Part shown: piece after piece, positions 1 to 45,139 of the stretch
Numbering within the stretch: position 1 is the first letter of the stretch
Layout of the letters: each line of letters begins with the position of its first letter
DNA from: a virus
Length of the DNA stretch: 45,139 nucleotides
Reading direction: 5' to 3' (one strand)
IMG/VR virus record: IMGVR_UViG_3300025132_005903
Span: 1 to 45,139 of that record
Notes under the pieces: model-generated
Databases searched by the model: none
Seen by the model: the letters and a program-made list of their open reading frames with translations, nothing else
What the model was told of the DNA's origin: nothing
Translations under genes and position numbers: made by a program

Positions 1-861
1 ATCAAAATGTTTCCAAAGATTTGTAGCTTCGTTAATACCTTCGCCAAAATTCATAGCTCTTAATTGAAATTCAATAATTCCTTCAGCTCGTCTTCGATTT
101 TGCTGTCCAATAAGCTTTGCAAATACAAGTTTATCAAAAATTACCTTTGCTGCTTTTTTAGGATTTACTCCTTCACTCATTACAAGTTCTACATCTTTAT
201 CTAACATAGTTAAAAGCTTGTTTGCTTCTTCTTCTGCAGCTTTCTTCTTCTTTGTTAGGTCTAATGCTATTTTTTTATATTTGTCTTTATCTTTACCTTC
301 AGCTGATTGATATTTTTCAAGATTTGCTTTTAATAGTTTTATTAGCTCTGCAACTTTATTAAACGCTTTAGATACTGATGATGCTGTTACTTTACCTTTT
401 CTTGGGAACCTTTCAGTTAATTTGCTTTCTGAATATAAATCTTTTCCTTTATGTTTACCAGATTTCTTTAGAGATGATATCATCATTGGATGAAAGCTTT
501 TTGGGTTAGAATCAAACTTAACATAAGCTACTTGACCTTTTACTTTATTAACTAAACCAATTTCTCCCATTGAATCAACGTAATCGCCTTTTCTGATTTC
601 TTCAATAGATTCTTTTCTACCTTTCCATAAATCAGCATCAGCTTTTCTTGCTCCACCTTTACCAGTAATAAAGGAATTTACTCTTCCCATTGCCCAAGCT
701 GCTTGAGGAGTACCAGGATTGTGACCTGAATTCCATGCTGCCATTCCTCTATCGTATACTTTCTTTAGAATACTATAAGAAATACCAGTTTTTTCTGCCT
801 TTTTAGCAAGAGACTTATTTTTTTCTGATAATATGTTTTCTATGATCTTTGAAAATTTCAT
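1..861 (-). CDS. DUF5824-like phage protein (partial, 3' end outside window)
   Basis: The reading frame opens with ATG at 861 and stays open to base 1, giving 287 visible residues; the C-terminus lies beyond the left edge. The first 70 residues (KNKSLAKKAEKTGI, VYDRGMAAW, GHNPGTPQAAWAMGRVNSF) match from memory the short DUF5824 module common in marine tailed-phage proteins. The remainder is Lys-rich and helical, with a charged stretch around residues 180-230. The start overlaps the stop of the upstream gene (TAATG), so translation is probably coupled. The function of the family is not known to me; position beside lysis and exported-protein genes suggests a late gene. Family call moderate, function unknown. 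Confidence 0.65.
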   Translation of the reverse strand, partial: MKFSKIIENILSEKNKSLAKKAEKTGISYSILKKVYDRGMAAWNSGHNPGTPQAAWAMGRVNSFITGKGGARKADADLWKGRKESIEEIRKGDYVDSMGEIGLVNKVKGQVAYVKFDSNPKSFHPMMISSLKKSGKHKGKDLYSESKLTERFPRKGKVTASSVSKAFNKVAELIKLLKANLEKYQSAEGKDKDKYKKIALDLTKKKKAAEEEANKLLTMLDKDVELVMSEGVNPKKAAKVIFDKLVFAKLIGQQNRRRAEGIIEFQLRAMNFGEGINEATNLWKHFD

Positions 862-1169
862 TAGAGATTAGTCTTATTGATTTTATAAAATAAGAAATCG
901 TAAATATCTGGACCATCAAATCCTTCTTCTTCCATATCTTGATATAGTAAAGAAGCATATTTAATCATTTCTTTCATGTGCTTTAGATTATGTAATCCTT
1001 CCATTCTACTTAAATCTCTTGGTCTTTTGATATTTGACATCCCACCCTCGTTAACAGTTTCTTCATTAACTGGTTTTGGATCAGTAACAGGATTCCATTT
1101 CATTTTCTTTAATTTAGAAGATGGTAACTCTCCTAAAGCGTGTTCTTTGATTATTTTCTTTAATTTCAT
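861..1169 (-). CDS. hypothetical protein, 102 aa
   Basis: Small, charged, Lys/Glu-rich protein of 102 residues with no signal peptide or membrane segment. The N-terminus (MKLKKIIKEHALGELPSSKL) is of a type often seen in late-region phage proteins, but I do not recognise a family. A good Shine-Dalgarno sequence (AGGAG) lies about 8 bases before the ATG, and the stop codon overlaps the ATG of the next gene. Real gene likely from spacing and codon use; function unknown. Confidence 0.65.
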   Translation of the reverse strand: MKLKKIIKEHALGELPSSKLKKMKWNPVTDPKPVNEETVNEGGMSNIKRPRDLSRMEGLHNLKHMKEMIKYASLLYQDMEEEGFDGPDIYDFLFYKINKTNL

Positions 1170-1178
1170 TATTCTCTC

Positions 1179-1550
1179 CTAACGTTTTAGTAAGTCTCTC
1201 CATTGTGAAAATTGTGGTGCCATATTTGTTCCCCCGACATCACTGTCTTTTAATTTGTCTTGAGCATCTAACCAATTTCTTCTACCAGTTGTTAATGCCA
1301 TTGCAAATTTCTTTTTTATATTAACAGCAAATAAACCTCCTGGTAAACCAATAAGGAATGTGCCTTTAGGAACTTTAGCATAACTTTGACCAGCGAATTG
1401 TAATGCACCGACTGAACCTCCAGTTGGTTTTACATTAAATTTTACCATTGCATCTTTTACTAAAATGGCTTGAAATTCAATTCCTTCTTTAACTAAAAAC
1501 TTACCTTCGTAGTTTTCTCTTCTCCATTTCATATCGTCAAATTTTGTCAT
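1179..1550 (-). CDS. hypothetical protein, 123 aa
   Basis: Protein of 123 residues, predicted soluble, with a Gly-rich centre (TGGSVGALQFAG and GLPGGLFAVN) that suggests a compact beta-rich domain, and a basic C-terminus. No family recognised. It sits in the same tightly spaced minus-strand run as the neighbouring late-type genes, with AGGAAATAATC before the ATG as a plausible ribosome site. Function unknown. Confidence 0.6.
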   Translation of the reverse strand: MTKFDDMKWRRENYEGKFLVKEGIEFQAILVKDAMVKFNVKPTGGSVGALQFAGQSYAKVPKGTFLIGLPGGLFAVNIKKKFAMALTTGRRNWLDAQDKLKDSDVGGTNMAPQFSQWRDLLKR

Positions 1551-1575
1551 GATTATTTCCTCTTTGTTATAAATA

Positions 1576-2178
1576 TCAAGCTAGATCAGTAGATTCAAGT
1601 AAAGTGTATGTAAAATTATTATTCCAAGCATCTCTAGCAGCTTGACAAATATCTAAGAAACAATGCCAATCGTCATTACTAGCAATTACTTGACAACCAG
1701 CTGACCATTTATCTACATAAGTAGAAGTTTTACCAGCATGCTTTGTTGCTCTGTGAATGTTAATTCCAAATAAACCTTCGTCTATTGTTGATGGATCAAA
1801 ATCGTATTTTCCATCTTTATCTCTATCTCTGTAAACTTTAACAGATTTTTGTTGTCCTAAAGCTAAGTATCTTCCTTGGTGTAATCTTAATTTGTGTGAA
1901 CCTCTGTATTGACCTGGTACTAAAATAGCACAGCCTTTATCATTCATAGGTTTATCCATCCAATCATCACCGGGATCTGTTGTGCAATTAAATATTTCAT
2001 AGCACCATTCCCCATCTATCTTATAAGATATTGTTAAGTGATCATCGAATTTGTTAGTTACTCTTTCTCCTGCTTCCATATTTCTAATACCAACGATGTT
2101 TACGTTCAAATCACCATTTTCAAACCATTTATACCCTTTAGCTTTTACGGCAGCTTCTACCTGTTCTCTTGTGTACAT
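1576..2178 (-). CDS. L,D-transpeptidase-like / cell-wall enzyme, possible endolysin
   Basis: A 200-residue protein without signal peptide. The C-terminal half carries FGINIHRA (His142) followed about 17 residues later by KWSAGCQV (Ser159, Cys162). This His...S-x-G-C arrangement resembles the catalytic core of YkuD-type L,D-transpeptidase folds, and versions ending in WSAGCQV occur in proteins annotated as cell-wall-active in Bacteroidetes and their phages (recalled, not searched). The N-terminal 40 residues may be a small helical domain. It is followed by a short two-helix membrane protein, a typical endolysin/holin arrangement, so a role in host lysis is the leading inference. A peptidoglycan-modifying or purely structural role cannot be excluded. 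Confidence 0.5.
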   Translation of the reverse strand: MYTREQVEAAVKAKGYKWFENGDLNVNIVGIRNMEAGERVTNKFDDHLTISYKIDGEWCYEIFNCTTDPGDDWMDKPMNDKGCAILVPGQYRGSHKLRLHQGRYLALGQQKSVKVYRDRDKDGKYDFDPSTIDEGLFGINIHRATKHAGKTSTYVDKWSAGCQVIASNDDWHCFLDICQAARDAWNNNFTYTLLESTDLA

Positions 2179-2181
2179 TTG

Positions 2182-2397
2182 TTATTTTCCTTTTATTTTC
2201 TCTATTGAGCTTATGCCGAATGATCCTAGCGTTACAATAACGAAGGAGTTATATATTACTTCATTTATTACTAGTTCCATTCCGCACCAACCAGTAATTA
2301 AATCGCAGATTGCGAATATCACCATTAAAACAAAAGAGGCAAAGCCTACAATTGCTTTTTCGTTTATATCGTTTTCGTCTTTGAATAATTTCCACAT
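2182..2397 (-). CDS. small membrane protein, holin candidate
   Basis: A 71-residue protein with two hydrophobic segments (about residues 14-34 and 46-62) separated by a short loop, and a charged C-terminal tail (SSIEKIKGK). Size, two-helix topology and its place directly before the L,D-transpeptidase-like gene fit a class II-type holin, but no holin signature is visible. The ATG overlaps the stop of the upstream gene (TAATG). Other small membrane proteins sit nearby, so which of them forms the lysis pore is uncertain. Confidence 0.5.
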   Translation of the reverse strand: MWKLFKDENDINEKAIVGFASFVLMVIFAICDLITGWCGMELVINEVIYNSFVIVTLGSFGISSIEKIKGK

Positions 2398-2744
2398 TAG
2401 AAGTCATCTCCATATATTTCATTAATTTTTTCCTGAACCTCTTCTAAGGTTGCTTTCATAGAAAAAGAAATATCAGCTTGATATCTTTTCACCTCTTCAC
2501 CTTCATTGAATATTATTATTGTAGGTACAACTACTATCTCGTATTTATTTTGAGCTTTTGTATCAGTAGCTATATCACAAGATTTAATTTTACAATTTTC
2601 TAAATCTCCTACCCATTCAACGTCGTTTGCTGAATTCCATCCGGCATTAAAATGTACTATTGTTAAATCACCACCGATTTTTATTGTTTGACTAAAACCT
2701 ATAAAAGGTATTAACATGACCAATAATAATTTGAATAATTTCAT
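2397..2744 (-). CDS. exported thioredoxin-fold-like protein lacking CxxC
   Basis: 115 residues. An N-terminal signal peptide (KLFKLLLVMLIPFIGFSQ, residues 2-19) with a flavobacterial-style FSQ end indicates export to the periplasm or outer membrane. The rest reads like a thioredoxin fold: a beta strand ending HFNAGWN, a helix, then VVVPTIIIFNEGEEV, which contains the cis-Pro (Pro74) and the following strand/turn. The redox CxxC is absent: GWNSAN (35-40) stands where WCGPC would be. Two cysteines (51, 56) lie elsewhere. So it is a thioredoxin-like protein without the classical active site, or it uses other cysteines. Substrate unknown. Confidence 0.55.
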   Translation of the reverse strand: MKLFKLLLVMLIPFIGFSQTIKIGGDLTIVHFNAGWNSANDVEWVGDLENCKIKSCDIATDTKAQNKYEIVVVPTIIIFNEGEEVKRYQADISFSMKATLEEVQEKINEIYGDDF

Positions 2745-2747
2745 AAC

Positions 2748-3038
2748 TTATCTCCTGTTTAATTCGTCGATTTTTTCCTCTATACGATCTAGGTCTTCTT
2801 TAATTTCTTCAACGTCTTCTTGAGTATTCTCTATAGTTAAACGTATATTCTTGTCTTTCATATCAAACTCCATCCTAGTTACATCTGGTGGAGGAGGAAT
2901 AGGTAATTCTTTGGCTTCTTCTATATCTGCTTGAAGAGCAAACCACATTCCAATTACAGTTGCCATTGCAAAGCCAATTGCTATTAAAGTTTTTATACTT
3001 ACCTTAAAACCTGAGTCTTCGTTTAATTCTTTTGCCAT
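2748..3038 (-). CDS. single-pass membrane protein with coiled coil
   Basis: 96 residues: a short cytoplasmic N-terminus, one transmembrane helix (about residues 15-35), a Pro-rich hinge (LPIPPPPDV) and a C-terminal coiled coil rich in Glu/Asp/Arg with heptad spacing (EIKEDLDRIEEKIDEL). The layout resembles inner-membrane spanins or other lysis accessory proteins, and the gene lies in the possible lysis group. No family recognised, so this is a topology-based description only. Confidence 0.5.
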   Translation of the reverse strand: MAKELNEDSGFKVSIKTLIAIGFAMATVIGMWFALQADIEEAKELPIPPPPDVTRMEFDMKDKNIRLTIENTQEDVEEIKEDLDRIEEKIDELNRR

Positions 3039-3041
3039 AGT

Positions 3042-3296
3042 TTAATCCCAAAATATCATTTTACCTATAATACCTAACAGAGCTACCCAAATAGACCATA
3101 GAACCTTTTGAGTCTTTCTTCTATACTCTGTGTTTTTATTTATTCTAGCAATAGCACCATCATCTGGTCCCAACAGTTGTTTCTTAATCATAGTTAAATC
3201 TTCTTGCATCTTTGTTTGCCCATTTTTCAAGTATTCAACATCTTGCTTTACAAGTTTGATTTCGCTGTACAAATGTTCGTTAGTTGGTCGTGCCAT
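3042..3296 (-). CDS. coiled-coil protein with C-terminal membrane helix (XhlA/holin-like)
   Basis: 84 residues. Residues 10-45 form a predicted coiled coil (EIKLVKQDVEYL, TKMQEDLTMIKKQL), and the C-terminus (about 66-82) is one hydrophobic helix ending KMIFWD. Coiled coil plus C-terminal anchor is the architecture of XhlA-type haemolysin/holin proteins, which act with holins in phage lysis. Sequence similarity is only general. Together with the two preceding small membrane proteins this makes three membrane proteins beside a wall-enzyme candidate. Confidence 0.5.
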   Translation of the reverse strand: MARPTNEHLYSEIKLVKQDVEYLKNGQTKMQEDLTMIKKQLLGPDDGAIARINKNTEYRRKTQKVLWSIWVALLGIIGKMIFWD

Positions 3297-3307
3297 TTTT
3301 CTCTTCC

Positions 3308-4393
3308 TTATCTAATTACATAATTGAAACCGAAACTAAAGTCGTGCCAATTTCTGTTCCAATATTTATTATATTTTCCTTCTACAAATAATCCTAATTT
3401 CTTTGGTATGATGTAATACCCAAATATTAATCCTCCCGAGTAATCTATCCATTGTCCACCGTGGAATTTATGATATGAAAATTCTCCACCATCGTCATAA
3501 TGATATGGCATTATATTTCCCCAAGAGTGTAACCAAAAGTCTTTTGTATAATGATAATAGTCAAAACCAATTACAACAGAATGCTGTAAATTTTGTTCTA
3601 ACTTATTTCTTTCTTTTTCTACGTAATCAGATAAAGCTTGAGGTATTACAACACCCTCCCAAATTTGCGTATTTTCTGCTACTAAATTGCCAGATGGATT
3701 ATAGTATGTTACTCCTCCCTGTCCATCGAATTGAACTGAATAACCTTCTTGTAAAGCTAGGTCAGTATAGTGTAGATTACCATTTGATAATAACCATTCT
3801 TCTAATGGATCAAACCCATAAGGTTCGGATAATCTTTGTACAGCTCCTATATTAAAGGATAATTTTTTACCAACCTTTAATCTATATCTTTCTGAAGCTT
3901 CGAAGTATTGGATATCTGCAAAACCATCTTGTAAATATTCTGCTTTAGCAATCCAGTTATCAGCAATATATCTTAAGAAGTGCTGTTGATTTAGGAATTC
4001 AATACCTTGTTGTCTTGCTAGGTCTGCTTCAAATAAAAATTCAAAACCTTTTATTTTACCAATAGTTGCAGCATCTGAAAAAGAGTTTTCTGTACCATTG
4101 TAAAAAGTATTAGCTCTATTTTCATAACCTAATCTAGCAATTTTTCTTACCCCAAATGCTATAGAATAATCAAAAGGTGTAGAGATAGTTTGAGTTTCCA
4201 GCCCATTTGTAATAGAGAATACATCTACATCAGAAACTGAGTTACCACCATTTACAGCTCCATAGAATGTAGAAAACTTAAATATCTTTTTAATTTCTTT
4301 TTTGAATTTGCTATCATCTTGAGCACAGCATTTTTTTGGTACTGCACAAGATGCAATTAAAATAGTTGCTAATATATACAAAAACTTTTTCAT
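3308..4393 (-). CDS. exported lipoprotein, outer-membrane beta-barrel-like
   Basis: 361 residues. The N-terminus is a lipoprotein-type signal peptide with a lipobox IASC (lipidated Cys16). The remainder alternates polar and aromatic/hydrophobic residues in short strands (YSIAFGVRKIARLGYE, HSVVIGFDYYHYTKDF, SGGLIFGYYIIPKKLGLFVEG) and ends with an aromatic-rich strand, FSFGFNYVIR, typical of outer-membrane beta barrels. A cell-surface or outer-membrane location in the Bacteroidetes host is inferred. No known family recognised. Phage-encoded outer-membrane proteins often alter receptor access or superinfection, but that is speculation here. It lies directly beside the T9SS cargo-like gene. Confidence 0.55.
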   Translation of the reverse strand: MKKFLYILATILIASCAVPKKCCAQDDSKFKKEIKKIFKFSTFYGAVNGGNSVSDVDVFSITNGLETQTISTPFDYSIAFGVRKIARLGYENRANTFYNGTENSFSDAATIGKIKGFEFLFEADLARQQGIEFLNQQHFLRYIADNWIAKAEYLQDGFADIQYFEASERYRLKVGKKLSFNIGAVQRLSEPYGFDPLEEWLLSNGNLHYTDLALQEGYSVQFDGQGGVTYYNPSGNLVAENTQIWEGVVIPQALSDYVEKERNKLEQNLQHSVVIGFDYYHYTKDFWLHSWGNIMPYHYDDGGEFSYHKFHGGQWIDYSGGLIFGYYIIPKKLGLFVEGKYNKYWNRNWHDFSFGFNYVIR

Positions 4394-4412
4394 ATTAATC
4401 TTTCCTAATCTT

Positions 4413-7400
4413 TTATTGTTTTACTAATCTCTGTTGGAATCTTCTACCATCGTGTATAATTACCATATTATATAATCCAGAAGGATATCCTGCTAGTGAA
4501 ATTCTTTTTTCTTTTGATTTTAAGATTGTTCTTCCTGATAAATCGTAAATCTCTACTTCAATGTCTAATCTTGTATCTATATTAAATATATCTTCAGAAG
4601 GATTAGGATAAACTATAATAGTACCCGACCCAGATAATTCTTCTACTGATACTGGCCATCCTTGTTGACAGTAATCATACATTGATTGACATGAAGCATC
4701 CCAGTCAGTAGTGCAGCAATAATCGTCTACATCTATTACCCAAGCATAACATCCATCGTTTAACCAATATGGTATTCCTGGTCCTCCGTAGCAACCTGCA
4801 TCATATAAACAAGCTGTTGAATCTGAAACATTTGCTGCTGGATTATAATTGTAAGCTGATACATCAGTACATCCTGTTATTATTTCTATACAAGAATTAT
4901 CATCAAAACAAGCGTTGGGATCATAGTTCAATGCTGTTGGATCTGTACAACCTGATATATAACAACAGCTGTTATCCGAGGTATTTGCTAGTGGATCATA
5001 ATTTAATGCAGTTGGATCATTACAACCATATACAAATTCTATGCATGAACCATTATCAACGTTTGCTAGTGGATTGTAATTAAACATGGTTGAATCAGTA
5101 CAACCGTAAATTGGTAGAATACAAGATAAATCATCTGTATTTGCCAGTGGGTCGTAATTTAATGCTATTGGATTAGTACATCCATATACAACTACTTGAC
5201 AAGTTCCATTGTCTGTATTTGCTAATGGATCATAATTAAATGCAGTAGAATCTGTGCAGCCATAAACATAAGGAATACAACCACCTGATGAAGTATTTGC
5301 TAATGGATCATAATTAAACATAGTTGGATCCATACATCCAATTATTACTGGAATACATGTTGAGTCATCTACATTGGCAGCTGGATCATAGTTAAATGCT
5401 GTTGGATCAGTGCATCCAAGTACTGGATAGACACATCCATTGTTAACTGTAGCAGTTGGATCATAGTTTAATGCTGTGCTATCCGTGCAACCGATATAAT
5501 AGCATGAGCCATCGTCGGTATTTGCAACTGAATTATAATTATCAGCTATTGTATCTGTACATCCGTAAATGTATCCTATACATGAACCATCATCAGTATT
5601 TGCTAAAGAATCATAGTTAAAAGCTAAATCATTTGTACATCCATATATAATTGGAATACAATTTCCATCATCCGTATTTGCCAATGGATCATAATTAAAT
5701 GATGTTGAATCTGTACAACCAAATATCTTTGGAATACAAGTGTTACCACAGAATGGAACTCCTGTATACTTTGTCCAGAATGGAGATTCAAATGATTGTA
5801 AAGCTCCTTGACCATTATTTGCAAAAGGATTCTGTCCTTCATACATTAAAACAAAACCATCAGAATTGGTTAACTTGAAAGAATTGTGCCACGTTTGGAA
5901 TTGCACTTCTTGTGGTGGTTGTTGTGGTCCACCAACTTCAAAGTATCTAACTTCTACTGGAACTCCTGGGTCTAAAATAATATTCCAAGTTTGTTGATAA
6001 TTACCTGGTCCTAATGTATATGTTCCAAGATCAATGCCATTTTGATATATACCAATGAATGAGTTACCCCAACCATCTCCTCCAGCATCTCCAATCCATA
6101 ATTCATAATTACAATCTGGAATAAGATCCATCATTGTTGCAGATGGGTCATAGTTAAATGCTGTTGCATCAGTACAACCATAAGTGTGTAATGTTGCACA
6201 AGATCCATCATCGTTATTTGCAGCTGGATTGAATTCTACATAATCGTCATCTGTACATCCATCTATTACTGGGATAACTGGGCATGGTGTAGCTGTTTGA
6301 GGTCCTGAATATAATACATTTCCAAAACCAGGATTATCCATATACCAAATAGTATCTCCTGAGCAATCATAAATAACAATAGCTCCATCTGTATTTCCAC
6401 CTGATGTTGAACCTGCCATACCATCACCAAAGTCATCGTTAATAATCATTTCAAATGCAGCGTTTTGATCTACACAAAAAGTATAAGTATAAGTTTGTCC
6501 TATATCATTGAAATCATAAGTTCCTACTGGATATGTAAATGTATTCCCTAAACCGTCAACGAAGTCCCAGCTTGTTTCTCCTGGCCAATTGTCTAATGTT
6601 ATTGAAATTGAAATTTGATATTGTGTTGCAGTATCACAAGTTGTACCTGAACAAGAACCATCATCGAATGTTGCCCATGGATTATAAGATGGTTGTGCTG
6701 GATCTAAACAACCTGGAATACAAGGTGTAGGTGTATAAAATATAGTATCAGATAATGAACCATCTGCAAATTCTACTTGACCATAATGTTCTACCTCCCA
6801 ATTAGGTGGCATCTGACCATTTCCTGCGTATACCCCAAAGTTTGTTGCTCCATAACCTAGTCCATATTGAAAAGGTCCTACGCCATCTTCATTTGAATAC
6901 CAGAATTTTACCGGTTGACAGCTTAAATTGTTATCTAGAGTCCATTCAAAATAAACTAATGTTTGTCCATTTGGTAAACAAGTTTGTGTTGCTGTATCCG
7001 TAAGAAGACCACCGCATGGTGGATAAATACAAGATCCATCATCAGTGGTTGCAAGTGAGTCGTAATTTGTAGCATTTACATCTGTACAACCAGATACTGG
7101 TGGTGCACATGGTGCTATAATTAAAGTGTCTGTATATAAAGAACCAAAGTCGCCTTCTACATATACTATTGTATCTTGACAATCATTTTGTATTAAGAAC
7201 CATCCTTCTGGTGAACCATTAAAACCTCCTAGTCCATCTCCATATTGATCATATAAATTAAGAATAATTGTTCCGCCAACATCAATTGTTGTATCATATA
7301 GAGTTTGATCCTGCATTATAGAATCAGACTGTGCAATAATTGGTGAACCACCTGGTGGTGTTATAGTCCAAGAAGTTTCTTCTGGATAATCATCTGTTAA

Positions 7401-7478
7401 TAGTTGTATGTTAATCCAACTGTTCTGTCCAAATATAACTGTTGGTAATAGTGCTAATAAAACTAATATTTTTCTCAT
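4413..7478 (-). CDS. secreted repeat protein with T9SS type A C-terminal sorting domain
   Basis: 1021 residues. Residues 1-18 form a Sec signal peptide (MRKILVLLALLPTVIFGQ). Two related beta domains (near 20-115 and 285-400, each with an ETSW motif) and other beta regions are interspersed with four Cys/Asp motifs; residues about 587-893 are twelve near-tandem copies of a 26-residue unit (GCTD-x3-FNYDP-x-AN-x-DDGSC), making 16 in all. Such Asp-rich repeats probably bind Ca2+ (inference). A Cys-rich module follows. The last 73 residues (949-1021) match the T9SS type A sorting domain: IIVYPNPSEDIFNI, IYDLSGRTI, LAGYPSGLYNMVI, then a basic end. The protein should cross the inner membrane by Sec and the outer membrane by T9SS, being released or anchored. 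Its ATG overlaps the stop of a 49-residue ORF. Confidence 0.88.
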   Translation of the reverse strand: MRKILVLLALLPTVIFGQNSWINIQLLTDDYPEETSWTITPPGGSPIIAQSDSIMQDQTLYDTTIDVGGTIILNLYDQYGDGLGGFNGSPEGWFLIQNDCQDTIVYVEGDFGSLYTDTLIIAPCAPPVSGCTDVNATNYDSLATTDDGSCIYPPCGGLLTDTATQTCLPNGQTLVYFEWTLDNNLSCQPVKFWYSNEDGVGPFQYGLGYGATNFGVYAGNGQMPPNWEVEHYGQVEFADGSLSDTIFYTPTPCIPGCLDPAQPSYNPWATFDDGSCSGTTCDTATQYQISISITLDNWPGETSWDFVDGLGNTFTYPVGTYDFNDIGQTYTYTFCVDQNAAFEMIINDDFGDGMAGSTSGGNTDGAIVIYDCSGDTIWYMDNPGFGNVLYSGPQTATPCPVIPVIDGCTDDDYVEFNPAANNDDGSCATLHTYGCTDATAFNYDPSATMMDLIPDCNYELWIGDAGGDGWGNSFIGIYQNGIDLGTYTLGPGNYQQTWNIILDPGVPVEVRYFEVGGPQQPPQEVQFQTWHNSFKLTNSDGFVLMYEGQNPFANNGQGALQSFESPFWTKYTGVPFCGNTCIPKIFGCTDSTSFNYDPLANTDDGNCIPIIYGCTNDLAFNYDSLANTDDGSCIGYIYGCTDTIADNYNSVANTDDGSCYYIGCTDSTALNYDPTATVNNGCVYPVLGCTDPTAFNYDPAANVDDSTCIPVIIGCMDPTMFNYDPLANTSSGGCIPYVYGCTDSTAFNYDPLANTDNGTCQVVVYGCTNPIALNYDPLANTDDLSCILPIYGCTDSTMFNYNPLANVDNGSCIEFVYGCNDPTALNYDPLANTSDNSCCYISGCTDPTALNYDPNACFDDNSCIEIITGCTDVSAYNYNPAANVSDSTACLYDAGCYGGPGIPYWLNDGCYAWVIDVDDYCCTTDWDASCQSMYDYCQQGWPVSVEELSGSGTIIVYPNPSEDIFNIDTRLDIEVEIYDLSGRTILKSKEKRISLAGYPSGLYNMVIIHDGRRFQQRLVKQ
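4798..5720 (-). repeat. twelve near-tandem ~77-bp coding repeats
   Basis: Within the T9SS-type gene, twelve degenerate copies of a roughly 77-bp unit follow one another, each encoding GC-[TMN]-[DN] ... NY-[DN]-P-x-A ... C. Four more copies are dispersed earlier in the gene. Copies differ by many substitutions but keep length and frame, so they are protein-level repeats under selection. In-frame expansion or contraction by recombination would be expected. Confidence 0.85.
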
Positions 7479-7624
7479 ATTTCGAATCCCAAATTTAATA
7501 TCATAAATCTAAACTTAGATTTTTCTAATTTTATTTCTAATACTGTAAAAGTACCTAATCTAAATTCTAAATAGTACTTTTCCTTTTTATTACCGGCATC
7601 AAAACCGTTTATCCAATTTATCAT
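7475..7624 (-). CDS. small hypothetical protein, 49 aa
   Basis: A short ORF fills the gap before the T9SS-type gene: MINWINGFDAGNKKEK at the start and LGFEI at the end, 49 residues. Its TGA overlaps the ATG of the long gene (ATGA), and AAAGGGA lies about 7 bases before its own ATG, so it may act as a translational lead-in. No family recognised; the aromatic and basic content is not membrane-like. Existence moderately supported. Confidence 0.5.
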   Translation of the reverse strand: MINWINGFDAGNKKEKYYLEFRLGTFTVLEIKLEKSKFRFMILNLGFEI

Positions 7625-7640
7625 AACATTTTCCCTTTAT

Positions 7641-8030
7641 TTATGAAGAAAAGACTTTTTTCTTTCCTCCGTCGTATGTATAAGCATGTCCTTCTGTGAT
7701 CAATTGCTTATTTATACAAATTTCATTACCATCTTTATCTTTAATATAAATCTCTCCTAGTAATCTTCCATATTTACCAAGACCATGAGATTTAATTCTA
7801 AAGAAACCTGGCTTTGAACTTACTTCCATTAGTAATTCTTTATTTCTAGCTTTTGCAGCTAATCCTAATTTCTTTTCTTCTAGATTTCTTGTTCTGCTTT
7901 CCCAAGTATCTATTTCTGAATATCTAACTCTTTTCTTAAGCCAAATATCAAAACCTACATCAATGAGAGCATCGATAGTATCTCCATCAACTACTCTCTC
8001 TAACTTTCCTCTGTAAATATACTTATCCAT
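7641..8030 (-). CDS. thermonuclease-like (staphylococcal nuclease homologue) protein
   Basis: 129 residues from the ATG at 8030 (a GTG five codons upstream is less likely). The SNase fold is readable in order: VVDGDTIDALIDVGF with the metal-binding Asp, then VRYSEIDTWES, which aligns with the family's R-x4-D-T-x-E catalytic segment (Arg35, Asp40, Glu43 of the S. aureus enzyme), and KYGRLLGEIYI with the Arg87 equivalent. The family cleaves DNA or RNA using Ca2+. No signal peptide, so it acts inside the cell, perhaps on host DNA or in late DNA processing. The start overlaps the end of the upstream gene by 8 bases. Confidence 0.82.
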   Translation of the reverse strand: MDKYIYRGKLERVVDGDTIDALIDVGFDIWLKKRVRYSEIDTWESRTRNLEEKKLGLAAKARNKELLMEVSSKPGFFRIKSHGLGKYGRLLGEIYIKDKDGNEICINKQLITEGHAYTYDGGKKKVFSS

Positions 8031-8328
8031 TACAACAAGTGCCACCAGGCATATTTGCTTTACAAGCTTTACATTTACATACTTGCCAATAAGCCCATCC
8101 AGCTGCTGAAGCTAGTAAACCTAGTCCAACCCAAATATTAGCTCCAAAAGTGCAACCTGCACCAACTGCTAATAAATAACCACCATAGCATTTAACATAA
8201 CATAGTATTAAATTGTATAAACTTCTGTTTTCATTTACATGAGCAATGATTTTCTCATCCAATTCAGTTTTATCTAAAACTTTTTTAACAACTTTCTTAG
8301 CTGTCTTTTTTATTTTTTTCTTTGCCAT
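8023..8328 (-). CDS. basic N-terminus membrane protein, 101 aa
   Basis: 101 residues: a strongly basic N-terminus (AKKKIKKTAKKVVKKVL), two hydrophobic stretches (about 38-58 and 64-82, rich in Gly/Ala), and a Cys-rich tail (CKCKACK ... GTCCNG). The cysteine pattern could bind metal or form disulfides. No family recognised. The C-terminal coding end overlaps the start of the nuclease-like gene. Confidence 0.55.
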   Translation of the reverse strand: MAKKKIKKTAKKVVKKVLDKTELDEKIIAHVNENRSLYNLILCYVKCYGGYLLAVGAGCTFGANIWVGLGLLASAAGWAYWQVCKCKACKANMPGGTCCNG

Positions 8329-8331
8329 TTT

Positions 8332-10137
8332 TTATCCCTTGTTTTGAATATAATATAATACATCTTCTTCCCAATCATCGATTGAAAAATCTTTATAATC
8401 TTTTTTACTTTTTGGATCTAATCTCCAAGAATTTTTTAATGAGTCCATGTAAGCTTTTGTAGCTGCTGAACCTACTCTTGCTGCTTTAGCACCTTTCATT
8501 GCCATTTTTAACATTTGAGAATCAGACATTTCAGTTAATTGCATTTCTTTTAATTGTTCTACAACAGATTCTCTTTTTGGTCCGTGCTTTGCATAGATAG
8601 CTTTCCATTCACCTTTTAATTTTCCTTTAAGTCTATCTCCAAAGCCCATTGCATTAGCTGGTCCAATCAATGAAGCAATTCTACCTTTTAGAATATGCTT
8701 ACCATATTTTCTACCATATGGTGAGGTCTTAATCCAAAACAAAAGGTTTGTTGCCAATTCCTTTGAAAATTTAATACCTTCAATAGAAGTAGTTCTACCT
8801 TTCATTACATCTTCTAGTCCAGCTTTTGTAGAGATTTCGCTCATGACTGTTTTTAACATAGGTTCAGCCATTTCTCTAATCATTTTTCTAAATTTGATTT
8901 CTGATTCATTCATTTTATTCTCCTTGAGTTTACCTTCATAAGTAACTTCTTTATTTCCTAAAGCAGATGCCATTGCTGATACTTCAATCCAGTTTAATTT
9001 ACCGCCATCAGGTCCTTTCCATTTACCTTTACCTAAAGCTGTATAAGTTTTACCATTCATATTAAGTTTTTTACCTGCCTTTGCCATCTTAATAAAGTTT
9101 CCAGCATCCTTAGCTTTGATAGCAGCTTCTTTCAATTTCTGACTGTCAGATTTTACTAAAGTAGCTTTTCCAGTTTTTTGAATTACAGCATCTAATTGAT
9201 CAGCAATACTAGGTGCTATCCACATACCTTTTGTTGGGTGACCAGATATAGTTATTGTGTCACCTGAAGCTTTTACTACCATGTTGATAGTTCTATTTCC
9301 AGCTTTGAATTTTTTGTATGCTGCCATTACAGCTTTTGAATCTTTTACTTTGTATGTTAAAGATTTGTACATGTGACCAGATTTTACGTAATCTTCTGTG
9401 TTTATTATTTTGACAGGGTATATTTCAGTACCAGGATCTTCATACCCAGTAACTTTTTCTTTCAAACCCTTCTCCTTCTTTAGCATTTGAGCAATCTTTA
9501 ATAATTTTTCTTTGTCGCCTTTCTTTAATTTCTTTAAGGCATCTGCATGAGCTAAAGCTTTTATTGTTTTTTCCCATTGTGCTGTAGATTCTTTTACAGA
9601 TTCTGTATCAAAAGCTTTTTCTCCTGGTGACATCTCATCATCGCTACCCATAAGCTTTATTCTTTTTTCACCTAAAGATTTGCCTTCTGTAGTTGTATAT
9701 TGTCTGTAGGCTTTGAATGCTTTTGGGAAGTCTTTTTTGAATTCTTTATCTCTTAAAGCTCTTGCATTACCATGCTTTGCTTTTAATTTCTTTGAAGCTT
9801 TGATTGATGCATCTAAATCGTTAACATATATTAAACCTTTCATTTTTCTAGGGTCATCTTTACCATAAGTACCAGACCAAACGAAATATCCTTCGTATAA
9901 GCCTTCGTGCCCTGGAACGTGATCTGCATTTAATACGTCTTTTGGTAATTTGCTTGTCATATTAACCGACTTAGCTATTTTGTTTGCTAGTTTCTTTAGA
10001 TCATATAAACCGAAAGTACTTTTTACAGGCATAGCTTTCATCAAGCTACCGTTTTTTCTAAAATAAACCTGGGACTTAACCAATTCAATTTCGTAAGGTC
10101 CAAAGGTTATTTTGTATTCATTTTTTGCTTCTTCCAT
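8332..10137 (-). CDS. large hypothetical protein, 601 aa
   Basis: 601 residues, predicted soluble, very Lys-rich with many Ala/Gly/Met-containing helices. Two internal stretches look like repeats of a small module (MVVKASGDTITISGHPTKGMW around 280-300 and MNGKTYTALGKGKWKGPDGG around 355-375). The C-terminal third (about 405-601) is helical and basic. No signal peptide, membrane helix or catalytic motif recognised. The length and late-region setting are compatible with a virion-associated or ejected protein, but this is a guess. A ribosome site (AGAGGAAA) precedes the ATG. Confidence 0.6.
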   Translation of the reverse strand: MEEAKNEYKITFGPYEIELVKSQVYFRKNGSLMKAMPVKSTFGLYDLKKLANKIAKSVNMTSKLPKDVLNADHVPGHEGLYEGYFVWSGTYGKDDPRKMKGLIYVNDLDASIKASKKLKAKHGNARALRDKEFKKDFPKAFKAYRQYTTTEGKSLGEKRIKLMGSDDEMSPGEKAFDTESVKESTAQWEKTIKALAHADALKKLKKGDKEKLLKIAQMLKKEKGLKEKVTGYEDPGTEIYPVKIINTEDYVKSGHMYKSLTYKVKDSKAVMAAYKKFKAGNRTINMVVKASGDTITISGHPTKGMWIAPSIADQLDAVIQKTGKATLVKSDSQKLKEAAIKAKDAGNFIKMAKAGKKLNMNGKTYTALGKGKWKGPDGGKLNWIEVSAMASALGNKEVTYEGKLKENKMNESEIKFRKMIREMAEPMLKTVMSEISTKAGLEDVMKGRTTSIEGIKFSKELATNLLFWIKTSPYGRKYGKHILKGRIASLIGPANAMGFGDRLKGKLKGEWKAIYAKHGPKRESVVEQLKEMQLTEMSDSQMLKMAMKGAKAARVGSAATKAYMDSLKNSWRLDPKSKKDYKDFSIDDWEEDVLYYIQNKG

Positions 10138-10206
10138 TGAAGGTTTCCTCTTGTATTTTTATGAATAATTATTCTTTAATAAATATCAATTTCCTAAACT
10201 AAATTG

Positions 10207-10467
10207 CTACTTTTTAGGCTTAGTATACTTAAACTTCTTATCCAATAATACATTAGCTTCTGTTTCAGCATCCATATGAGATTTGTATGGTCCACCAACT
10301 TTATTTTTGCCATGGAATAAATTTATTTCAACTGATCCTCCAATAATTTCGATTTCTCCTTTATGATTCCTCTTCTTTCTTGGCTGCGTTATCTTTTGTC
10401 TGATATCAAAATATCCTACCTTTCTAACGTAGCTTCCTAGTTTAATCGACTTTGGTGTACTGGCCAT
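10207..10467 (-). CDS. hypothetical protein, 86 aa
   Basis: 86 basic residues with no recognised family; contains GGSVEINLFHG and a Lys-rich tail (KFKYTKPKK). A clear GGAG sits 6-7 bases before the ATG. The upstream DNA (10475-10510) is AT-rich and has TATAAATA on the minus strand, the T4 late-promoter core, but one copy without support is not enough to call a promoter. Confidence 0.55.
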   Translation of the reverse strand: MASTPKSIKLGSYVRKVGYFDIRQKITQPRKKRNHKGEIEIIGGSVEINLFHGKNKVGGPYKSHMDAETEANVLLDKKFKYTKPKK

Positions 10468-10512
10468 TTTATCTCCATTTCATATTTATAGGGTTATTAT
10501 ATAAATATATAG

Positions 10513-10635
10513 TTATTCACTATTAGAGTTCTTTTTAGGTTCCTTATGTTTGGGTTGCTTCTTTTTCTTTTTTCTTTTTGGTAATTTAATTTCACCATAC
10601 TCATCTAACTCTAGATGGTTAATATTAATTTTCAT
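10513..10635 (-). CDS. short Lys-rich hypothetical protein, 40 aa
   Basis: A 40-residue ORF between two better supported genes: MKININHLELDEYGEIKLP followed by a run of Lys/Arg (KRKKKKKQPKHKEPKK). It starts immediately after the stop of the upstream gene, with AAGG about 8 bases before the ATG. The basic tail suggests nucleic-acid binding, but the ORF is short and AT-rich DNA can give such runs by chance. Confidence 0.4.
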   Translation of the reverse strand: MKININHLELDEYGEIKLPKRKKKKKQPKHKEPKKNSNSE

Positions 10636-10878
10636 TTAATCTACCTTAATCTTTAATTTTTTAATTTCTTCTAGAAATTCTAATACTTCTAGTTGTTTGC
10701 CTTTATCGTTTTTAATTTTAACTAATGGTAAAAGTTCTGGTGTCTTGTCTACCATCCACATTAGCTTCTTCAAACCTGTTCCTCCCCAAAATGTTTTGAA
10801 TGAACTTTCACCCAATAGATTACTTTCGAAAGTAGCTTCTTTTTCTTTATCGTCTGGAAATAAAATAAAATATTGCAT
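10636..10878 (-). CDS. hypothetical protein, 80 aa
   Basis: 80 residues from the ATG at 10878 (MQYFILFPDDKEKEATFES), chosen because that ATG overlaps the upstream stop (TAATG); a longer frame upstream would overlap the dehydrogenase gene. The sequence (NLLGESSFKTFW, GLKKLMWMVDKTPELL) is of a type I associate with small conserved proteins of marine T4-like phages, without a known function. Predicted soluble. Confidence 0.6.
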   Translation of the reverse strand: MQYFILFPDDKEKEATFESNLLGESSFKTFWGGTGLKKLMWMVDKTPELLPLVKIKNDKGKQLEVLEFLEEIKKLKIKVD

Positions 10879-11702
10879 TATATTACTGCTCTTCCTTTTT
10901 GTTTGTTCCAATCAAAATTAGTTCTGACTTGGTTGTTCTTTTTATCTGTTGCAGTTAACATCTTAGGATCTATACCTAATTCAGATGCTACATTTATTAA
11001 TGCTCTAACATCTTTTGGAAAGCAATGTCCACCGTATCCAAAATCTCCATCTGGTCCTGGAACTTCTAAATGAGAATTACCTATTCTATTATCATATTGA
11101 GCATACTCTATTACTTTATCGTAATCTATATCTAATCCATTACAAATCTGGTACATTTCATTTGCAAAAGAAACTTTTGTTGCTAGAAAAGAATTTGTAA
11201 AATACTTAACCATTTCTGCAATCGTTGAGCTTGTTTTTATAATTGCTACTCTTGGAAATGCTTTTTTGAATATTCTTCTTACTTTTGTTGATGCAGGTCT
11301 TGGTCCACCAATAATAATTCTATTTTGATTTTTGAAATCTTCTATTGAATTTGCTTCTGTTAAAAATTCTGGATTAAATACAATACTTAAATTTTCATAT
11401 CTATCATTCCACTTTTCAGTTGTTCCCGGTGGGATTGTAGATTTAACAATAATTATTTTATTTCCTATAGAATTTAATTCTTCTAAAACTGGTTCTATAA
11501 TTCCTAAGTGACAAGAACCTTCGCTATCCATTGGTGTAGGTAAGCATAAAAATATAACCTCAGATTTTTCGAATAATTCACCTAATGATTTACATGTTGA
11601 ATTTTTTGCGATATCAAATGTTTCTATATTGTAATGCTCTTTTAACCCTTCAAAGACTGCAGTCCCTACAAACCCTTGACCTATAATACCTAATGTTTTC
11701 AT
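10878..11702 (-). CDS. UDP-glucose/GDP-mannose dehydrogenase family protein, short form
   Basis: 274 residues from the ATG at 11702, which overlaps the upstream TGA (ATGA). The N-terminal Rossmann domain begins IIGQGFVG (NAD binding); LCLPTPMD, VKSTIPPGT and FNPEFLTEA are family landmarks; the catalytic Cys227 lies in FGYGGHCFPKDV. These enzymes oxidise the C6 hydroxyl of a nucleotide sugar to a uronate with two NAD+. Normal members are about 390-450 residues, and this one stops soon after the central domain, lacking most of the C-terminal UDP-binding domain. It may be a reduced but active enzyme or have a changed substrate. It is the last gene of the glycan operon. Confidence 0.85.
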   Translation of the reverse strand: MKTLGIIGQGFVGTAVFEGLKEHYNIETFDIAKNSTCKSLGELFEKSEVIFLCLPTPMDSEGSCHLGIIEPVLEELNSIGNKIIIVKSTIPPGTTEKWNDRYENLSIVFNPEFLTEANSIEDFKNQNRIIIGGPRPASTKVRRIFKKAFPRVAIIKTSSTIAEMVKYFTNSFLATKVSFANEMYQICNGLDIDYDKVIEYAQYDNRIGNSHLEVPGPDGDFGYGGHCFPKDVRALINVASELGIDPKMLTATDKKNNQVRTNFDWNKQKGRAVI

Positions 11703-12706
11703 TTTTCTGTTTTCCAATAATCGTAAATACCTTTATTTAATTCGTAATCCCCCCAAAAGAATCTTTTTCTGTTTGGTTGTGTTTGAGCCCACTTCCACAT
11801 TTTAGTTAATCCTTCTTCCAAATCTATTTCATGTTTGAAATCTAATAGTTGTTGGGATTTTTCCCATGTTGACCAAGCATGCTTAGCTTCATGTCGCGCT
11901 TCCAAGTATTTTTTTGTAAGGGGGGTGCCGGTGACTTTTAATAATATATCGCAAGCTTCATTGATAGTATATTCTTTGATACCACCAAGATTAATAATTT
12001 CTCCAATACATTCATCTCTTTGAGATGCATTCCAAAATGGAATTATAGAATCATCTACATAACTAAATGCTCTTTTTTGTTCGCCATCTCCAAATATAGT
12101 TGGCTGCATTCCATTGATTATTTGATACATCCAAATTCCTAATACATTTCTATACTTGTCCCATATATTTTGATTCTGACCGTAGAAATTGTGAGGTCTT
12201 ACAATTGTATAAGGTAAACCATGTTGTTCATAAGCTATTTTCAGATCCATCTCTACACCATACTTAGCAATACCATAAGGATCAATAGGGCATTGCTGTA
12301 GATCTTCATGGAATGGTGGTTTATATTTATTACCATATACAGACATTGAACTTGCAAATACAAATCTCTTTACACTGTGTTCAATACTACAAGTAATTAA
12401 ATTAGTAGAAGATATTAAATTATTCTCGTAATTAAACTTTCTAATAAATGGAGATAGACCTTCTGCTGCATATGCTGCAAAATGATATACTATTTCAGGT
12501 TTATGTGTTTTGAATAAATCTTTGACTCTGTCTAGTTCTTTTATATCGAACTTGTATAATTCAACGTCTTCTGGTAAATTTTCAATGTAACCACCAGATA
12601 AATCGTCAATCCCTATTACTTTGTAATCTGTATTTTTTACAATCCAATCTGCTAGTCTTGAACCTAACAGTCCAGCTACTCCTGTTACTAAAATAGTTTT
12701 ATTCAT
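11699..12706 (-). CDS. NAD-dependent nucleotide-sugar epimerase/dehydratase (extended SDR)
   Basis: 335 residues. Extended short-chain dehydrogenase fold: NAD-binding VTGVAGLLGS at the N-terminus, IDDLSGG after the second strand, ASSMSVYG with the catalytic Ser, and PYGIAKYG carrying the Tyr-x3-Lys pair near residue 145. RPHNFYG and a C-terminal substrate domain follow. SSxSVYG favours a UDP-hexose 4-epimerase type over a 4,6-dehydratase (which usually has TDEVYG), but substrate cannot be fixed from sequence. It overlaps both neighbours by a few bases, as expected in a coupled operon, and would supply an activated sugar for the glycosyltransferases encoded alongside. Confidence 0.85.
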   Translation of the reverse strand: MNKTILVTGVAGLLGSRLADWIVKNTDYKVIGIDDLSGGYIENLPEDVELYKFDIKELDRVKDLFKTHKPEIVYHFAAYAAEGLSPFIRKFNYENNLISSTNLITCSIEHSVKRFVFASSMSVYGNKYKPPFHEDLQQCPIDPYGIAKYGVEMDLKIAYEQHGLPYTIVRPHNFYGQNQNIWDKYRNVLGIWMYQIINGMQPTIFGDGEQKRAFSYVDDSIIPFWNASQRDECIGEIINLGGIKEYTINEACDILLKVTGTPLTKKYLEARHEAKHAWSTWEKSQQLLDFKHEIDLEEGLTKMWKWAQTQPNRKRFFWGDYELNKGIYDYWKTEK

Positions 12707-13487
12707 AGTTTATCCCTTTTACTTTATTACCCTTTGGTGAATGAGTATTATCCTGGTTCTTTATCATTCCAAAACCCCATTTATATTTATATAACTCGTG
12801 TGCTTCACTTTCGCTTTCTGTAAATCTTTGTCCCTCTTTACCATTTTTAGTAGCGACAGAACCAAAATGATAGAAATTTAATTTTCTAGACCTTAAGGTT
12901 TTCATACCTGCTAATTCACATTTCAAAAAGAAGTCCCAATCGCAAACGAATGGTGATGGATATAAATCGTCAAAACCTCCTACCATCATATACTTTTTCT
13001 TTGATATTAATAGTGGGAATATTCCTCCATCTCTTGTAAGATGATCTTTTCTAAATTGTGGTTCAGAAGTAATAAAATTGTCTAAATCAAAATCTTCTGG
13101 TGTGCCAAAGTCTTCTGTTTCAAAGTTAAAAATACTAGGAGATTTTTCAATTTGATTGGGTGTAAGTATTATATCTTCATGATAATCGCTTTCTAGTATT
13201 GCATCCCAATCAGCACATAAAACATTGTCGTCGTTTACTATGAGAACTTTATCGGATGAAGCATTCCAAACTCCTAGATTCAAAGAATATTGCATTCCCA
13301 TATTTTCAGGGCTTTCTATAAAGCTAACGTCATTTTCATATTTTTTTATTATTTCTGAAGATTCTTCTACATAACCATCTATTATGCAAATAATTTCATT
13401 TCTATATTTTTGACCCAATAAAGCAGATTCTAAACATATATCTAAACATTTTGGATTCCTATAACTTGGTATAATTAAACTAATCAT
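12699..13487 (-). CDS. family 2-like glycosyltransferase
   Basis: 262 residues, GT-A fold. It starts MISLIIPSYRNPKCLDICL, the standard GT2 opening; ENMGMQYSLNLGVWNASSD is the nucleotide-binding region, and KVLIVNDDNVL holds the DxD-like metal-binding acids. GGFDDLYPSPFVCDWDFFLKCE matches the acceptor-side E/D-D motif. No membrane helix is visible, so it is a soluble or peripheral enzyme adding a sugar from a nucleotide-sugar donor. Donor and acceptor unknown. Confidence 0.85.
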   Translation of the reverse strand: MISLIIPSYRNPKCLDICLESALLGQKYRNEIICIIDGYVEESSEIIKKYENDVSFIESPENMGMQYSLNLGVWNASSDKVLIVNDDNVLCADWDAILESDYHEDIILTPNQIEKSPSIFNFETEDFGTPEDFDLDNFITSEPQFRKDHLTRDGGIFPLLISKKKYMMVGGFDDLYPSPFVCDWDFFLKCELAGMKTLRSRKLNFYHFGSVATKNGKEGQRFTESESEAHELYKYKWGFGMIKNQDNTHSPKGNKVKGINYE

Positions 13488-14940
13488 TTATTTCCTCCCA
13501 ATTTGTAAATGGTGAAAGCCATGCAGTTTCGCAGTGAGTACTAAAACCTGGAACTGAGCTTAATGCTGCAACTCCTTTCTCTTTTGATAATTCTGTAAAG
13601 AATCCAAAAGAATTAGTTATACTATTACTAGAATATTTTTCTAATAAATGTTTGTCGTGTTTTAATCTAGAAACCCTAGCTGCAAATGACATAACTGTAG
13701 AATTTGTAATTTTCCAATGTACATTTTCTGTTTTCACTAATCTTGTAACTTCTCCCTTTTCTTCTATATAGGGATTACCTCCGTTTTCTTTATTTATATA
13801 TTTGTCAGGGTGATCGTATAAAGTAACATAACTATCATAAGAATTTAATGCTTCAATTAATAACCCTTTAGATTCTTCTTTGTGTAAGAAGTCATCCTCT
13901 AATAAATATACAAAATCAGATTCTAAATTCTCTTTTATTGCTAAATTTAATGCATCTCTAAAAGTACCAGAACCATTTCCATTTGAAACTTCAATAAATC
14001 TTACTCCTAAATTTCTTAATAATTCTATGTGTTCTACATTTAGATTATCACCAATTACTGTTATATTTTCTTTGCCAAATTTATTTATGCAATTTTGTAA
14101 ACAAGTTTTTTTACTAGCATTTGAAATTTTATTTTTATTTATACCAGCTTGTTGATTTGATAATCTGTAATATACTTTTATATTTTGAGGTTTAGATTTT
14201 AATCTAGTAACGCCTAGTCCACAACTACCATAAAAGCCAAAGTGATCATAATCTTTTATTGGAAAAGTTTCTTCGAAAGCTTCTCTCTCTGCCATTTCTT
14301 GATGATTCAAATTTTCTTTTATGCTTATATATTTCTGAGCTTCTTTACTAGAGTATGGAGAAAAGCTCCATTCATGATATAAGTGTAAAGCTTCTGGATA
14401 CTTTTCATATAAAAGTTTTGCTACTGGAAAGCAGAAATCTGATTCATGGCTTGCATCTGTAAATATGATATCGAACTTTTCATTTAGTTTTGGAATTAAA
14501 TCTAGTGCATCTACATCGCCGTATTCTTTTATGATACCGCTTTTTATATACTTAACAAAAGAAGGTATTAGGTTTGGATCATTTGCATTGGAAAATTTAT
14601 CGCAAGTGTGTAATGTACCAGAACCATTAGTTTCTAGAGCTTTTGCAATTACAACAGAAGAGCATCCAGCTGCATGACCTATTTCCAATACAGATTTAGG
14701 CTTCATCCTTCTAATATATAGATATATAATTTTACCTTCATTGTAATCTACTGGACCTGCTCCAGCTATATGACCATTACCATTTGAAGATTTAGTAATA
14801 ATTTCTTCCATGAAACCGTTATCCCAGAAATTGTCAAACTCTTTTTCTAATTCTGAATAGTCAGCAAATTCCAATTTCAATTGGTTTACAATTACTTCGT
14901 CATTTTTATATTTTTCTTTCAAATCTTTTAATAGTATCAT
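13480..14940 (-). CDS. bifunctional methyltransferase-glycosyltransferase fusion
   Basis: 486 residues with two domains. Residues about 65-240 are a class I SAM methyltransferase: SVLEIGHAAGCSSVVIAKAL (SAM-binding motif I), LHTCDKF, and FDIIFTDASHESD, resembling the Methyltransf_24/CmcI-like group. Residues about 255-486 look like a GT-A glycosyltransferase: IKVYYRLSNQ, GNGSGTFRDALNLAI, then FVYLLEDDFLH with an acidic DxD-type motif near 350, and a later region with the aromatic/acidic composition of acceptor sites. One enzyme could methylate and another transfer a sugar on the same chain. The overlap with both neighbours shows it is part of the operon. Fusion call rests on domain reading by eye. 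Confidence 0.72.
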   Translation of the reverse strand: MILLKDLKEKYKNDEVIVNQLKLEFADYSELEKEFDNFWDNGFMEEIITKSSNGNGHIAGAGPVDYNEGKIIYLYIRRMKPKSVLEIGHAAGCSSVVIAKALETNGSGTLHTCDKFSNANDPNLIPSFVKYIKSGIIKEYGDVDALDLIPKLNEKFDIIFTDASHESDFCFPVAKLLYEKYPEALHLYHEWSFSPYSSKEAQKYISIKENLNHQEMAEREAFEETFPIKDYDHFGFYGSCGLGVTRLKSKPQNIKVYYRLSNQQAGINKNKISNASKKTCLQNCINKFGKENITVIGDNLNVEHIELLRNLGVRFIEVSNGNGSGTFRDALNLAIKENLESDFVYLLEDDFLHKEESKGLLIEALNSYDSYVTLYDHPDKYINKENGGNPYIEEKGEVTRLVKTENVHWKITNSTVMSFAARVSRLKHDKHLLEKYSSNSITNSFGFFTELSKEKGVAALSSVPGFSTHCETAWLSPFTNWEEIND

Positions 14941-15821
14941 AAGTATTTTATCCCTTTAACTGTATTAGATTTCATACCTTGTCTAACTGGTATGTATGTT
15001 ATATCTACGTATCTTGGTAAAACGTCATACATAGAACTGCTATATCCTAAATTTATTTTTGCTTTAGATCTTATATATAATTGAACTCTAATAGAAACTT
15101 CTATATCCTTTAGATTTAATCCAACTTTTATAAAGTCATAAGGCGTTTTATCTCCATAATAAACAAATTCATATTTTGAATGTTCTTTTAGAATACTTTG
15201 TAAAGCTTCCTCCGATTCCCCTTTGTAATTGTCCGAGCCTATATCTGTATTACTTAGAATTAAACCGCAAAATTCTTTTTCTCCAAAATACTTCTTTATC
15301 AATGAATCACCTTGTTCTATTTCATCTTCTGTCCAATAGAATTCTGGCTGGTTATCTTCTAATTCATTTTCTGAGAATTTCCAAAACTTCAGAACTTGGT
15401 TTATCAATGGTTCATTTATATCGTCTTCATTGTATATCCTATAATGATCATGGAATACTTCATTTTCAACTTTATCAATGAATCCATCAACATAAGGGTT
15501 ATTCTTATATACCCTTTCAACATTTTTTTCTGGGTTTGGCCAGTGATTCCAAAGTTCTATATCTTTCGTATAAAACTCTTTTATTAGTTTTTCACTTGGT
15601 AAATAAACTTTACAATTAGGATATTTTTCTTTTAGCAATCTAGGCATTGCAGATAAGATTCCCCAATCTCCAAAACCATTAGACATTCTAAACAAAAGAA
15701 AATCTCCCTTTTCTAAATATTCCTTTGGTATATATCTAGGATCTTTACTTGAAAAGCCGAGGTTTGTTACCTCTCCAGCCCAGCTAAAACCTTTTTCATT
15801 TAATCTAAAAAATACTGGCAT
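14937..15821 (-). CDS. GT9-like (heptosyltransferase-fold) glycosyltransferase
   Basis: 294 residues. SNGFGDWGILSAMPRLLKEKY resembles the N-terminal G-D-x3-x-L-P motif of family 9 glycosyltransferases (ADP-heptose:LPS type). The second half has short Rossmann-like strands (CGLILSNTDIGSDNYKG, FVYYGDK) and AKINLGYSSSMYDVLPRYV, which fits the donor-binding end of GT-B enzymes where a Ser-rich loop follows a Gly. The match is partial, so GT-B fold transferase is more certain than the family number. Located between a fusion GT and an aminotransferase in the operon. Confidence 0.6.
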   Translation of the reverse strand: MPVFFRLNEKGFSWAGEVTNLGFSSKDPRYIPKEYLEKGDFLLFRMSNGFGDWGILSAMPRLLKEKYPNCKVYLPSEKLIKEFYTKDIELWNHWPNPEKNVERVYKNNPYVDGFIDKVENEVFHDHYRIYNEDDINEPLINQVLKFWKFSENELEDNQPEFYWTEDEIEQGDSLIKKYFGEKEFCGLILSNTDIGSDNYKGESEEALQSILKEHSKYEFVYYGDKTPYDFIKVGLNLKDIEVSIRVQLYIRSKAKINLGYSSSMYDVLPRYVDITYIPVRQGMKSNTVKGIKYL

Positions 15822-16732
15822 TACAATTTACTTATTATTCTTATTACATCATTTACATCTGCAACCGTCATTGCTTCGTGAAACGGTATACTTAAAGTAT
15901 GTTTAGCTAATTCCTCTGACTCAGGGCATTTTATATTAGAACCGTAAACTTCATGGTTATGTAGACATGAATAATGAATACCAGTTACTAAACCTTTCTT
16001 TTTCAATTTAGCCATTGCTTTAATATTATCTTCTACTTCAATTCTGTATAAATGATTACTTGTGTTATTTAACTTAAACCAAAAATTATATATGTCTCTA
16101 ATTTCTTTAAGAGTTTTTAATTTATTTTCATATTTTTTGAAATTTTCATTTGCAACAAAAGCTTGAACAGAATTCAAATACATTTTATATCCTGGAAAAT
16201 TTATTTTTCTTTCCCAATTGTTTTTTGCAAAAGACATTCCATTTAATGTTGCTTCTCTAAACCAATCAATCTTTTCTTTATCGTTGCTTACTATCATACC
16301 ACCATCTATACTTCCAACTGGTTTTGTTGGATAAAATGAAAACATCATTAAATCTTCATCATTAGCTTCTTTCTTAAATTGGTCTTTTTCTAATTTTTGA
16401 GCTGAATCTATTATTTTATAATCTTCAAAATTATGCAATACATAAGAATCTCCAACCCATTCTACGTTGTCTGTAAATTTAACTTTATTACCAGAAGTTA
16501 TAATAGCATTAGCAACAACTGGTGGAATCATAGAAGGTATTTCTATTTCTGTATTCTTATTTAATAATGCTAAGAATATTGCATTTGTTGCACTGCTAAC
16601 ACCACATGCATATTTTGCACCAACAAAATCTGCTATCTTCTGTTCAAATTCATTTACTAAATTGTCGTGTAGTATATGATTAAACTTTCCAGTGTCTATA
16701 GTGTAATTTTCTATATTAAATAGATTTATCAT
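15821..16732 (-). CDS. DegT/DnrJ/EryC1-type sugar aminotransferase (PLP)
   Basis: 303 residues. The DegT family pattern is intact at the key points: ACGVSSATNAIFLAL near 42-56 (phosphate loop), IIDSAQ with Asp109 and Gln112 (pyridine-ring contacts), FSFYPTKPVGSIDGG with the Schiff-base Lys137, and YKMYLNSVQA later. The enzyme transfers an amino group from glutamate to a keto-sugar nucleotide. It is about 60-70 residues shorter than usual members, with a compact C-terminus. With the FdtA-like isomerase and the N-formyltransferase further upstream in this operon it suggests a 3-amino-3,6-dideoxy sugar that is then formylated. Confidence 0.85.
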   Translation of the reverse strand: MINLFNIENYTIDTGKFNHILHDNLVNEFEQKIADFVGAKYACGVSSATNAIFLALLNKNTEIEIPSMIPPVVANAIITSGNKVKFTDNVEWVGDSYVLHNFEDYKIIDSAQKLEKDQFKKEANDEDLMMFSFYPTKPVGSIDGGMIVSNDKEKIDWFREATLNGMSFAKNNWERKINFPGYKMYLNSVQAFVANENFKKYENKLKTLKEIRDIYNFWFKLNNTSNHLYRIEVEDNIKAMAKLKKKGLVTGIHYSCLHNHEVYGSNIKCPESEELAKHTLSIPFHEAMTVADVNDVIRIISKL

Positions 16733-17435
16733 TTAGTATCCTTTTTAATTTGTCAATATTCATACTGCTATCTGTAGCAATATCCAAATTAGTAATATCT
16801 TTTCTAGATATTTTACCAATATTCTTTTCAATCTTTTTTACATGATTGTAGATTGTATCTGATTCCTTACCAAGGTTTACAATACCACTCTGATCAAGTA
16901 ATTCTAAAGTTAATCTTGCTGCTTCTTTGTATTCTATTAAACTTTTCTTAACATCAACAAAAGCTTTTTTGTGAGGATAAGGATTTTCAACCATTGCTGT
17001 TCTTATTATTAACGAGTTATCATAAAGTTTTACAGAGCATTCACCACCAAGTTTTGACCAAGCATATTCATTTATTGGTAACAGAGCAGAGTCTTCGCAA
17101 TAGTTTCCATCTGTTCCAGGATATACAAAATCTGTAGAAATGTATATAAATTTTACATTAGTTTCCATACATGCTAGAACACAATTTGCAGTACCTATTA
17201 TATTAGATTTTATACTAACATCGGGTTTTTCTTTATGCAATATCATTGGCCTAGATAGTGCAGCAGTGTGAATAAAATAATCTGGTCTAGTAATTCCTAG
17301 GCTTGACTTTATACTTGAAAAGTTTGTCACATCCATCTGTGATCTGCTTAATGCTTTAATATCAAATTTAGTATTTTCTGATATTAAAGACTTTGCAAAT
17401 TTACTTTCACCACCAGATATTAAGATTTTCTTCAT
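16716..17435 (-). CDS. RmlD-like nucleotide-sugar reductase (SDR)
   Basis: 239 residues. ILISGGESKFAKSL is a degenerate NAD(P)-binding start, followed by MDVTNFSSI, DYFIHTAALSRP, YISTDFVYPGT (catalytic Thr/Ser region) and YAWSKLGGE with the Tyr-x3-Lys pair (124-128). This order matches the dTDP-4-dehydrorhamnose reductase family, which reduces a 4-keto sugar. The protein is shorter than RmlD (about 290) because the substrate domain is reduced. It overlaps the aminotransferase gene by 17 bases. RmlA and RmlB are not in the window and would have to come from the host or elsewhere in the genome. Confidence 0.75.
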   Translation of the reverse strand: MKKILISGGESKFAKSLISENTKFDIKALSRSQMDVTNFSSIKSSLGITRPDYFIHTAALSRPMILHKEKPDVSIKSNIIGTANCVLACMETNVKFIYISTDFVYPGTDGNYCEDSALLPINEYAWSKLGGECSVKLYDNSLIIRTAMVENPYPHKKAFVDVKKSLIEYKEAARLTLELLDQSGIVNLGKESDTIYNHVKKIEKNIGKISRKDITNLDIATDSSMNIDKLKRILNDKSI

Positions 17436-18079
17436 TAGTCAAATTTCAAATTGTCGTTAAATCTTGCTTTAACTTTTTCTTTCTTTTTATCTTCTTCAGT
17501 CATTTTAGACCAGAACATCATTCCAACTGTTTTTCTATCCATGCCTTTAGTAATTTCAGGAAAACCGTGCCATGAATAATCGCTACATTTGAATACGTTT
17601 AATGTATTAAATCTGTATGGAATTCTAGTATGATTTTCTCCATCATGTAATCTTACATCAAAAGATGGGTCATGGACTTCAGACAAACAAAGTATTGCGC
17701 TATATTCTCTTTTCCAATCTTGATGTAAACCGTGAACTTCTGCGTCTATATGCATTCCAAGAAAACCACCTTCACCATTGGAATTAGGTGTTAACATCAT
17801 TCCTCCTCCATAATGACCTAAGTCCGGGAATGCGTTTGTTGTTAAGCCATTGAAAGCTATGTTAGGATCAAAGTTTGTTGCAATATAATTCAAACATAAT
17901 CTTGCAGCAGTTGGTAATTTTTCTCTACCAAGCTTTGAACAGTATTGTATTTGATTATCGCCTGCTCCATATTTCACCCAATCCATATCTTCATTAAAAC
18001 TTTCAGCTGCTGCTCTTGCTAATGCTGCTGAAGGTATAAAATTATCTATAGATAAATGTTGTATTTTACACTTACTCAT
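17435..18079 (-). CDS. Fe(II)/2-oxoglutarate-dependent oxygenase
   Basis: 214 residues with a double-stranded beta-helix signature: GMHIDAE supplies the HxD pair (His110, Asp112), YSWHGFPE the distal His171, and MDRKTVGMMFW the 2-oxoglutarate-binding Arg182. The family hydroxylates or desaturates small molecules, sugars or protein side chains using O2. In this setting the substrate is probably a sugar or the glycan under construction, but protein hydroxylation is possible, as marine T4-like phages carry several such enzymes. The start overlaps the upstream gene by 8 bases. Confidence 0.8.
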   Translation of the reverse strand: MSKCKIQHLSIDNFIPSAALARAAAESFNEDMDWVKYGAGDNQIQYCSKLGREKLPTAARLCLNYIATNFDPNIAFNGLTTNAFPDLGHYGGGMMLTPNSNGEGGFLGMHIDAEVHGLHQDWKREYSAILCLSEVHDPSFDVRLHDGENHTRIPYRFNTLNVFKCSDYSWHGFPEITKGMDRKTVGMMFWSKMTEEDKKKEKVKARFNDNLKFD

Positions 18080-18506
18080 TTGTTACTCCTTTTATTTTTT
18101 TGAATTCTTCAAAGTCGTTTATGTAATCTGATGGATTGTATTTAGTATTTGCTAAAACCAACATTACTGTATCTTCTGTTAAATATACTTGCTCATCCCA
18201 TATCATCTCTGGTATGTATAACCCTTGTTGAGGCGATTCTAATAGATACTTTCTTTTTCTTACACCATCATGAACTAATACTTCTACTTTTCCATGCAAA
18301 CAATATAATACTTGTTTAGTTTCAAAATGAGAATGTTTACCTCTGTCATCTTGATTCTTTACACCATATACATAGAAAACTCTTTTGATATCAAATGGTA
18401 CATCAGTATTACCTTCAATTGGTACAAGATTTCCATCTGGTTCAACCATAGTTCTTGCATTAAAGAACTTAACGTCTTCTATTGTTATTTGTTTTCCGTT
18501 TTCCAT
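18072..18506 (-). CDS. FdtA/WxcM-like sugar 3,4-ketoisomerase (cupin)
   Basis: 144 residues. Cupin fold with the RGKHSH motif (55-60) of the TDP-4-oxo-6-deoxy-glucose 3,4-ketoisomerase group (FdtA, WxcM C-terminal domain), preceded by FDIKRVFYVYGV and followed by KQVLYCLHGKVEVLVHDG and GLYIPEMIWDEQVY. These enzymes move the keto group from C4 to C3, creating the substrate for a 3-aminotransferase. The DegT enzyme two genes downstream fits that step. The start lies 22 bases inside the preceding gene, tight coupling. Function well supported by motif and context. Confidence 0.82.
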   Translation of the reverse strand: MENGKQITIEDVKFFNARTMVEPDGNLVPIEGNTDVPFDIKRVFYVYGVKNQDDRGKHSHFETKQVLYCLHGKVEVLVHDGVRKRKYLLESPQQGLYIPEMIWDEQVYLTEDTVMLVLANTKYNPSDYINDFEEFKKIKGVTNE

Positions 18507-18895
18507 TTTTCTCCAAATTCTCCAACTGATGCTCTAAACTCATCAGCACCATTATTATATTTTTCAGTCATGAAATACATTAATATAGACCCAGGCTCCA
18601 ATGCTTTATAACCATGATATATACCAGGTGGGATTTCTAATACTCTTGGGTTTCTGTCTGAAAGGTATTCGAATGTAGCACCTTCTTCATGAGTTGCTAA
18701 TCCTATTTTGAAAGAACCTTTAATACAAACCCAATAATCAGTTTGTACATTGTGTTTGTGCCATGCAACTATATGATTCGTAGAATTAACAGTTGATATA
18801 TTTATTTGCCCTGGTCCTAAATTTTCAAAGACATCCAAATATCTTTGAGCTCTATCATCTTCGTGATATGGTATGTTTTGAAATTTGTAATTCAT
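18485..18895 (-). CDS. RmlC-like dTDP-sugar 3,5-epimerase family cupin
   Basis: 136 residues. A cupin barrel with AWHKHNVQTDYWVCIKGSFKIGL (broken here as AWHKHNVQ, then TDYWVCIKG) and LEIPPGIYHGYKAL, the pattern of the RmlC family, which epimerises C3 and C5 of a 4-keto-6-deoxy sugar. Shorter than classical RmlC (about 180), so it may be a relative with another isomerase role. It is the first gene after one of the repeated promoter boxes: the predicted transcription start is the A of its ATG, so its mRNA should be leaderless. Confidence 0.75.
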   Translation of the reverse strand: MNYKFQNIPYHEDDRAQRYLDVFENLGPGQINISTVNSTNHIVAWHKHNVQTDYWVCIKGSFKIGLATHEEGATFEYLSDRNPRVLEIPPGIYHGYKALEPGSILMYFMTEKYNNGADEFRASVGEFGEKWKTENK

Positions 18896-18899
18896 AATA

Positions 18900-18931
18900 C
18901 TAATATAATCATTTTTTTCGACATATCCAAA
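18900..18931 (-). promoter_or_regulatory. promoter box P7 (leaderless) before the RmlC-like gene
   Basis: On the minus strand TTTG (18931-18928), then GATATGTCG, then TATATTAG (18907-18900), with exactly 20 bases between TTTG and TATATT. The architecture matches the Bacteroidetes primary-sigma promoter (TTTG near -33, TAnnTTTG near -7). If the first T of TATATT is -12, +1 falls on the A of ATG at 18895. Confidence 0.8.
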
Positions 18932-20110
18932 TTATATTACTCTAACATTTGGTATATGGGTTATAAATTTTCCACCTCTTTCTCTAAATTCTGTTTCTTT
19001 TTCTTCAATCTCGGTTAGGAAATTCCAAGCTCCTAGGAAAACATAATCTACATCTGATGGTATTTTACTTGATGGTTCATAAACGGGAATATGAACACCA
19101 GGAGATAAAGTATTTTGCTTTTCTGGTGTTGTATCTGTTATATATGGAATTAGAGAGGGAGTTATTCCACAATAATTAAATACAGTTGTAGACTTAGAAG
19201 TTGCTCCATAACTAATAACTTTTTTATTATTCTTTTTACAATTAGATAAAATTTCAATTAAATCATTTTTAGACTGTTCTACTCTTTTAGCAAATCTTTT
19301 GAAAGTTTCTATATTATCTAGACCCAGTATTCTTTCATAAGTTAAATTGCTATAATAAGAATCTCCAATTTCATTTCCAATTCTTTTAGCATAAATTCTA
19401 TTGGATCCTCCGTGAACAGAAAGATTGTCTACTGATACTATTTGCAATCCATTTCTTTTTAAGATATTATCTAATGCTGTAACTGATAATATATGTACAT
19501 GCTCATCGTATATTTGATCATAAGAATTGTTATTAATCATTTGAGCTAGTGAAGGGTCTTCAAATATAAATACTCCATCTTCTGATAATAAAGATTCTAC
19601 AGCTTTGAAAGTTTCATCTAAGTCTGGTATATGAGAAATACAATTTGCTGAAAATATAATATCTTGTTTTCCAAATTCTGCATTAATAGTATTAGCTAAA
19701 TCTTGAGTCCAAAATTCAGGATATGTTGTATATCCCATATCTTGTGTTTCTTTTGCAAAATTAGCACAAGGTTCAACTCCAATTGCATTTTTAGTTGAAA
19801 AGTTTTTAATGAATACTCCATCGTTACTTCCAATTTCTAAAACTTTTAATTTTTTACTGATTGTTTTTGAAAAGTCTTTGAAATGCTTCTGCATAGTTTT
19901 AGACATTGAACCTCTATATACATAATGCTCATTGAACATTTTTGGAGGATCTACATATTCCATTTGTGTTACTAAACATGTTTCACAATCAAAACCCATT
20001 CTTAAATTGTAAAAGAAGTCTTCTCCTGCATAACCATAGCCACCAGGTATAACTTCTAAGAAACTATTTGCAATAGGTTGATTGCCTAAATCTAAAAATT
20101 CTTTTTTCAT
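18932..20110 (-). CDS. sugar C-methyltransferase (SAM-dependent)
   Basis: 392 residues. The central class I fold has VLEIGSNDGVFIKNF (92-98 core, SAM motif I), IIFSANCISHIPDLD and FIFEDPSLAQMI; YDEHVHILS is the conserved active-site stretch of NDP-hexose C-methyltransferases (TylC3/CloU group), and KVISYGATSKSTTVFNY begins the C-terminal Methyltransf_14 domain. The usual N-terminal zinc site has two CxxC pairs; the protein starts at the DLGNQPIANSF segment, so the first pair is missing while DCETC remains. The enzyme would add a branch methyl to a keto-sugar nucleotide. Its end abuts promoter box P7. Confidence 0.85.
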   Translation of the reverse strand: MKKEFLDLGNQPIANSFLEVIPGGYGYAGEDFFYNLRMGFDCETCLVTQMEYVDPPKMFNEHYVYRGSMSKTMQKHFKDFSKTISKKLKVLEIGSNDGVFIKNFSTKNAIGVEPCANFAKETQDMGYTTYPEFWTQDLANTINAEFGKQDIIFSANCISHIPDLDETFKAVESLLSEDGVFIFEDPSLAQMINNNSYDQIYDEHVHILSVTALDNILKRNGLQIVSVDNLSVHGGSNRIYAKRIGNEIGDSYYSNLTYERILGLDNIETFKRFAKRVEQSKNDLIEILSNCKKNNKKVISYGATSKSTTVFNYCGITPSLIPYITDTTPEKQNTLSPGVHIPVYEPSSKIPSDVDYVFLGAWNFLTEIEEKETEFRERGGKFITHIPNVRVI

Positions 20111-20757
20111 ATCTTACTCACTTTTTCCCAATATTCGTTTAAGTTCATTTTTGTTTGTATAGAAGTGCTTTCCAAATCAGTTTTTATATATTTAGATAGC
20201 GGTAATATTCTAAAATCTATACTAATTCTTGAAAATTGTGTATCGTTTGTTTTGTTTCCATGCTCTAAGTTTGGACCATCCCACATAATAAACTCTCCAA
20301 GCTTAGCTTCCATAGGTTGATAATCCCCTTTACCTTCGATAGTCTCAGCCCAGATAGTATTATTACCAAATGCATCAGTTAATGGTAAAAAGAAATTCTT
20401 TTCATAAGTAGAATGATTATAATCTCTATCTCTATGATAAGCTGCTACAGCAAGATTGCCAGGTTGATGAATTCTAAACGTTGGTATCTTTTGATATAAT
20501 ATTTCCTCATCAAATAAATTAGATACAACTTCCTTTATAAATTTTTTGTAAATATTATAGTATTCTGTATTACCTATGTTGTCGTAAAAGTGTTTATGAT
20601 AAACTGTATCTTGGTCTATTTCTACTCTATCCAATAATTCATATTCTCTTGCTAAATTCCAATCTCTATGTACATTTTGTAAATCTTCGCATTCGAATAT
20701 TTTTTGAAAACATTCTATAAAATTATATTTTTTTGTATCGTATTTTATTTTATCCAT
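20107..20757 (-). CDS. StrG-like Fe(II)/2-oxoglutarate oxygenase family protein
   Basis: 216 residues from the ATG at 20757, selected because it overlaps the upstream TAA (TAATG) and has AGGAG about 7 bases before it; a longer frame upstream merely overlaps another gene. The facial triad is visible: AAYHRDRDY (His108, Asp110), NLEHGNKT (His166), and SRISIDFR with Arg177. The pattern recalls StrG-type proteins of aminosugar pathways. It is the second oxygenase of the operon, so hydroxylation of a sugar or glycan is the likely role. Confidence 0.7.
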   Translation of the reverse strand: MDKIKYDTKKYNFIECFQKIFECEDLQNVHRDWNLAREYELLDRVEIDQDTVYHKHFYDNIGNTEYYNIYKKFIKEVVSNLFDEEILYQKIPTFRIHQPGNLAVAAYHRDRDYNHSTYEKNFFLPLTDAFGNNTIWAETIEGKGDYQPMEAKLGEFIMWDGPNLEHGNKTNDTQFSRISIDFRILPLSKYIKTDLESTSIQTKMNLNEYWEKVSKI

Positions 20758-21455
20758 TACCATTCTCCTATATAAGGTGCTTCTTTTCCAAAGTGCGTAG
20801 ATTCTTTTTGAGCTTGTCCATGAGCATTTCCCCATCTTGTATAATAACACTTTGGTATTTGTAATAATCCATATCCCATATTATAATATACATTTGAAAA
20901 ACCTATTTCATTTGAAAAGTCATAAGCATTAGTATCTTTCCAGCATAATCTCCCGTGATCTTTATAATATAAATCTAGTATCTCTCTTTTGTATAATCCA
21001 ATACCTCCATCTATATGATTTCCATTTGAACCAAGAGTTGCAACTGCACCAACGTTTTCTTTGCTGTTATAAAATTTCTTTGTTTCTTTGTACCAATCTT
21101 TTACATTATAGATGTAATCGTCTTCAGTAAAGTGCCACCATTGATATTCTTCTCTTAGTTTTTCATATGCATGAGAGTAAGCTCCCATTGAAATTCCTAC
21201 GTTAGGTCTATTCAAAACTATAAATTTACCATTAAAGGTTTTTTGCCCATCTATACTTTTTAATAAATCTTTAACGTCATCAGTTGCATTTGCATTTTCA
21301 TTGTTAACTATTATAGTATCATATGGGCATCCACCATTTGTAGTCTTTGCAATTTCTATATTATACTCTAATAGTTTTATTGCATAACCAGTTCCATTAG
21401 ACCTTCTCCTTTCACCAGACCAATAAACTATTACATTACAAGATTTATTTTTCAT
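20757..21455 (-). CDS. GT-A-type glycosyltransferase
   Basis: 232 residues. NVIVYWSGERRRSNGTGYAI opens it; YDTIIVNNENAN and GISMGAYSHAYEKL form the nucleotide-binding half; WWHFTEDDYIYN gives an acidic metal-binding motif (Glu111-Asp113). The C-terminal half (GGIGLYKREILDLYY, IPKCYYTRWGNAHG) fits an acceptor region. It resembles the glycosyltransferase half of the fusion protein at 13480-14940 in its EDD motif. Soluble; donor and acceptor unknown. Confidence 0.68.
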   Translation of the reverse strand: MKNKSCNVIVYWSGERRRSNGTGYAIKLLEYNIEIAKTTNGGCPYDTIIVNNENANATDDVKDLLKSIDGQKTFNGKFIVLNRPNVGISMGAYSHAYEKLREEYQWWHFTEDDYIYNVKDWYKETKKFYNSKENVGAVATLGSNGNHIDGGIGLYKREILDLYYKDHGRLCWKDTNAYDFSNEIGFSNVYYNMGYGLLQIPKCYYTRWGNAHGQAQKESTHFGKEAPYIGEW

Positions 21456-22029
21456 AAAGCTTTCTCAATATTGGTAAAGTTTCTTTATAAACATTCATGT
21501 CTGATGCATCTATGTTACCTCTTTTGAACAATCTTGGTCTTTTCTTTTGGCATCTGTTTACATTCTCATTTCCTAAGTTTTCTAAAAGTTTTAGAGAACT
21601 TAATACAAAGCCTGGAAATATAGCAGTCATTTTAGAATATAAATCTATCATGTCATCTCCTTCAAAAACTGGATAAGTTATCTTTGAAATTATATTTCCA
21701 TAGTCAAAATCTTTAGACATCTTGTGAAAAGTTAAACCTTGTCTTTTAGCTTTTTCTTTTATCGTATGATATAAAATGTCTTGTCCACCCCATAGAGGTA
21801 ATAACCCCGTATGAACATTGTAAGCGTTTTCTATGTTTTGCATTTTAACATTATATTGCAAAGATAATTTTATATCGTGATCTACATCTTCAGTTACTAT
21901 TGGTAATTCCATATCTCCAGCTATAACTGGGTTGACAGATGGTATATGACCAACTAAATCGTAATAGTCTTTTAATACTTTACAAGTCTCACTTGTTAAA
22001 TGAGCTGAACCATAGATTAGAATTTTCAT
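21445..22029 (-). CDS. N10-formyl-THF-dependent sugar N-formyltransferase
   Basis: 194 residues. The formyltransferase core is clear: YNVHTGLLPLWGGQDILY with the catalytic Asn71 and His73, and LTFHKMSKDFDYGNII with the matching Asp109 (the Asn-His-Asp triad of Fmt, PurN and the sugar formyltransferases). Only the N-terminal catalytic domain is present, as in minimal sugar N-formyltransferases; the tRNA-binding domain of Fmt is absent. It would formylate an amino sugar made by the DegT enzyme of this operon. A PurN role is less likely from context. Confidence 0.8.
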   Translation of the reverse strand: MKILIYGSAHLTSETCKVLKDYYDLVGHIPSVNPVIAGDMELPIVTEDVDHDIKLSLQYNVKMQNIENAYNVHTGLLPLWGGQDILYHTIKEKAKRQGLTFHKMSKDFDYGNIISKITYPVFEGDDMIDLYSKMTAIFPGFVLSSLKLLENLGNENVNRCQKKRPRLFKRGNIDASDMNVYKETLPILRKLYEK

Positions 22030-22658
22030 TAGATAGTCTCGTAAAATTCATTTTGCTTTTCTTGTCTTCCAATTTTCTTTGGATGATATAATGCAAATTT
22101 TTCATCTGCTGGTAAATTAGCAAATTTAGTATAACCTTTTAATTGTTCATGTACAGGTTTAATCCAATATATTTCTTCTTTGTTTCTGTATATTCTCATT
22201 TGCCAGTCAGGAAAGTTTACCCAATTATTTTCATCTAATCTCCAGCCCCATTTCTGAATATGAGCATCAGTAATACCTTCAACGGTATTTACTCTAGGTA
22301 CCCAAAAAGCTTCAGTATCTTGGTTAGCTTCTAGTATGAAAGGTAAAGCTTCAATTAAATATGGGTTTGGTATTTCATCTGCGTCTATTTGAAATATCCA
22401 ATCGCCAGAACAAGCTTTATTTAGATGATTTTTATATTCTGCAAAGTTCTTGTTTAATGAATGCTGTATCAAGCTGTATTCAGTTGCTTGTCTATTTTCA
22501 AATCTTTCGCATACATCCCAAACTTTATCTGTAACATTGTCTTTGTCCATTTGAACTACTACTTGATCTTCAGGTCTTTTATTTTCGAATATAAAAGTTA
22601 ATAGCTTTTCTATTTCTTTATGCTCATTGCATACTGTAATTGCGTATGTTATTCTCAT
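22029..22658 (-). CDS. family 2-like glycosyltransferase
   Basis: 209 residues. RITYAITVCNEHKEIEKLL is a GT2 opening, QVVVQMDKDN the nucleotide-binding strand, and GDWIFQIDADEIPNP contains the DAD metal motif. NWVNFPDWQMRIYRN and WIKPVHEQLKG match the regions that follow in small GT2 transferases of the LPS-core type (WaaE/KdtX-like). The protein is a single-domain soluble enzyme. Its ATG meets the upstream stop in an overlap, and the next gene follows at once. Confidence 0.82.
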   Translation of the reverse strand: MRITYAITVCNEHKEIEKLLTFIFENKRPEDQVVVQMDKDNVTDKVWDVCERFENRQATEYSLIQHSLNKNFAEYKNHLNKACSGDWIFQIDADEIPNPYLIEALPFILEANQDTEAFWVPRVNTVEGITDAHIQKWGWRLDENNWVNFPDWQMRIYRNKEEIYWIKPVHEQLKGYTKFANLPADEKFALYHPKKIGRQEKQNEFYETI

Positions 22659-23080
22659 TTTAGTATCTCCGGGTTTTGTTTGATTGTCTGTTTTGTAATC
22701 AAGTCCTTCAATTTAGTAGTTGACCAGTCGTGAGATCTAGTTGTGTATATTACCTTTGGTGGAAGATCATCACCAGTAAAAGGTTTTCCTATGTAATCTT
22801 CTCCCAATATTCTAATTTGAGGTTTCCAAAACTTTATTAATTCGTATAATTCCTCTTCCGTTTGGTATGTATATACCTCATCTATATATTTTATAGCCAT
22901 TAGCGTTTCATATCTATCATACAAAGGTATTATCGGTTTGTATTTACTTTTCCTGTGCAATGATGGATCTCTTTGTAAAAATACAAGAAATCTGTCGCAA
23001 TGTTCTTTTGCTGCTTTGAAAGTTTTTATGTAACCTGGATGTAATATATCAAAGTTACCTGCTGTGAATCCTGTTATCAT
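22655..23080 (-). CDS. cytidylyltransferase-like nucleotidyltransferase (TagD/RfaE-type)
   Basis: 141 residues. It starts ITGFTAGNFDILHPGYIKTF, the N-terminal motif of the glycerol-3-phosphate/ethanolamine-phosphate cytidylyltransferase family, and later has FLVFLQRDPSLHRKS, YDRYETLMAIKYIDEVYTY, and STTKLKDLI (the ISST-like loop). The HxGH signature reads HPGY: the second His is a Tyr. It would activate a phosphorylated polyol or heptose with CTP or ATP, or be a degenerate relative. In the glycan operon it could feed a phosphodiester-linked substituent. Confidence 0.75.
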   Translation of the reverse strand: MITGFTAGNFDILHPGYIKTFKAAKEHCDRFLVFLQRDPSLHRKSKYKPIIPLYDRYETLMAIKYIDEVYTYQTEEELYELIKFWKPQIRILGEDYIGKPFTGDDLPPKVIYTTRSHDWSTTKLKDLITKQTIKQNPEILK

Positions 23081-23511
23081 AATAATAGTGTATCTTTTTT
23101 ATCAAAATTATAATCAACTACAAAAGCAGTTGACAGTTTATTAGCAAAGTAAGTTCTATAAGCATCATTATATTCACTTTTAACATCTTTTAAGTAAGCG
23201 CTATAAAAACGATTTGAAGATTGGTCCATTGCCAACTTCGGAATTTCTAAGCCTCTTGTCTCGTACTTTGGTATAACTCTTATTCCAACCATTTCAGCTA
23301 ATTTGTTAAACTTTTTAGAACTAAATCTAGATAAAGAAAGTGCATGTATTTTACCCTTATAACCCGGGTTAAGTATTACTATCATCTTGTTTTCTGATTG
23401 ACCTTTCTTATTTGTGTATCTACAAGATACTACCATTCCTTTCTGCAATCCAGCTTTAGATATTTGATATTTCCTACCCTGTTTAGTACGATGCTCACTC
23501 AGATAATTCAT
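23077..23511 (-). CDS. conserved-looking hypothetical protein, 144 aa
   Basis: 144 residues, predicted soluble and basic. The first half (LQKGMVVSCRYTNKKGQ, MIVILNPGYKGKIHALSLSRF) looks like a small beta-barrel, vaguely like PemK/SH3-type folds. The second half is helical, with NDAYRTYFANKLSTAF at the end. I do not recognise the family with confidence. Its position inside the sugar operon does not obviously fit glycan synthesis; it may be a phage core gene. Confidence 0.5.
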   Translation of the reverse strand: MNYLSEHRTKQGRKYQISKAGLQKGMVVSCRYTNKKGQSENKMIVILNPGYKGKIHALSLSRFSSKKFNKLAEMVGIRVIPKYETRGLEIPKLAMDQSSNRFYSAYLKDVKSEYNDAYRTYFANKLSTAFVVDYNFDKKDTLLL

Positions 23512-23953
23512 CTAAATCTACTCCGTTCAATTTTTTACTAGCTTCTAAAAATCTATCAAATCTTTCAGCTTTATCCATATCTATTTTAGAAACAAATTCT
23601 CCAACTTTTTCTTTATCCTCTAATTCAGTAATTGGTGCATAACACCATTTCCAATCTTCTTTAGATTCTCCATCTGGAAATACTATTCCATCTTTCAGTT
23701 GAATAGTCGTTGGATACCAATATGACTCTCCATCATCAAATCTTAAATCTTTCATTAATTGAGGCATATTCTTTTCATAATTTTCAATTTGAAAATCAGG
23801 ATTCTTTTTATAATTAAGTGGAAATTCGTTTGTAAAGAACCCGCTACCAATACAAAATTTTGATTCACGGTCTTTATCGTCGTATTCTATTAGTACTTCT
23901 TTTCTATTTGTGATTGGGCTTATCTTCCAATCGTCAGTATTTACTCTATGCAT
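23495..23953 (-). CDS. hypothetical protein, 152 aa
   Basis: 152 acidic residues with no signal peptide or membrane helix. It contains ESKFCIGSGFFTNEFPLN, ESYWYPTTIQLKDGIVFPDG and a Glu/Asp-rich C-terminus. The aromatic-rich middle (YWYPTTIQ, WKWCYAPITEL) suggests a compact domain. No family recognised. It overlaps the next and previous genes by a few bases, so it belongs to the same operon. Confidence 0.5.
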   Translation of the reverse strand: MHRVNTDDWKISPITNRKEVLIEYDDKDRESKFCIGSGFFTNEFPLNYKKNPDFQIENYEKNMPQLMKDLRFDDGESYWYPTTIQLKDGIVFPDGESKEDWKWCYAPITELEDKEKVGEFVSKIDMDKAERFDRFLEASKKLNGVDLDELSE

Positions 23954-25214
23954 TTTGTTTCTCCAATTTTGGTAAATTAAATTCTACTCTCTCTGCTTTT
24001 GTTGGTATAGATCCCATCATCGTTTTGAATTTTTCTTTCATTAAATCTAATGTAAAATTATCTTTTATATATTGAGTTTGTTTTCTAGTAGTTTCTAAAT
24101 ATTTTTTATAATTTTTGTATACATCCTTAAATACAGCAGTTGCATAATTTACATCAACGTAAAACCAACCCGATTCTTTTAATATCATTTTTTCTTGTGC
24201 AGCTGAAGGGTGTACCTGTTGTACTTTACCTTTCAATAATACTCCATATTGCGATAGGAAATCTACTTGACCAGACCAACCAGGTGCTATAGTAGGTTTA
24301 CCAGTAATACTAAATTCTTGTAATGGTCTTCCATATCCTTCACCGTGAGTAAATGATACCATAGCTTTTACTTTTGGGTGATTGTATAAACCATTCAATT
24401 CTTCTGGCTTCATATCTCCATGTAATAAATAAACACTTACATCTAAATTCTTTACACTTCCCATTACTGTTCTGAATTTATGCAACATTTGTTGTTTGTC
24501 CTGTATAGAGTATGTAGCACCAGAAGTTTTTACAATTAATGCTGGTTTTTTCTTTTTACCATTAAATGTATCACAGAAAACTTTTATTACTCCTCCAACA
24601 TCTTTTCTATCATGACCAAAATCCCCTTGCAACCAATGACCAACGTTTAAGAAACAAAATTCTTCTTTTACTTCTTTCATAGATTCTATTACTGTTACTG
24701 GTATATCTTTGGTCTTTTTGAATATATTCATGTCCGACCCTTCGAATAAAACTTCGCATGGAACTTCAAGTTTTAATTCTCCAGTCTTTGTATTGGTTCT
24801 CTTATCATGCTTATCATATTTAGATTGTACAAATACATTTTTAGCATGCTCAGATGGAACTATGATTTTATCCATTCTGTTACAACCTTCTAGCCATGAT
24901 GGATCAACAAGTGTAGTTTCCATTCCAGCAGTTATACCTATATTATATTCTCCTACTGCTTGAAATTCATTAGGAACAGTAACTTGTATCCAAACGTCAG
25001 GTTTTTGTGATAACTTTCCGTCCCAAATAATTCTAGATCTTATATCTTCATCTTCTTCTGTCAATGCGTTCTGTGGGCATACTCCCCATCTTTGATCTAA
25101 TATTCTAACATTGAATTTGTCCATAGAAATTAAACTTCTAATTAAATCTCTAGCATGATCTCCATAACCAGATCTACTTGTTGATGGGCAACTAATAACT
25201 AAATTTTGTTTCAT
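23946..25214 (-). CDS. GT4-like (GT-B) glycosyltransferase
   Basis: 422 residues. STSRSGYGDHARDLIRSL is the N-terminal donor-cleft Gly loop typical of GT-B enzymes, FLNVGHWLQGDFGHDRKDV lies in the inter-domain region, and FTHGEGYGRPLQEFSITGKP matches the E-x7-E motif of retaining family 4 transferases. IIVPSEHAKNVF is also a common GT4 stretch. Likely transfers a sugar from a nucleotide donor. This gene and the next are adjacent GT-B enzymes, as often seen in T4-like marine phages where such pairs modify phage or host surfaces; the target cannot be read from sequence. Confidence 0.82.
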   Translation of the reverse strand: MKQNLVISCPSTSRSGYGDHARDLIRSLISMDKFNVRILDQRWGVCPQNALTEEDEDIRSRIIWDGKLSQKPDVWIQVTVPNEFQAVGEYNIGITAGMETTLVDPSWLEGCNRMDKIIVPSEHAKNVFVQSKYDKHDKRTNTKTGELKLEVPCEVLFEGSDMNIFKKTKDIPVTVIESMKEVKEEFCFLNVGHWLQGDFGHDRKDVGGVIKVFCDTFNGKKKKPALIVKTSGATYSIQDKQQMLHKFRTVMGSVKNLDVSVYLLHGDMKPEELNGLYNHPKVKAMVSFTHGEGYGRPLQEFSITGKPTIAPGWSGQVDFLSQYGVLLKGKVQQVHPSAAQEKMILKESGWFYVDVNYATAVFKDVYKNYKKYLETTRKQTQYIKDNFTLDLMKEKFKTMMGSIPTKAERVEFNLPKLEKQNA

Positions 25215-26656
25215 AATATAACTCCTGCTGGATATACTTCCTTTGGTTTAACTTCTACTTTTTCTAATGTATAACTTGCTCTTGGTTGAAAGTTTTCAAG
25301 ACAAGCTTCTGTTGCTTTAATGAATGCATTAGCCATACCAACATGGTTAAAGCCATTTTCAATAGCCCAATTCCTTCCAACTAATCCTCTTCTTTTTCTT
25401 TCTTCTGGTCCTAAATCATACCAAACTTTCATTTGATTTGTTATTTGACTTATGCTACTTTTAGAATCGTATATATATGGTGTTGCTGGTGAACCTTGCA
25501 AATTCAATTGAGGCCATAAAGGTAAAGTCCATTCTCCATGTTCTGTAGATATCTCTCCTGTAGAATTACTAGGCATATCAGCTGATAAATGCTTAACGCT
25601 GAATTCTTCTCCATTTACTTTGAATCCCATTTGATCTTGTAAACCACCAATGACAGATGCTATAGTTGGAGTACCAGCCATCAGAGATTCCATATGAGAT
25701 AAACCAAAACCTTCTGCTGAAGAAGGATTGCATGTAACATCTACTAGATTATATAAATAATTTAAGAATTTCTCGTCCATTTTTTGAGTACTAAACCTAA
25801 CATCGTATTTAGGTGATAGTGCTCTCATAACAGCTGGTAGATCTGTACCATTAGGGTCTACTGCATCTGTATGCATTAGCAATAAGCATTTATCTGCTTG
25901 TTCCTTTGTCAATTGATCACAAAATTTACTATAACCAAGTATTAAATCAGATGGCGATTTTCTTCTAATATTTCTTGAATTAAAGAATAATATAAAATCT
26001 TTTTCTTTACCACCTAATACTTCAGATTGAAATTTCTTAAATTCTTCTGTAGATTTATCTATAGGCTTAAAAATATTTTCATCTATACCATGTTGTACGT
26101 AGAATAAATCTTTACCTTCTACTCTAGGTTTTCTTTGGCAAACGTGTCTGTTTATATTATATGTTTGTTTTGAAATTGCCATTAGCAAATCGCAAGATTC
26201 GTATGCATTTTCATTCCAATGAGGGAAAGGTAAATCGTCCCAAATATTAAGATAAGTAATAGGAGTAGTTTGTCTAATTTCATGTTCCATTTGATAAAGC
26301 CAGTCCCAAAATCTAGGATCAGTAAAGTGACATATAACATCAGGTTTATGATCTTTTATCACTGCTCTTAACAATTGCTGATTACCATATCCTGCAGTTG
26401 GTATTACTTTAACTGATGCATCTCCTACACCAGTTGATTTTTGAAATTCTTCTGAAAGATCTACTATACCCTTGCCTTCATCTGGATGATTTAGAGCTCC
26501 TCCTATTTGAACCCAATCGTATTTGTGTAATGTTCCTCTAATAATCTCCTTAGACATAGTCCCTACACCAGACTTTAACCTTAGATCATCAGATAATAAT
26601 AAAATCTTTTTCTTGTAAGACTTTTTCTTTGCTTTCTTCAATGATGGAAGTTTCAT
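25211..26656 (-). CDS. GT4-like (GT-B) glycosyltransferase
   Basis: 481 residues. After a basic N-terminus (KKAKKKSYKKK) come ILLLSDDLRLKSGVGTMSKE, the typical Gly-rich N-terminal loop, DVICHFTDPRFWDWLYQME, and FYVQHGIDENIFKP, a hallmark of GT4 proteins. SSAEGFGLSHMESLMAGTPTIAS is the C-terminal E-x7-E donor motif. First glycosyltransferase of the operon, directly after the ribbon-helix-helix ORF, with AGGAG inside the end of that ORF as its ribosome site. Confidence 0.85.
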   Translation of the reverse strand: MKLPSLKKAKKKSYKKKILLLSDDLRLKSGVGTMSKEIIRGTLHKYDWVQIGGALNHPDEGKGIVDLSEEFQKSTGVGDASVKVIPTAGYGNQQLLRAVIKDHKPDVICHFTDPRFWDWLYQMEHEIRQTTPITYLNIWDDLPFPHWNENAYESCDLLMAISKQTYNINRHVCQRKPRVEGKDLFYVQHGIDENIFKPIDKSTEEFKKFQSEVLGGKEKDFILFFNSRNIRRKSPSDLILGYSKFCDQLTKEQADKCLLLMHTDAVDPNGTDLPAVMRALSPKYDVRFSTQKMDEKFLNYLYNLVDVTCNPSSAEGFGLSHMESLMAGTPTIASVIGGLQDQMGFKVNGEEFSVKHLSADMPSNSTGEISTEHGEWTLPLWPQLNLQGSPATPYIYDSKSSISQITNQMKVWYDLGPEERKRRGLVGRNWAIENGFNHVGMANAFIKATEACLENFQPRASYTLEKVEVKPKEVYPAGVIL

Positions 26657-26661
26657 ATAAC

Positions 26662-26835
26662 CTATCTCCTTTTGTTTATTTGACGTCTAAACTTCACATC
26701 AGTTATATATAATTCCAATGCTATATTAACAAGCTTTTGGAATGTTATATCTTCATCAATTGCAAGCTTCTTGAATTCTTTACGATTATTATCGTTAACG
26801 TTAACCGATGTTAGTTTGTTTTCTTTGTATTTCAT
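26662..26835 (-). CDS. ribbon-helix-helix (CopG/Arc-type) DNA-binding protein
   Basis: 57 residues, too short for usual cutoffs, from the ATG at 26835 with AAGGA 7 bases before it. KLTSVNVNDNNRKEFKKLAI followed by DITFQKLVNIALELYI fits the beta-strand, helix, helix arrangement of ribbon-helix-helix repressors (strand 8-13, helix A 15-25, helix B 32-44), with the turn between helices where the family has it. Such proteins dimerise and bind operators with the strand. It heads the 16-kb glycan operon, so a repressor or autoregulator role is plausible. Inferred from fold pattern only. Confidence 0.6.
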   Translation of the reverse strand: MKYKENKLTSVNVNDNNRKEFKKLAIDEDITFQKLVNIALELYITDVKFRRQINKRR

Positions 26836-26878
26836 AACCATTTCCTTCGTATATAAATATATAGATATATATCGAAAG

Positions 26879-27286
26879 TTAGGTAATTATCACTATTTTT
26901 TTACCTAATTTTTTTGCATGCTTTATTGTATCCATTGTTCCATTTGCATTAACGCCCTCTGGAATAAAAGCAATTATATAATCTACGTATCTAGCAAGAA
27001 GTTTATTCCTATGAAAAAAGTTTTTTGGTGCATATTGTTTGTTATAATAATTCTCATTCAATGCAGAATATAAATTTTGTACTGTATGAGCTGGGTTAAA
27101 TTCTTTATATGATAATTGGAAATCTAATGCATATTTCTTTGCATATAAATCTGCTCCATATTTACACCCACCAGATACTATTTCTACTTCTTCACCAAAT
27201 CTTTTTTTCAATTGAAATATAGTATCTTTAACCTTTCTCTTATTAGAGTATTCTCTACTTCCTACTATACCTATTTTTCTTTTCAT
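26879..27286 (-). CDS. SLOG-domain protein (DUF2493/YspA-like)
   Basis: 135 residues. GIVGSREY at the N-terminus, VEIVSGGCKYGADLYAKKYA (38-52) and GTMDTIKHAKKLGKKIVII near the end are the three signature segments of the YspA-like SLOG Rossmann proteins, which bind nucleotide-derived ligands. Role in phages is not established; possibilities include sensing or hydrolysing small nucleotides. First gene after promoter box P6, whose predicted start is the A of this ATG. Confidence 0.78.
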   Translation of the reverse strand: MKRKIGIVGSREYSNKRKVKDTIFQLKKRFGEEVEIVSGGCKYGADLYAKKYALDFQLSYKEFNPAHTVQNLYSALNENYYNKQYAPKNFFHRNKLLARYVDYIIAFIPEGVNANGTMDTIKHAKKLGKKIVIIT

Positions 27287-27290
27287 TTTA

Positions 27291-27322
27291 ATAATATAAT
27301 AAATTTTTACGACATATCCAAA
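27291..27322 (-). promoter_or_regulatory. promoter box P6 (leaderless) before the SLOG gene
   Basis: TTTG (27322-27319), GATATGTCG, then TATATTAT (27298-27291), 20 bases between TTTG and TATATT. The -7 element ends AT rather than AG. Predicted +1 is 27286, the A of the ATG. It almost abuts the stop of the upstream cupin gene. Confidence 0.78.
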
Positions 27323-27324
27323 TT

Positions 27325-27672
27325 TTAATGACTTCTTTTACCGTCAAATACGCATACAAATGTTAAATCTTCAGTTTCACTTTCATTCCAAACTTTATGA
27401 AAATATCCATCTGGTATTAGTACAACGTCTCCAGGATTAACAAAAAATGCTCCTCCTTGTATATAATCAGGATTGACCTCCATTCTACCATGACCAGAAG
27501 TAAACATATATACTTCTTCCTGCCCAGGATGTTTGTGACCATTTGTTTCTTGGCCTGGGTGTAATATGGTTTTAGATACAACTAGATTTTTTAATTTTGT
27601 ATTATCTATTAAAGTATAGGTTTCATTCTTTTTTAGTATTTTACTGTCTTGTACTGATAATCTTATTTTCAT
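27325..27672 (-). CDS. small cupin protein
   Basis: 115 residues forming one cupin barrel: HPGQETNGHKHPGQEEVYMF is the first metal-binding motif (several His and Glu), and NPGDVVLIPDGYFHKVWN the second with its His. It has an N-terminal strand leading in. Cupins of this size are sugar isomerases, dioxygenases or sensors, and substrate cannot be inferred. Overlaps the Smr gene by 4 bases. Confidence 0.75.
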   Translation of the reverse strand: MKIRLSVQDSKILKKNETYTLIDNTKLKNLVVSKTILHPGQETNGHKHPGQEEVYMFTSGHGRMEVNPDYIQGGAFFVNPGDVVLIPDGYFHKVWNESETEDLTFVCVFDGKRSH

Positions 27673-27905
27673 AATTTAACTATTAAAGTTCCATCGTTGT
27701 ATGGAGGGCACTCACCTTTTAATTTATAGTCTGATAAAACTAATTGAACTAAATCTTTCATTCTATTACTATAACCTGTTACTATTTCTATTTCATTTGC
27801 ATATAAATTTTCACTAACAAATTTGTCAACTTCGCTAAAAACTTCTTTATGGAATACGCCATGTAAATCTAATTTAGGTCTATTATTTATCTTTTGTTTC
27901 TTCAA
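27669..27905 (-). CDS. Smr-domain protein
   Basis: 78 residues. LDLHGVFHKEVFSEVDKFV starts with the LDLHG signature of small MutS-related (Smr) domains, followed by EIEIVTGYSNRMKDLVQLVL corresponding to the TGxG region, though the family's second Gly is not clear. Smr domains are small nucleases acting on nucleic acids or collided ribosomes. It is a stand-alone domain. Catalytic competence uncertain. Confidence 0.68.
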   Translation of the reverse strand: MKKQKINNRPKLDLHGVFHKEVFSEVDKFVSENLYANEIEIVTGYSNRMKDLVQLVLSDYKLKGECPPYNDGTLIVKL

Positions 27906-28116
27906 GACTTTTTAACTCTTTTACCAAATTATTTATAACCTCAATCTTTCCATCAGCATCAGCTACAGCTGCTACTAATTTATTGGCTTCTTCTACTACA
28001 TCTGGGTGCTCACCTATAGCTGCTCCGTTAGATAAGTAAATATTCAAATTCATTTGAGCTTTTGATCTTTCTGCAATTGCAATATTCATCAATGTTTCAA
28101 TCATCTTAATAGTCAT
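27883..28116 (-). CDS. hypothetical helical protein, 77 aa
   Basis: 77 residues, all helical, coiled-coil-like (EANKLVAAVADADGKIEVI, LVKELKSLEETKDK). AAGGAG sits 6 bases before the ATG. No family recognised. The C-terminal part overlaps the Smr gene by 23 bases. Confidence 0.55.
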   Translation of the reverse strand: MTIKMIETLMNIAIAERSKAQMNLNIYLSNGAAIGEHPDVVEEANKLVAAVADADGKIEVINNLVKELKSLEETKDK

Positions 28117-28118
28117 AA

Positions 28119-29063
28119 TTAACTCCTTATTCTATTTTCTTTAGGGCATAAATCATAGTTTGTTTTGAATGGGCAATATTTGCAGTTGTGCCCTTTAACG
28201 CCTGCTATTGCCTCGTATTTTCTATTTATATTATAACTTCCATCTTCATTAAAAACTGAAGATATAAATTCATTTGCTACTTTTGCAGTTTTTGTCATAG
28301 TAGGTTTACCAGAAGCTGGAGAGAACCTTTGTATTCTGCTTTGAGGGAAGTCGCAATTTTCATATACATTTCTTTTTACAATGAAAAATTCTATATCTAT
28401 ATCATCTTCTGATATATCATATTGCTTTGCAAAATATTTTTTGTATAATCTTAATTGAAAAGAGCCTTCTTTTTTCTTTTTCTTATCCCAAGTTTTGTAT
28501 GAAGTTTTAATATCGTATATTTTTATCTTATCATGCTCCTTCATTACGATATCTAAAAACCCACCAATCAATATATTAGAATTTACATCAGATTCAATAA
28601 GTATTGGAATTTCTATTCCTAACAATTCTGTATTCTTTTTTGAAAAGTGTTGTCCCCTTTTCTTTACAAATTCTTCTAGAATATTAACTCCTTGTTTGTA
28701 TATATCTTCAAGATCAAACTTGTTTGTGAAATGCTCCCCTTTGTTTCTTTTTAATGCAGACTTATAAGCTATAGACATATTCTCTTTAAGAAGTTTTGGT
28801 AAATCTAAAGATTCAGCGGCTTTAGCAGTTTGACTATACATAACATTTAAGAAATGCTGTATAGTTTCATGCATTGCTGTACCAAACGTAAAGAATATAG
28901 ATTGTTGATATTCTTTATTACCATCTATATACATAGTCTTCCATTTATGAGGGCATTGAGTATAAGTTTTGATTTGAGAATTTGAAATCATTTTCTTACC
29001 TCTACGCTTTGCCTCTCTTGACATTGCAAGTGGATCTTTTATATTTACTTTATCAAAGTTCAT
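28119..29063 (-). CDS. PD-(D/E)xK nuclease with Fe-S-type cysteines (RecB/Cas4-like)
   Basis: 314 residues. ISNSQIKTYTQCPHKWKTMY is the family N-terminus, with Cys37. ILIGGFLDIVMK supplies the active-site Asp, KIKIYDIKTSYKTW the D-x-K pair, and FQLRLYKKYF the QxxxY motif. Three more Cys (294, 297, 306, in NCKYC and LCP) make a four-Cys set like that of AddB and Cas4, which hold a 4Fe-4S cluster. The group are exonucleases. In phages these often process replicating DNA. It precedes a chaperonin operon but no CRISPR array is seen, so a replication or recombination role is preferred. Confidence 0.82.
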   Translation of the reverse strand: MNFDKVNIKDPLAMSREAKRRGKKMISNSQIKTYTQCPHKWKTMYIDGNKEYQQSIFFTFGTAMHETIQHFLNVMYSQTAKAAESLDLPKLLKENMSIAYKSALKRNKGEHFTNKFDLEDIYKQGVNILEEFVKKRGQHFSKKNTELLGIEIPILIESDVNSNILIGGFLDIVMKEHDKIKIYDIKTSYKTWDKKKKKEGSFQLRLYKKYFAKQYDISEDDIDIEFFIVKRNVYENCDFPQSRIQRFSPASGKPTMTKTAKVANEFISSVFNEDGSYNINRKYEAIAGVKGHNCKYCPFKTNYDLCPKENRIRS

Positions 29064-29277
29064 AATCTTTTGAAATAACTTCTAGGTACTTATCTATATA
29101 CTCTTTTACTTTTAATAAATCTTTATAGCCATTCTTAGTTTTCCATCTGCAAATATATTTTACTATATTTCCTTCAAAGAAATCTAAGTTTTGATCAGCA
29201 ATAAAATCCCAAACTTCTATATCACCTTTATTATAGTGGTCTGGATGATGGTGCTGTATTTCCTTTTGCTTTGACAT
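29053..29277 (-). CDS. DUF3310 protein
   Basis: 74 residues. HPDHYNKGDIEVWDFI and EGNIVKYICRWKTKNGYKDL are the two conserved stretches of DUF3310, a small phage/prophage protein family of unknown function, sometimes described as nucleotide-related. Its length and spacing match family members. Confidence 0.8.
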   Translation of the reverse strand: MSKQKEIQHHHPDHYNKGDIEVWDFIADQNLDFFEGNIVKYICRWKTKNGYKDLLKVKEYIDKYLEVISKDYEL

Positions 29278-29525
29278 TAAAGTACTTTTTTACCATCTTT
29301 GTTTGGAATAAACTCATCATTGATATGTCCACAATCCGTACACTTGAAGACTTGCAAAGGAATCATAGATTCTTTACCATTAGGAGATAATACTGCTGAA
29401 AGCTTTTTGAATAGAAAAACTTGTGAAAAAGTTTGACATCCACATTTACTACATACTACATCTACTAAGTCATCAGGGTTAATATTTACTTGCTGTTGTT
29501 GATTCATGTTTATTTGTTTTGCCAT
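29277..29525 (-). CDS. zinc-ribbon protein, 82 aa
   Basis: 82 residues. VVCSKCGCQTFSQ and VFKCTDCGHIN each hold a CxxC, about 30-40 residues apart, a typical zinc-ribbon pair. An N-terminal Gln/Asn-rich stretch precedes it. Probably a nucleic-acid or protein adaptor. Close copies of this type occur beside replication genes in T4-like phages (recalled). Confidence 0.75.
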   Translation of the reverse strand: MAKQINMNQQQQVNINPDDLVDVVCSKCGCQTFSQVFLFKKLSAVLSPNGKESMIPLQVFKCTDCGHINDEFIPNKDGKKVL

Positions 29526-29527
29526 AA

Positions 29528-31442
<1,915 letters not shown>

Positions 31443-31506
31443 ATTAACCTCCATTATTATTGATTTATAACTTTTTATTTACTTATATAAATATAGAGTA
31501 GAACTA

Positions 31507-33954
31507 TCAAGTTGCAATAGTTTCATTATATTTTTCAAGTAATTCTACTATATAAGGCATTTGCTTAAACTCTTCAATAGGTACAATACATTGTTTATAA
31601 AATAAGATATCATAATCTATTTCAAATTTATCTTTGTTTTTATCTATTAAATGTAAATCATCTTCGTTTATACAAATTGCTTTATGTCTTTGTTTAACTT
31701 TTTTATCATCCTCTATTTTAGATTTTACATAAAATAAATAGGGATTATCCATATTAGTTAATTCTGTACCTAATATGTCATTAGCCCAAACAGCAGCTTT
31801 TACATGTTGAGGCATAGTTTTAGTATAAGTATTAAATGGTTTACCAAAACCTTTTGCCATACCTATCTTTTGATAAGGTTGAGATTCAACTTCTTTACGT
31901 AAATTTAATACCCAGTCTAAAGTTAATTTATTAGTAACAGCTAATTCAGCCATATCATTTAATCTTTTCTTTAAGAATTCTGGTGTTTCTTTACGAATAA
32001 TATTCATACCTCTGATAACTTTTTTATTGCTACCTTTTACAATACCATAATATCTTTTCTTGACATCACCAAAGTATATTCTTTCCAAATAATACTCAAA
32101 CTTAAGATCAAGGAACATGTATTCTTGAACTGGGCCTGTATTGTGTTTTTTAACAAAATCATTATATAAAGAATCATTATATTCTTTTTGCATACCTTTC
32201 ATACCATCTTCATCTTTACCATTAGATTTTATGAATACAGAATCAGTATCTGCGTATAATGGTTTATGGCCTTTATTATTAAAATGGACCAATCCAAATT
32301 TCAAAGCTTGTCTTGCAAAGAAAGTAACAGCATCTGCACATTCAAATAAACACATTCTGAATAAAGAGTATCCCATCGCACCATAAGCAGAATTCATAAT
32401 AATTTTATATGACCATTGTCTTTTATGCATTGCTTCATAATTTTCATCTGAAATCTCACCAGCTTTTAATGCACGGTTTATTTCAACCCTTTGAACAAAT
32501 ACTTTTTTAAGTACTTGAGGTATAATTCCAACTTTATGAGTATGACCATAAAACAAATATCTTCTACCGAACAGATCCTTAGAATATCCAGTGTCTACGT
32601 AATCTATATTATCATCTTTCAATTGCTGGACTACATCTTCGATATCCATACCAGCTTTCTCACACTGTTCTTGAGAGCATATAAAAGTTTCAGGCGAAAT
32701 GTTAAAAGCCATCATAGTTGTTGGATATAGAGAAGTATAATCCATAACTGTTACATTTTCATTTAACCCAGGTTCAGTTGGCTCTATAACAATTGCACCC
32801 TGATAATCTCTTCTACGTTTTGAATACCTAGTTGGAAATATAGTTTTATTATGGAATTCTTTGCACATGTAATTATCACATAGCATAGACTTAAAGAAAA
32901 CTAAATTTAACGTTTGTAAATTTGCAATCTGTTGCATTGAAATGTATAAATCAAATACTTGAACTTTTTCATTTATTTCTTTAAGAATTTCAACATCCCT
33001 TACTGCATATTTTAAGAAGCCTTCATAATCATCAATCCAGTTCTTCCAGGTTGAATCTGTTAATTTGCCAAATTCTTCATCTTTCAAAATAACCTTTGCA
33101 GCTGTAGCTAATTTCCAGTTTGGTAAATTATATTTCAAATCTTGTAAAGCTTCCATCATATCGATATGGTCTAAACCTTTAATTTGAAATTTCCAATAAT
33201 CACCACGCTTTTTAATATAATAATCTTTTACAACTGAAATATCTTCAATAGGTATATTCAATCTTTTTGAACGATTTAATATATACGGCATATCATATCC
33301 CGACGAATACCAACCTGAAAGAATATCTGGGTTACTTGTTTTAACTAAGTTAATAAAACCTAATAATACTTCTTGTTCGGTTTTACAAAAAACATATGTT
33401 ACATTTTCTTTATCTACGAATTTCGGTTCATCGAAGTTTTTAGTTTTTTCTGGATGCCATGAAAATACAAAATACTTATCTGCTTCACTTGAATAAGCCA
33501 CAATTGAAGTGATTGGCATATTAGGTGTATCAGGTCTGTTTTGAGATGAATCCTCTGGATCATACCAAGTTTCAATATCCAAATACATAAAGTGACGCTT
33601 TGATGACCATTCCAAATTATTGTCTAACATGAATTTGAATTCTGGAGAAAGATCAGCTTGATATGTACGTTTAACGTTTTTCTTAACAAGTTTATTTTTA
33701 TTCTTAATAGAAGTGTAATAAACTCTTAAAAGATCTTTACCATCAACTGATTTGAAGATTTCATCCCCGGGAGCTTTTAATCCTGGAAATTCATCTATAT
33801 CAGAAATATGTTCTGCATCATAGTAAAAATAATCTTTACACTTTTCTTTAAGCTTAACATTTTTACCATCTTTATCGTACCCAGAAAGGTACATATCCCA
33901 ATCGCCTTTATTAAATTGAGATGTTATTTTTGAAACCTTTATATCTTTCAGCAT
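31507..33954 (-). CDS. T4 gp43-like family B DNA polymerase
   Basis: 815 residues. Exonuclease motifs: FMYLDIETW (Asp126, Glu128), DILSGWYSSGYDMPYIL, and YAVRDVEIL. Polymerase motifs: DYTSLYPTTMMAFN (motif A, near 405), KIIMNSAYGAMGYSLF (motif B), and YADTDSVFIKS (motif C, about 567). Replicative enzyme of the phage with a 3'-5' proofreading domain. It is somewhat shorter than T4 gp43 (898). It is driven by promoter box P4, about 18 bases upstream of the ATG, and no intein interrupts it. Confidence 0.95.
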   Translation of the reverse strand: MLKDIKVSKITSQFNKGDWDMYLSGYDKDGKNVKLKEKCKDYFYYDAEHISDIDEFPGLKAPGDEIFKSVDGKDLLRVYYTSIKNKNKLVKKNVKRTYQADLSPEFKFMLDNNLEWSSKRHFMYLDIETWYDPEDSSQNRPDTPNMPITSIVAYSSEADKYFVFSWHPEKTKNFDEPKFVDKENVTYVFCKTEQEVLLGFINLVKTSNPDILSGWYSSGYDMPYILNRSKRLNIPIEDISVVKDYYIKKRGDYWKFQIKGLDHIDMMEALQDLKYNLPNWKLATAAKVILKDEEFGKLTDSTWKNWIDDYEGFLKYAVRDVEILKEINEKVQVFDLYISMQQIANLQTLNLVFFKSMLCDNYMCKEFHNKTIFPTRYSKRRRDYQGAIVIEPTEPGLNENVTVMDYTSLYPTTMMAFNISPETFICSQEQCEKAGMDIEDVVQQLKDDNIDYVDTGYSKDLFGRRYLFYGHTHKVGIIPQVLKKVFVQRVEINRALKAGEISDENYEAMHKRQWSYKIIMNSAYGAMGYSLFRMCLFECADAVTFFARQALKFGLVHFNNKGHKPLYADTDSVFIKSNGKDEDGMKGMQKEYNDSLYNDFVKKHNTGPVQEYMFLDLKFEYYLERIYFGDVKKRYYGIVKGSNKKVIRGMNIIRKETPEFLKKRLNDMAELAVTNKLTLDWVLNLRKEVESQPYQKIGMAKGFGKPFNTYTKTMPQHVKAAVWANDILGTELTNMDNPYLFYVKSKIEDDKKVKQRHKAICINEDDLHLIDKNKDKFEIDYDILFYKQCIVPIEEFKQMPYIVELLEKYNETIAT

Positions 33955-33976
33955 AGTTTATCTTTTTTATTATATA

Positions 33977-34008
33977 CTAATATAAGAAATTTTTTCGACT
34001 TATCCAAA
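33977..34008 (-). promoter_or_regulatory. promoter box P4 before the DNA polymerase gene
   Basis: TTTG (34008-34005), GATAAGTCG, TATATTAG (33984-33977), 20-base gap. Predicted start is near 33972, giving an 18-base leader that lacks a clear Shine-Dalgarno sequence, so the polymerase mRNA may be nearly leaderless. Confidence 0.8.
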
Positions 34009-34019
34009 TTTTTGAGCAA

Positions 34020-34457
34020 CTATTTTGTACCAGATGAACCAAATTTACCTTCACCTCTTGAAGATACTTCAGAATATAAATCTTCTTCTGATACCTCTTC
34101 AACAATTGGGTCACCTAATGGTAATAAAACGAACTGTACTATTTTGTCACCAGGTTCTAATGTTATATCTTTTGTTCCAACATTAGTTAAATTTATATGT
34201 ACTTCACCTTGATATCCATGGTCTACTACGCATGCACCAACATGCAAAGACTTTTTAACTGCTATACCAGACTTATTAAAAGCTATTAATGCATAACCTT
34301 CTGGGCAATTAACTTTGATACCTGATGGTATTACGCATGAGTGACCTGGGCTAAGGCACTTTGGTTGTTCAGTGTTAGGTATAAAAAAGTCTATACCTGC
34401 ATCAGTTGAGTTTGCTCTAGTTGGAGATTTAACATCTCTAATTTTTGTAAACTTCAT
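34020..34457 (-). CDS. dut: dUTPase (trimeric Dut)
   Basis: 145 residues. The five motifs of trimeric dUTPases are readable in order: STDAGIDFF (motif 1), IAFNKSGIAVKK (2, with the Ser-Gly), VVDHGYQGEVHI (3), LEPGDKIVQFVL (4) and RGEGKFGSSG (5, the flexible C-terminal arm). It hydrolyses dUTP to dUMP, limiting uracil in DNA and supplying dUMP. Sits downstream of the dCMP-type enzyme and kinase genes in one nucleotide operon. Confidence 0.95.
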   Translation of the reverse strand: MKFTKIRDVKSPTRANSTDAGIDFFIPNTEQPKCLSPGHSCVIPSGIKVNCPEGYALIAFNKSGIAVKKSLHVGACVVDHGYQGEVHINLTNVGTKDITLEPGDKIVQFVLLPLGDPIVEEVSEEDLYSEVSSRGEGKFGSSGTK

Positions 34458-34466
34458 TTTCTTCTC

Positions 34467-35216
34467 CTATTTATTATTCTGTTTTAGTATTTCTTTCTCA
34501 CCAGCAAAACAATGTAGTGAGACTATTTTCATATCATAAATACCAAGCTTAACATCAGCCCAGTCTTTATTTCTTTTTTGCAATTCATCTAATATGAATC
34601 TTGCTTTTCTCATTGCCATGTATATATCATCTCTGAAGTGTCTAACATAATCGCATGAACGAATAAAGTAAAACATATGTAACCATTCATCTCTTCTGAT
34701 AAAATGATAACCTATTGTACATGGAACTCTTTCTTTGTGATGAGCACCAGTATCTTCTGGGTACCAGATTGGTAAGAAAGCTTGACGTGTAAAAGGTTCT
34801 CTTTCTAACAAATCTATAACGTCTCCCATATTTCCATAGTTATACCTAACACCAGTTCTATATGGAGGCCAAAGTCTTTCTGGATATGTATGAGAAAACT
34901 TTTCTTCTGCTTTGAATTGCTTGTTACCTCTTTGTGCAAATGGCCACCATTCATTGCTTGGTGGTGGATTCAATGGTTTACCTCCAACTCTTTCTTGAAA
35001 GTGATCATCAGCCCAAGGTAAATTGGGTTTTATTTCATTAACCATTTCTTCAATAGTTTGAGGCATTGCTGTAGAGAAATTATGATTAAATAATTCCCAC
35101 ATTGCATGATCAGTATCTACTGATTGCCATTTACCACTGAATACTTCTTTACCTAAAGAATATAATTTTTCTTTAGTCTTTTTAATTGCGTGTGATGGAT
35201 ATTGTGAAAAACTCAT
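34467..35216 (-). CDS. thymidylate-synthase-family enzyme, dCMP-(hydroxy)methylase type
   Basis: 249 residues. The family is clear: ERVPCTIGYHFIRRD holds the catalytic Cys166, RSCD (186-189) the phosphate-binding Arg, and LGIYDMKIVSLHCF aligns without gaps with the G-x-F ... H-x-Y region of ThyA (His235; Tyr replaced by Phe237). In ThyA, RSCD is followed eight residues later by Asn177, which reads the base of dUMP. Here that position is Asp197. Asn to Asp here is characteristic of dCMP hydroxymethylases (T4 gp42) and is known to switch ThyA toward dCMP. So the product is probably a 5-hydroxymethyl- or 5-methyl-dCMP, with dTMP synthesis as a weaker alternative. Confidence 0.8.
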   Translation of the reverse strand: MSFSQYPSHAIKKTKEKLYSLGKEVFSGKWQSVDTDHAMWELFNHNFSTAMPQTIEEMVNEIKPNLPWADDHFQERVGGKPLNPPPSNEWWPFAQRGNKQFKAEEKFSHTYPERLWPPYRTGVRYNYGNMGDVIDLLEREPFTRQAFLPIWYPEDTGAHHKERVPCTIGYHFIRRDEWLHMFYFIRSCDYVRHFRDDIYMAMRKARFILDELQKRNKDWADVKLGIYDMKIVSLHCFAGEKEILKQNNK

Positions 35217-35734
35217 AGTACTGCCTTCTTAAATAATGCTACTGATAATTTGTCAAATTTATTTTCAAACTCTATAACGTTTCCTAAGTATTTATCTATA
35301 GTTTCCATTATATGATAATACATTCTATCTTCTATTTCATAATCAGCATCATCCCAATGGTCTCCTCTATTTCTACCGTTTGGATTATCGCCTTTCATAT
35401 AAATAATTTTATTATCAGAGTTTATAATACCATTATTTATCATTTCCATTAAAAGCTTATGAGATTCTCTTTTATCCATACGACCTTCAATAACTCCCCA
35501 AGCTAAAGGTGTAATAATACTTCTGTCTGTAACTATATTTTCTATATAACCATTGTTATCTAAATCATGCAACATTAATCTGCCCATGCCAAAAGCATTT
35601 GCAGCTAATTTATCTTTACCTAAATCTAGGATATCATACCATTTTGCAAATGGAAATTTATAAACCTTTATACCAGACTCTTTTAATAAGTGTGTTTTGC
35701 CCGTATTCCTAGGGCCTTCTATCATTGTAATCAT
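35213..35734 (-). CDS. deoxynucleoside monophosphate kinase-like P-loop protein
   Basis: 173 residues. MIEGPRNTGKTHLL is a Walker A loop (Gly7 to Thr14), and NIVTDRSIITPLAWGV contains the D-R pair seen in thymidylate and deoxynucleoside kinases. NRGDHWDDADYEIEDRMYY could be the mobile lid region, rich in Asp/Arg. T4 gp1 phosphorylates dTMP, dGMP and hydroxymethyl-dCMP; an analogous role beside the dCMP-type gene is plausible. Its gene is right after promoter box P5, with the predicted start on the A of ATG. Confidence 0.72.
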   Translation of the reverse strand: MITMIEGPRNTGKTHLLKESGIKVYKFPFAKWYDILDLGKDKLAANAFGMGRLMLHDLDNNGYIENIVTDRSIITPLAWGVIEGRMDKRESHKLLMEMINNGIINSDNKIIYMKGDNPNGRNRGDHWDDADYEIEDRMYYHIMETIDKYLGNVIEFENKFDKLSVALFKKAVL

Positions 35735-35738
35735 ATAA

Positions 35739-35770
35739 CTAATATAATAAATTTTTTCGACTTATCGAAA
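35739..35770 (-). promoter_or_regulatory. promoter box P5 (leaderless) before the kinase-like gene
   Basis: TTTC (35770-35767; the only copy with C), GATAAGTCG, TATATTAG (35746-35739), spacing 20. Predicted +1 is 35734, the A of the ATG. It lies against the end of the upstream small gene, so it likely opens a kinase, dCMP-type enzyme and dUTPase unit. Confidence 0.8.
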
Positions 35771-36016
35771 TTATTCGCCATATAAATTGAATTTTTTTGG
35801 TGGTGGAGGTGCTATTTCTATTTCGCTTACTGCATATACTTTACCATCCAATGCTGCTAGGTGGAAATCTCTTTGCCCATCTCTTTGAAAGATATATTCC
35901 AATCCTTCAGTTAAAGATGGTAACACCATTTTAGTATCACCATTAACAGGAGACCATCTATCTCCTGGTGGTACTCTTTGTAAGACTAAATCTTTTTGTT
36001 CTTTTATTTCAGCCAT
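35771..36016 (-). CDS. hypothetical protein, 81 aa
   Basis: 81 residues, predicted soluble, including VLQRVPPGDRWSPVNGD and a Pro-rich segment near the end (APPPPKKFNLYGE). No family recognised. The ATG lies 13 bases inside the end of the upstream gene. It lies between ribonucleotide reductase and the box P5 unit, in a nucleotide-metabolism setting. Confidence 0.55.
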   Translation of the reverse strand: MAEIKEQKDLVLQRVPPGDRWSPVNGDTKMVLPSLTEGLEYIFQRDGQRDFHLAALDGKVYAVSEIEIAPPPPKKFNLYGE

Positions 36017-36198
36017 TCTATAACCTCTTTTGGTGTTGGTATTCTTGTTTGTAAATCACATCTTAAACAATGCCAACGTATTTCATTTTTATCATTCATT
36101 TTCAATGCTTGCTTTTCATGACGGCAAGACTTTTGGAATTCTTCTATCTCTTTCTTCACTTTTCGCAGTTTGTTGTTTAGGTTGTTTATATTCTCCAT
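36004..36198 (-). CDS. coiled-coil protein with a Cys-His zinc-type motif, 64 aa
   Basis: 64 residues from the ATG at 36198, chosen over an upstream TTG because AAGGAG lies 7-8 bases before it. The N-terminal half is a coiled coil (NKLRKVKKEIEEFQ); CRHEK ... HCLRCDLQTRIP gives one Cys-His and one CxxC pair, compatible with a small zinc finger. Function unknown. Confidence 0.55.
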   Translation of the reverse strand: MENINNLNNKLRKVKKEIEEFQKSCRHEKQALKMNDKNEIRWHCLRCDLQTRIPTPKEVIEWLK

Positions 36199-36260
36199 GG
36201 CTTTTCTCCTTATTGGAACCAATAACCATTTCTTTATAATATAAATCTACTATCCAATCT

Positions 36261-38120
36261 TTATGTAATTTCACAACTACCTCCTGCACATGCTAATTCA
36301 CCAGATAGATCTGTATTATCTTCTATTTCTATAACTTTTGATAAATCAACAGATGTTAATGTTGTCATCATTTCTTCATATTTGTCTTTTGTAATATCTT
36401 CAAATGGAGCTTGTGTATAAGTACCTCCATCGTAAGGTAATACTGATAAACCGTTATAGTGTTTTCTATTTTCCCACATCCATTGACCAGCTAATTCCCA
36501 ATCTTCTTGTTTTAACGAGATTGTTGCTGAAACGTTGTGAGTATTAGAACCCTTTCTGTGACCCGACTTAACCCATTCAGTTGCTATTTTCTTAACTCTT
36601 TCTAATAAAGCAAATGGTGACTCAGTTCTTAGTATTGCACCCTTTGGTGCTTTTTGCGGTATTTGAATAACAGCAGTATCATGCGGTCTAAAATACTCAT
36701 CCTCTACTAATTCAGGGTGATTTTGCAATAAGTAATTATATATTGTTTCATTCTTACCAACTCTTATTCTTCTAATGTAATAATCATTGTGCCATGCATG
36801 AATACCAGAAGATGTACCTAAAGCTAAAGAAGTTGTTCCTGCTGGTTTAACTGTTGTTGTTCTTGCAGCTTTGTTTATATCTAATAATTTTGCTACTCTT
36901 GCATTTTCTTTTTTAACAACCTTTGCAGCTTCTACTGTATCATAGCCTAAAACAGTTCCAGATCCTATACCAGTCATTGAAACTCCTATCAAAGCTTCCT
37001 TCTCTGTAGTTTCTCTCCATATATCTCTAAGATAGTGAAATTGTGTATAACCAGCTTGAAGTGTACCAATGAATGCTGCTGCTTTTACTCTTTCATTCAA
37101 ATCTTCTTGAGAATCAATATCACTAGCATTTACTTCGCATAAATTACAAAATTGAAAAGGTCTTAATGCAATTTCACAACAAGGATTGGTTCCCCAATCT
37201 TTATCGTTATTGAAATAAATACCAGGTTCTCCAGCCCCAGATTTTTCAACTCTTTCCCATAAATCTAAAAAGAACTTTTTAGTAATTTTATGTCTCATTA
37301 AAACAGCTGAATTGTTTGCTCTACCTCTTTGAGGGTTTAGCTCCCACCAATTACCGGCTTTACAAGAAATCATTGCATCGTCGTCTGCATTGAATAAACT
37401 AATTAAAGCAGCTCTACGAATACCCCCAGCTAATACAGCATCAGCTATATGACAAACCATATCATGTGCTTCTAAAGTTGTAAGTTTTTCACCAGTGTCT
37501 TTAGATTCTAAAATACCAGTTAATTTTAATATGCATTCTTTTAGAGGTTGAGGTCCTGGAGCTTTACCACCTGAAGTAATTAATCTTGCTCCCTTTGGTC
37601 TAATATCTGAAAAGTCGAATTCTATTCTTGATCCTCCTCCATTCATATACGATTTCATCAACACCTTTATTGCATCAGCCCAACCTTCAATAGAATCTCC
37701 AATTAAAAATCTTCTCTTTCTTTTTGGATAAGGCTTATTTATCACAGGCAACTTTTCTACGTGATGCTTTTGAACAGAATATCCAACACCAGTACCCCCC
37801 AACAACAAAAACATAGTTTCAGAAAAAGAATCAATTGAATCGATAGGTAAATAAGCACAATTGTAAATTCTGTTAGGAGATATTTCAATAGGTTTACCAC
37901 CAAATTGTAATGATCTCATAGATGGAAGTACTTTCTTATCATAAACAAATTTATAAGCTTCTTCAATTTCAGCTTTTAACTTTGGGTAGGTTTTTTGGTG
38001 CATTTCCTTATTTCTTGTTACCAACTCTTCCCAAGTTTCTCTTCTATTTTTTTCTGGTAAGTACTTTGCGTACTTCATATAAACTGTTATCTCTGATAAT
38101 ATTTGATTTGATACTTCCAT
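36261..38120 (-). CDS. class II (adenosylcobalamin-dependent) ribonucleotide reductase
   Basis: 619 residues, monomeric RTPR-like type. KVLPSMRSLQFGG and NCAYLPIDS begin it; GTGVGYSVQ, TNPCCEIALRPFQFCNLCEVN (split here: NPCCEIAL and FCNLCEVN) hold the Cys, Asn and Glu of the radical active site; TTSLALGTSSGIHAWH is a substrate-binding stretch, and the C-terminus ends CAGGSCEIT, the swinging Cys pair (Cys611, Cys616). It reduces ribonucleotides to deoxyribonucleotides with coenzyme B12, in air or without it. The Lactobacillus enzyme is 739 residues; this is shorter. A terminator-like hairpin sits upstream, so the gene probably has its own promoter, which I could not identify. Confidence 0.93.
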   Translation of the reverse strand: MEVSNQILSEITVYMKYAKYLPEKNRRETWEELVTRNKEMHQKTYPKLKAEIEEAYKFVYDKKVLPSMRSLQFGGKPIEISPNRIYNCAYLPIDSIDSFSETMFLLLGGTGVGYSVQKHHVEKLPVINKPYPKRKRRFLIGDSIEGWADAIKVLMKSYMNGGGSRIEFDFSDIRPKGARLITSGGKAPGPQPLKECILKLTGILESKDTGEKLTTLEAHDMVCHIADAVLAGGIRRAALISLFNADDDAMISCKAGNWWELNPQRGRANNSAVLMRHKITKKFFLDLWERVEKSGAGEPGIYFNNDKDWGTNPCCEIALRPFQFCNLCEVNASDIDSQEDLNERVKAAAFIGTLQAGYTQFHYLRDIWRETTEKEALIGVSMTGIGSGTVLGYDTVEAAKVVKKENARVAKLLDINKAARTTTVKPAGTTSLALGTSSGIHAWHNDYYIRRIRVGKNETIYNYLLQNHPELVEDEYFRPHDTAVIQIPQKAPKGAILRTESPFALLERVKKIATEWVKSGHRKGSNTHNVSATISLKQEDWELAGQWMWENRKHYNGLSVLPYDGGTYTQAPFEDITKDKYEEMMTTLTSVDLSKVIEIEDNTDLSGELACAGGSCEIT

Positions 38121-38152
38121 TTTTCTTTCCTTTATTCGTTTTCGTTTATAGA

Positions 38153-38182
38153 TAAAAATGACCGGCAGGGTTATTGCCAGTC
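38153..38182 (-). terminator. rho-independent-type terminator between helicase and reductase genes
   Basis: Minus strand: GACTGGCA, loop ATAACCC, TGCCGGTC, then ATTTTTAT. The 8-bp stem is perfect apart from one U-G pair, and the tail is U-rich. Orientation fits termination of the helicase transcript before the reductase gene. Confidence 0.7.
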
Positions 38183-38217
38183 TCCATAATAAATATGCAT
38201 ATATATTTATATAACCG

Positions 38218-39564
38218 TTACTTTGTATTTAATTCTTCAAACTTTTTACCTAACATTTTTCTTAAATATTCTGAATTATTATTTATATCTTCTTGAGCCG
38301 ATTGTCCTTGAACAGTACCTCCATCATAGATATCTATTTGCCCATTAGAAGCATTCATCTTTGATGGTAAAGTTATACCATCTGGGCCAAATCTATTTTT
38401 AATAACATGCCATCTACCAGTTCCAGCCGCTTTATCTTCTATCTTTCTTGACAATGAAACTACAAAATCAGCAGTCATTATCTTAGAATAAGATTCTGCA
38501 ATTTTATCAGCTTGAATTACGTCTTCTTGTAATGCGCTTCTATTTGCTTGAGATGCCGTCCAAACTGGTATTTCATATTCACCAGCTAATCCTCTTAAAT
38601 CTTCATAGATATTACCAAGCTCATGTCTAACTTCTCTTCCATTTCCTCTTAATAGATCTGCATAATCTACTATAACTAAATCAGGCTTTTTCCCTTGAAT
38701 TATACATTTCTCTATATGAGAACCAAGAGATAATACTGTTGCACCTTTTGTTGGGTAATATTTTATTACCAATTCTCCAGGTATAGTTTTTAACCTCTTC
38801 TTAACGTCATCTAGATTATACTTCAAATCTTGAGCTGCAATTCCTGTGAAGATTGAATCGTATCTCAAACCAACATATGCTTGATTTAATTCTAATGTAT
38901 AATGCAAAACAGTCTTTCCAGCTTTAACTGCGTTTGCACCAACATTTGCTAATGCCCAAGATTTTCCAATACCGGCGGGTGCTACCATTACTCCTAATTC
39001 TCCAGAGCCCAAACCTCCATCTGCTAAATCGTCAATTACTTCCCATCCTGTTGTAATTGTGTTACGAACACTTTCCTTATATCTATCATCAACTTCGATA
39101 TTATATTCGTGACCGATATTCCTATCTCCCCCAGCTTTCATTGCTTCATCAATCTTAACCTTAATTGCTTCAAATTCTCCACTTTCTAATAGGTTAACAG
39201 ATTCAACGATAGCACCCTTTAATTTTTGATTTTTACAAAACTTTATTGATTCTTCTTTAATAAATTCTAGATCAGTAGATTCAACATTTCTCATTGCATC
39301 TTTTAATGAAGATACAACAGATGTTTCTAATACATCATCTTTTAATTCTTTAATTTTTACTTTCATTACCTCCATTGTTGGTGGAGCCTTAAATTCTATA
39401 ACATGCGATTTTATACATTTAACAATAAAAGATGTTGCTTCTGATTCAAAATATTTATAATCTAATATATCTGAAATCTGTTGCAAAAAGTTTTTATCAG
39501 TTAATAGTGCAGCTATTAATTTAACTTGAAAGTTATATCCGAAATCTGAAAGTTTGTTTATCAT
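38218..39564 (-). CDS. T4 gp41-like replicative DNA helicase
   Basis: 448 residues. The N-terminal domain (about 1-150) is helical; the RecA-like core has GWEVIDDLADGGLGSGEL, the Walker A APAGIGKSW (195-203), DLVIVDYADLL (Walker B, near 300), and ASQANRSALQ. These are landmarks of DnaB/gp41 hexameric helicases. It unwinds the fork ahead of the polymerase. Primase (gp61) is not in the window. It overlaps the RNase H gene by 4 bases. Confidence 0.92.
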   Translation of the reverse strand: MINKLSDFGYNFQVKLIAALLTDKNFLQQISDILDYKYFESEATSFIVKCIKSHVIEFKAPPTMEVMKVKIKELKDDVLETSVVSSLKDAMRNVESTDLEFIKEESIKFCKNQKLKGAIVESVNLLESGEFEAIKVKIDEAMKAGGDRNIGHEYNIEVDDRYKESVRNTITTGWEVIDDLADGGLGSGELGVMVAPAGIGKSWALANVGANAVKAGKTVLHYTLELNQAYVGLRYDSIFTGIAAQDLKYNLDDVKKRLKTIPGELVIKYYPTKGATVLSLGSHIEKCIIQGKKPDLVIVDYADLLRGNGREVRHELGNIYEDLRGLAGEYEIPVWTASQANRSALQEDVIQADKIAESYSKIMTADFVVSLSRKIEDKAAGTGRWHVIKNRFGPDGITLPSKMNASNGQIDIYDGGTVQGQSAQEDINNNSEYLRKMLGKKFEELNTK

Positions 39565-40595
39565 TCTTTAGCCTTTGTGTCTAGTGATAAGAAAACATCT
39601 CTTATCCAAAATTCTATGTTTTTTACTATAAGCATTCTATCTTCTAAAAGCATTTTCATAAAATCATATTTTACGAATGAAGGAATATCTGCTTTTAATA
39701 TATTTTGCAATTTTTCTTTTGCTGAACCTGATATTTCAGTTTCATGTAATTGCATTAGTTGATAGTTTAGATAGAGCTTATCTTCGTTATCTTTAATTAA
39801 ATTCAATTGTCTTGATGGAATTGAATTTGTTTTTGCATATTCTATAATATCTTCTAGAGTTAATACGTCTGGACCGAATAGAATAGGTAAATGCTTTATA
39901 AGAGACTTATGACCTAAACCTCTAATGCCAGGAACATTATCGCCTTTGTCACCAAGCAAGCATTTGTATAATATATAATTTTCTGGTATTAAACCAAATT
40001 CATCTTTTACATCATGTGCAAAATAGTATTTCTTTTTTGTTGGAGACCAAACTGTAATTCTGTCATCTACTAATTGTAGAAAGTCTTTGTCTGAAGACAT
40101 TATAAAACAATTGCTATCTGGTAATAGTTGCTTGCACATATAAGCTATTGAATCATCAGCTTCTATCTTATCTATTGTTGCCAATGTTACTGGACAGTTT
40201 GAAAGATACCCAATTAGTCTTTGCATTTGATATTTCATTGCAAGTTTATTGTCTTCTGCAGAATGGTCTTGATGAGCAGCTCTTAAAAGCTTTCTGTTTA
40301 CTTTACGATTCTGTTTATAATCTGGATGTAGTTTACGTCTACGTTGTGAACCACCAGCACCATCAAAACAAATTATAACTCTTGTTGGTTTAATATTTTT
40401 AATAGCATAACCTATTGACAATAGGAAACCTTTAATACCACCTATATGAATACCATCTTCATTAGTTGAAGGATTCATAACGAAAGCTCTGATAAATGTA
40501 TTTAAGCCATCTATTAATAGAACTCTATCATTTAGCTTCAAAGGTTCAGAGTCCTCTTTTAGATTGCTTAGTATATCGCTATAATACTTTTTCAT
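39561..40595 (-). CDS. RNase H-like 5'-3' nuclease (T4 Rnh/FEN family)
   Basis: 344 residues. VLLIDGLNTFIRAF, IICFDGAGGSQRRRKLHPDY, KIEADDSIAYM, FIMSSDKDFLQLV and GDKGDNVPGIRGLGHKS contain the conserved Asp clusters of FEN-type nucleases, which bind two Mg2+ ions, and the helix-hairpin-helix (GIRGLG). T4 Rnh removes RNA primers from lagging-strand fragments. The start follows promoter box P3 by about 22 bases of leader. Confidence 0.92.
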   Translation of the reverse strand: MKKYYSDILSNLKEDSEPLKLNDRVLLIDGLNTFIRAFVMNPSTNEDGIHIGGIKGFLLSIGYAIKNIKPTRVIICFDGAGGSQRRRKLHPDYKQNRKVNRKLLRAAHQDHSAEDNKLAMKYQMQRLIGYLSNCPVTLATIDKIEADDSIAYMCKQLLPDSNCFIMSSDKDFLQLVDDRITVWSPTKKKYYFAHDVKDEFGLIPENYILYKCLLGDKGDNVPGIRGLGHKSLIKHLPILFGPDVLTLEDIIEYAKTNSIPSRQLNLIKDNEDKLYLNYQLMQLHETEISGSAKEKLQNILKADIPSFVKYDFMKMLLEDRMLIVKNIEFWIRDVFLSLDTKAKE

Positions 40596-40621
40596 TTAGT
40601 TTGGTCTTTTTTATTATAATA

Positions 40622-40653
40622 CTAATATAAGAAATTTTTTCGACTTATCCAAA
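40622..40653 (-). promoter_or_regulatory. promoter box P3 before the RNase H-like gene
   Basis: TTTG (40653-40650), GATAAGTCG, TATATTAG (40629-40622), spacing 20. Predicted start near 40617 with a 22-base leader without a clear ribosome site. Confidence 0.8.
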
Positions 40654-40687
40654 GAAAAGGACAAGTATTTTGAAAAAGTTATTAACA

Positions 40688-40750
40688 ATAGAAGATGGTG
40701 ATCATTAAGCTAACATTCTAGCTACCTATTCTCAGATCACCATCAACTAT
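40688..40750 (-). other. long inverted repeat in a gene-free stretch
   Basis: A 229-base interval between RecA/UvsX and the RNase H-like gene holds box P3 and this element. Arms GATGGTGATC (40694-40703) and GATCACCATC (40735-40744) pair perfectly over 10 bases, and ATAG/CTAT outside extend the stem after an A-A mismatch. The 31-base loop contains a second hairpin (AGCTA, six bases, TAGCT). It could terminate the recA transcript, but the following T content is modest; a structured RNA or origin-like element is possible. Confidence 0.6.
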
Positions 40751-40824
40751 TGAATTTTCCCGGTAAAAAAAGTTTGTTAGCAATTTTTTTACAGGTGTTG
40801 AAATTTACCTAAAACCCTTGGCGT

Positions 40825-41970
40825 TTAGTTTATAGGCACATCATCGTTCCCAATTTCAACGTCATCTATACCAATATCATCAGTTTGATAAGACATACAA
40901 AGAGCATTGCATATAGATTGATATATACGTTCTTTTCTGTCTTCATCGGATAGGATTTTATCTTCAAATTCTTTGGACATAAATTTGAGTTCCTCTCCAT
41001 TCTGATCAATATAGGTATACCAGGAACCACCTTGCTTGACTAAGTTATAGTCTTTCATAACCTGTAACCATGAACCATAATCGTCAATACCTCTATCAAA
41101 AAGTATTTGAAATTCTGCGGTTCTTAATGGTGGTCCCATTCTATTCTTGACAACTTGAGCTTTAGTTTTAATACCAACTACATGCTCTTTGCCATCAATC
41201 TTAGCTTTTATCTGCCCAGCAGCTTTTAACCTTAATCTGCAAGAAGCGTGAAACCCTAGAGCTTTTCCACCAGAAGTTGTATATGGATCACCAAATGATA
41301 CTCCCAATCTAACTCTTAGTTGATTAGTAAACACTAGACAGATTCTTTGTCTACCTATTAATTGTGTTACCTTTCTCATTGCTTTTGAAATAATAATAGC
41401 CTTACTTGTTGCCCAGCCATCTTTTTCAAAATCTGCTTCTTGTTCTACTTTAGTCGTTGCTGCTGCAACTGAATCTACCACGATTGTAACTAACCGATTA
41501 TTATCTGACTCTCTAATCTTCATAATGATATTTTCAATAACTTCAAAAATATCTTCAATAGCTTCTAGCTGAATGTATAATAAACTTTTTATATCAATAC
41601 CAATTGCACGAGCAAATTCTTCATTCATTGCATTTTCTGTATCAATATAAACTGCTAAACCGCCTTGTTTCTGAGTATTAGCTAATAAGTGAGCACCAAT
41701 TAAAGATTTACCAGATGCTTCAAGCCCTGTTAATTCTGTAATCCTTCCAACTGGTATTCCTCCGTTAGGTCTATTAGATATTGCTAAATCTAACAAAGAC
41801 GAACCGGTGGATACCCATTCAGTTAAATCTGTTGGTGTATCCTCCGCTCCATCTAAGAAATATGCAACCTTCATTGACTTAAATTTCTTATTAAGTGAAT
41901 CAGCGATAACTCCGGCTAGTTCATCTCTCTCTGCAATACTTTGTTTTTGAGCTTTACTTTTTCTAGCCAT
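40825..41970 (-). CDS. RecA/UvsX-type recombinase
   Basis: 381 residues. RITELTGLEASGKSLIG holds the Walker A (82-89), YIDTENAMNEEFARAIGID the next conserved stretch, LVTIVVDSVAAATT Walker B, and FTNQLRVRLGVSFGDPYTTSGGKALGF is the DNA-binding L2-type region. The C-terminal tail is acidic (DDIGIDDVEIGNDDVPIN). It forms filaments on single-stranded DNA and performs strand exchange, driving recombination-dependent replication and repair. Length and layout are closest to phage UvsX/RecA hybrids. It lies downstream of the SSB-like gene, the usual UvsX partner. Confidence 0.92.
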   Translation of the reverse strand: MARKSKAQKQSIAERDELAGVIADSLNKKFKSMKVAYFLDGAEDTPTDLTEWVSTGSSLLDLAISNRPNGGIPVGRITELTGLEASGKSLIGAHLLANTQKQGGLAVYIDTENAMNEEFARAIGIDIKSLLYIQLEAIEDIFEVIENIIMKIRESDNNRLVTIVVDSVAAATTKVEQEADFEKDGWATSKAIIISKAMRKVTQLIGRQRICLVFTNQLRVRLGVSFGDPYTTSGGKALGFHASCRLRLKAAGQIKAKIDGKEHVVGIKTKAQVVKNRMGPPLRTAEFQILFDRGIDDYGSWLQVMKDYNLVKQGGSWYTYIDQNGEELKFMSKEFEDKILSDEDRKERIYQSICNALCMSYQTDDIGIDDVEIGNDDVPIN

Positions 41971-41980
41971 AATTATCTCC

Positions 41981-42124
41981 TTATTTATTTTCTCTAATAT
42001 TTCTTAGAATATGAGAAATGATTTCTTGTGTTATCCCTTCCATAAGACCTTGCTTTTCCAATTCTCTTGCTAAAGTCTTTAATGGTTTTTCGATTAACTT
42101 TTCAATTTGTTCAATTGTCATCAT
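41981..42124 (-). CDS. small protein, 47 aa, between recombinase and SSB genes
   Basis: A 47-residue ORF with two adjacent ATGs (MMTIEQIEKLIEKPL ... ISHILRNIRENK). AGGAG lies 8 bases before the first ATG, better than chance. Helical and charged. Too short to classify; it could be a UvsY-like mediator in position only, with no sequence support. Confidence 0.5.
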   Translation of the reverse strand: MMTIEQIEKLIEKPLKTLARELEKQGLMEGITQEIISHILRNIRENK

Positions 42125-42135
42125 ATCTCTATCTC

Positions 42136-42891
42136 CTAATTATTAAATAAATCGTCAAATGCTGAATCAATATCGTCTGCTTTCTTAACTCCGGCTGGTG
42201 CTGCAACTGGTGTTGGCGTTTCAGCTGGTGCATCTGAATTTTCTGGGTTTAACCATTCTTCCAATGCAGATTTCAAATCGTCATAAGAAACTTTCTTGAA
42301 AATATTAAAGATATCTTCTTGACCATTCATAATAGCTTCAGCTACTGCTTTATCCTCTGTTGCTGCAGTTTGATTAGGTTTAACCATTATTGCAGTCTTT
42401 GGAAATCTCTCTCCACCTTCTGCTGGTGTAAATGTAACCGTAATATCTCTTCCAGCTTTTAGATCAGTGATATCACCATAATCTGGATCTGCGATAAAAG
42501 TTAATAGTTCTTGGTAAACAGTTTTACCGAATCCCCAAAGTTTAACACCTTCAGATTCTTGACCTCTAACCAATACTGGAACGTAAGTTCTCATTTTTGG
42601 TGTAAGACCTTTAGCTAATTGCCAATCATCCCTATTACCAGTTTGCTTAAGCTTATCAGCAAATTCAACTACTGGGTCAGCATCACCAAATGTAGTTGGT
42701 GAAAGATAATTTCTTTTACCTAAACCATAATGAAAGAATAACTCTTGAAACGGGTTATCTTTATCATACTGATAAGGTACTATTCTTACTTGGTTCTTGC
42801 CTGGTTCAGGCTTCCATAAATTAGACGTTCTTGTTGTCGTCGTTTGTAATCCTTGTAATTTCTTACGGATTGCTTCTAAATCAATTGCCAT
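42136..42891 (-). CDS. T4 gp32-like single-stranded DNA-binding protein
   Basis: 251 residues. NLWKPEPGKNQVRIVPYQ, FHYGLGKRNYLSPTTFGD and KLWGFGKTVYQELLTF correspond to the core OB-like region of gp32-type SSBs (T4 has [20 protein letters not shown] and later FKYRFGKKIWDKI). The C-terminal third ends with an acidic Asp-rich tail (DDIDSAFDDLFNN), as in other SSBs. Unlike T4 gp32 it has no cysteine, so the zinc site is absent. It covers single strands at forks and works with the recombinase encoded next to it. Adjacent genes and the acidic tail support the call; the overall similarity is modest. Confidence 0.8.
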   Translation of the reverse strand: MAIDLEAIRKKLQGLQTTTTRTSNLWKPEPGKNQVRIVPYQYDKDNPFQELFFHYGLGKRNYLSPTTFGDADPVVEFADKLKQTGNRDDWQLAKGLTPKMRTYVPVLVRGQESEGVKLWGFGKTVYQELLTFIADPDYGDITDLKAGRDITVTFTPAEGGERFPKTAIMVKPNQTAATEDKAVAEAIMNGQEDIFNIFKKVSYDDLKSALEEWLNPENSDAPAETPTPVAAPAGVKKADDIDSAFDDLFNN

Positions 42892-42907
42892 GATTATTTC
42901 TCCTTTT

Positions 42908-43081
42908 TTAATTATTATTTTTAATTTCTTGCACTTCTTTACGTAGGTCTTGTGCTTGACCTTTTAATGTTTGCATTGCTTTTCTAATTCTTGTACCAGC
43001 AGACTTATTTCCATTGTTGAATTTTTCAACGTCTGATAATACAGAAGTTAGAGTTTCTTGCAGATTTTCAATTGAAATCAT
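42908..43081 (-). CDS. Hc1/histone H1-like small DNA-associated protein
   Basis: 57 residues, below normal ORF cutoffs. FNNGNKSAGTRIRKAMQTLK matches the conserved centre of the Bacteroidetes histone H1-like (Hc1) family, which reads approximately E-K-G-N-K-A-A-G-T-R-A-R-K-A-S. The N-terminal helix (ISIENLQETLTSVLSDVEKF) and C-terminal charged helix complete the usual short form. Family function is poorly known (possible DNA binding). It has a leader with AGAGGAATAAT before the ATG and follows promoter box P8. The family is host-typical, so capture from the host is inferred. Confidence 0.72.
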   Translation of the reverse strand: MISIENLQETLTSVLSDVEKFNNGNKSAGTRIRKAMQTLKGQAQDLRKEVQEIKNNN

Positions 43082-43110
43082 ATTATTCCTCTTTTTGTTA
43101 TTTGTTAATA

Positions 43111-43142
43111 CTAATATAATAAAAAATTACGATAAAACCAAA
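43111..43142 (-). promoter_or_regulatory. promoter box P8 before the Hc1-like and gp32-like genes
   Basis: TTTG (43142-43139), then GTTTTATCG in place of GATAWGTCG, then TATATTAG (43118-43111), spacing 20. Predicted start near 43106, giving a 24-base leader with a ribosome site. It overlaps the 3' end of the UvsE coding region, so the 20-base spacing is kept even where other bases have changed. Confidence 0.75.
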
Positions 43143-44053
43143 TGTTTTTCATAATATTTTTGAACAGCTTTTTCTTTCATCTTTGCTTCCACTACGCAAT
43201 CTATAGAAAGACCGTGTGTATCAATTTCATTGTAAATGTAATTTGAATGGGCTTGTTCACGTTTATCTTCTGCTCCTTCCATAAGTGCCATAGATTCTGA
43301 ATAGTGAGTACACTGGCGAATACCTTCCGGCCAAGTTTTAGCTGCTAGGTGTAATGCTTCTGATTCGGATAGACCACCAGTACAGAATCTGTGATGATGA
43401 TAGTCGAATACAATAGGAATACCAATTACTTTGTGTATACCTTCATATAAATCGGATACTGAATACATTGAAGCTTTGTCGTCATTTTCGATAGTAAGAC
43501 GAGCTTGTGCTGATGGTATAATACGTTTGAAGTTTTTGCAAAACCTTGCCATAGTACCAACTTTGTCATCATAGGTACCGCCAATATGTATATTGATTTT
43601 ACAGAATGGTGTTTTTGGCATACCCATGAGATCCATAACAATTGCTGTTTTATCCAAGATATCAATTGCACGAACTACAATATCTTCGTTTGGTGATGCA
43701 AGTACAGTGTATTGACCAGGATGAGCTGAAAGACGAATACCATTGTCCCTTGCAAGTTTACCAGCAATTTCAAGATGGCGTTTGATTTCAGGGAAATCTG
43801 GGCAATCTTCTAGATTGTAATGAGAGTGCCATGTAAATATATCTGAAGACATACGATATACTTTGATGCCATTGTCAATATTCCATTGTATAATTTTTAC
43901 AAGATCTTTGACGTTTAATAAATTAAGTTCGGAAGCATATTCAATACCCTTTGCTTCAAATGTTTTTTGACGCATGTGACGATTAGTAAAGATACGGTCC
44001 TTACGTAATTCCATATTGATACATGCATAGCCTAGCTGTAGATTGTTTTTCAT
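43127..44053 (-). CDS. uvsE: UV DNA damage endonuclease (UvsE/UvdE)
   Basis: 308 residues. GYACINMELR, KVYRMSSDIFTWHSHY, LSAHPGQYTVLASPN, INIHIGGTYDDK, TIENDDKASMYSV, DYHHHRFCTGG and VVEAKMKEKAV follow the metal-binding His/Glu/Asp order of the UvsE TIM-barrel family. The enzyme nicks 5' to UV photoproducts. Length is standard. It is driven by promoter box P1, whose predicted start is the A of this ATG. Confidence 0.93.
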   Translation of the reverse strand: MKNNLQLGYACINMELRKDRIFTNRHMRQKTFEAKGIEYASELNLLNVKDLVKIIQWNIDNGIKVYRMSSDIFTWHSHYNLEDCPDFPEIKRHLEIAGKLARDNGIRLSAHPGQYTVLASPNEDIVVRAIDILDKTAIVMDLMGMPKTPFCKINIHIGGTYDDKVGTMARFCKNFKRIIPSAQARLTIENDDKASMYSVSDLYEGIHKVIGIPIVFDYHHHRFCTGGLSESEALHLAAKTWPEGIRQCTHYSESMALMEGAEDKREQAHSNYIYNEIDTHGLSIDCVVEAKMKEKAVQKYYEKHLVLS

Positions 44054-44057
44054 ATTA

Positions 44058-44089
44058 CTAATATAATAAATTTATTTGACATATCCAAA
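44058..44089 (-). promoter_or_regulatory. promoter box P1 (leaderless) before the UvsE gene
   Basis: TTTG (44089-44086), GATATGTCA, TATATTAG (44065-44058), spacing 20. Predicted +1 is 44053, the A of ATG. Confidence 0.8.
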
Positions 44090-44434
44090 TTATTTCCAAA
44101 AAAGTTGTACACAAATTATACCTATTGACAATATTAAAGAGGTTAAGGTTTTTAGATTAATACCTTCTCCCATAAAATACCAAGTTAATAGTGCATAAGA
44201 CGATATACCTAATGCGAAACCCAAAAATCTTCCTGGCCATAATAGACCATCAAAATGTTCATAAGCAAATCTTGTTGCTAATATAAATGCATAGGATATA
44301 GTAGTTCCACCTACTAAAGATAAGATTAAAGGATTTTTAGCAAACCAACTCCATAAGAATTGACCGTTTGTTTGAAACCAAATTAGCGTTTGTCCAACAA
44401 GGAACAAAGTAACTGTTAAGAATAATTTAGACAT
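44090..44434 (-). CDS. multi-pass membrane protein, 114 aa
   Basis: 114 residues with about four hydrophobic helices and a Lys cap. FMGEGINLKTLTSLILSIGIICVQLFW at the C-terminus (quoted parts: GEGINLKTLTSLIL) resembles the last helices of small DMT/EamA-like transporters. No family fixed. Located between boxes P1 and P2; P2 gives it a leader of about 28 bases. Confidence 0.6.
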   Translation of the reverse strand: MSKLFLTVTLFLVGQTLIWFQTNGQFLWSWFAKNPLILSLVGGTTISYAFILATRFAYEHFDGLLWPGRFLGFALGISSYALLTWYFMGEGINLKTLTSLILSIGIICVQLFWK

Positions 44435-44467
44435 ACTTTAGTTTTTAATGTTTAATTGTTATTTATA

Positions 44468-44499
44468 TAAATATAAGAAAAATTTTTGACATATCCAAA
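44468..44499 (-). promoter_or_regulatory. promoter box P2 before the membrane-protein gene
   Basis: TTTG (44499-44496), GATATGTCA, then TATATTTA (44475-44468), spacing 20. Predicted start near 44463. The -7 element is TATATTTA, closer to the Bacteroidetes TAnnTTTG than the other copies are. Confidence 0.78.
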
Positions 44500-44528
44500 G
44501 AAAATGGCAAAAACCTTTAGTATAAATA

Positions 44529-44792
44529 TCAAATTTCTTTGATTTTAATGATCAAATTGCTATCGCCTTTGATAATTCTATGAATTTTACCTTTTGGTAT
44601 ATGTATAATAGTACCTTTTTGCAAACCAAATGGTAATTCATCGTCAAATTGAAATTGCCACCCTTTACTTTCCATAACTTCTACTATTCTAGTCATTTCG
44701 TCAGTGTGCCAAATCAAATCTTCTTCCTGAACATCTTTTTCAAATGTTCTAATTTTATAACCTGTATTATTTTCGTCTGTATATGGATTCAT
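44529..44792 (-). CDS. small cupin-like protein, 87 aa
   Basis: 87 residues. KIRTFEKDVQEEDLIWHTDE, WQFQFDDELP and GTIIHIPKGKIHRIIKGDS form a short cupin barrel of a type often seen in T4-like marine phages (recalled). The metal-binding His set is reduced. Function unknown. Its ATG abuts the end of the upstream gene. Confidence 0.68.
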   Translation of the reverse strand: MNPYTDENNTGYKIRTFEKDVQEEDLIWHTDEMTRIVEVMESKGWQFQFDDELPFGLQKGTIIHIPKGKIHRIIKGDSNLIIKIKEI

Positions 44793-45139
44793 TTACCAGA
44801 ATTTATTCATATTTGAACCTAGACCTAATTGTTTTGCATATCTTGGTAAATTGCAAGACCAATACCCAGCTTTAGTTCTATCTTTCTTTGTATCACAATT
44901 ATGTCTATCAGCGAAAGCTTTACTTGCTTTAGGATCTTTTATCTTTACAGCTAGTTTTCCACCACCACCTTTAGCTCCAAAAGCTATTTTACGAATATTA
45001 CCAGATTTAGGATCTTTTACATAAACATAATATTTTGCAGAACCACCTCTTTTAGGTTTATTTAGATCAACCTTTCTACCTTGGTATTCTGCTTCATTGA
45101 TCATTGGAAAATCTAACGGAACATCTTCTCCTTCATATA
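44793..45139 (-). CDS. DUF5872-like phage protein (partial at right edge)
   Basis: The frame is open to the window edge: before the internal ATG at 45104 (MINEAEYQGRK), the residues EGEDVPLDFP continue in frame to the edge, so the 5' end probably lies outside and this is a fragment. The visible part carries EAEYQGRKVDLNKPKRGG, YYVYVKDPKSGNIRKIAFG and FADRHNCDTKKDRTKAGYW, landmarks of a small module (DUF5872-like) seen fused to or alone in T4-like phage proteins. Its role is unknown, often virion-associated by context. Confidence 0.72.
   Translation of the reverse strand, partial: YEGEDVPLDFPMINEAEYQGRKVDLNKPKRGGSAKYYVYVKDPKSGNIRKIAFGAKGGGGKLAVKIKDPKASKAFADRHNCDTKKDRTKAGYWSCNLPRYAKQLGLGSNMNKFW

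Follow-up and report, generated by a model that had tools for sequence, protein, structure and literature searches.

A predicted type IX secretion cargo encoded in a conserved envelope gene cassette of uncultured phages

On balance, we favour a reading in which the virus represented by the window (the whole 45,139-nucleotide stretch of DNA analysed here) encodes a substrate of its host's type IX secretion system (T9SS), made together with an envelope cassette and displayed on the infected cell. The gene, on the reverse strand at positions 4413–7478, specifies 1021 residues, including 52 Cys, from an ATG start. By its C-terminal domain (CTD), the fold of that domain and a Sec-type signal, the product is classed as a T9SS type A cargo, and its predicted export is well supported. 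Gene order across relatives indicates that it is a member of a conserved four-gene cassette, with a β-barrel, a one-transmembrane (TM) protein and a thioredoxin-fold protein. Since the cargo bears these export labels, the virus probably gives the infected cell a new outer decoration.

The phage proteins known from the surface of infected cells are chiefly small exclusion lipoproteins or membrane proteins, described in a few model phages, and Bacteroidetes rank among the main bacterial groups of the ocean. If our reading is correct, viruses rebuild the outside of Bacteroidetes, a conserved cassette feeding a large modular protein into their secretion system, and superinfection exclusion, aggregation and receptor masking become testable in these bacteria.

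Sorting domain and signal peptide of the cargo

An earlier note on this DNA had proposed a T9SS type A sorting domain in this reading frame and suggested a search against TIGR04183 and PF18962. The search was run, and both profiles matched above their curated cut-offs: PF18962 at residues 956–1018 (38.9 bits, cut-off 27, E = 1.1 × 10−9) and TIGR04183 at residues 956–1021 (37.4 bits, cut-off 23), which places the domain at 4416–4613, reverse strand. It was also recovered by a six-frame profile scan of the viral record (43.4 bits, E = 1.8 × 10−12) and by PDB profiles (8glk, 8glj and gingipain R2). An AF2 model of residues 953–1021 aligned with 8glk_D, the solved, translocon-bound CTD of the substrate NucA in the T9SS complex, with Z = 9.5 and rmsd 2.1 over 68 aligned residues (26% identity; Foldseek TM 0.74 by target), and with 8gl8_D, a chain of the SprA–PorV–PPI–RemZ complex, with Z = 8.9. 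DUF3244 proteins fit the model as well (4g5a_A, Z = 9.7), and the identity of the domain could not be settled from its fold by itself. The profile match is not due to chance, because 23 of 23 canonical tails in a chosen set of relatives also matched TIGR04183. Median dN/dS for the domain was 0.37 (101 pairs), indicating that it is under purifying selection across the phage lineage.

Tails were assigned as canonical or short by pattern, and the cargo of one locus (L055), canonical by this measure, scored below the PF18962 cut-off (19.4 bits). The canonical domain was swapped for a short tail in 19 ORFs, and none of the seven short tails sent to Pfam matched PF18962. The short tail, 'DLLGRP..YSDGSVEKK', was considered as a reduced CTD; this was unsupported, the hhalign probability against the CTD being 5%.

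The Sec-type signal peptide proposed earlier was likewise found at residues 1–17 (7428–7478, reverse strand), where a hydrophobic core is followed by FG-Q; the predicted cut lies between FG and Q, after MRKILVLLALLPTVIFG. Signal peptides were scored with our own heuristic (hydrophobic core, then a small residue and Q) rather than with SignalP. A Q-rule for signal peptides is described for Bacteroidetes (PMC5837995). A small residue and Q followed the hydrophobic N-terminus in 93/93 cargo, 103/103 barrel and 91/91 thioredoxin-fold proteins, against 24%, 25% and 14%, respectively, in mature stretches; four cargo-like and three barrel ORFs with no hydrophobic N-terminus, being non-cargo or pieces, were set aside from this count.

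Modular architecture and exchange of the head

Between the two export signals, the protein is modular. A predicted N-terminal head (residues 18–125, 7104–7427) precedes a fibronectin type III (FN3)-like domain (residues 153–253, 6720–7022; Z of about 9 for the model against FN3 domains). The 16 Cys/Asp repeats reported in the earlier note were counted again as 16 GC(T/M/L/N)(D/N/S) units, 12 of which lie in the main GC(T)D..NYDP..DDGSC run (residues 587–890, 4809–5720). The adjoining Cys-rich domain (residues 891–941, 4656–4808) is the most conserved, with invariant columns and a median dN/dS of 0.09. All of these lie on the reverse strand, as does an optional small ORF of 49 aa (7475–7624) whose stop overlaps the cargo start; related ORFs occurred 5′ of the cargo in 12 of the relatives shown. 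Pfam, NCBIfam and PHROGs searches of the cargo identified no enzymatic domain and no toxin domain, NF038113 matching solely through the CTD. In a Foldseek search with the whole model, the top rows beyond the CTD and FN3 were uninformative long multi-domain alignments.

In some pairs of near relatives, the head differs while its surroundings are kept. The window and locus L017 were 99% identical in the barrel and 100% in the CTD, but 34% in the head (residues 19–140), and L033 and L093 were 97%, 94% and 5% identical in the same three parts. Such exchange was seen in 20 of 57 close pairs, which involve 19 of 82 sequences and are not independent. The head thus appears to have been replaced between some near relatives while the stalk and CTD were kept, a pattern reminiscent of a fibre whose tip can be exchanged.

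The cargo gene belongs to an envelope cassette

The remaining cassette genes lie on the same strand, downstream of the cargo. A 361-aa protein at 3308–4393 is a predicted outer-membrane β-barrel (A2 alignment; AF2 model, pLDDT 74.8; barrel matches), although its start is compatible with a lipoprotein signal too. An optional small protein with a C-terminal TM segment read from the sequence (3042–3296) is followed by two conserved members: a 96-aa, coiled-coil-like protein with one hydrophobic, putatively membrane-spanning stretch (2748–3038) and a predicted exported thioredoxin-fold protein that lacks CxxC (2397–2744; PF00085, 23.9 bits, cut-off 23.5). In a pattern search, none of 91 relatives of the latter had CxxC at the canonical active-site place; four had it elsewhere. 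The cassette had gone unremarked in the earlier note.

When relatives were sought from the barrel side, 40 of 80 loci were excluded because their flanks were short. Among the matches listed for the 40 with enough flank, the cargo was present in 40, the TM protein in 39 and the thioredoxin fold in 39, with all four genes together in 39. In several of the short-flank loci (e.g. L084, L096, L098, L100, L141 and L151), at least one member was unseen and a contig end was nearby. The cargo stop and barrel start overlapped by 4 bases in 39 of the 72 neighbour pairs listed and lay within 20 bases in 53.

The barrel was also considered as PorV- or PorP-like. Pfam, TIGR03519, PDB profile and fold searches gave generic barrels only: TIGR03519 (PorP/SprF) matched in none of 28 records, though control genomes gave no match either; the PorP/SprF family was absent from the Pfam matches of 37 barrel relatives; and 8gl6_F, a chain of the T9SS complex that we take to be PorV, ranked 33rd (Z = 9.2), tied with unrelated barrels.

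Proposed display and alternative roles

If the cargo is displayed as we favour, it would pass the Sec system of the infected cell, fold and form disulfides in the periplasm, perhaps aided by the thioredoxin-fold protein, and exit through the host SprA/PorV translocon. On the outer face it would form a long stalk stapled by disulfides, its CTD end next to the cell and its exchangeable head pointing away, and it might stand close to the phage barrel. Its purpose may be to mask or occupy surface adhesins and receptors used by other phages, that is, superinfection exclusion, with head exchange tracking the targets; we regard this as a serious possibility, short of probable. Mutants of F. columnare in gld and spr genes are described as resistant to phage V156 (PMC9233685), and such phages therefore need a T9SS-made surface. 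More tentatively, a large T4-like lineage may run a dedicated surface display, consisting of a head-swappable, disulfide-stapled T9SS fibre, its own outer-membrane partner barrel and periplasmic helpers, in which the host T9SS becomes a platform against competing phages during infection.

Export and display could instead serve adhesion, the fibre holding infected cells to neighbouring cells, to particles or to polysaccharide, with progeny freed among new hosts. The β-sandwich and FN3-like domains of the cargo, its long variable stalk and its swappable head would suit an adhesin; a part in adhesin secretion is described for gld and spr genes (PMC9233685), and a short CTD protein of the cultured phage immuto has a cohesin domain. 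However, no carbohydrate-binding or lectin family was matched by the window cargo in Pfam, and this role would not explain why a barrel and a thioredoxin fold are linked to the cargo. We consider this role rather unlikely.

It would be more surprising if the cassette were a late envelope-breaching module, in which the barrel, a spanin-like one-TM coiled-coil protein and the cargo loosen the outer membrane alongside an endolysin. A gene with a 53-bit match to phrog_33083 'endolysin' does lie in the window, 218 bases beyond the cassette, and in the flanks of some relatives; its best match is phrog_3000, of unknown function. The coiled-coil protein scored 12.2 bits against XhlA, under the cut-off. 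The endolysin-like gene, however, shifts place and is missing from the flanks of many loci, and lysis has no need for a surface-sorting signal and an exchangeable head.

Slightly less probable again is that the cargo is a virion part, either a fibre taken up during or after export or a reuse of the CTD within the virion. Its GCTD repeats match a 'virion structural protein' of S-CAM3 and recur in 3000-aa proteins of two phage loci, L071 and L073, in company with a crAss muzzle C-terminal domain in the first and the virion structural protein phrog_14478 in the second. Those two proteins have neither a hydrophobic N-terminus nor a CTD, whereas the cargo has both, together with the Q-rule residues, and at least 36 kb separate the CTD from gp23 in the 13 records that carry this gene.

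Conservation in viral contigs

A viral scan for the cargo found 72 other loci, and 45 of the 53 with both gene ends carry both export signals; the gene is therefore not a chimera. Among 50 phage records drawn from these loci, PF18962 matched in 41, in 40 of them over the cut-off, once in each. Eighteen contigs recovered in both scans entered the counts a single time. The ORFs of L071 and L073 were not taken as cargo, nor were the repeat-bearing ORFs upstream in L055, L056, L058, L113 and L136; L067 and L124, with broken or cut cargo, were classed with the non-cargo 'other', and 13 cargo ORFs had an open 3′ end. Comparison of cargo length and Cys content covered 87 ORFs of 600–1600 aa, the broken L067 and L124 included.

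The phage origin claimed for the gene agrees with these data, the gene being kept across related contigs in similar phage neighbourhoods. That a host–phage junction falls within it, as the earlier note had allowed, was tested and rejected, the phage setting being similar in other contigs; like neighbours there, and gp23 in 13 of 27 related records, rule out chimera or contamination. A captured host gene or assembly chimera with no role in infection, as might be supposed from a bacterial sorting signal and the capacity of phages to acquire host genes, is very improbable, since synteny and purifying selection contradict it and one genome scan with two short patterns found no full-length bacterial relative. 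The single match in that scan, a 3.8-kb contig of a thaumarchaeal MAG, is probably viral and mis-binned. MT836089 was left out as phage evidence: its faecal scaffold is unverified, and by eye it resembles a bacterial protease that carries a CTD.

Two BFVD models, A0A218MM41 and A0A218ML01, show 32 and 46% identity to the cargo in alignments of about 1000 columns. From this alignment and their deposited names, 'Secretion system C-terminal sorting domain-containing protein' and 'Putative peptidase' of uncultured viruses, they appear to be relatives already deposited. Proteins of virus NIOZ-UU157, whose host is not stated in the excerpts of its literature, are BFVD neighbours.

Phage lineage and host

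The source is an uncultured T4-like phage, most likely of Bacteroidetes; we infer both this host and its T9SS. The window holds a T4-type replication gene (PolB, phrog_262), and, the window being a fragment, the T4-like capsid evidence comes from relatives, gp23 (PF07068) being found in the 13 of 27 large related records given above. The Q-rule in the signal peptides supports a Bacteroidetes phage. The best PDB match of GroEL was an ancestral FCB chaperonin (639 versus 605 bits). Against phages, Flavobacterium phage immuto ranked first at 545 bits; two Salmonella records reached 550 bits and plasmid GroELs at most 582.

Bacteroidetes make little use of Shine–Dalgarno (SD) sites. SD-like sites were found before 23 of 49 window genes (7.8 expected), a count that omits 4 of the 53 ORFs, which have no ATG start, unlike in a Cellulophaga phage control, where they preceded 3 of 42 genes (1.6 expected). 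Among relatives, counts were near chance for the cargo (5/97) and barrel (11/106), and above it for the TM (14/86) and thioredoxin-fold (18/91) genes. The T4 late promoter TATAAATA matched 20 times in the window against 11.8 by chance, as many being reached in 4 of 100 shuffles, and was not used.

Relation to known systems

In the SprB–SprF and PorP pairs, the gene for a large surface protein stands beside that for an outer-membrane barrel, with type B signals and PorP/SprF barrels. The window resembles them in this pairing and differs in its type A signal and in the lack of a TIGR03519 match, which the control shares.

The earlier note had called phage use of T9SS unusual and little described. 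Little described it is, but not undescribed, as phage-encoded T9SS cargo is already known from Cryophage (2020) and crAss-like phages (2019). Bellas et al. (2020) describe T9SS type A sorting domains in the products of three Cryophage genes and already propose a role in competition or superinfection exclusion (PMC7468147). As described there, these are, like the cargo, variable phage genes, but three different ones (endoglucanase, GH39 and PA14) in one phage type; the present system is set apart, by description, as one gene family, lineage-wide and once per record, accompanied by a barrel, a TM protein and a thioredoxin fold. A 2019 paper on BACON domains mentions ORFs with T9SS sorting domains on contigs of crAss-like cluster 2, beside or fused to BACON-domain ORFs and upstream of head genes; no such cassette is described in the excerpted text (PMC6949934). 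What is new here is thus the lineage-wide cassette of T9SS cargo, barrel, TM protein and thioredoxin fold, for which no earlier description was found in the open-licence literature.

The barrel provides a marker for this cassette, occurring in at least 583 viral stretches. Protein QQO91933.1 of Flavobacterium phage vB_FspM_immuto resembles the cargo in matching PF18962 over the cut-off (36.7 bits) and differs in its length of 243 aa, its cohesin domain and its lack of a GCTD stalk, with no such cassette annotated within the 10 kb examined; being cultured and having a named host, Flavobacterium sp. LMO8, immuto offers an entry point for tests.

The cargo protein carries a T9SS sorting domain

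The window record is 45,139 bases long, with nearly all long ORFs on the minus strand. One of these long ORFs encodes a T4-type DNA polymerase (phrog_262, E 1e-95); in the 25 matches listed, its identity to annotated phages was 22-27%. The C-terminus of the 1021-aa cargo protein (4413-7478, minus strand) had been read in the earlier note as a T9SS type A sorting domain (CTD), and profile searches bore this out: residues 956-1018 matched PF18962 with 38.9 bits (cut-off 27), and residues 956-1021 matched TIGR04183 with 37.4 bits (cut-off 23). Searching the PDB by sequence with a 44-sequence profile retrieved the solved T9SS CTDs 8glk, 8glj and gingipain R2. An AF2 model of the cargo C-terminus fitted 8glk_D, the NucA substrate in the T9SS complex (Z 9.5, rmsd 2.1, 68 residues), and Y957, P958, N959, P960, G982, G1001 and Y1003 were invariant across 22 sequences. 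In the AF2 model the linker preceding the CTD (residues 941-950) had pLDDT < 50, as would be expected of a cleavable linker. The cargo model was moderately good (mean pLDDT 73, pTM 0.35), so its domains are to be trusted rather than its overall shape. The count of 16 Cys/Asp repeats also held, as sixteen GC(T)D units. The cargo profile touched macrophage MPEG1 at residues 244-280.

In the T9SS, a substrate passes the inner membrane through the Sec pathway, folds once it is in the periplasm and is recognised through its CTD at PorV and SprA; the CTD is removed at the cell surface, and the protein is then anchored or released. The cargo sequence is consistent with every one of these steps that sequence can reveal.

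Relatives in viral contigs

Scanning viral contigs with the cargo protein gave 72 loci, many aligned over residues 1 to 1021. Where both gene ends were present (53 loci), a hydrophobic N-terminus was combined with the canonical CTD pattern in 45, in keeping with the proposed Sec signal peptide and CTD on a phage gene, and with a second, short tail in 5; the remaining 3 were L067, L071 and L073. L071 and L073 encode 3000-aa virion-type proteins that have only the repeats in common with the cargo. PF18962 was matched in 41 of the 50 records searched from these loci (40 above cut-off), exactly once per matching record at E 0.001, in records of up to 231 kb. Of the nine records without it, six were short-tail loci and two were the non-cargo loci L071 and L073; in the ninth the contig was cut off within the gene. 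A whole-cargo search of annotated phages found repeats only, in 5 records.

GC(T)D repeats also occurred in virion-type phage proteins without a hydrophobic N-terminus (L071, L073; L136:2-2590). L074, a 3.8-kb contig that encodes a cargo end and was binned in a Nitrosopelagicus MAG, is probably a mis-binned viral contig. The signal peptide of the cargo at L045:7440-10613 (ILISCSAQKKCCAQ) was similar to that of the window barrel, as if swapped between the neighbouring cargo and barrel genes.

A conserved cassette

The same neighbours recurred when window proteins were mapped onto the loci: cargo, a barrel (3308..4393, minus strand), a one-TM protein (2748..3038, minus strand) and a thioredoxin fold (2397..2744, minus strand). 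They were ordered cargo-barrel-TM-Trx or barrel-TM-Trx-cargo, sometimes with intervening genes. To check the linkage from a second starting point, the barrel was used as query, and the best 80 of at least 583 confirmed stretches were taken. Linkage was scored in the 40 loci with long enough flanks (5 kb and 3.5 kb); some of the 40 set aside for short flanks lacked a member next to the contig end. Among those scored from the best 80 of at least 583, cargo lay within 4.5 kb of the barrel in 40/40, and the TM protein, the thioredoxin fold and all three together were each found in 39/40. At the single exception, L135, the TM protein and thioredoxin fold lay at 5.1 and 5.4 kb. Once previously seen contigs were removed from this same selection, the full set was present in 28 of 29 scored loci. 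Cargo and barrel genes overlapped by 4 bases in 39 of 72 listed pairs and lay no more than 20 bases apart in 53.

The barrel had no match among annotated phages at E 1e-3, no significant sequence match in the PDB and merely stray Pfam matches. Its model is a beta-barrel, with OmpG and CymA nearest (Z ≤ 11.4) and many barrels tied. The thioredoxin fold matched PF00085 barely above cut-off; CxxC was absent from the active-site place in 91/91 relatives, and a V-PT motif was kept in 90. A small ORF of 49 aa (7475-7624, minus strand; starts MINWINGFDAGNKKEKYY) immediately precedes the cargo and overlaps the start of the cargo gene with its stop codon. Twelve related ORFs were among those listed for relatives, and some ORF lay directly ahead of 24 of 99 cargo genes.

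Selection, head exchange and tail types

Median dN/dS was 0.09 in the Cys-rich domain preceding the CTD, 0.15-0.28 in the cargo middle, 0.37 in the CTD and 0.43-0.49 in the head (residues 18-125) and signal peptide; synonymous sites were often close to saturation, so the order of the regions can be relied on more than the figures themselves. Between the window and L017, barrels were 99%, CTDs 100% and heads 34% identical; between L033 and L093 the corresponding figures were 97, 94 and 5%. By such comparisons, the head is exchanged between some near relatives and the rest of the cargo stays. Heads were <45% alike in 20 of 57 pairs with barrels ≥85% alike (19 of 82 sequences involved, the pairs not being independent), and the other 37 pairs showed no exchange. 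Among 87 length-filtered cargo ORFs the shortest had 626 aa and the longest 1465 aa, and the number of Cys varied between 28 and 86. The cargo would be built like an anchored stalk whose tip can be changed.

Over distinct contigs, 86 cargo ORFs were assigned by pattern to the canonical CTD and 19 to the short tail, 'DLLGRP..(F/Y)IY.DG.V.KK', also written DLLGRPxK..LLFYIYSDGSVEKKLIKK (L117, L118, L119, L066 and others). PF18962 had no match in the 7 short-tail proteins searched, and comparison of the short tail with the CTD profile was not significant (probability 5%). L116 and L118 had barrels 93% and heads 85% alike and dissimilar tails. Because the short tail sits in the place of the CTD in otherwise like cargo, it is possibly another sorting tail, not yet described.

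The host

Passages of PMC5837995 state that in Bacteroidetes Q is the first residue after cleavage in most signal-peptidase-I substrates. A small-residue-Q pattern behind the hydrophobic core, scored directly and not by SignalP, was present in 93/93 cargo, 103/103 barrel and 91/91 thioredoxin-fold proteins, counts that leave out 4 cargo-type and 3 barrel ORFs without a hydrophobic N-terminus; control stretches gave 14-25%. GroEL and GroES genes (29528-31454, minus strand; GroES by eye) are present in this T4-like phage, and the nearest PDB match of the GroEL was an ancestral Fibrobacteres-Chlorobi-Bacteroidetes chaperonin. This is weak evidence for the host, since GroELs from two Salmonella records and plasmids outscored the match to that of Flavobacterium phage vB_FspM_immuto, and the collections searched held no Bacteroidetes chromosomes. 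SD-like sites preceded 23 of 49 window genes (7.8 expected), compared with 3 of 42 (1.6 expected) in Cellulophaga phage phi38:1, which counts against a typical flavobacterial host. In relatives, such sites were near chance for cargo and barrel genes and above chance for TM (14/86, 6.2 expected) and thioredoxin genes (18/91, 5.7 expected). Overall, the host is very probably a member of the Bacteroidetes.

Precedents and a possible role

Phage-encoded T9SS cargo is already a known kind, as passages on Cryophage (PMC7468147) and crAss-like phages (PMC6949934) indicate; the interpretation in the earlier note was supported, and such cargo is indeed little described, although not undescribed. Relatives of the window cargo have also been deposited; in a database table one of them bears the name 'Secretion system C-terminal sorting domain-containing protein'. 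Immuto, which has a named Flavobacterium host, encodes a cohesin and T9SS CTD protein (QQO91933.1, L155:4506-5237; PF00963 36.6 bits, PF18962 36.7 bits), found through a weak match (E 0.3) and then confirmed by Pfam; its record annotates the protein only as cohesin domain-containing. Three further CTD queries of annotated phages returned immuto again, two huge uncultured phages, one unverified scaffold and nothing else. In a 642-kb uncultured phage record, L157:3653-4213 encodes a protein of 186 aa that begins like a signal peptide and ends like a CTD. No publication on the cassette was found in the open-access literature searched. What is new relative to the precedents is the conserved cassette and the head exchange.

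In F. columnare, phage resistance arises through gld and spr mutations, according to passages of PMC9233685, and a T9SS-made surface is therefore required by such phages. The phage may add its own large protein to this surface, which could close it to other phages; a similar purpose was proposed for Cryophage in passages of Bellas et al. (PMC7468147). The changeable head would fit exclusion and adhesion equally, and the conserved barrel, in our judgement, fits exclusion a little better. A long block of sugar-nucleotide, glycosyltransferase, aminotransferase and formyltransferase-like genes, recognised by eye from translations (10878-26656, minus strand), is possibly another surface-modifying gene set.
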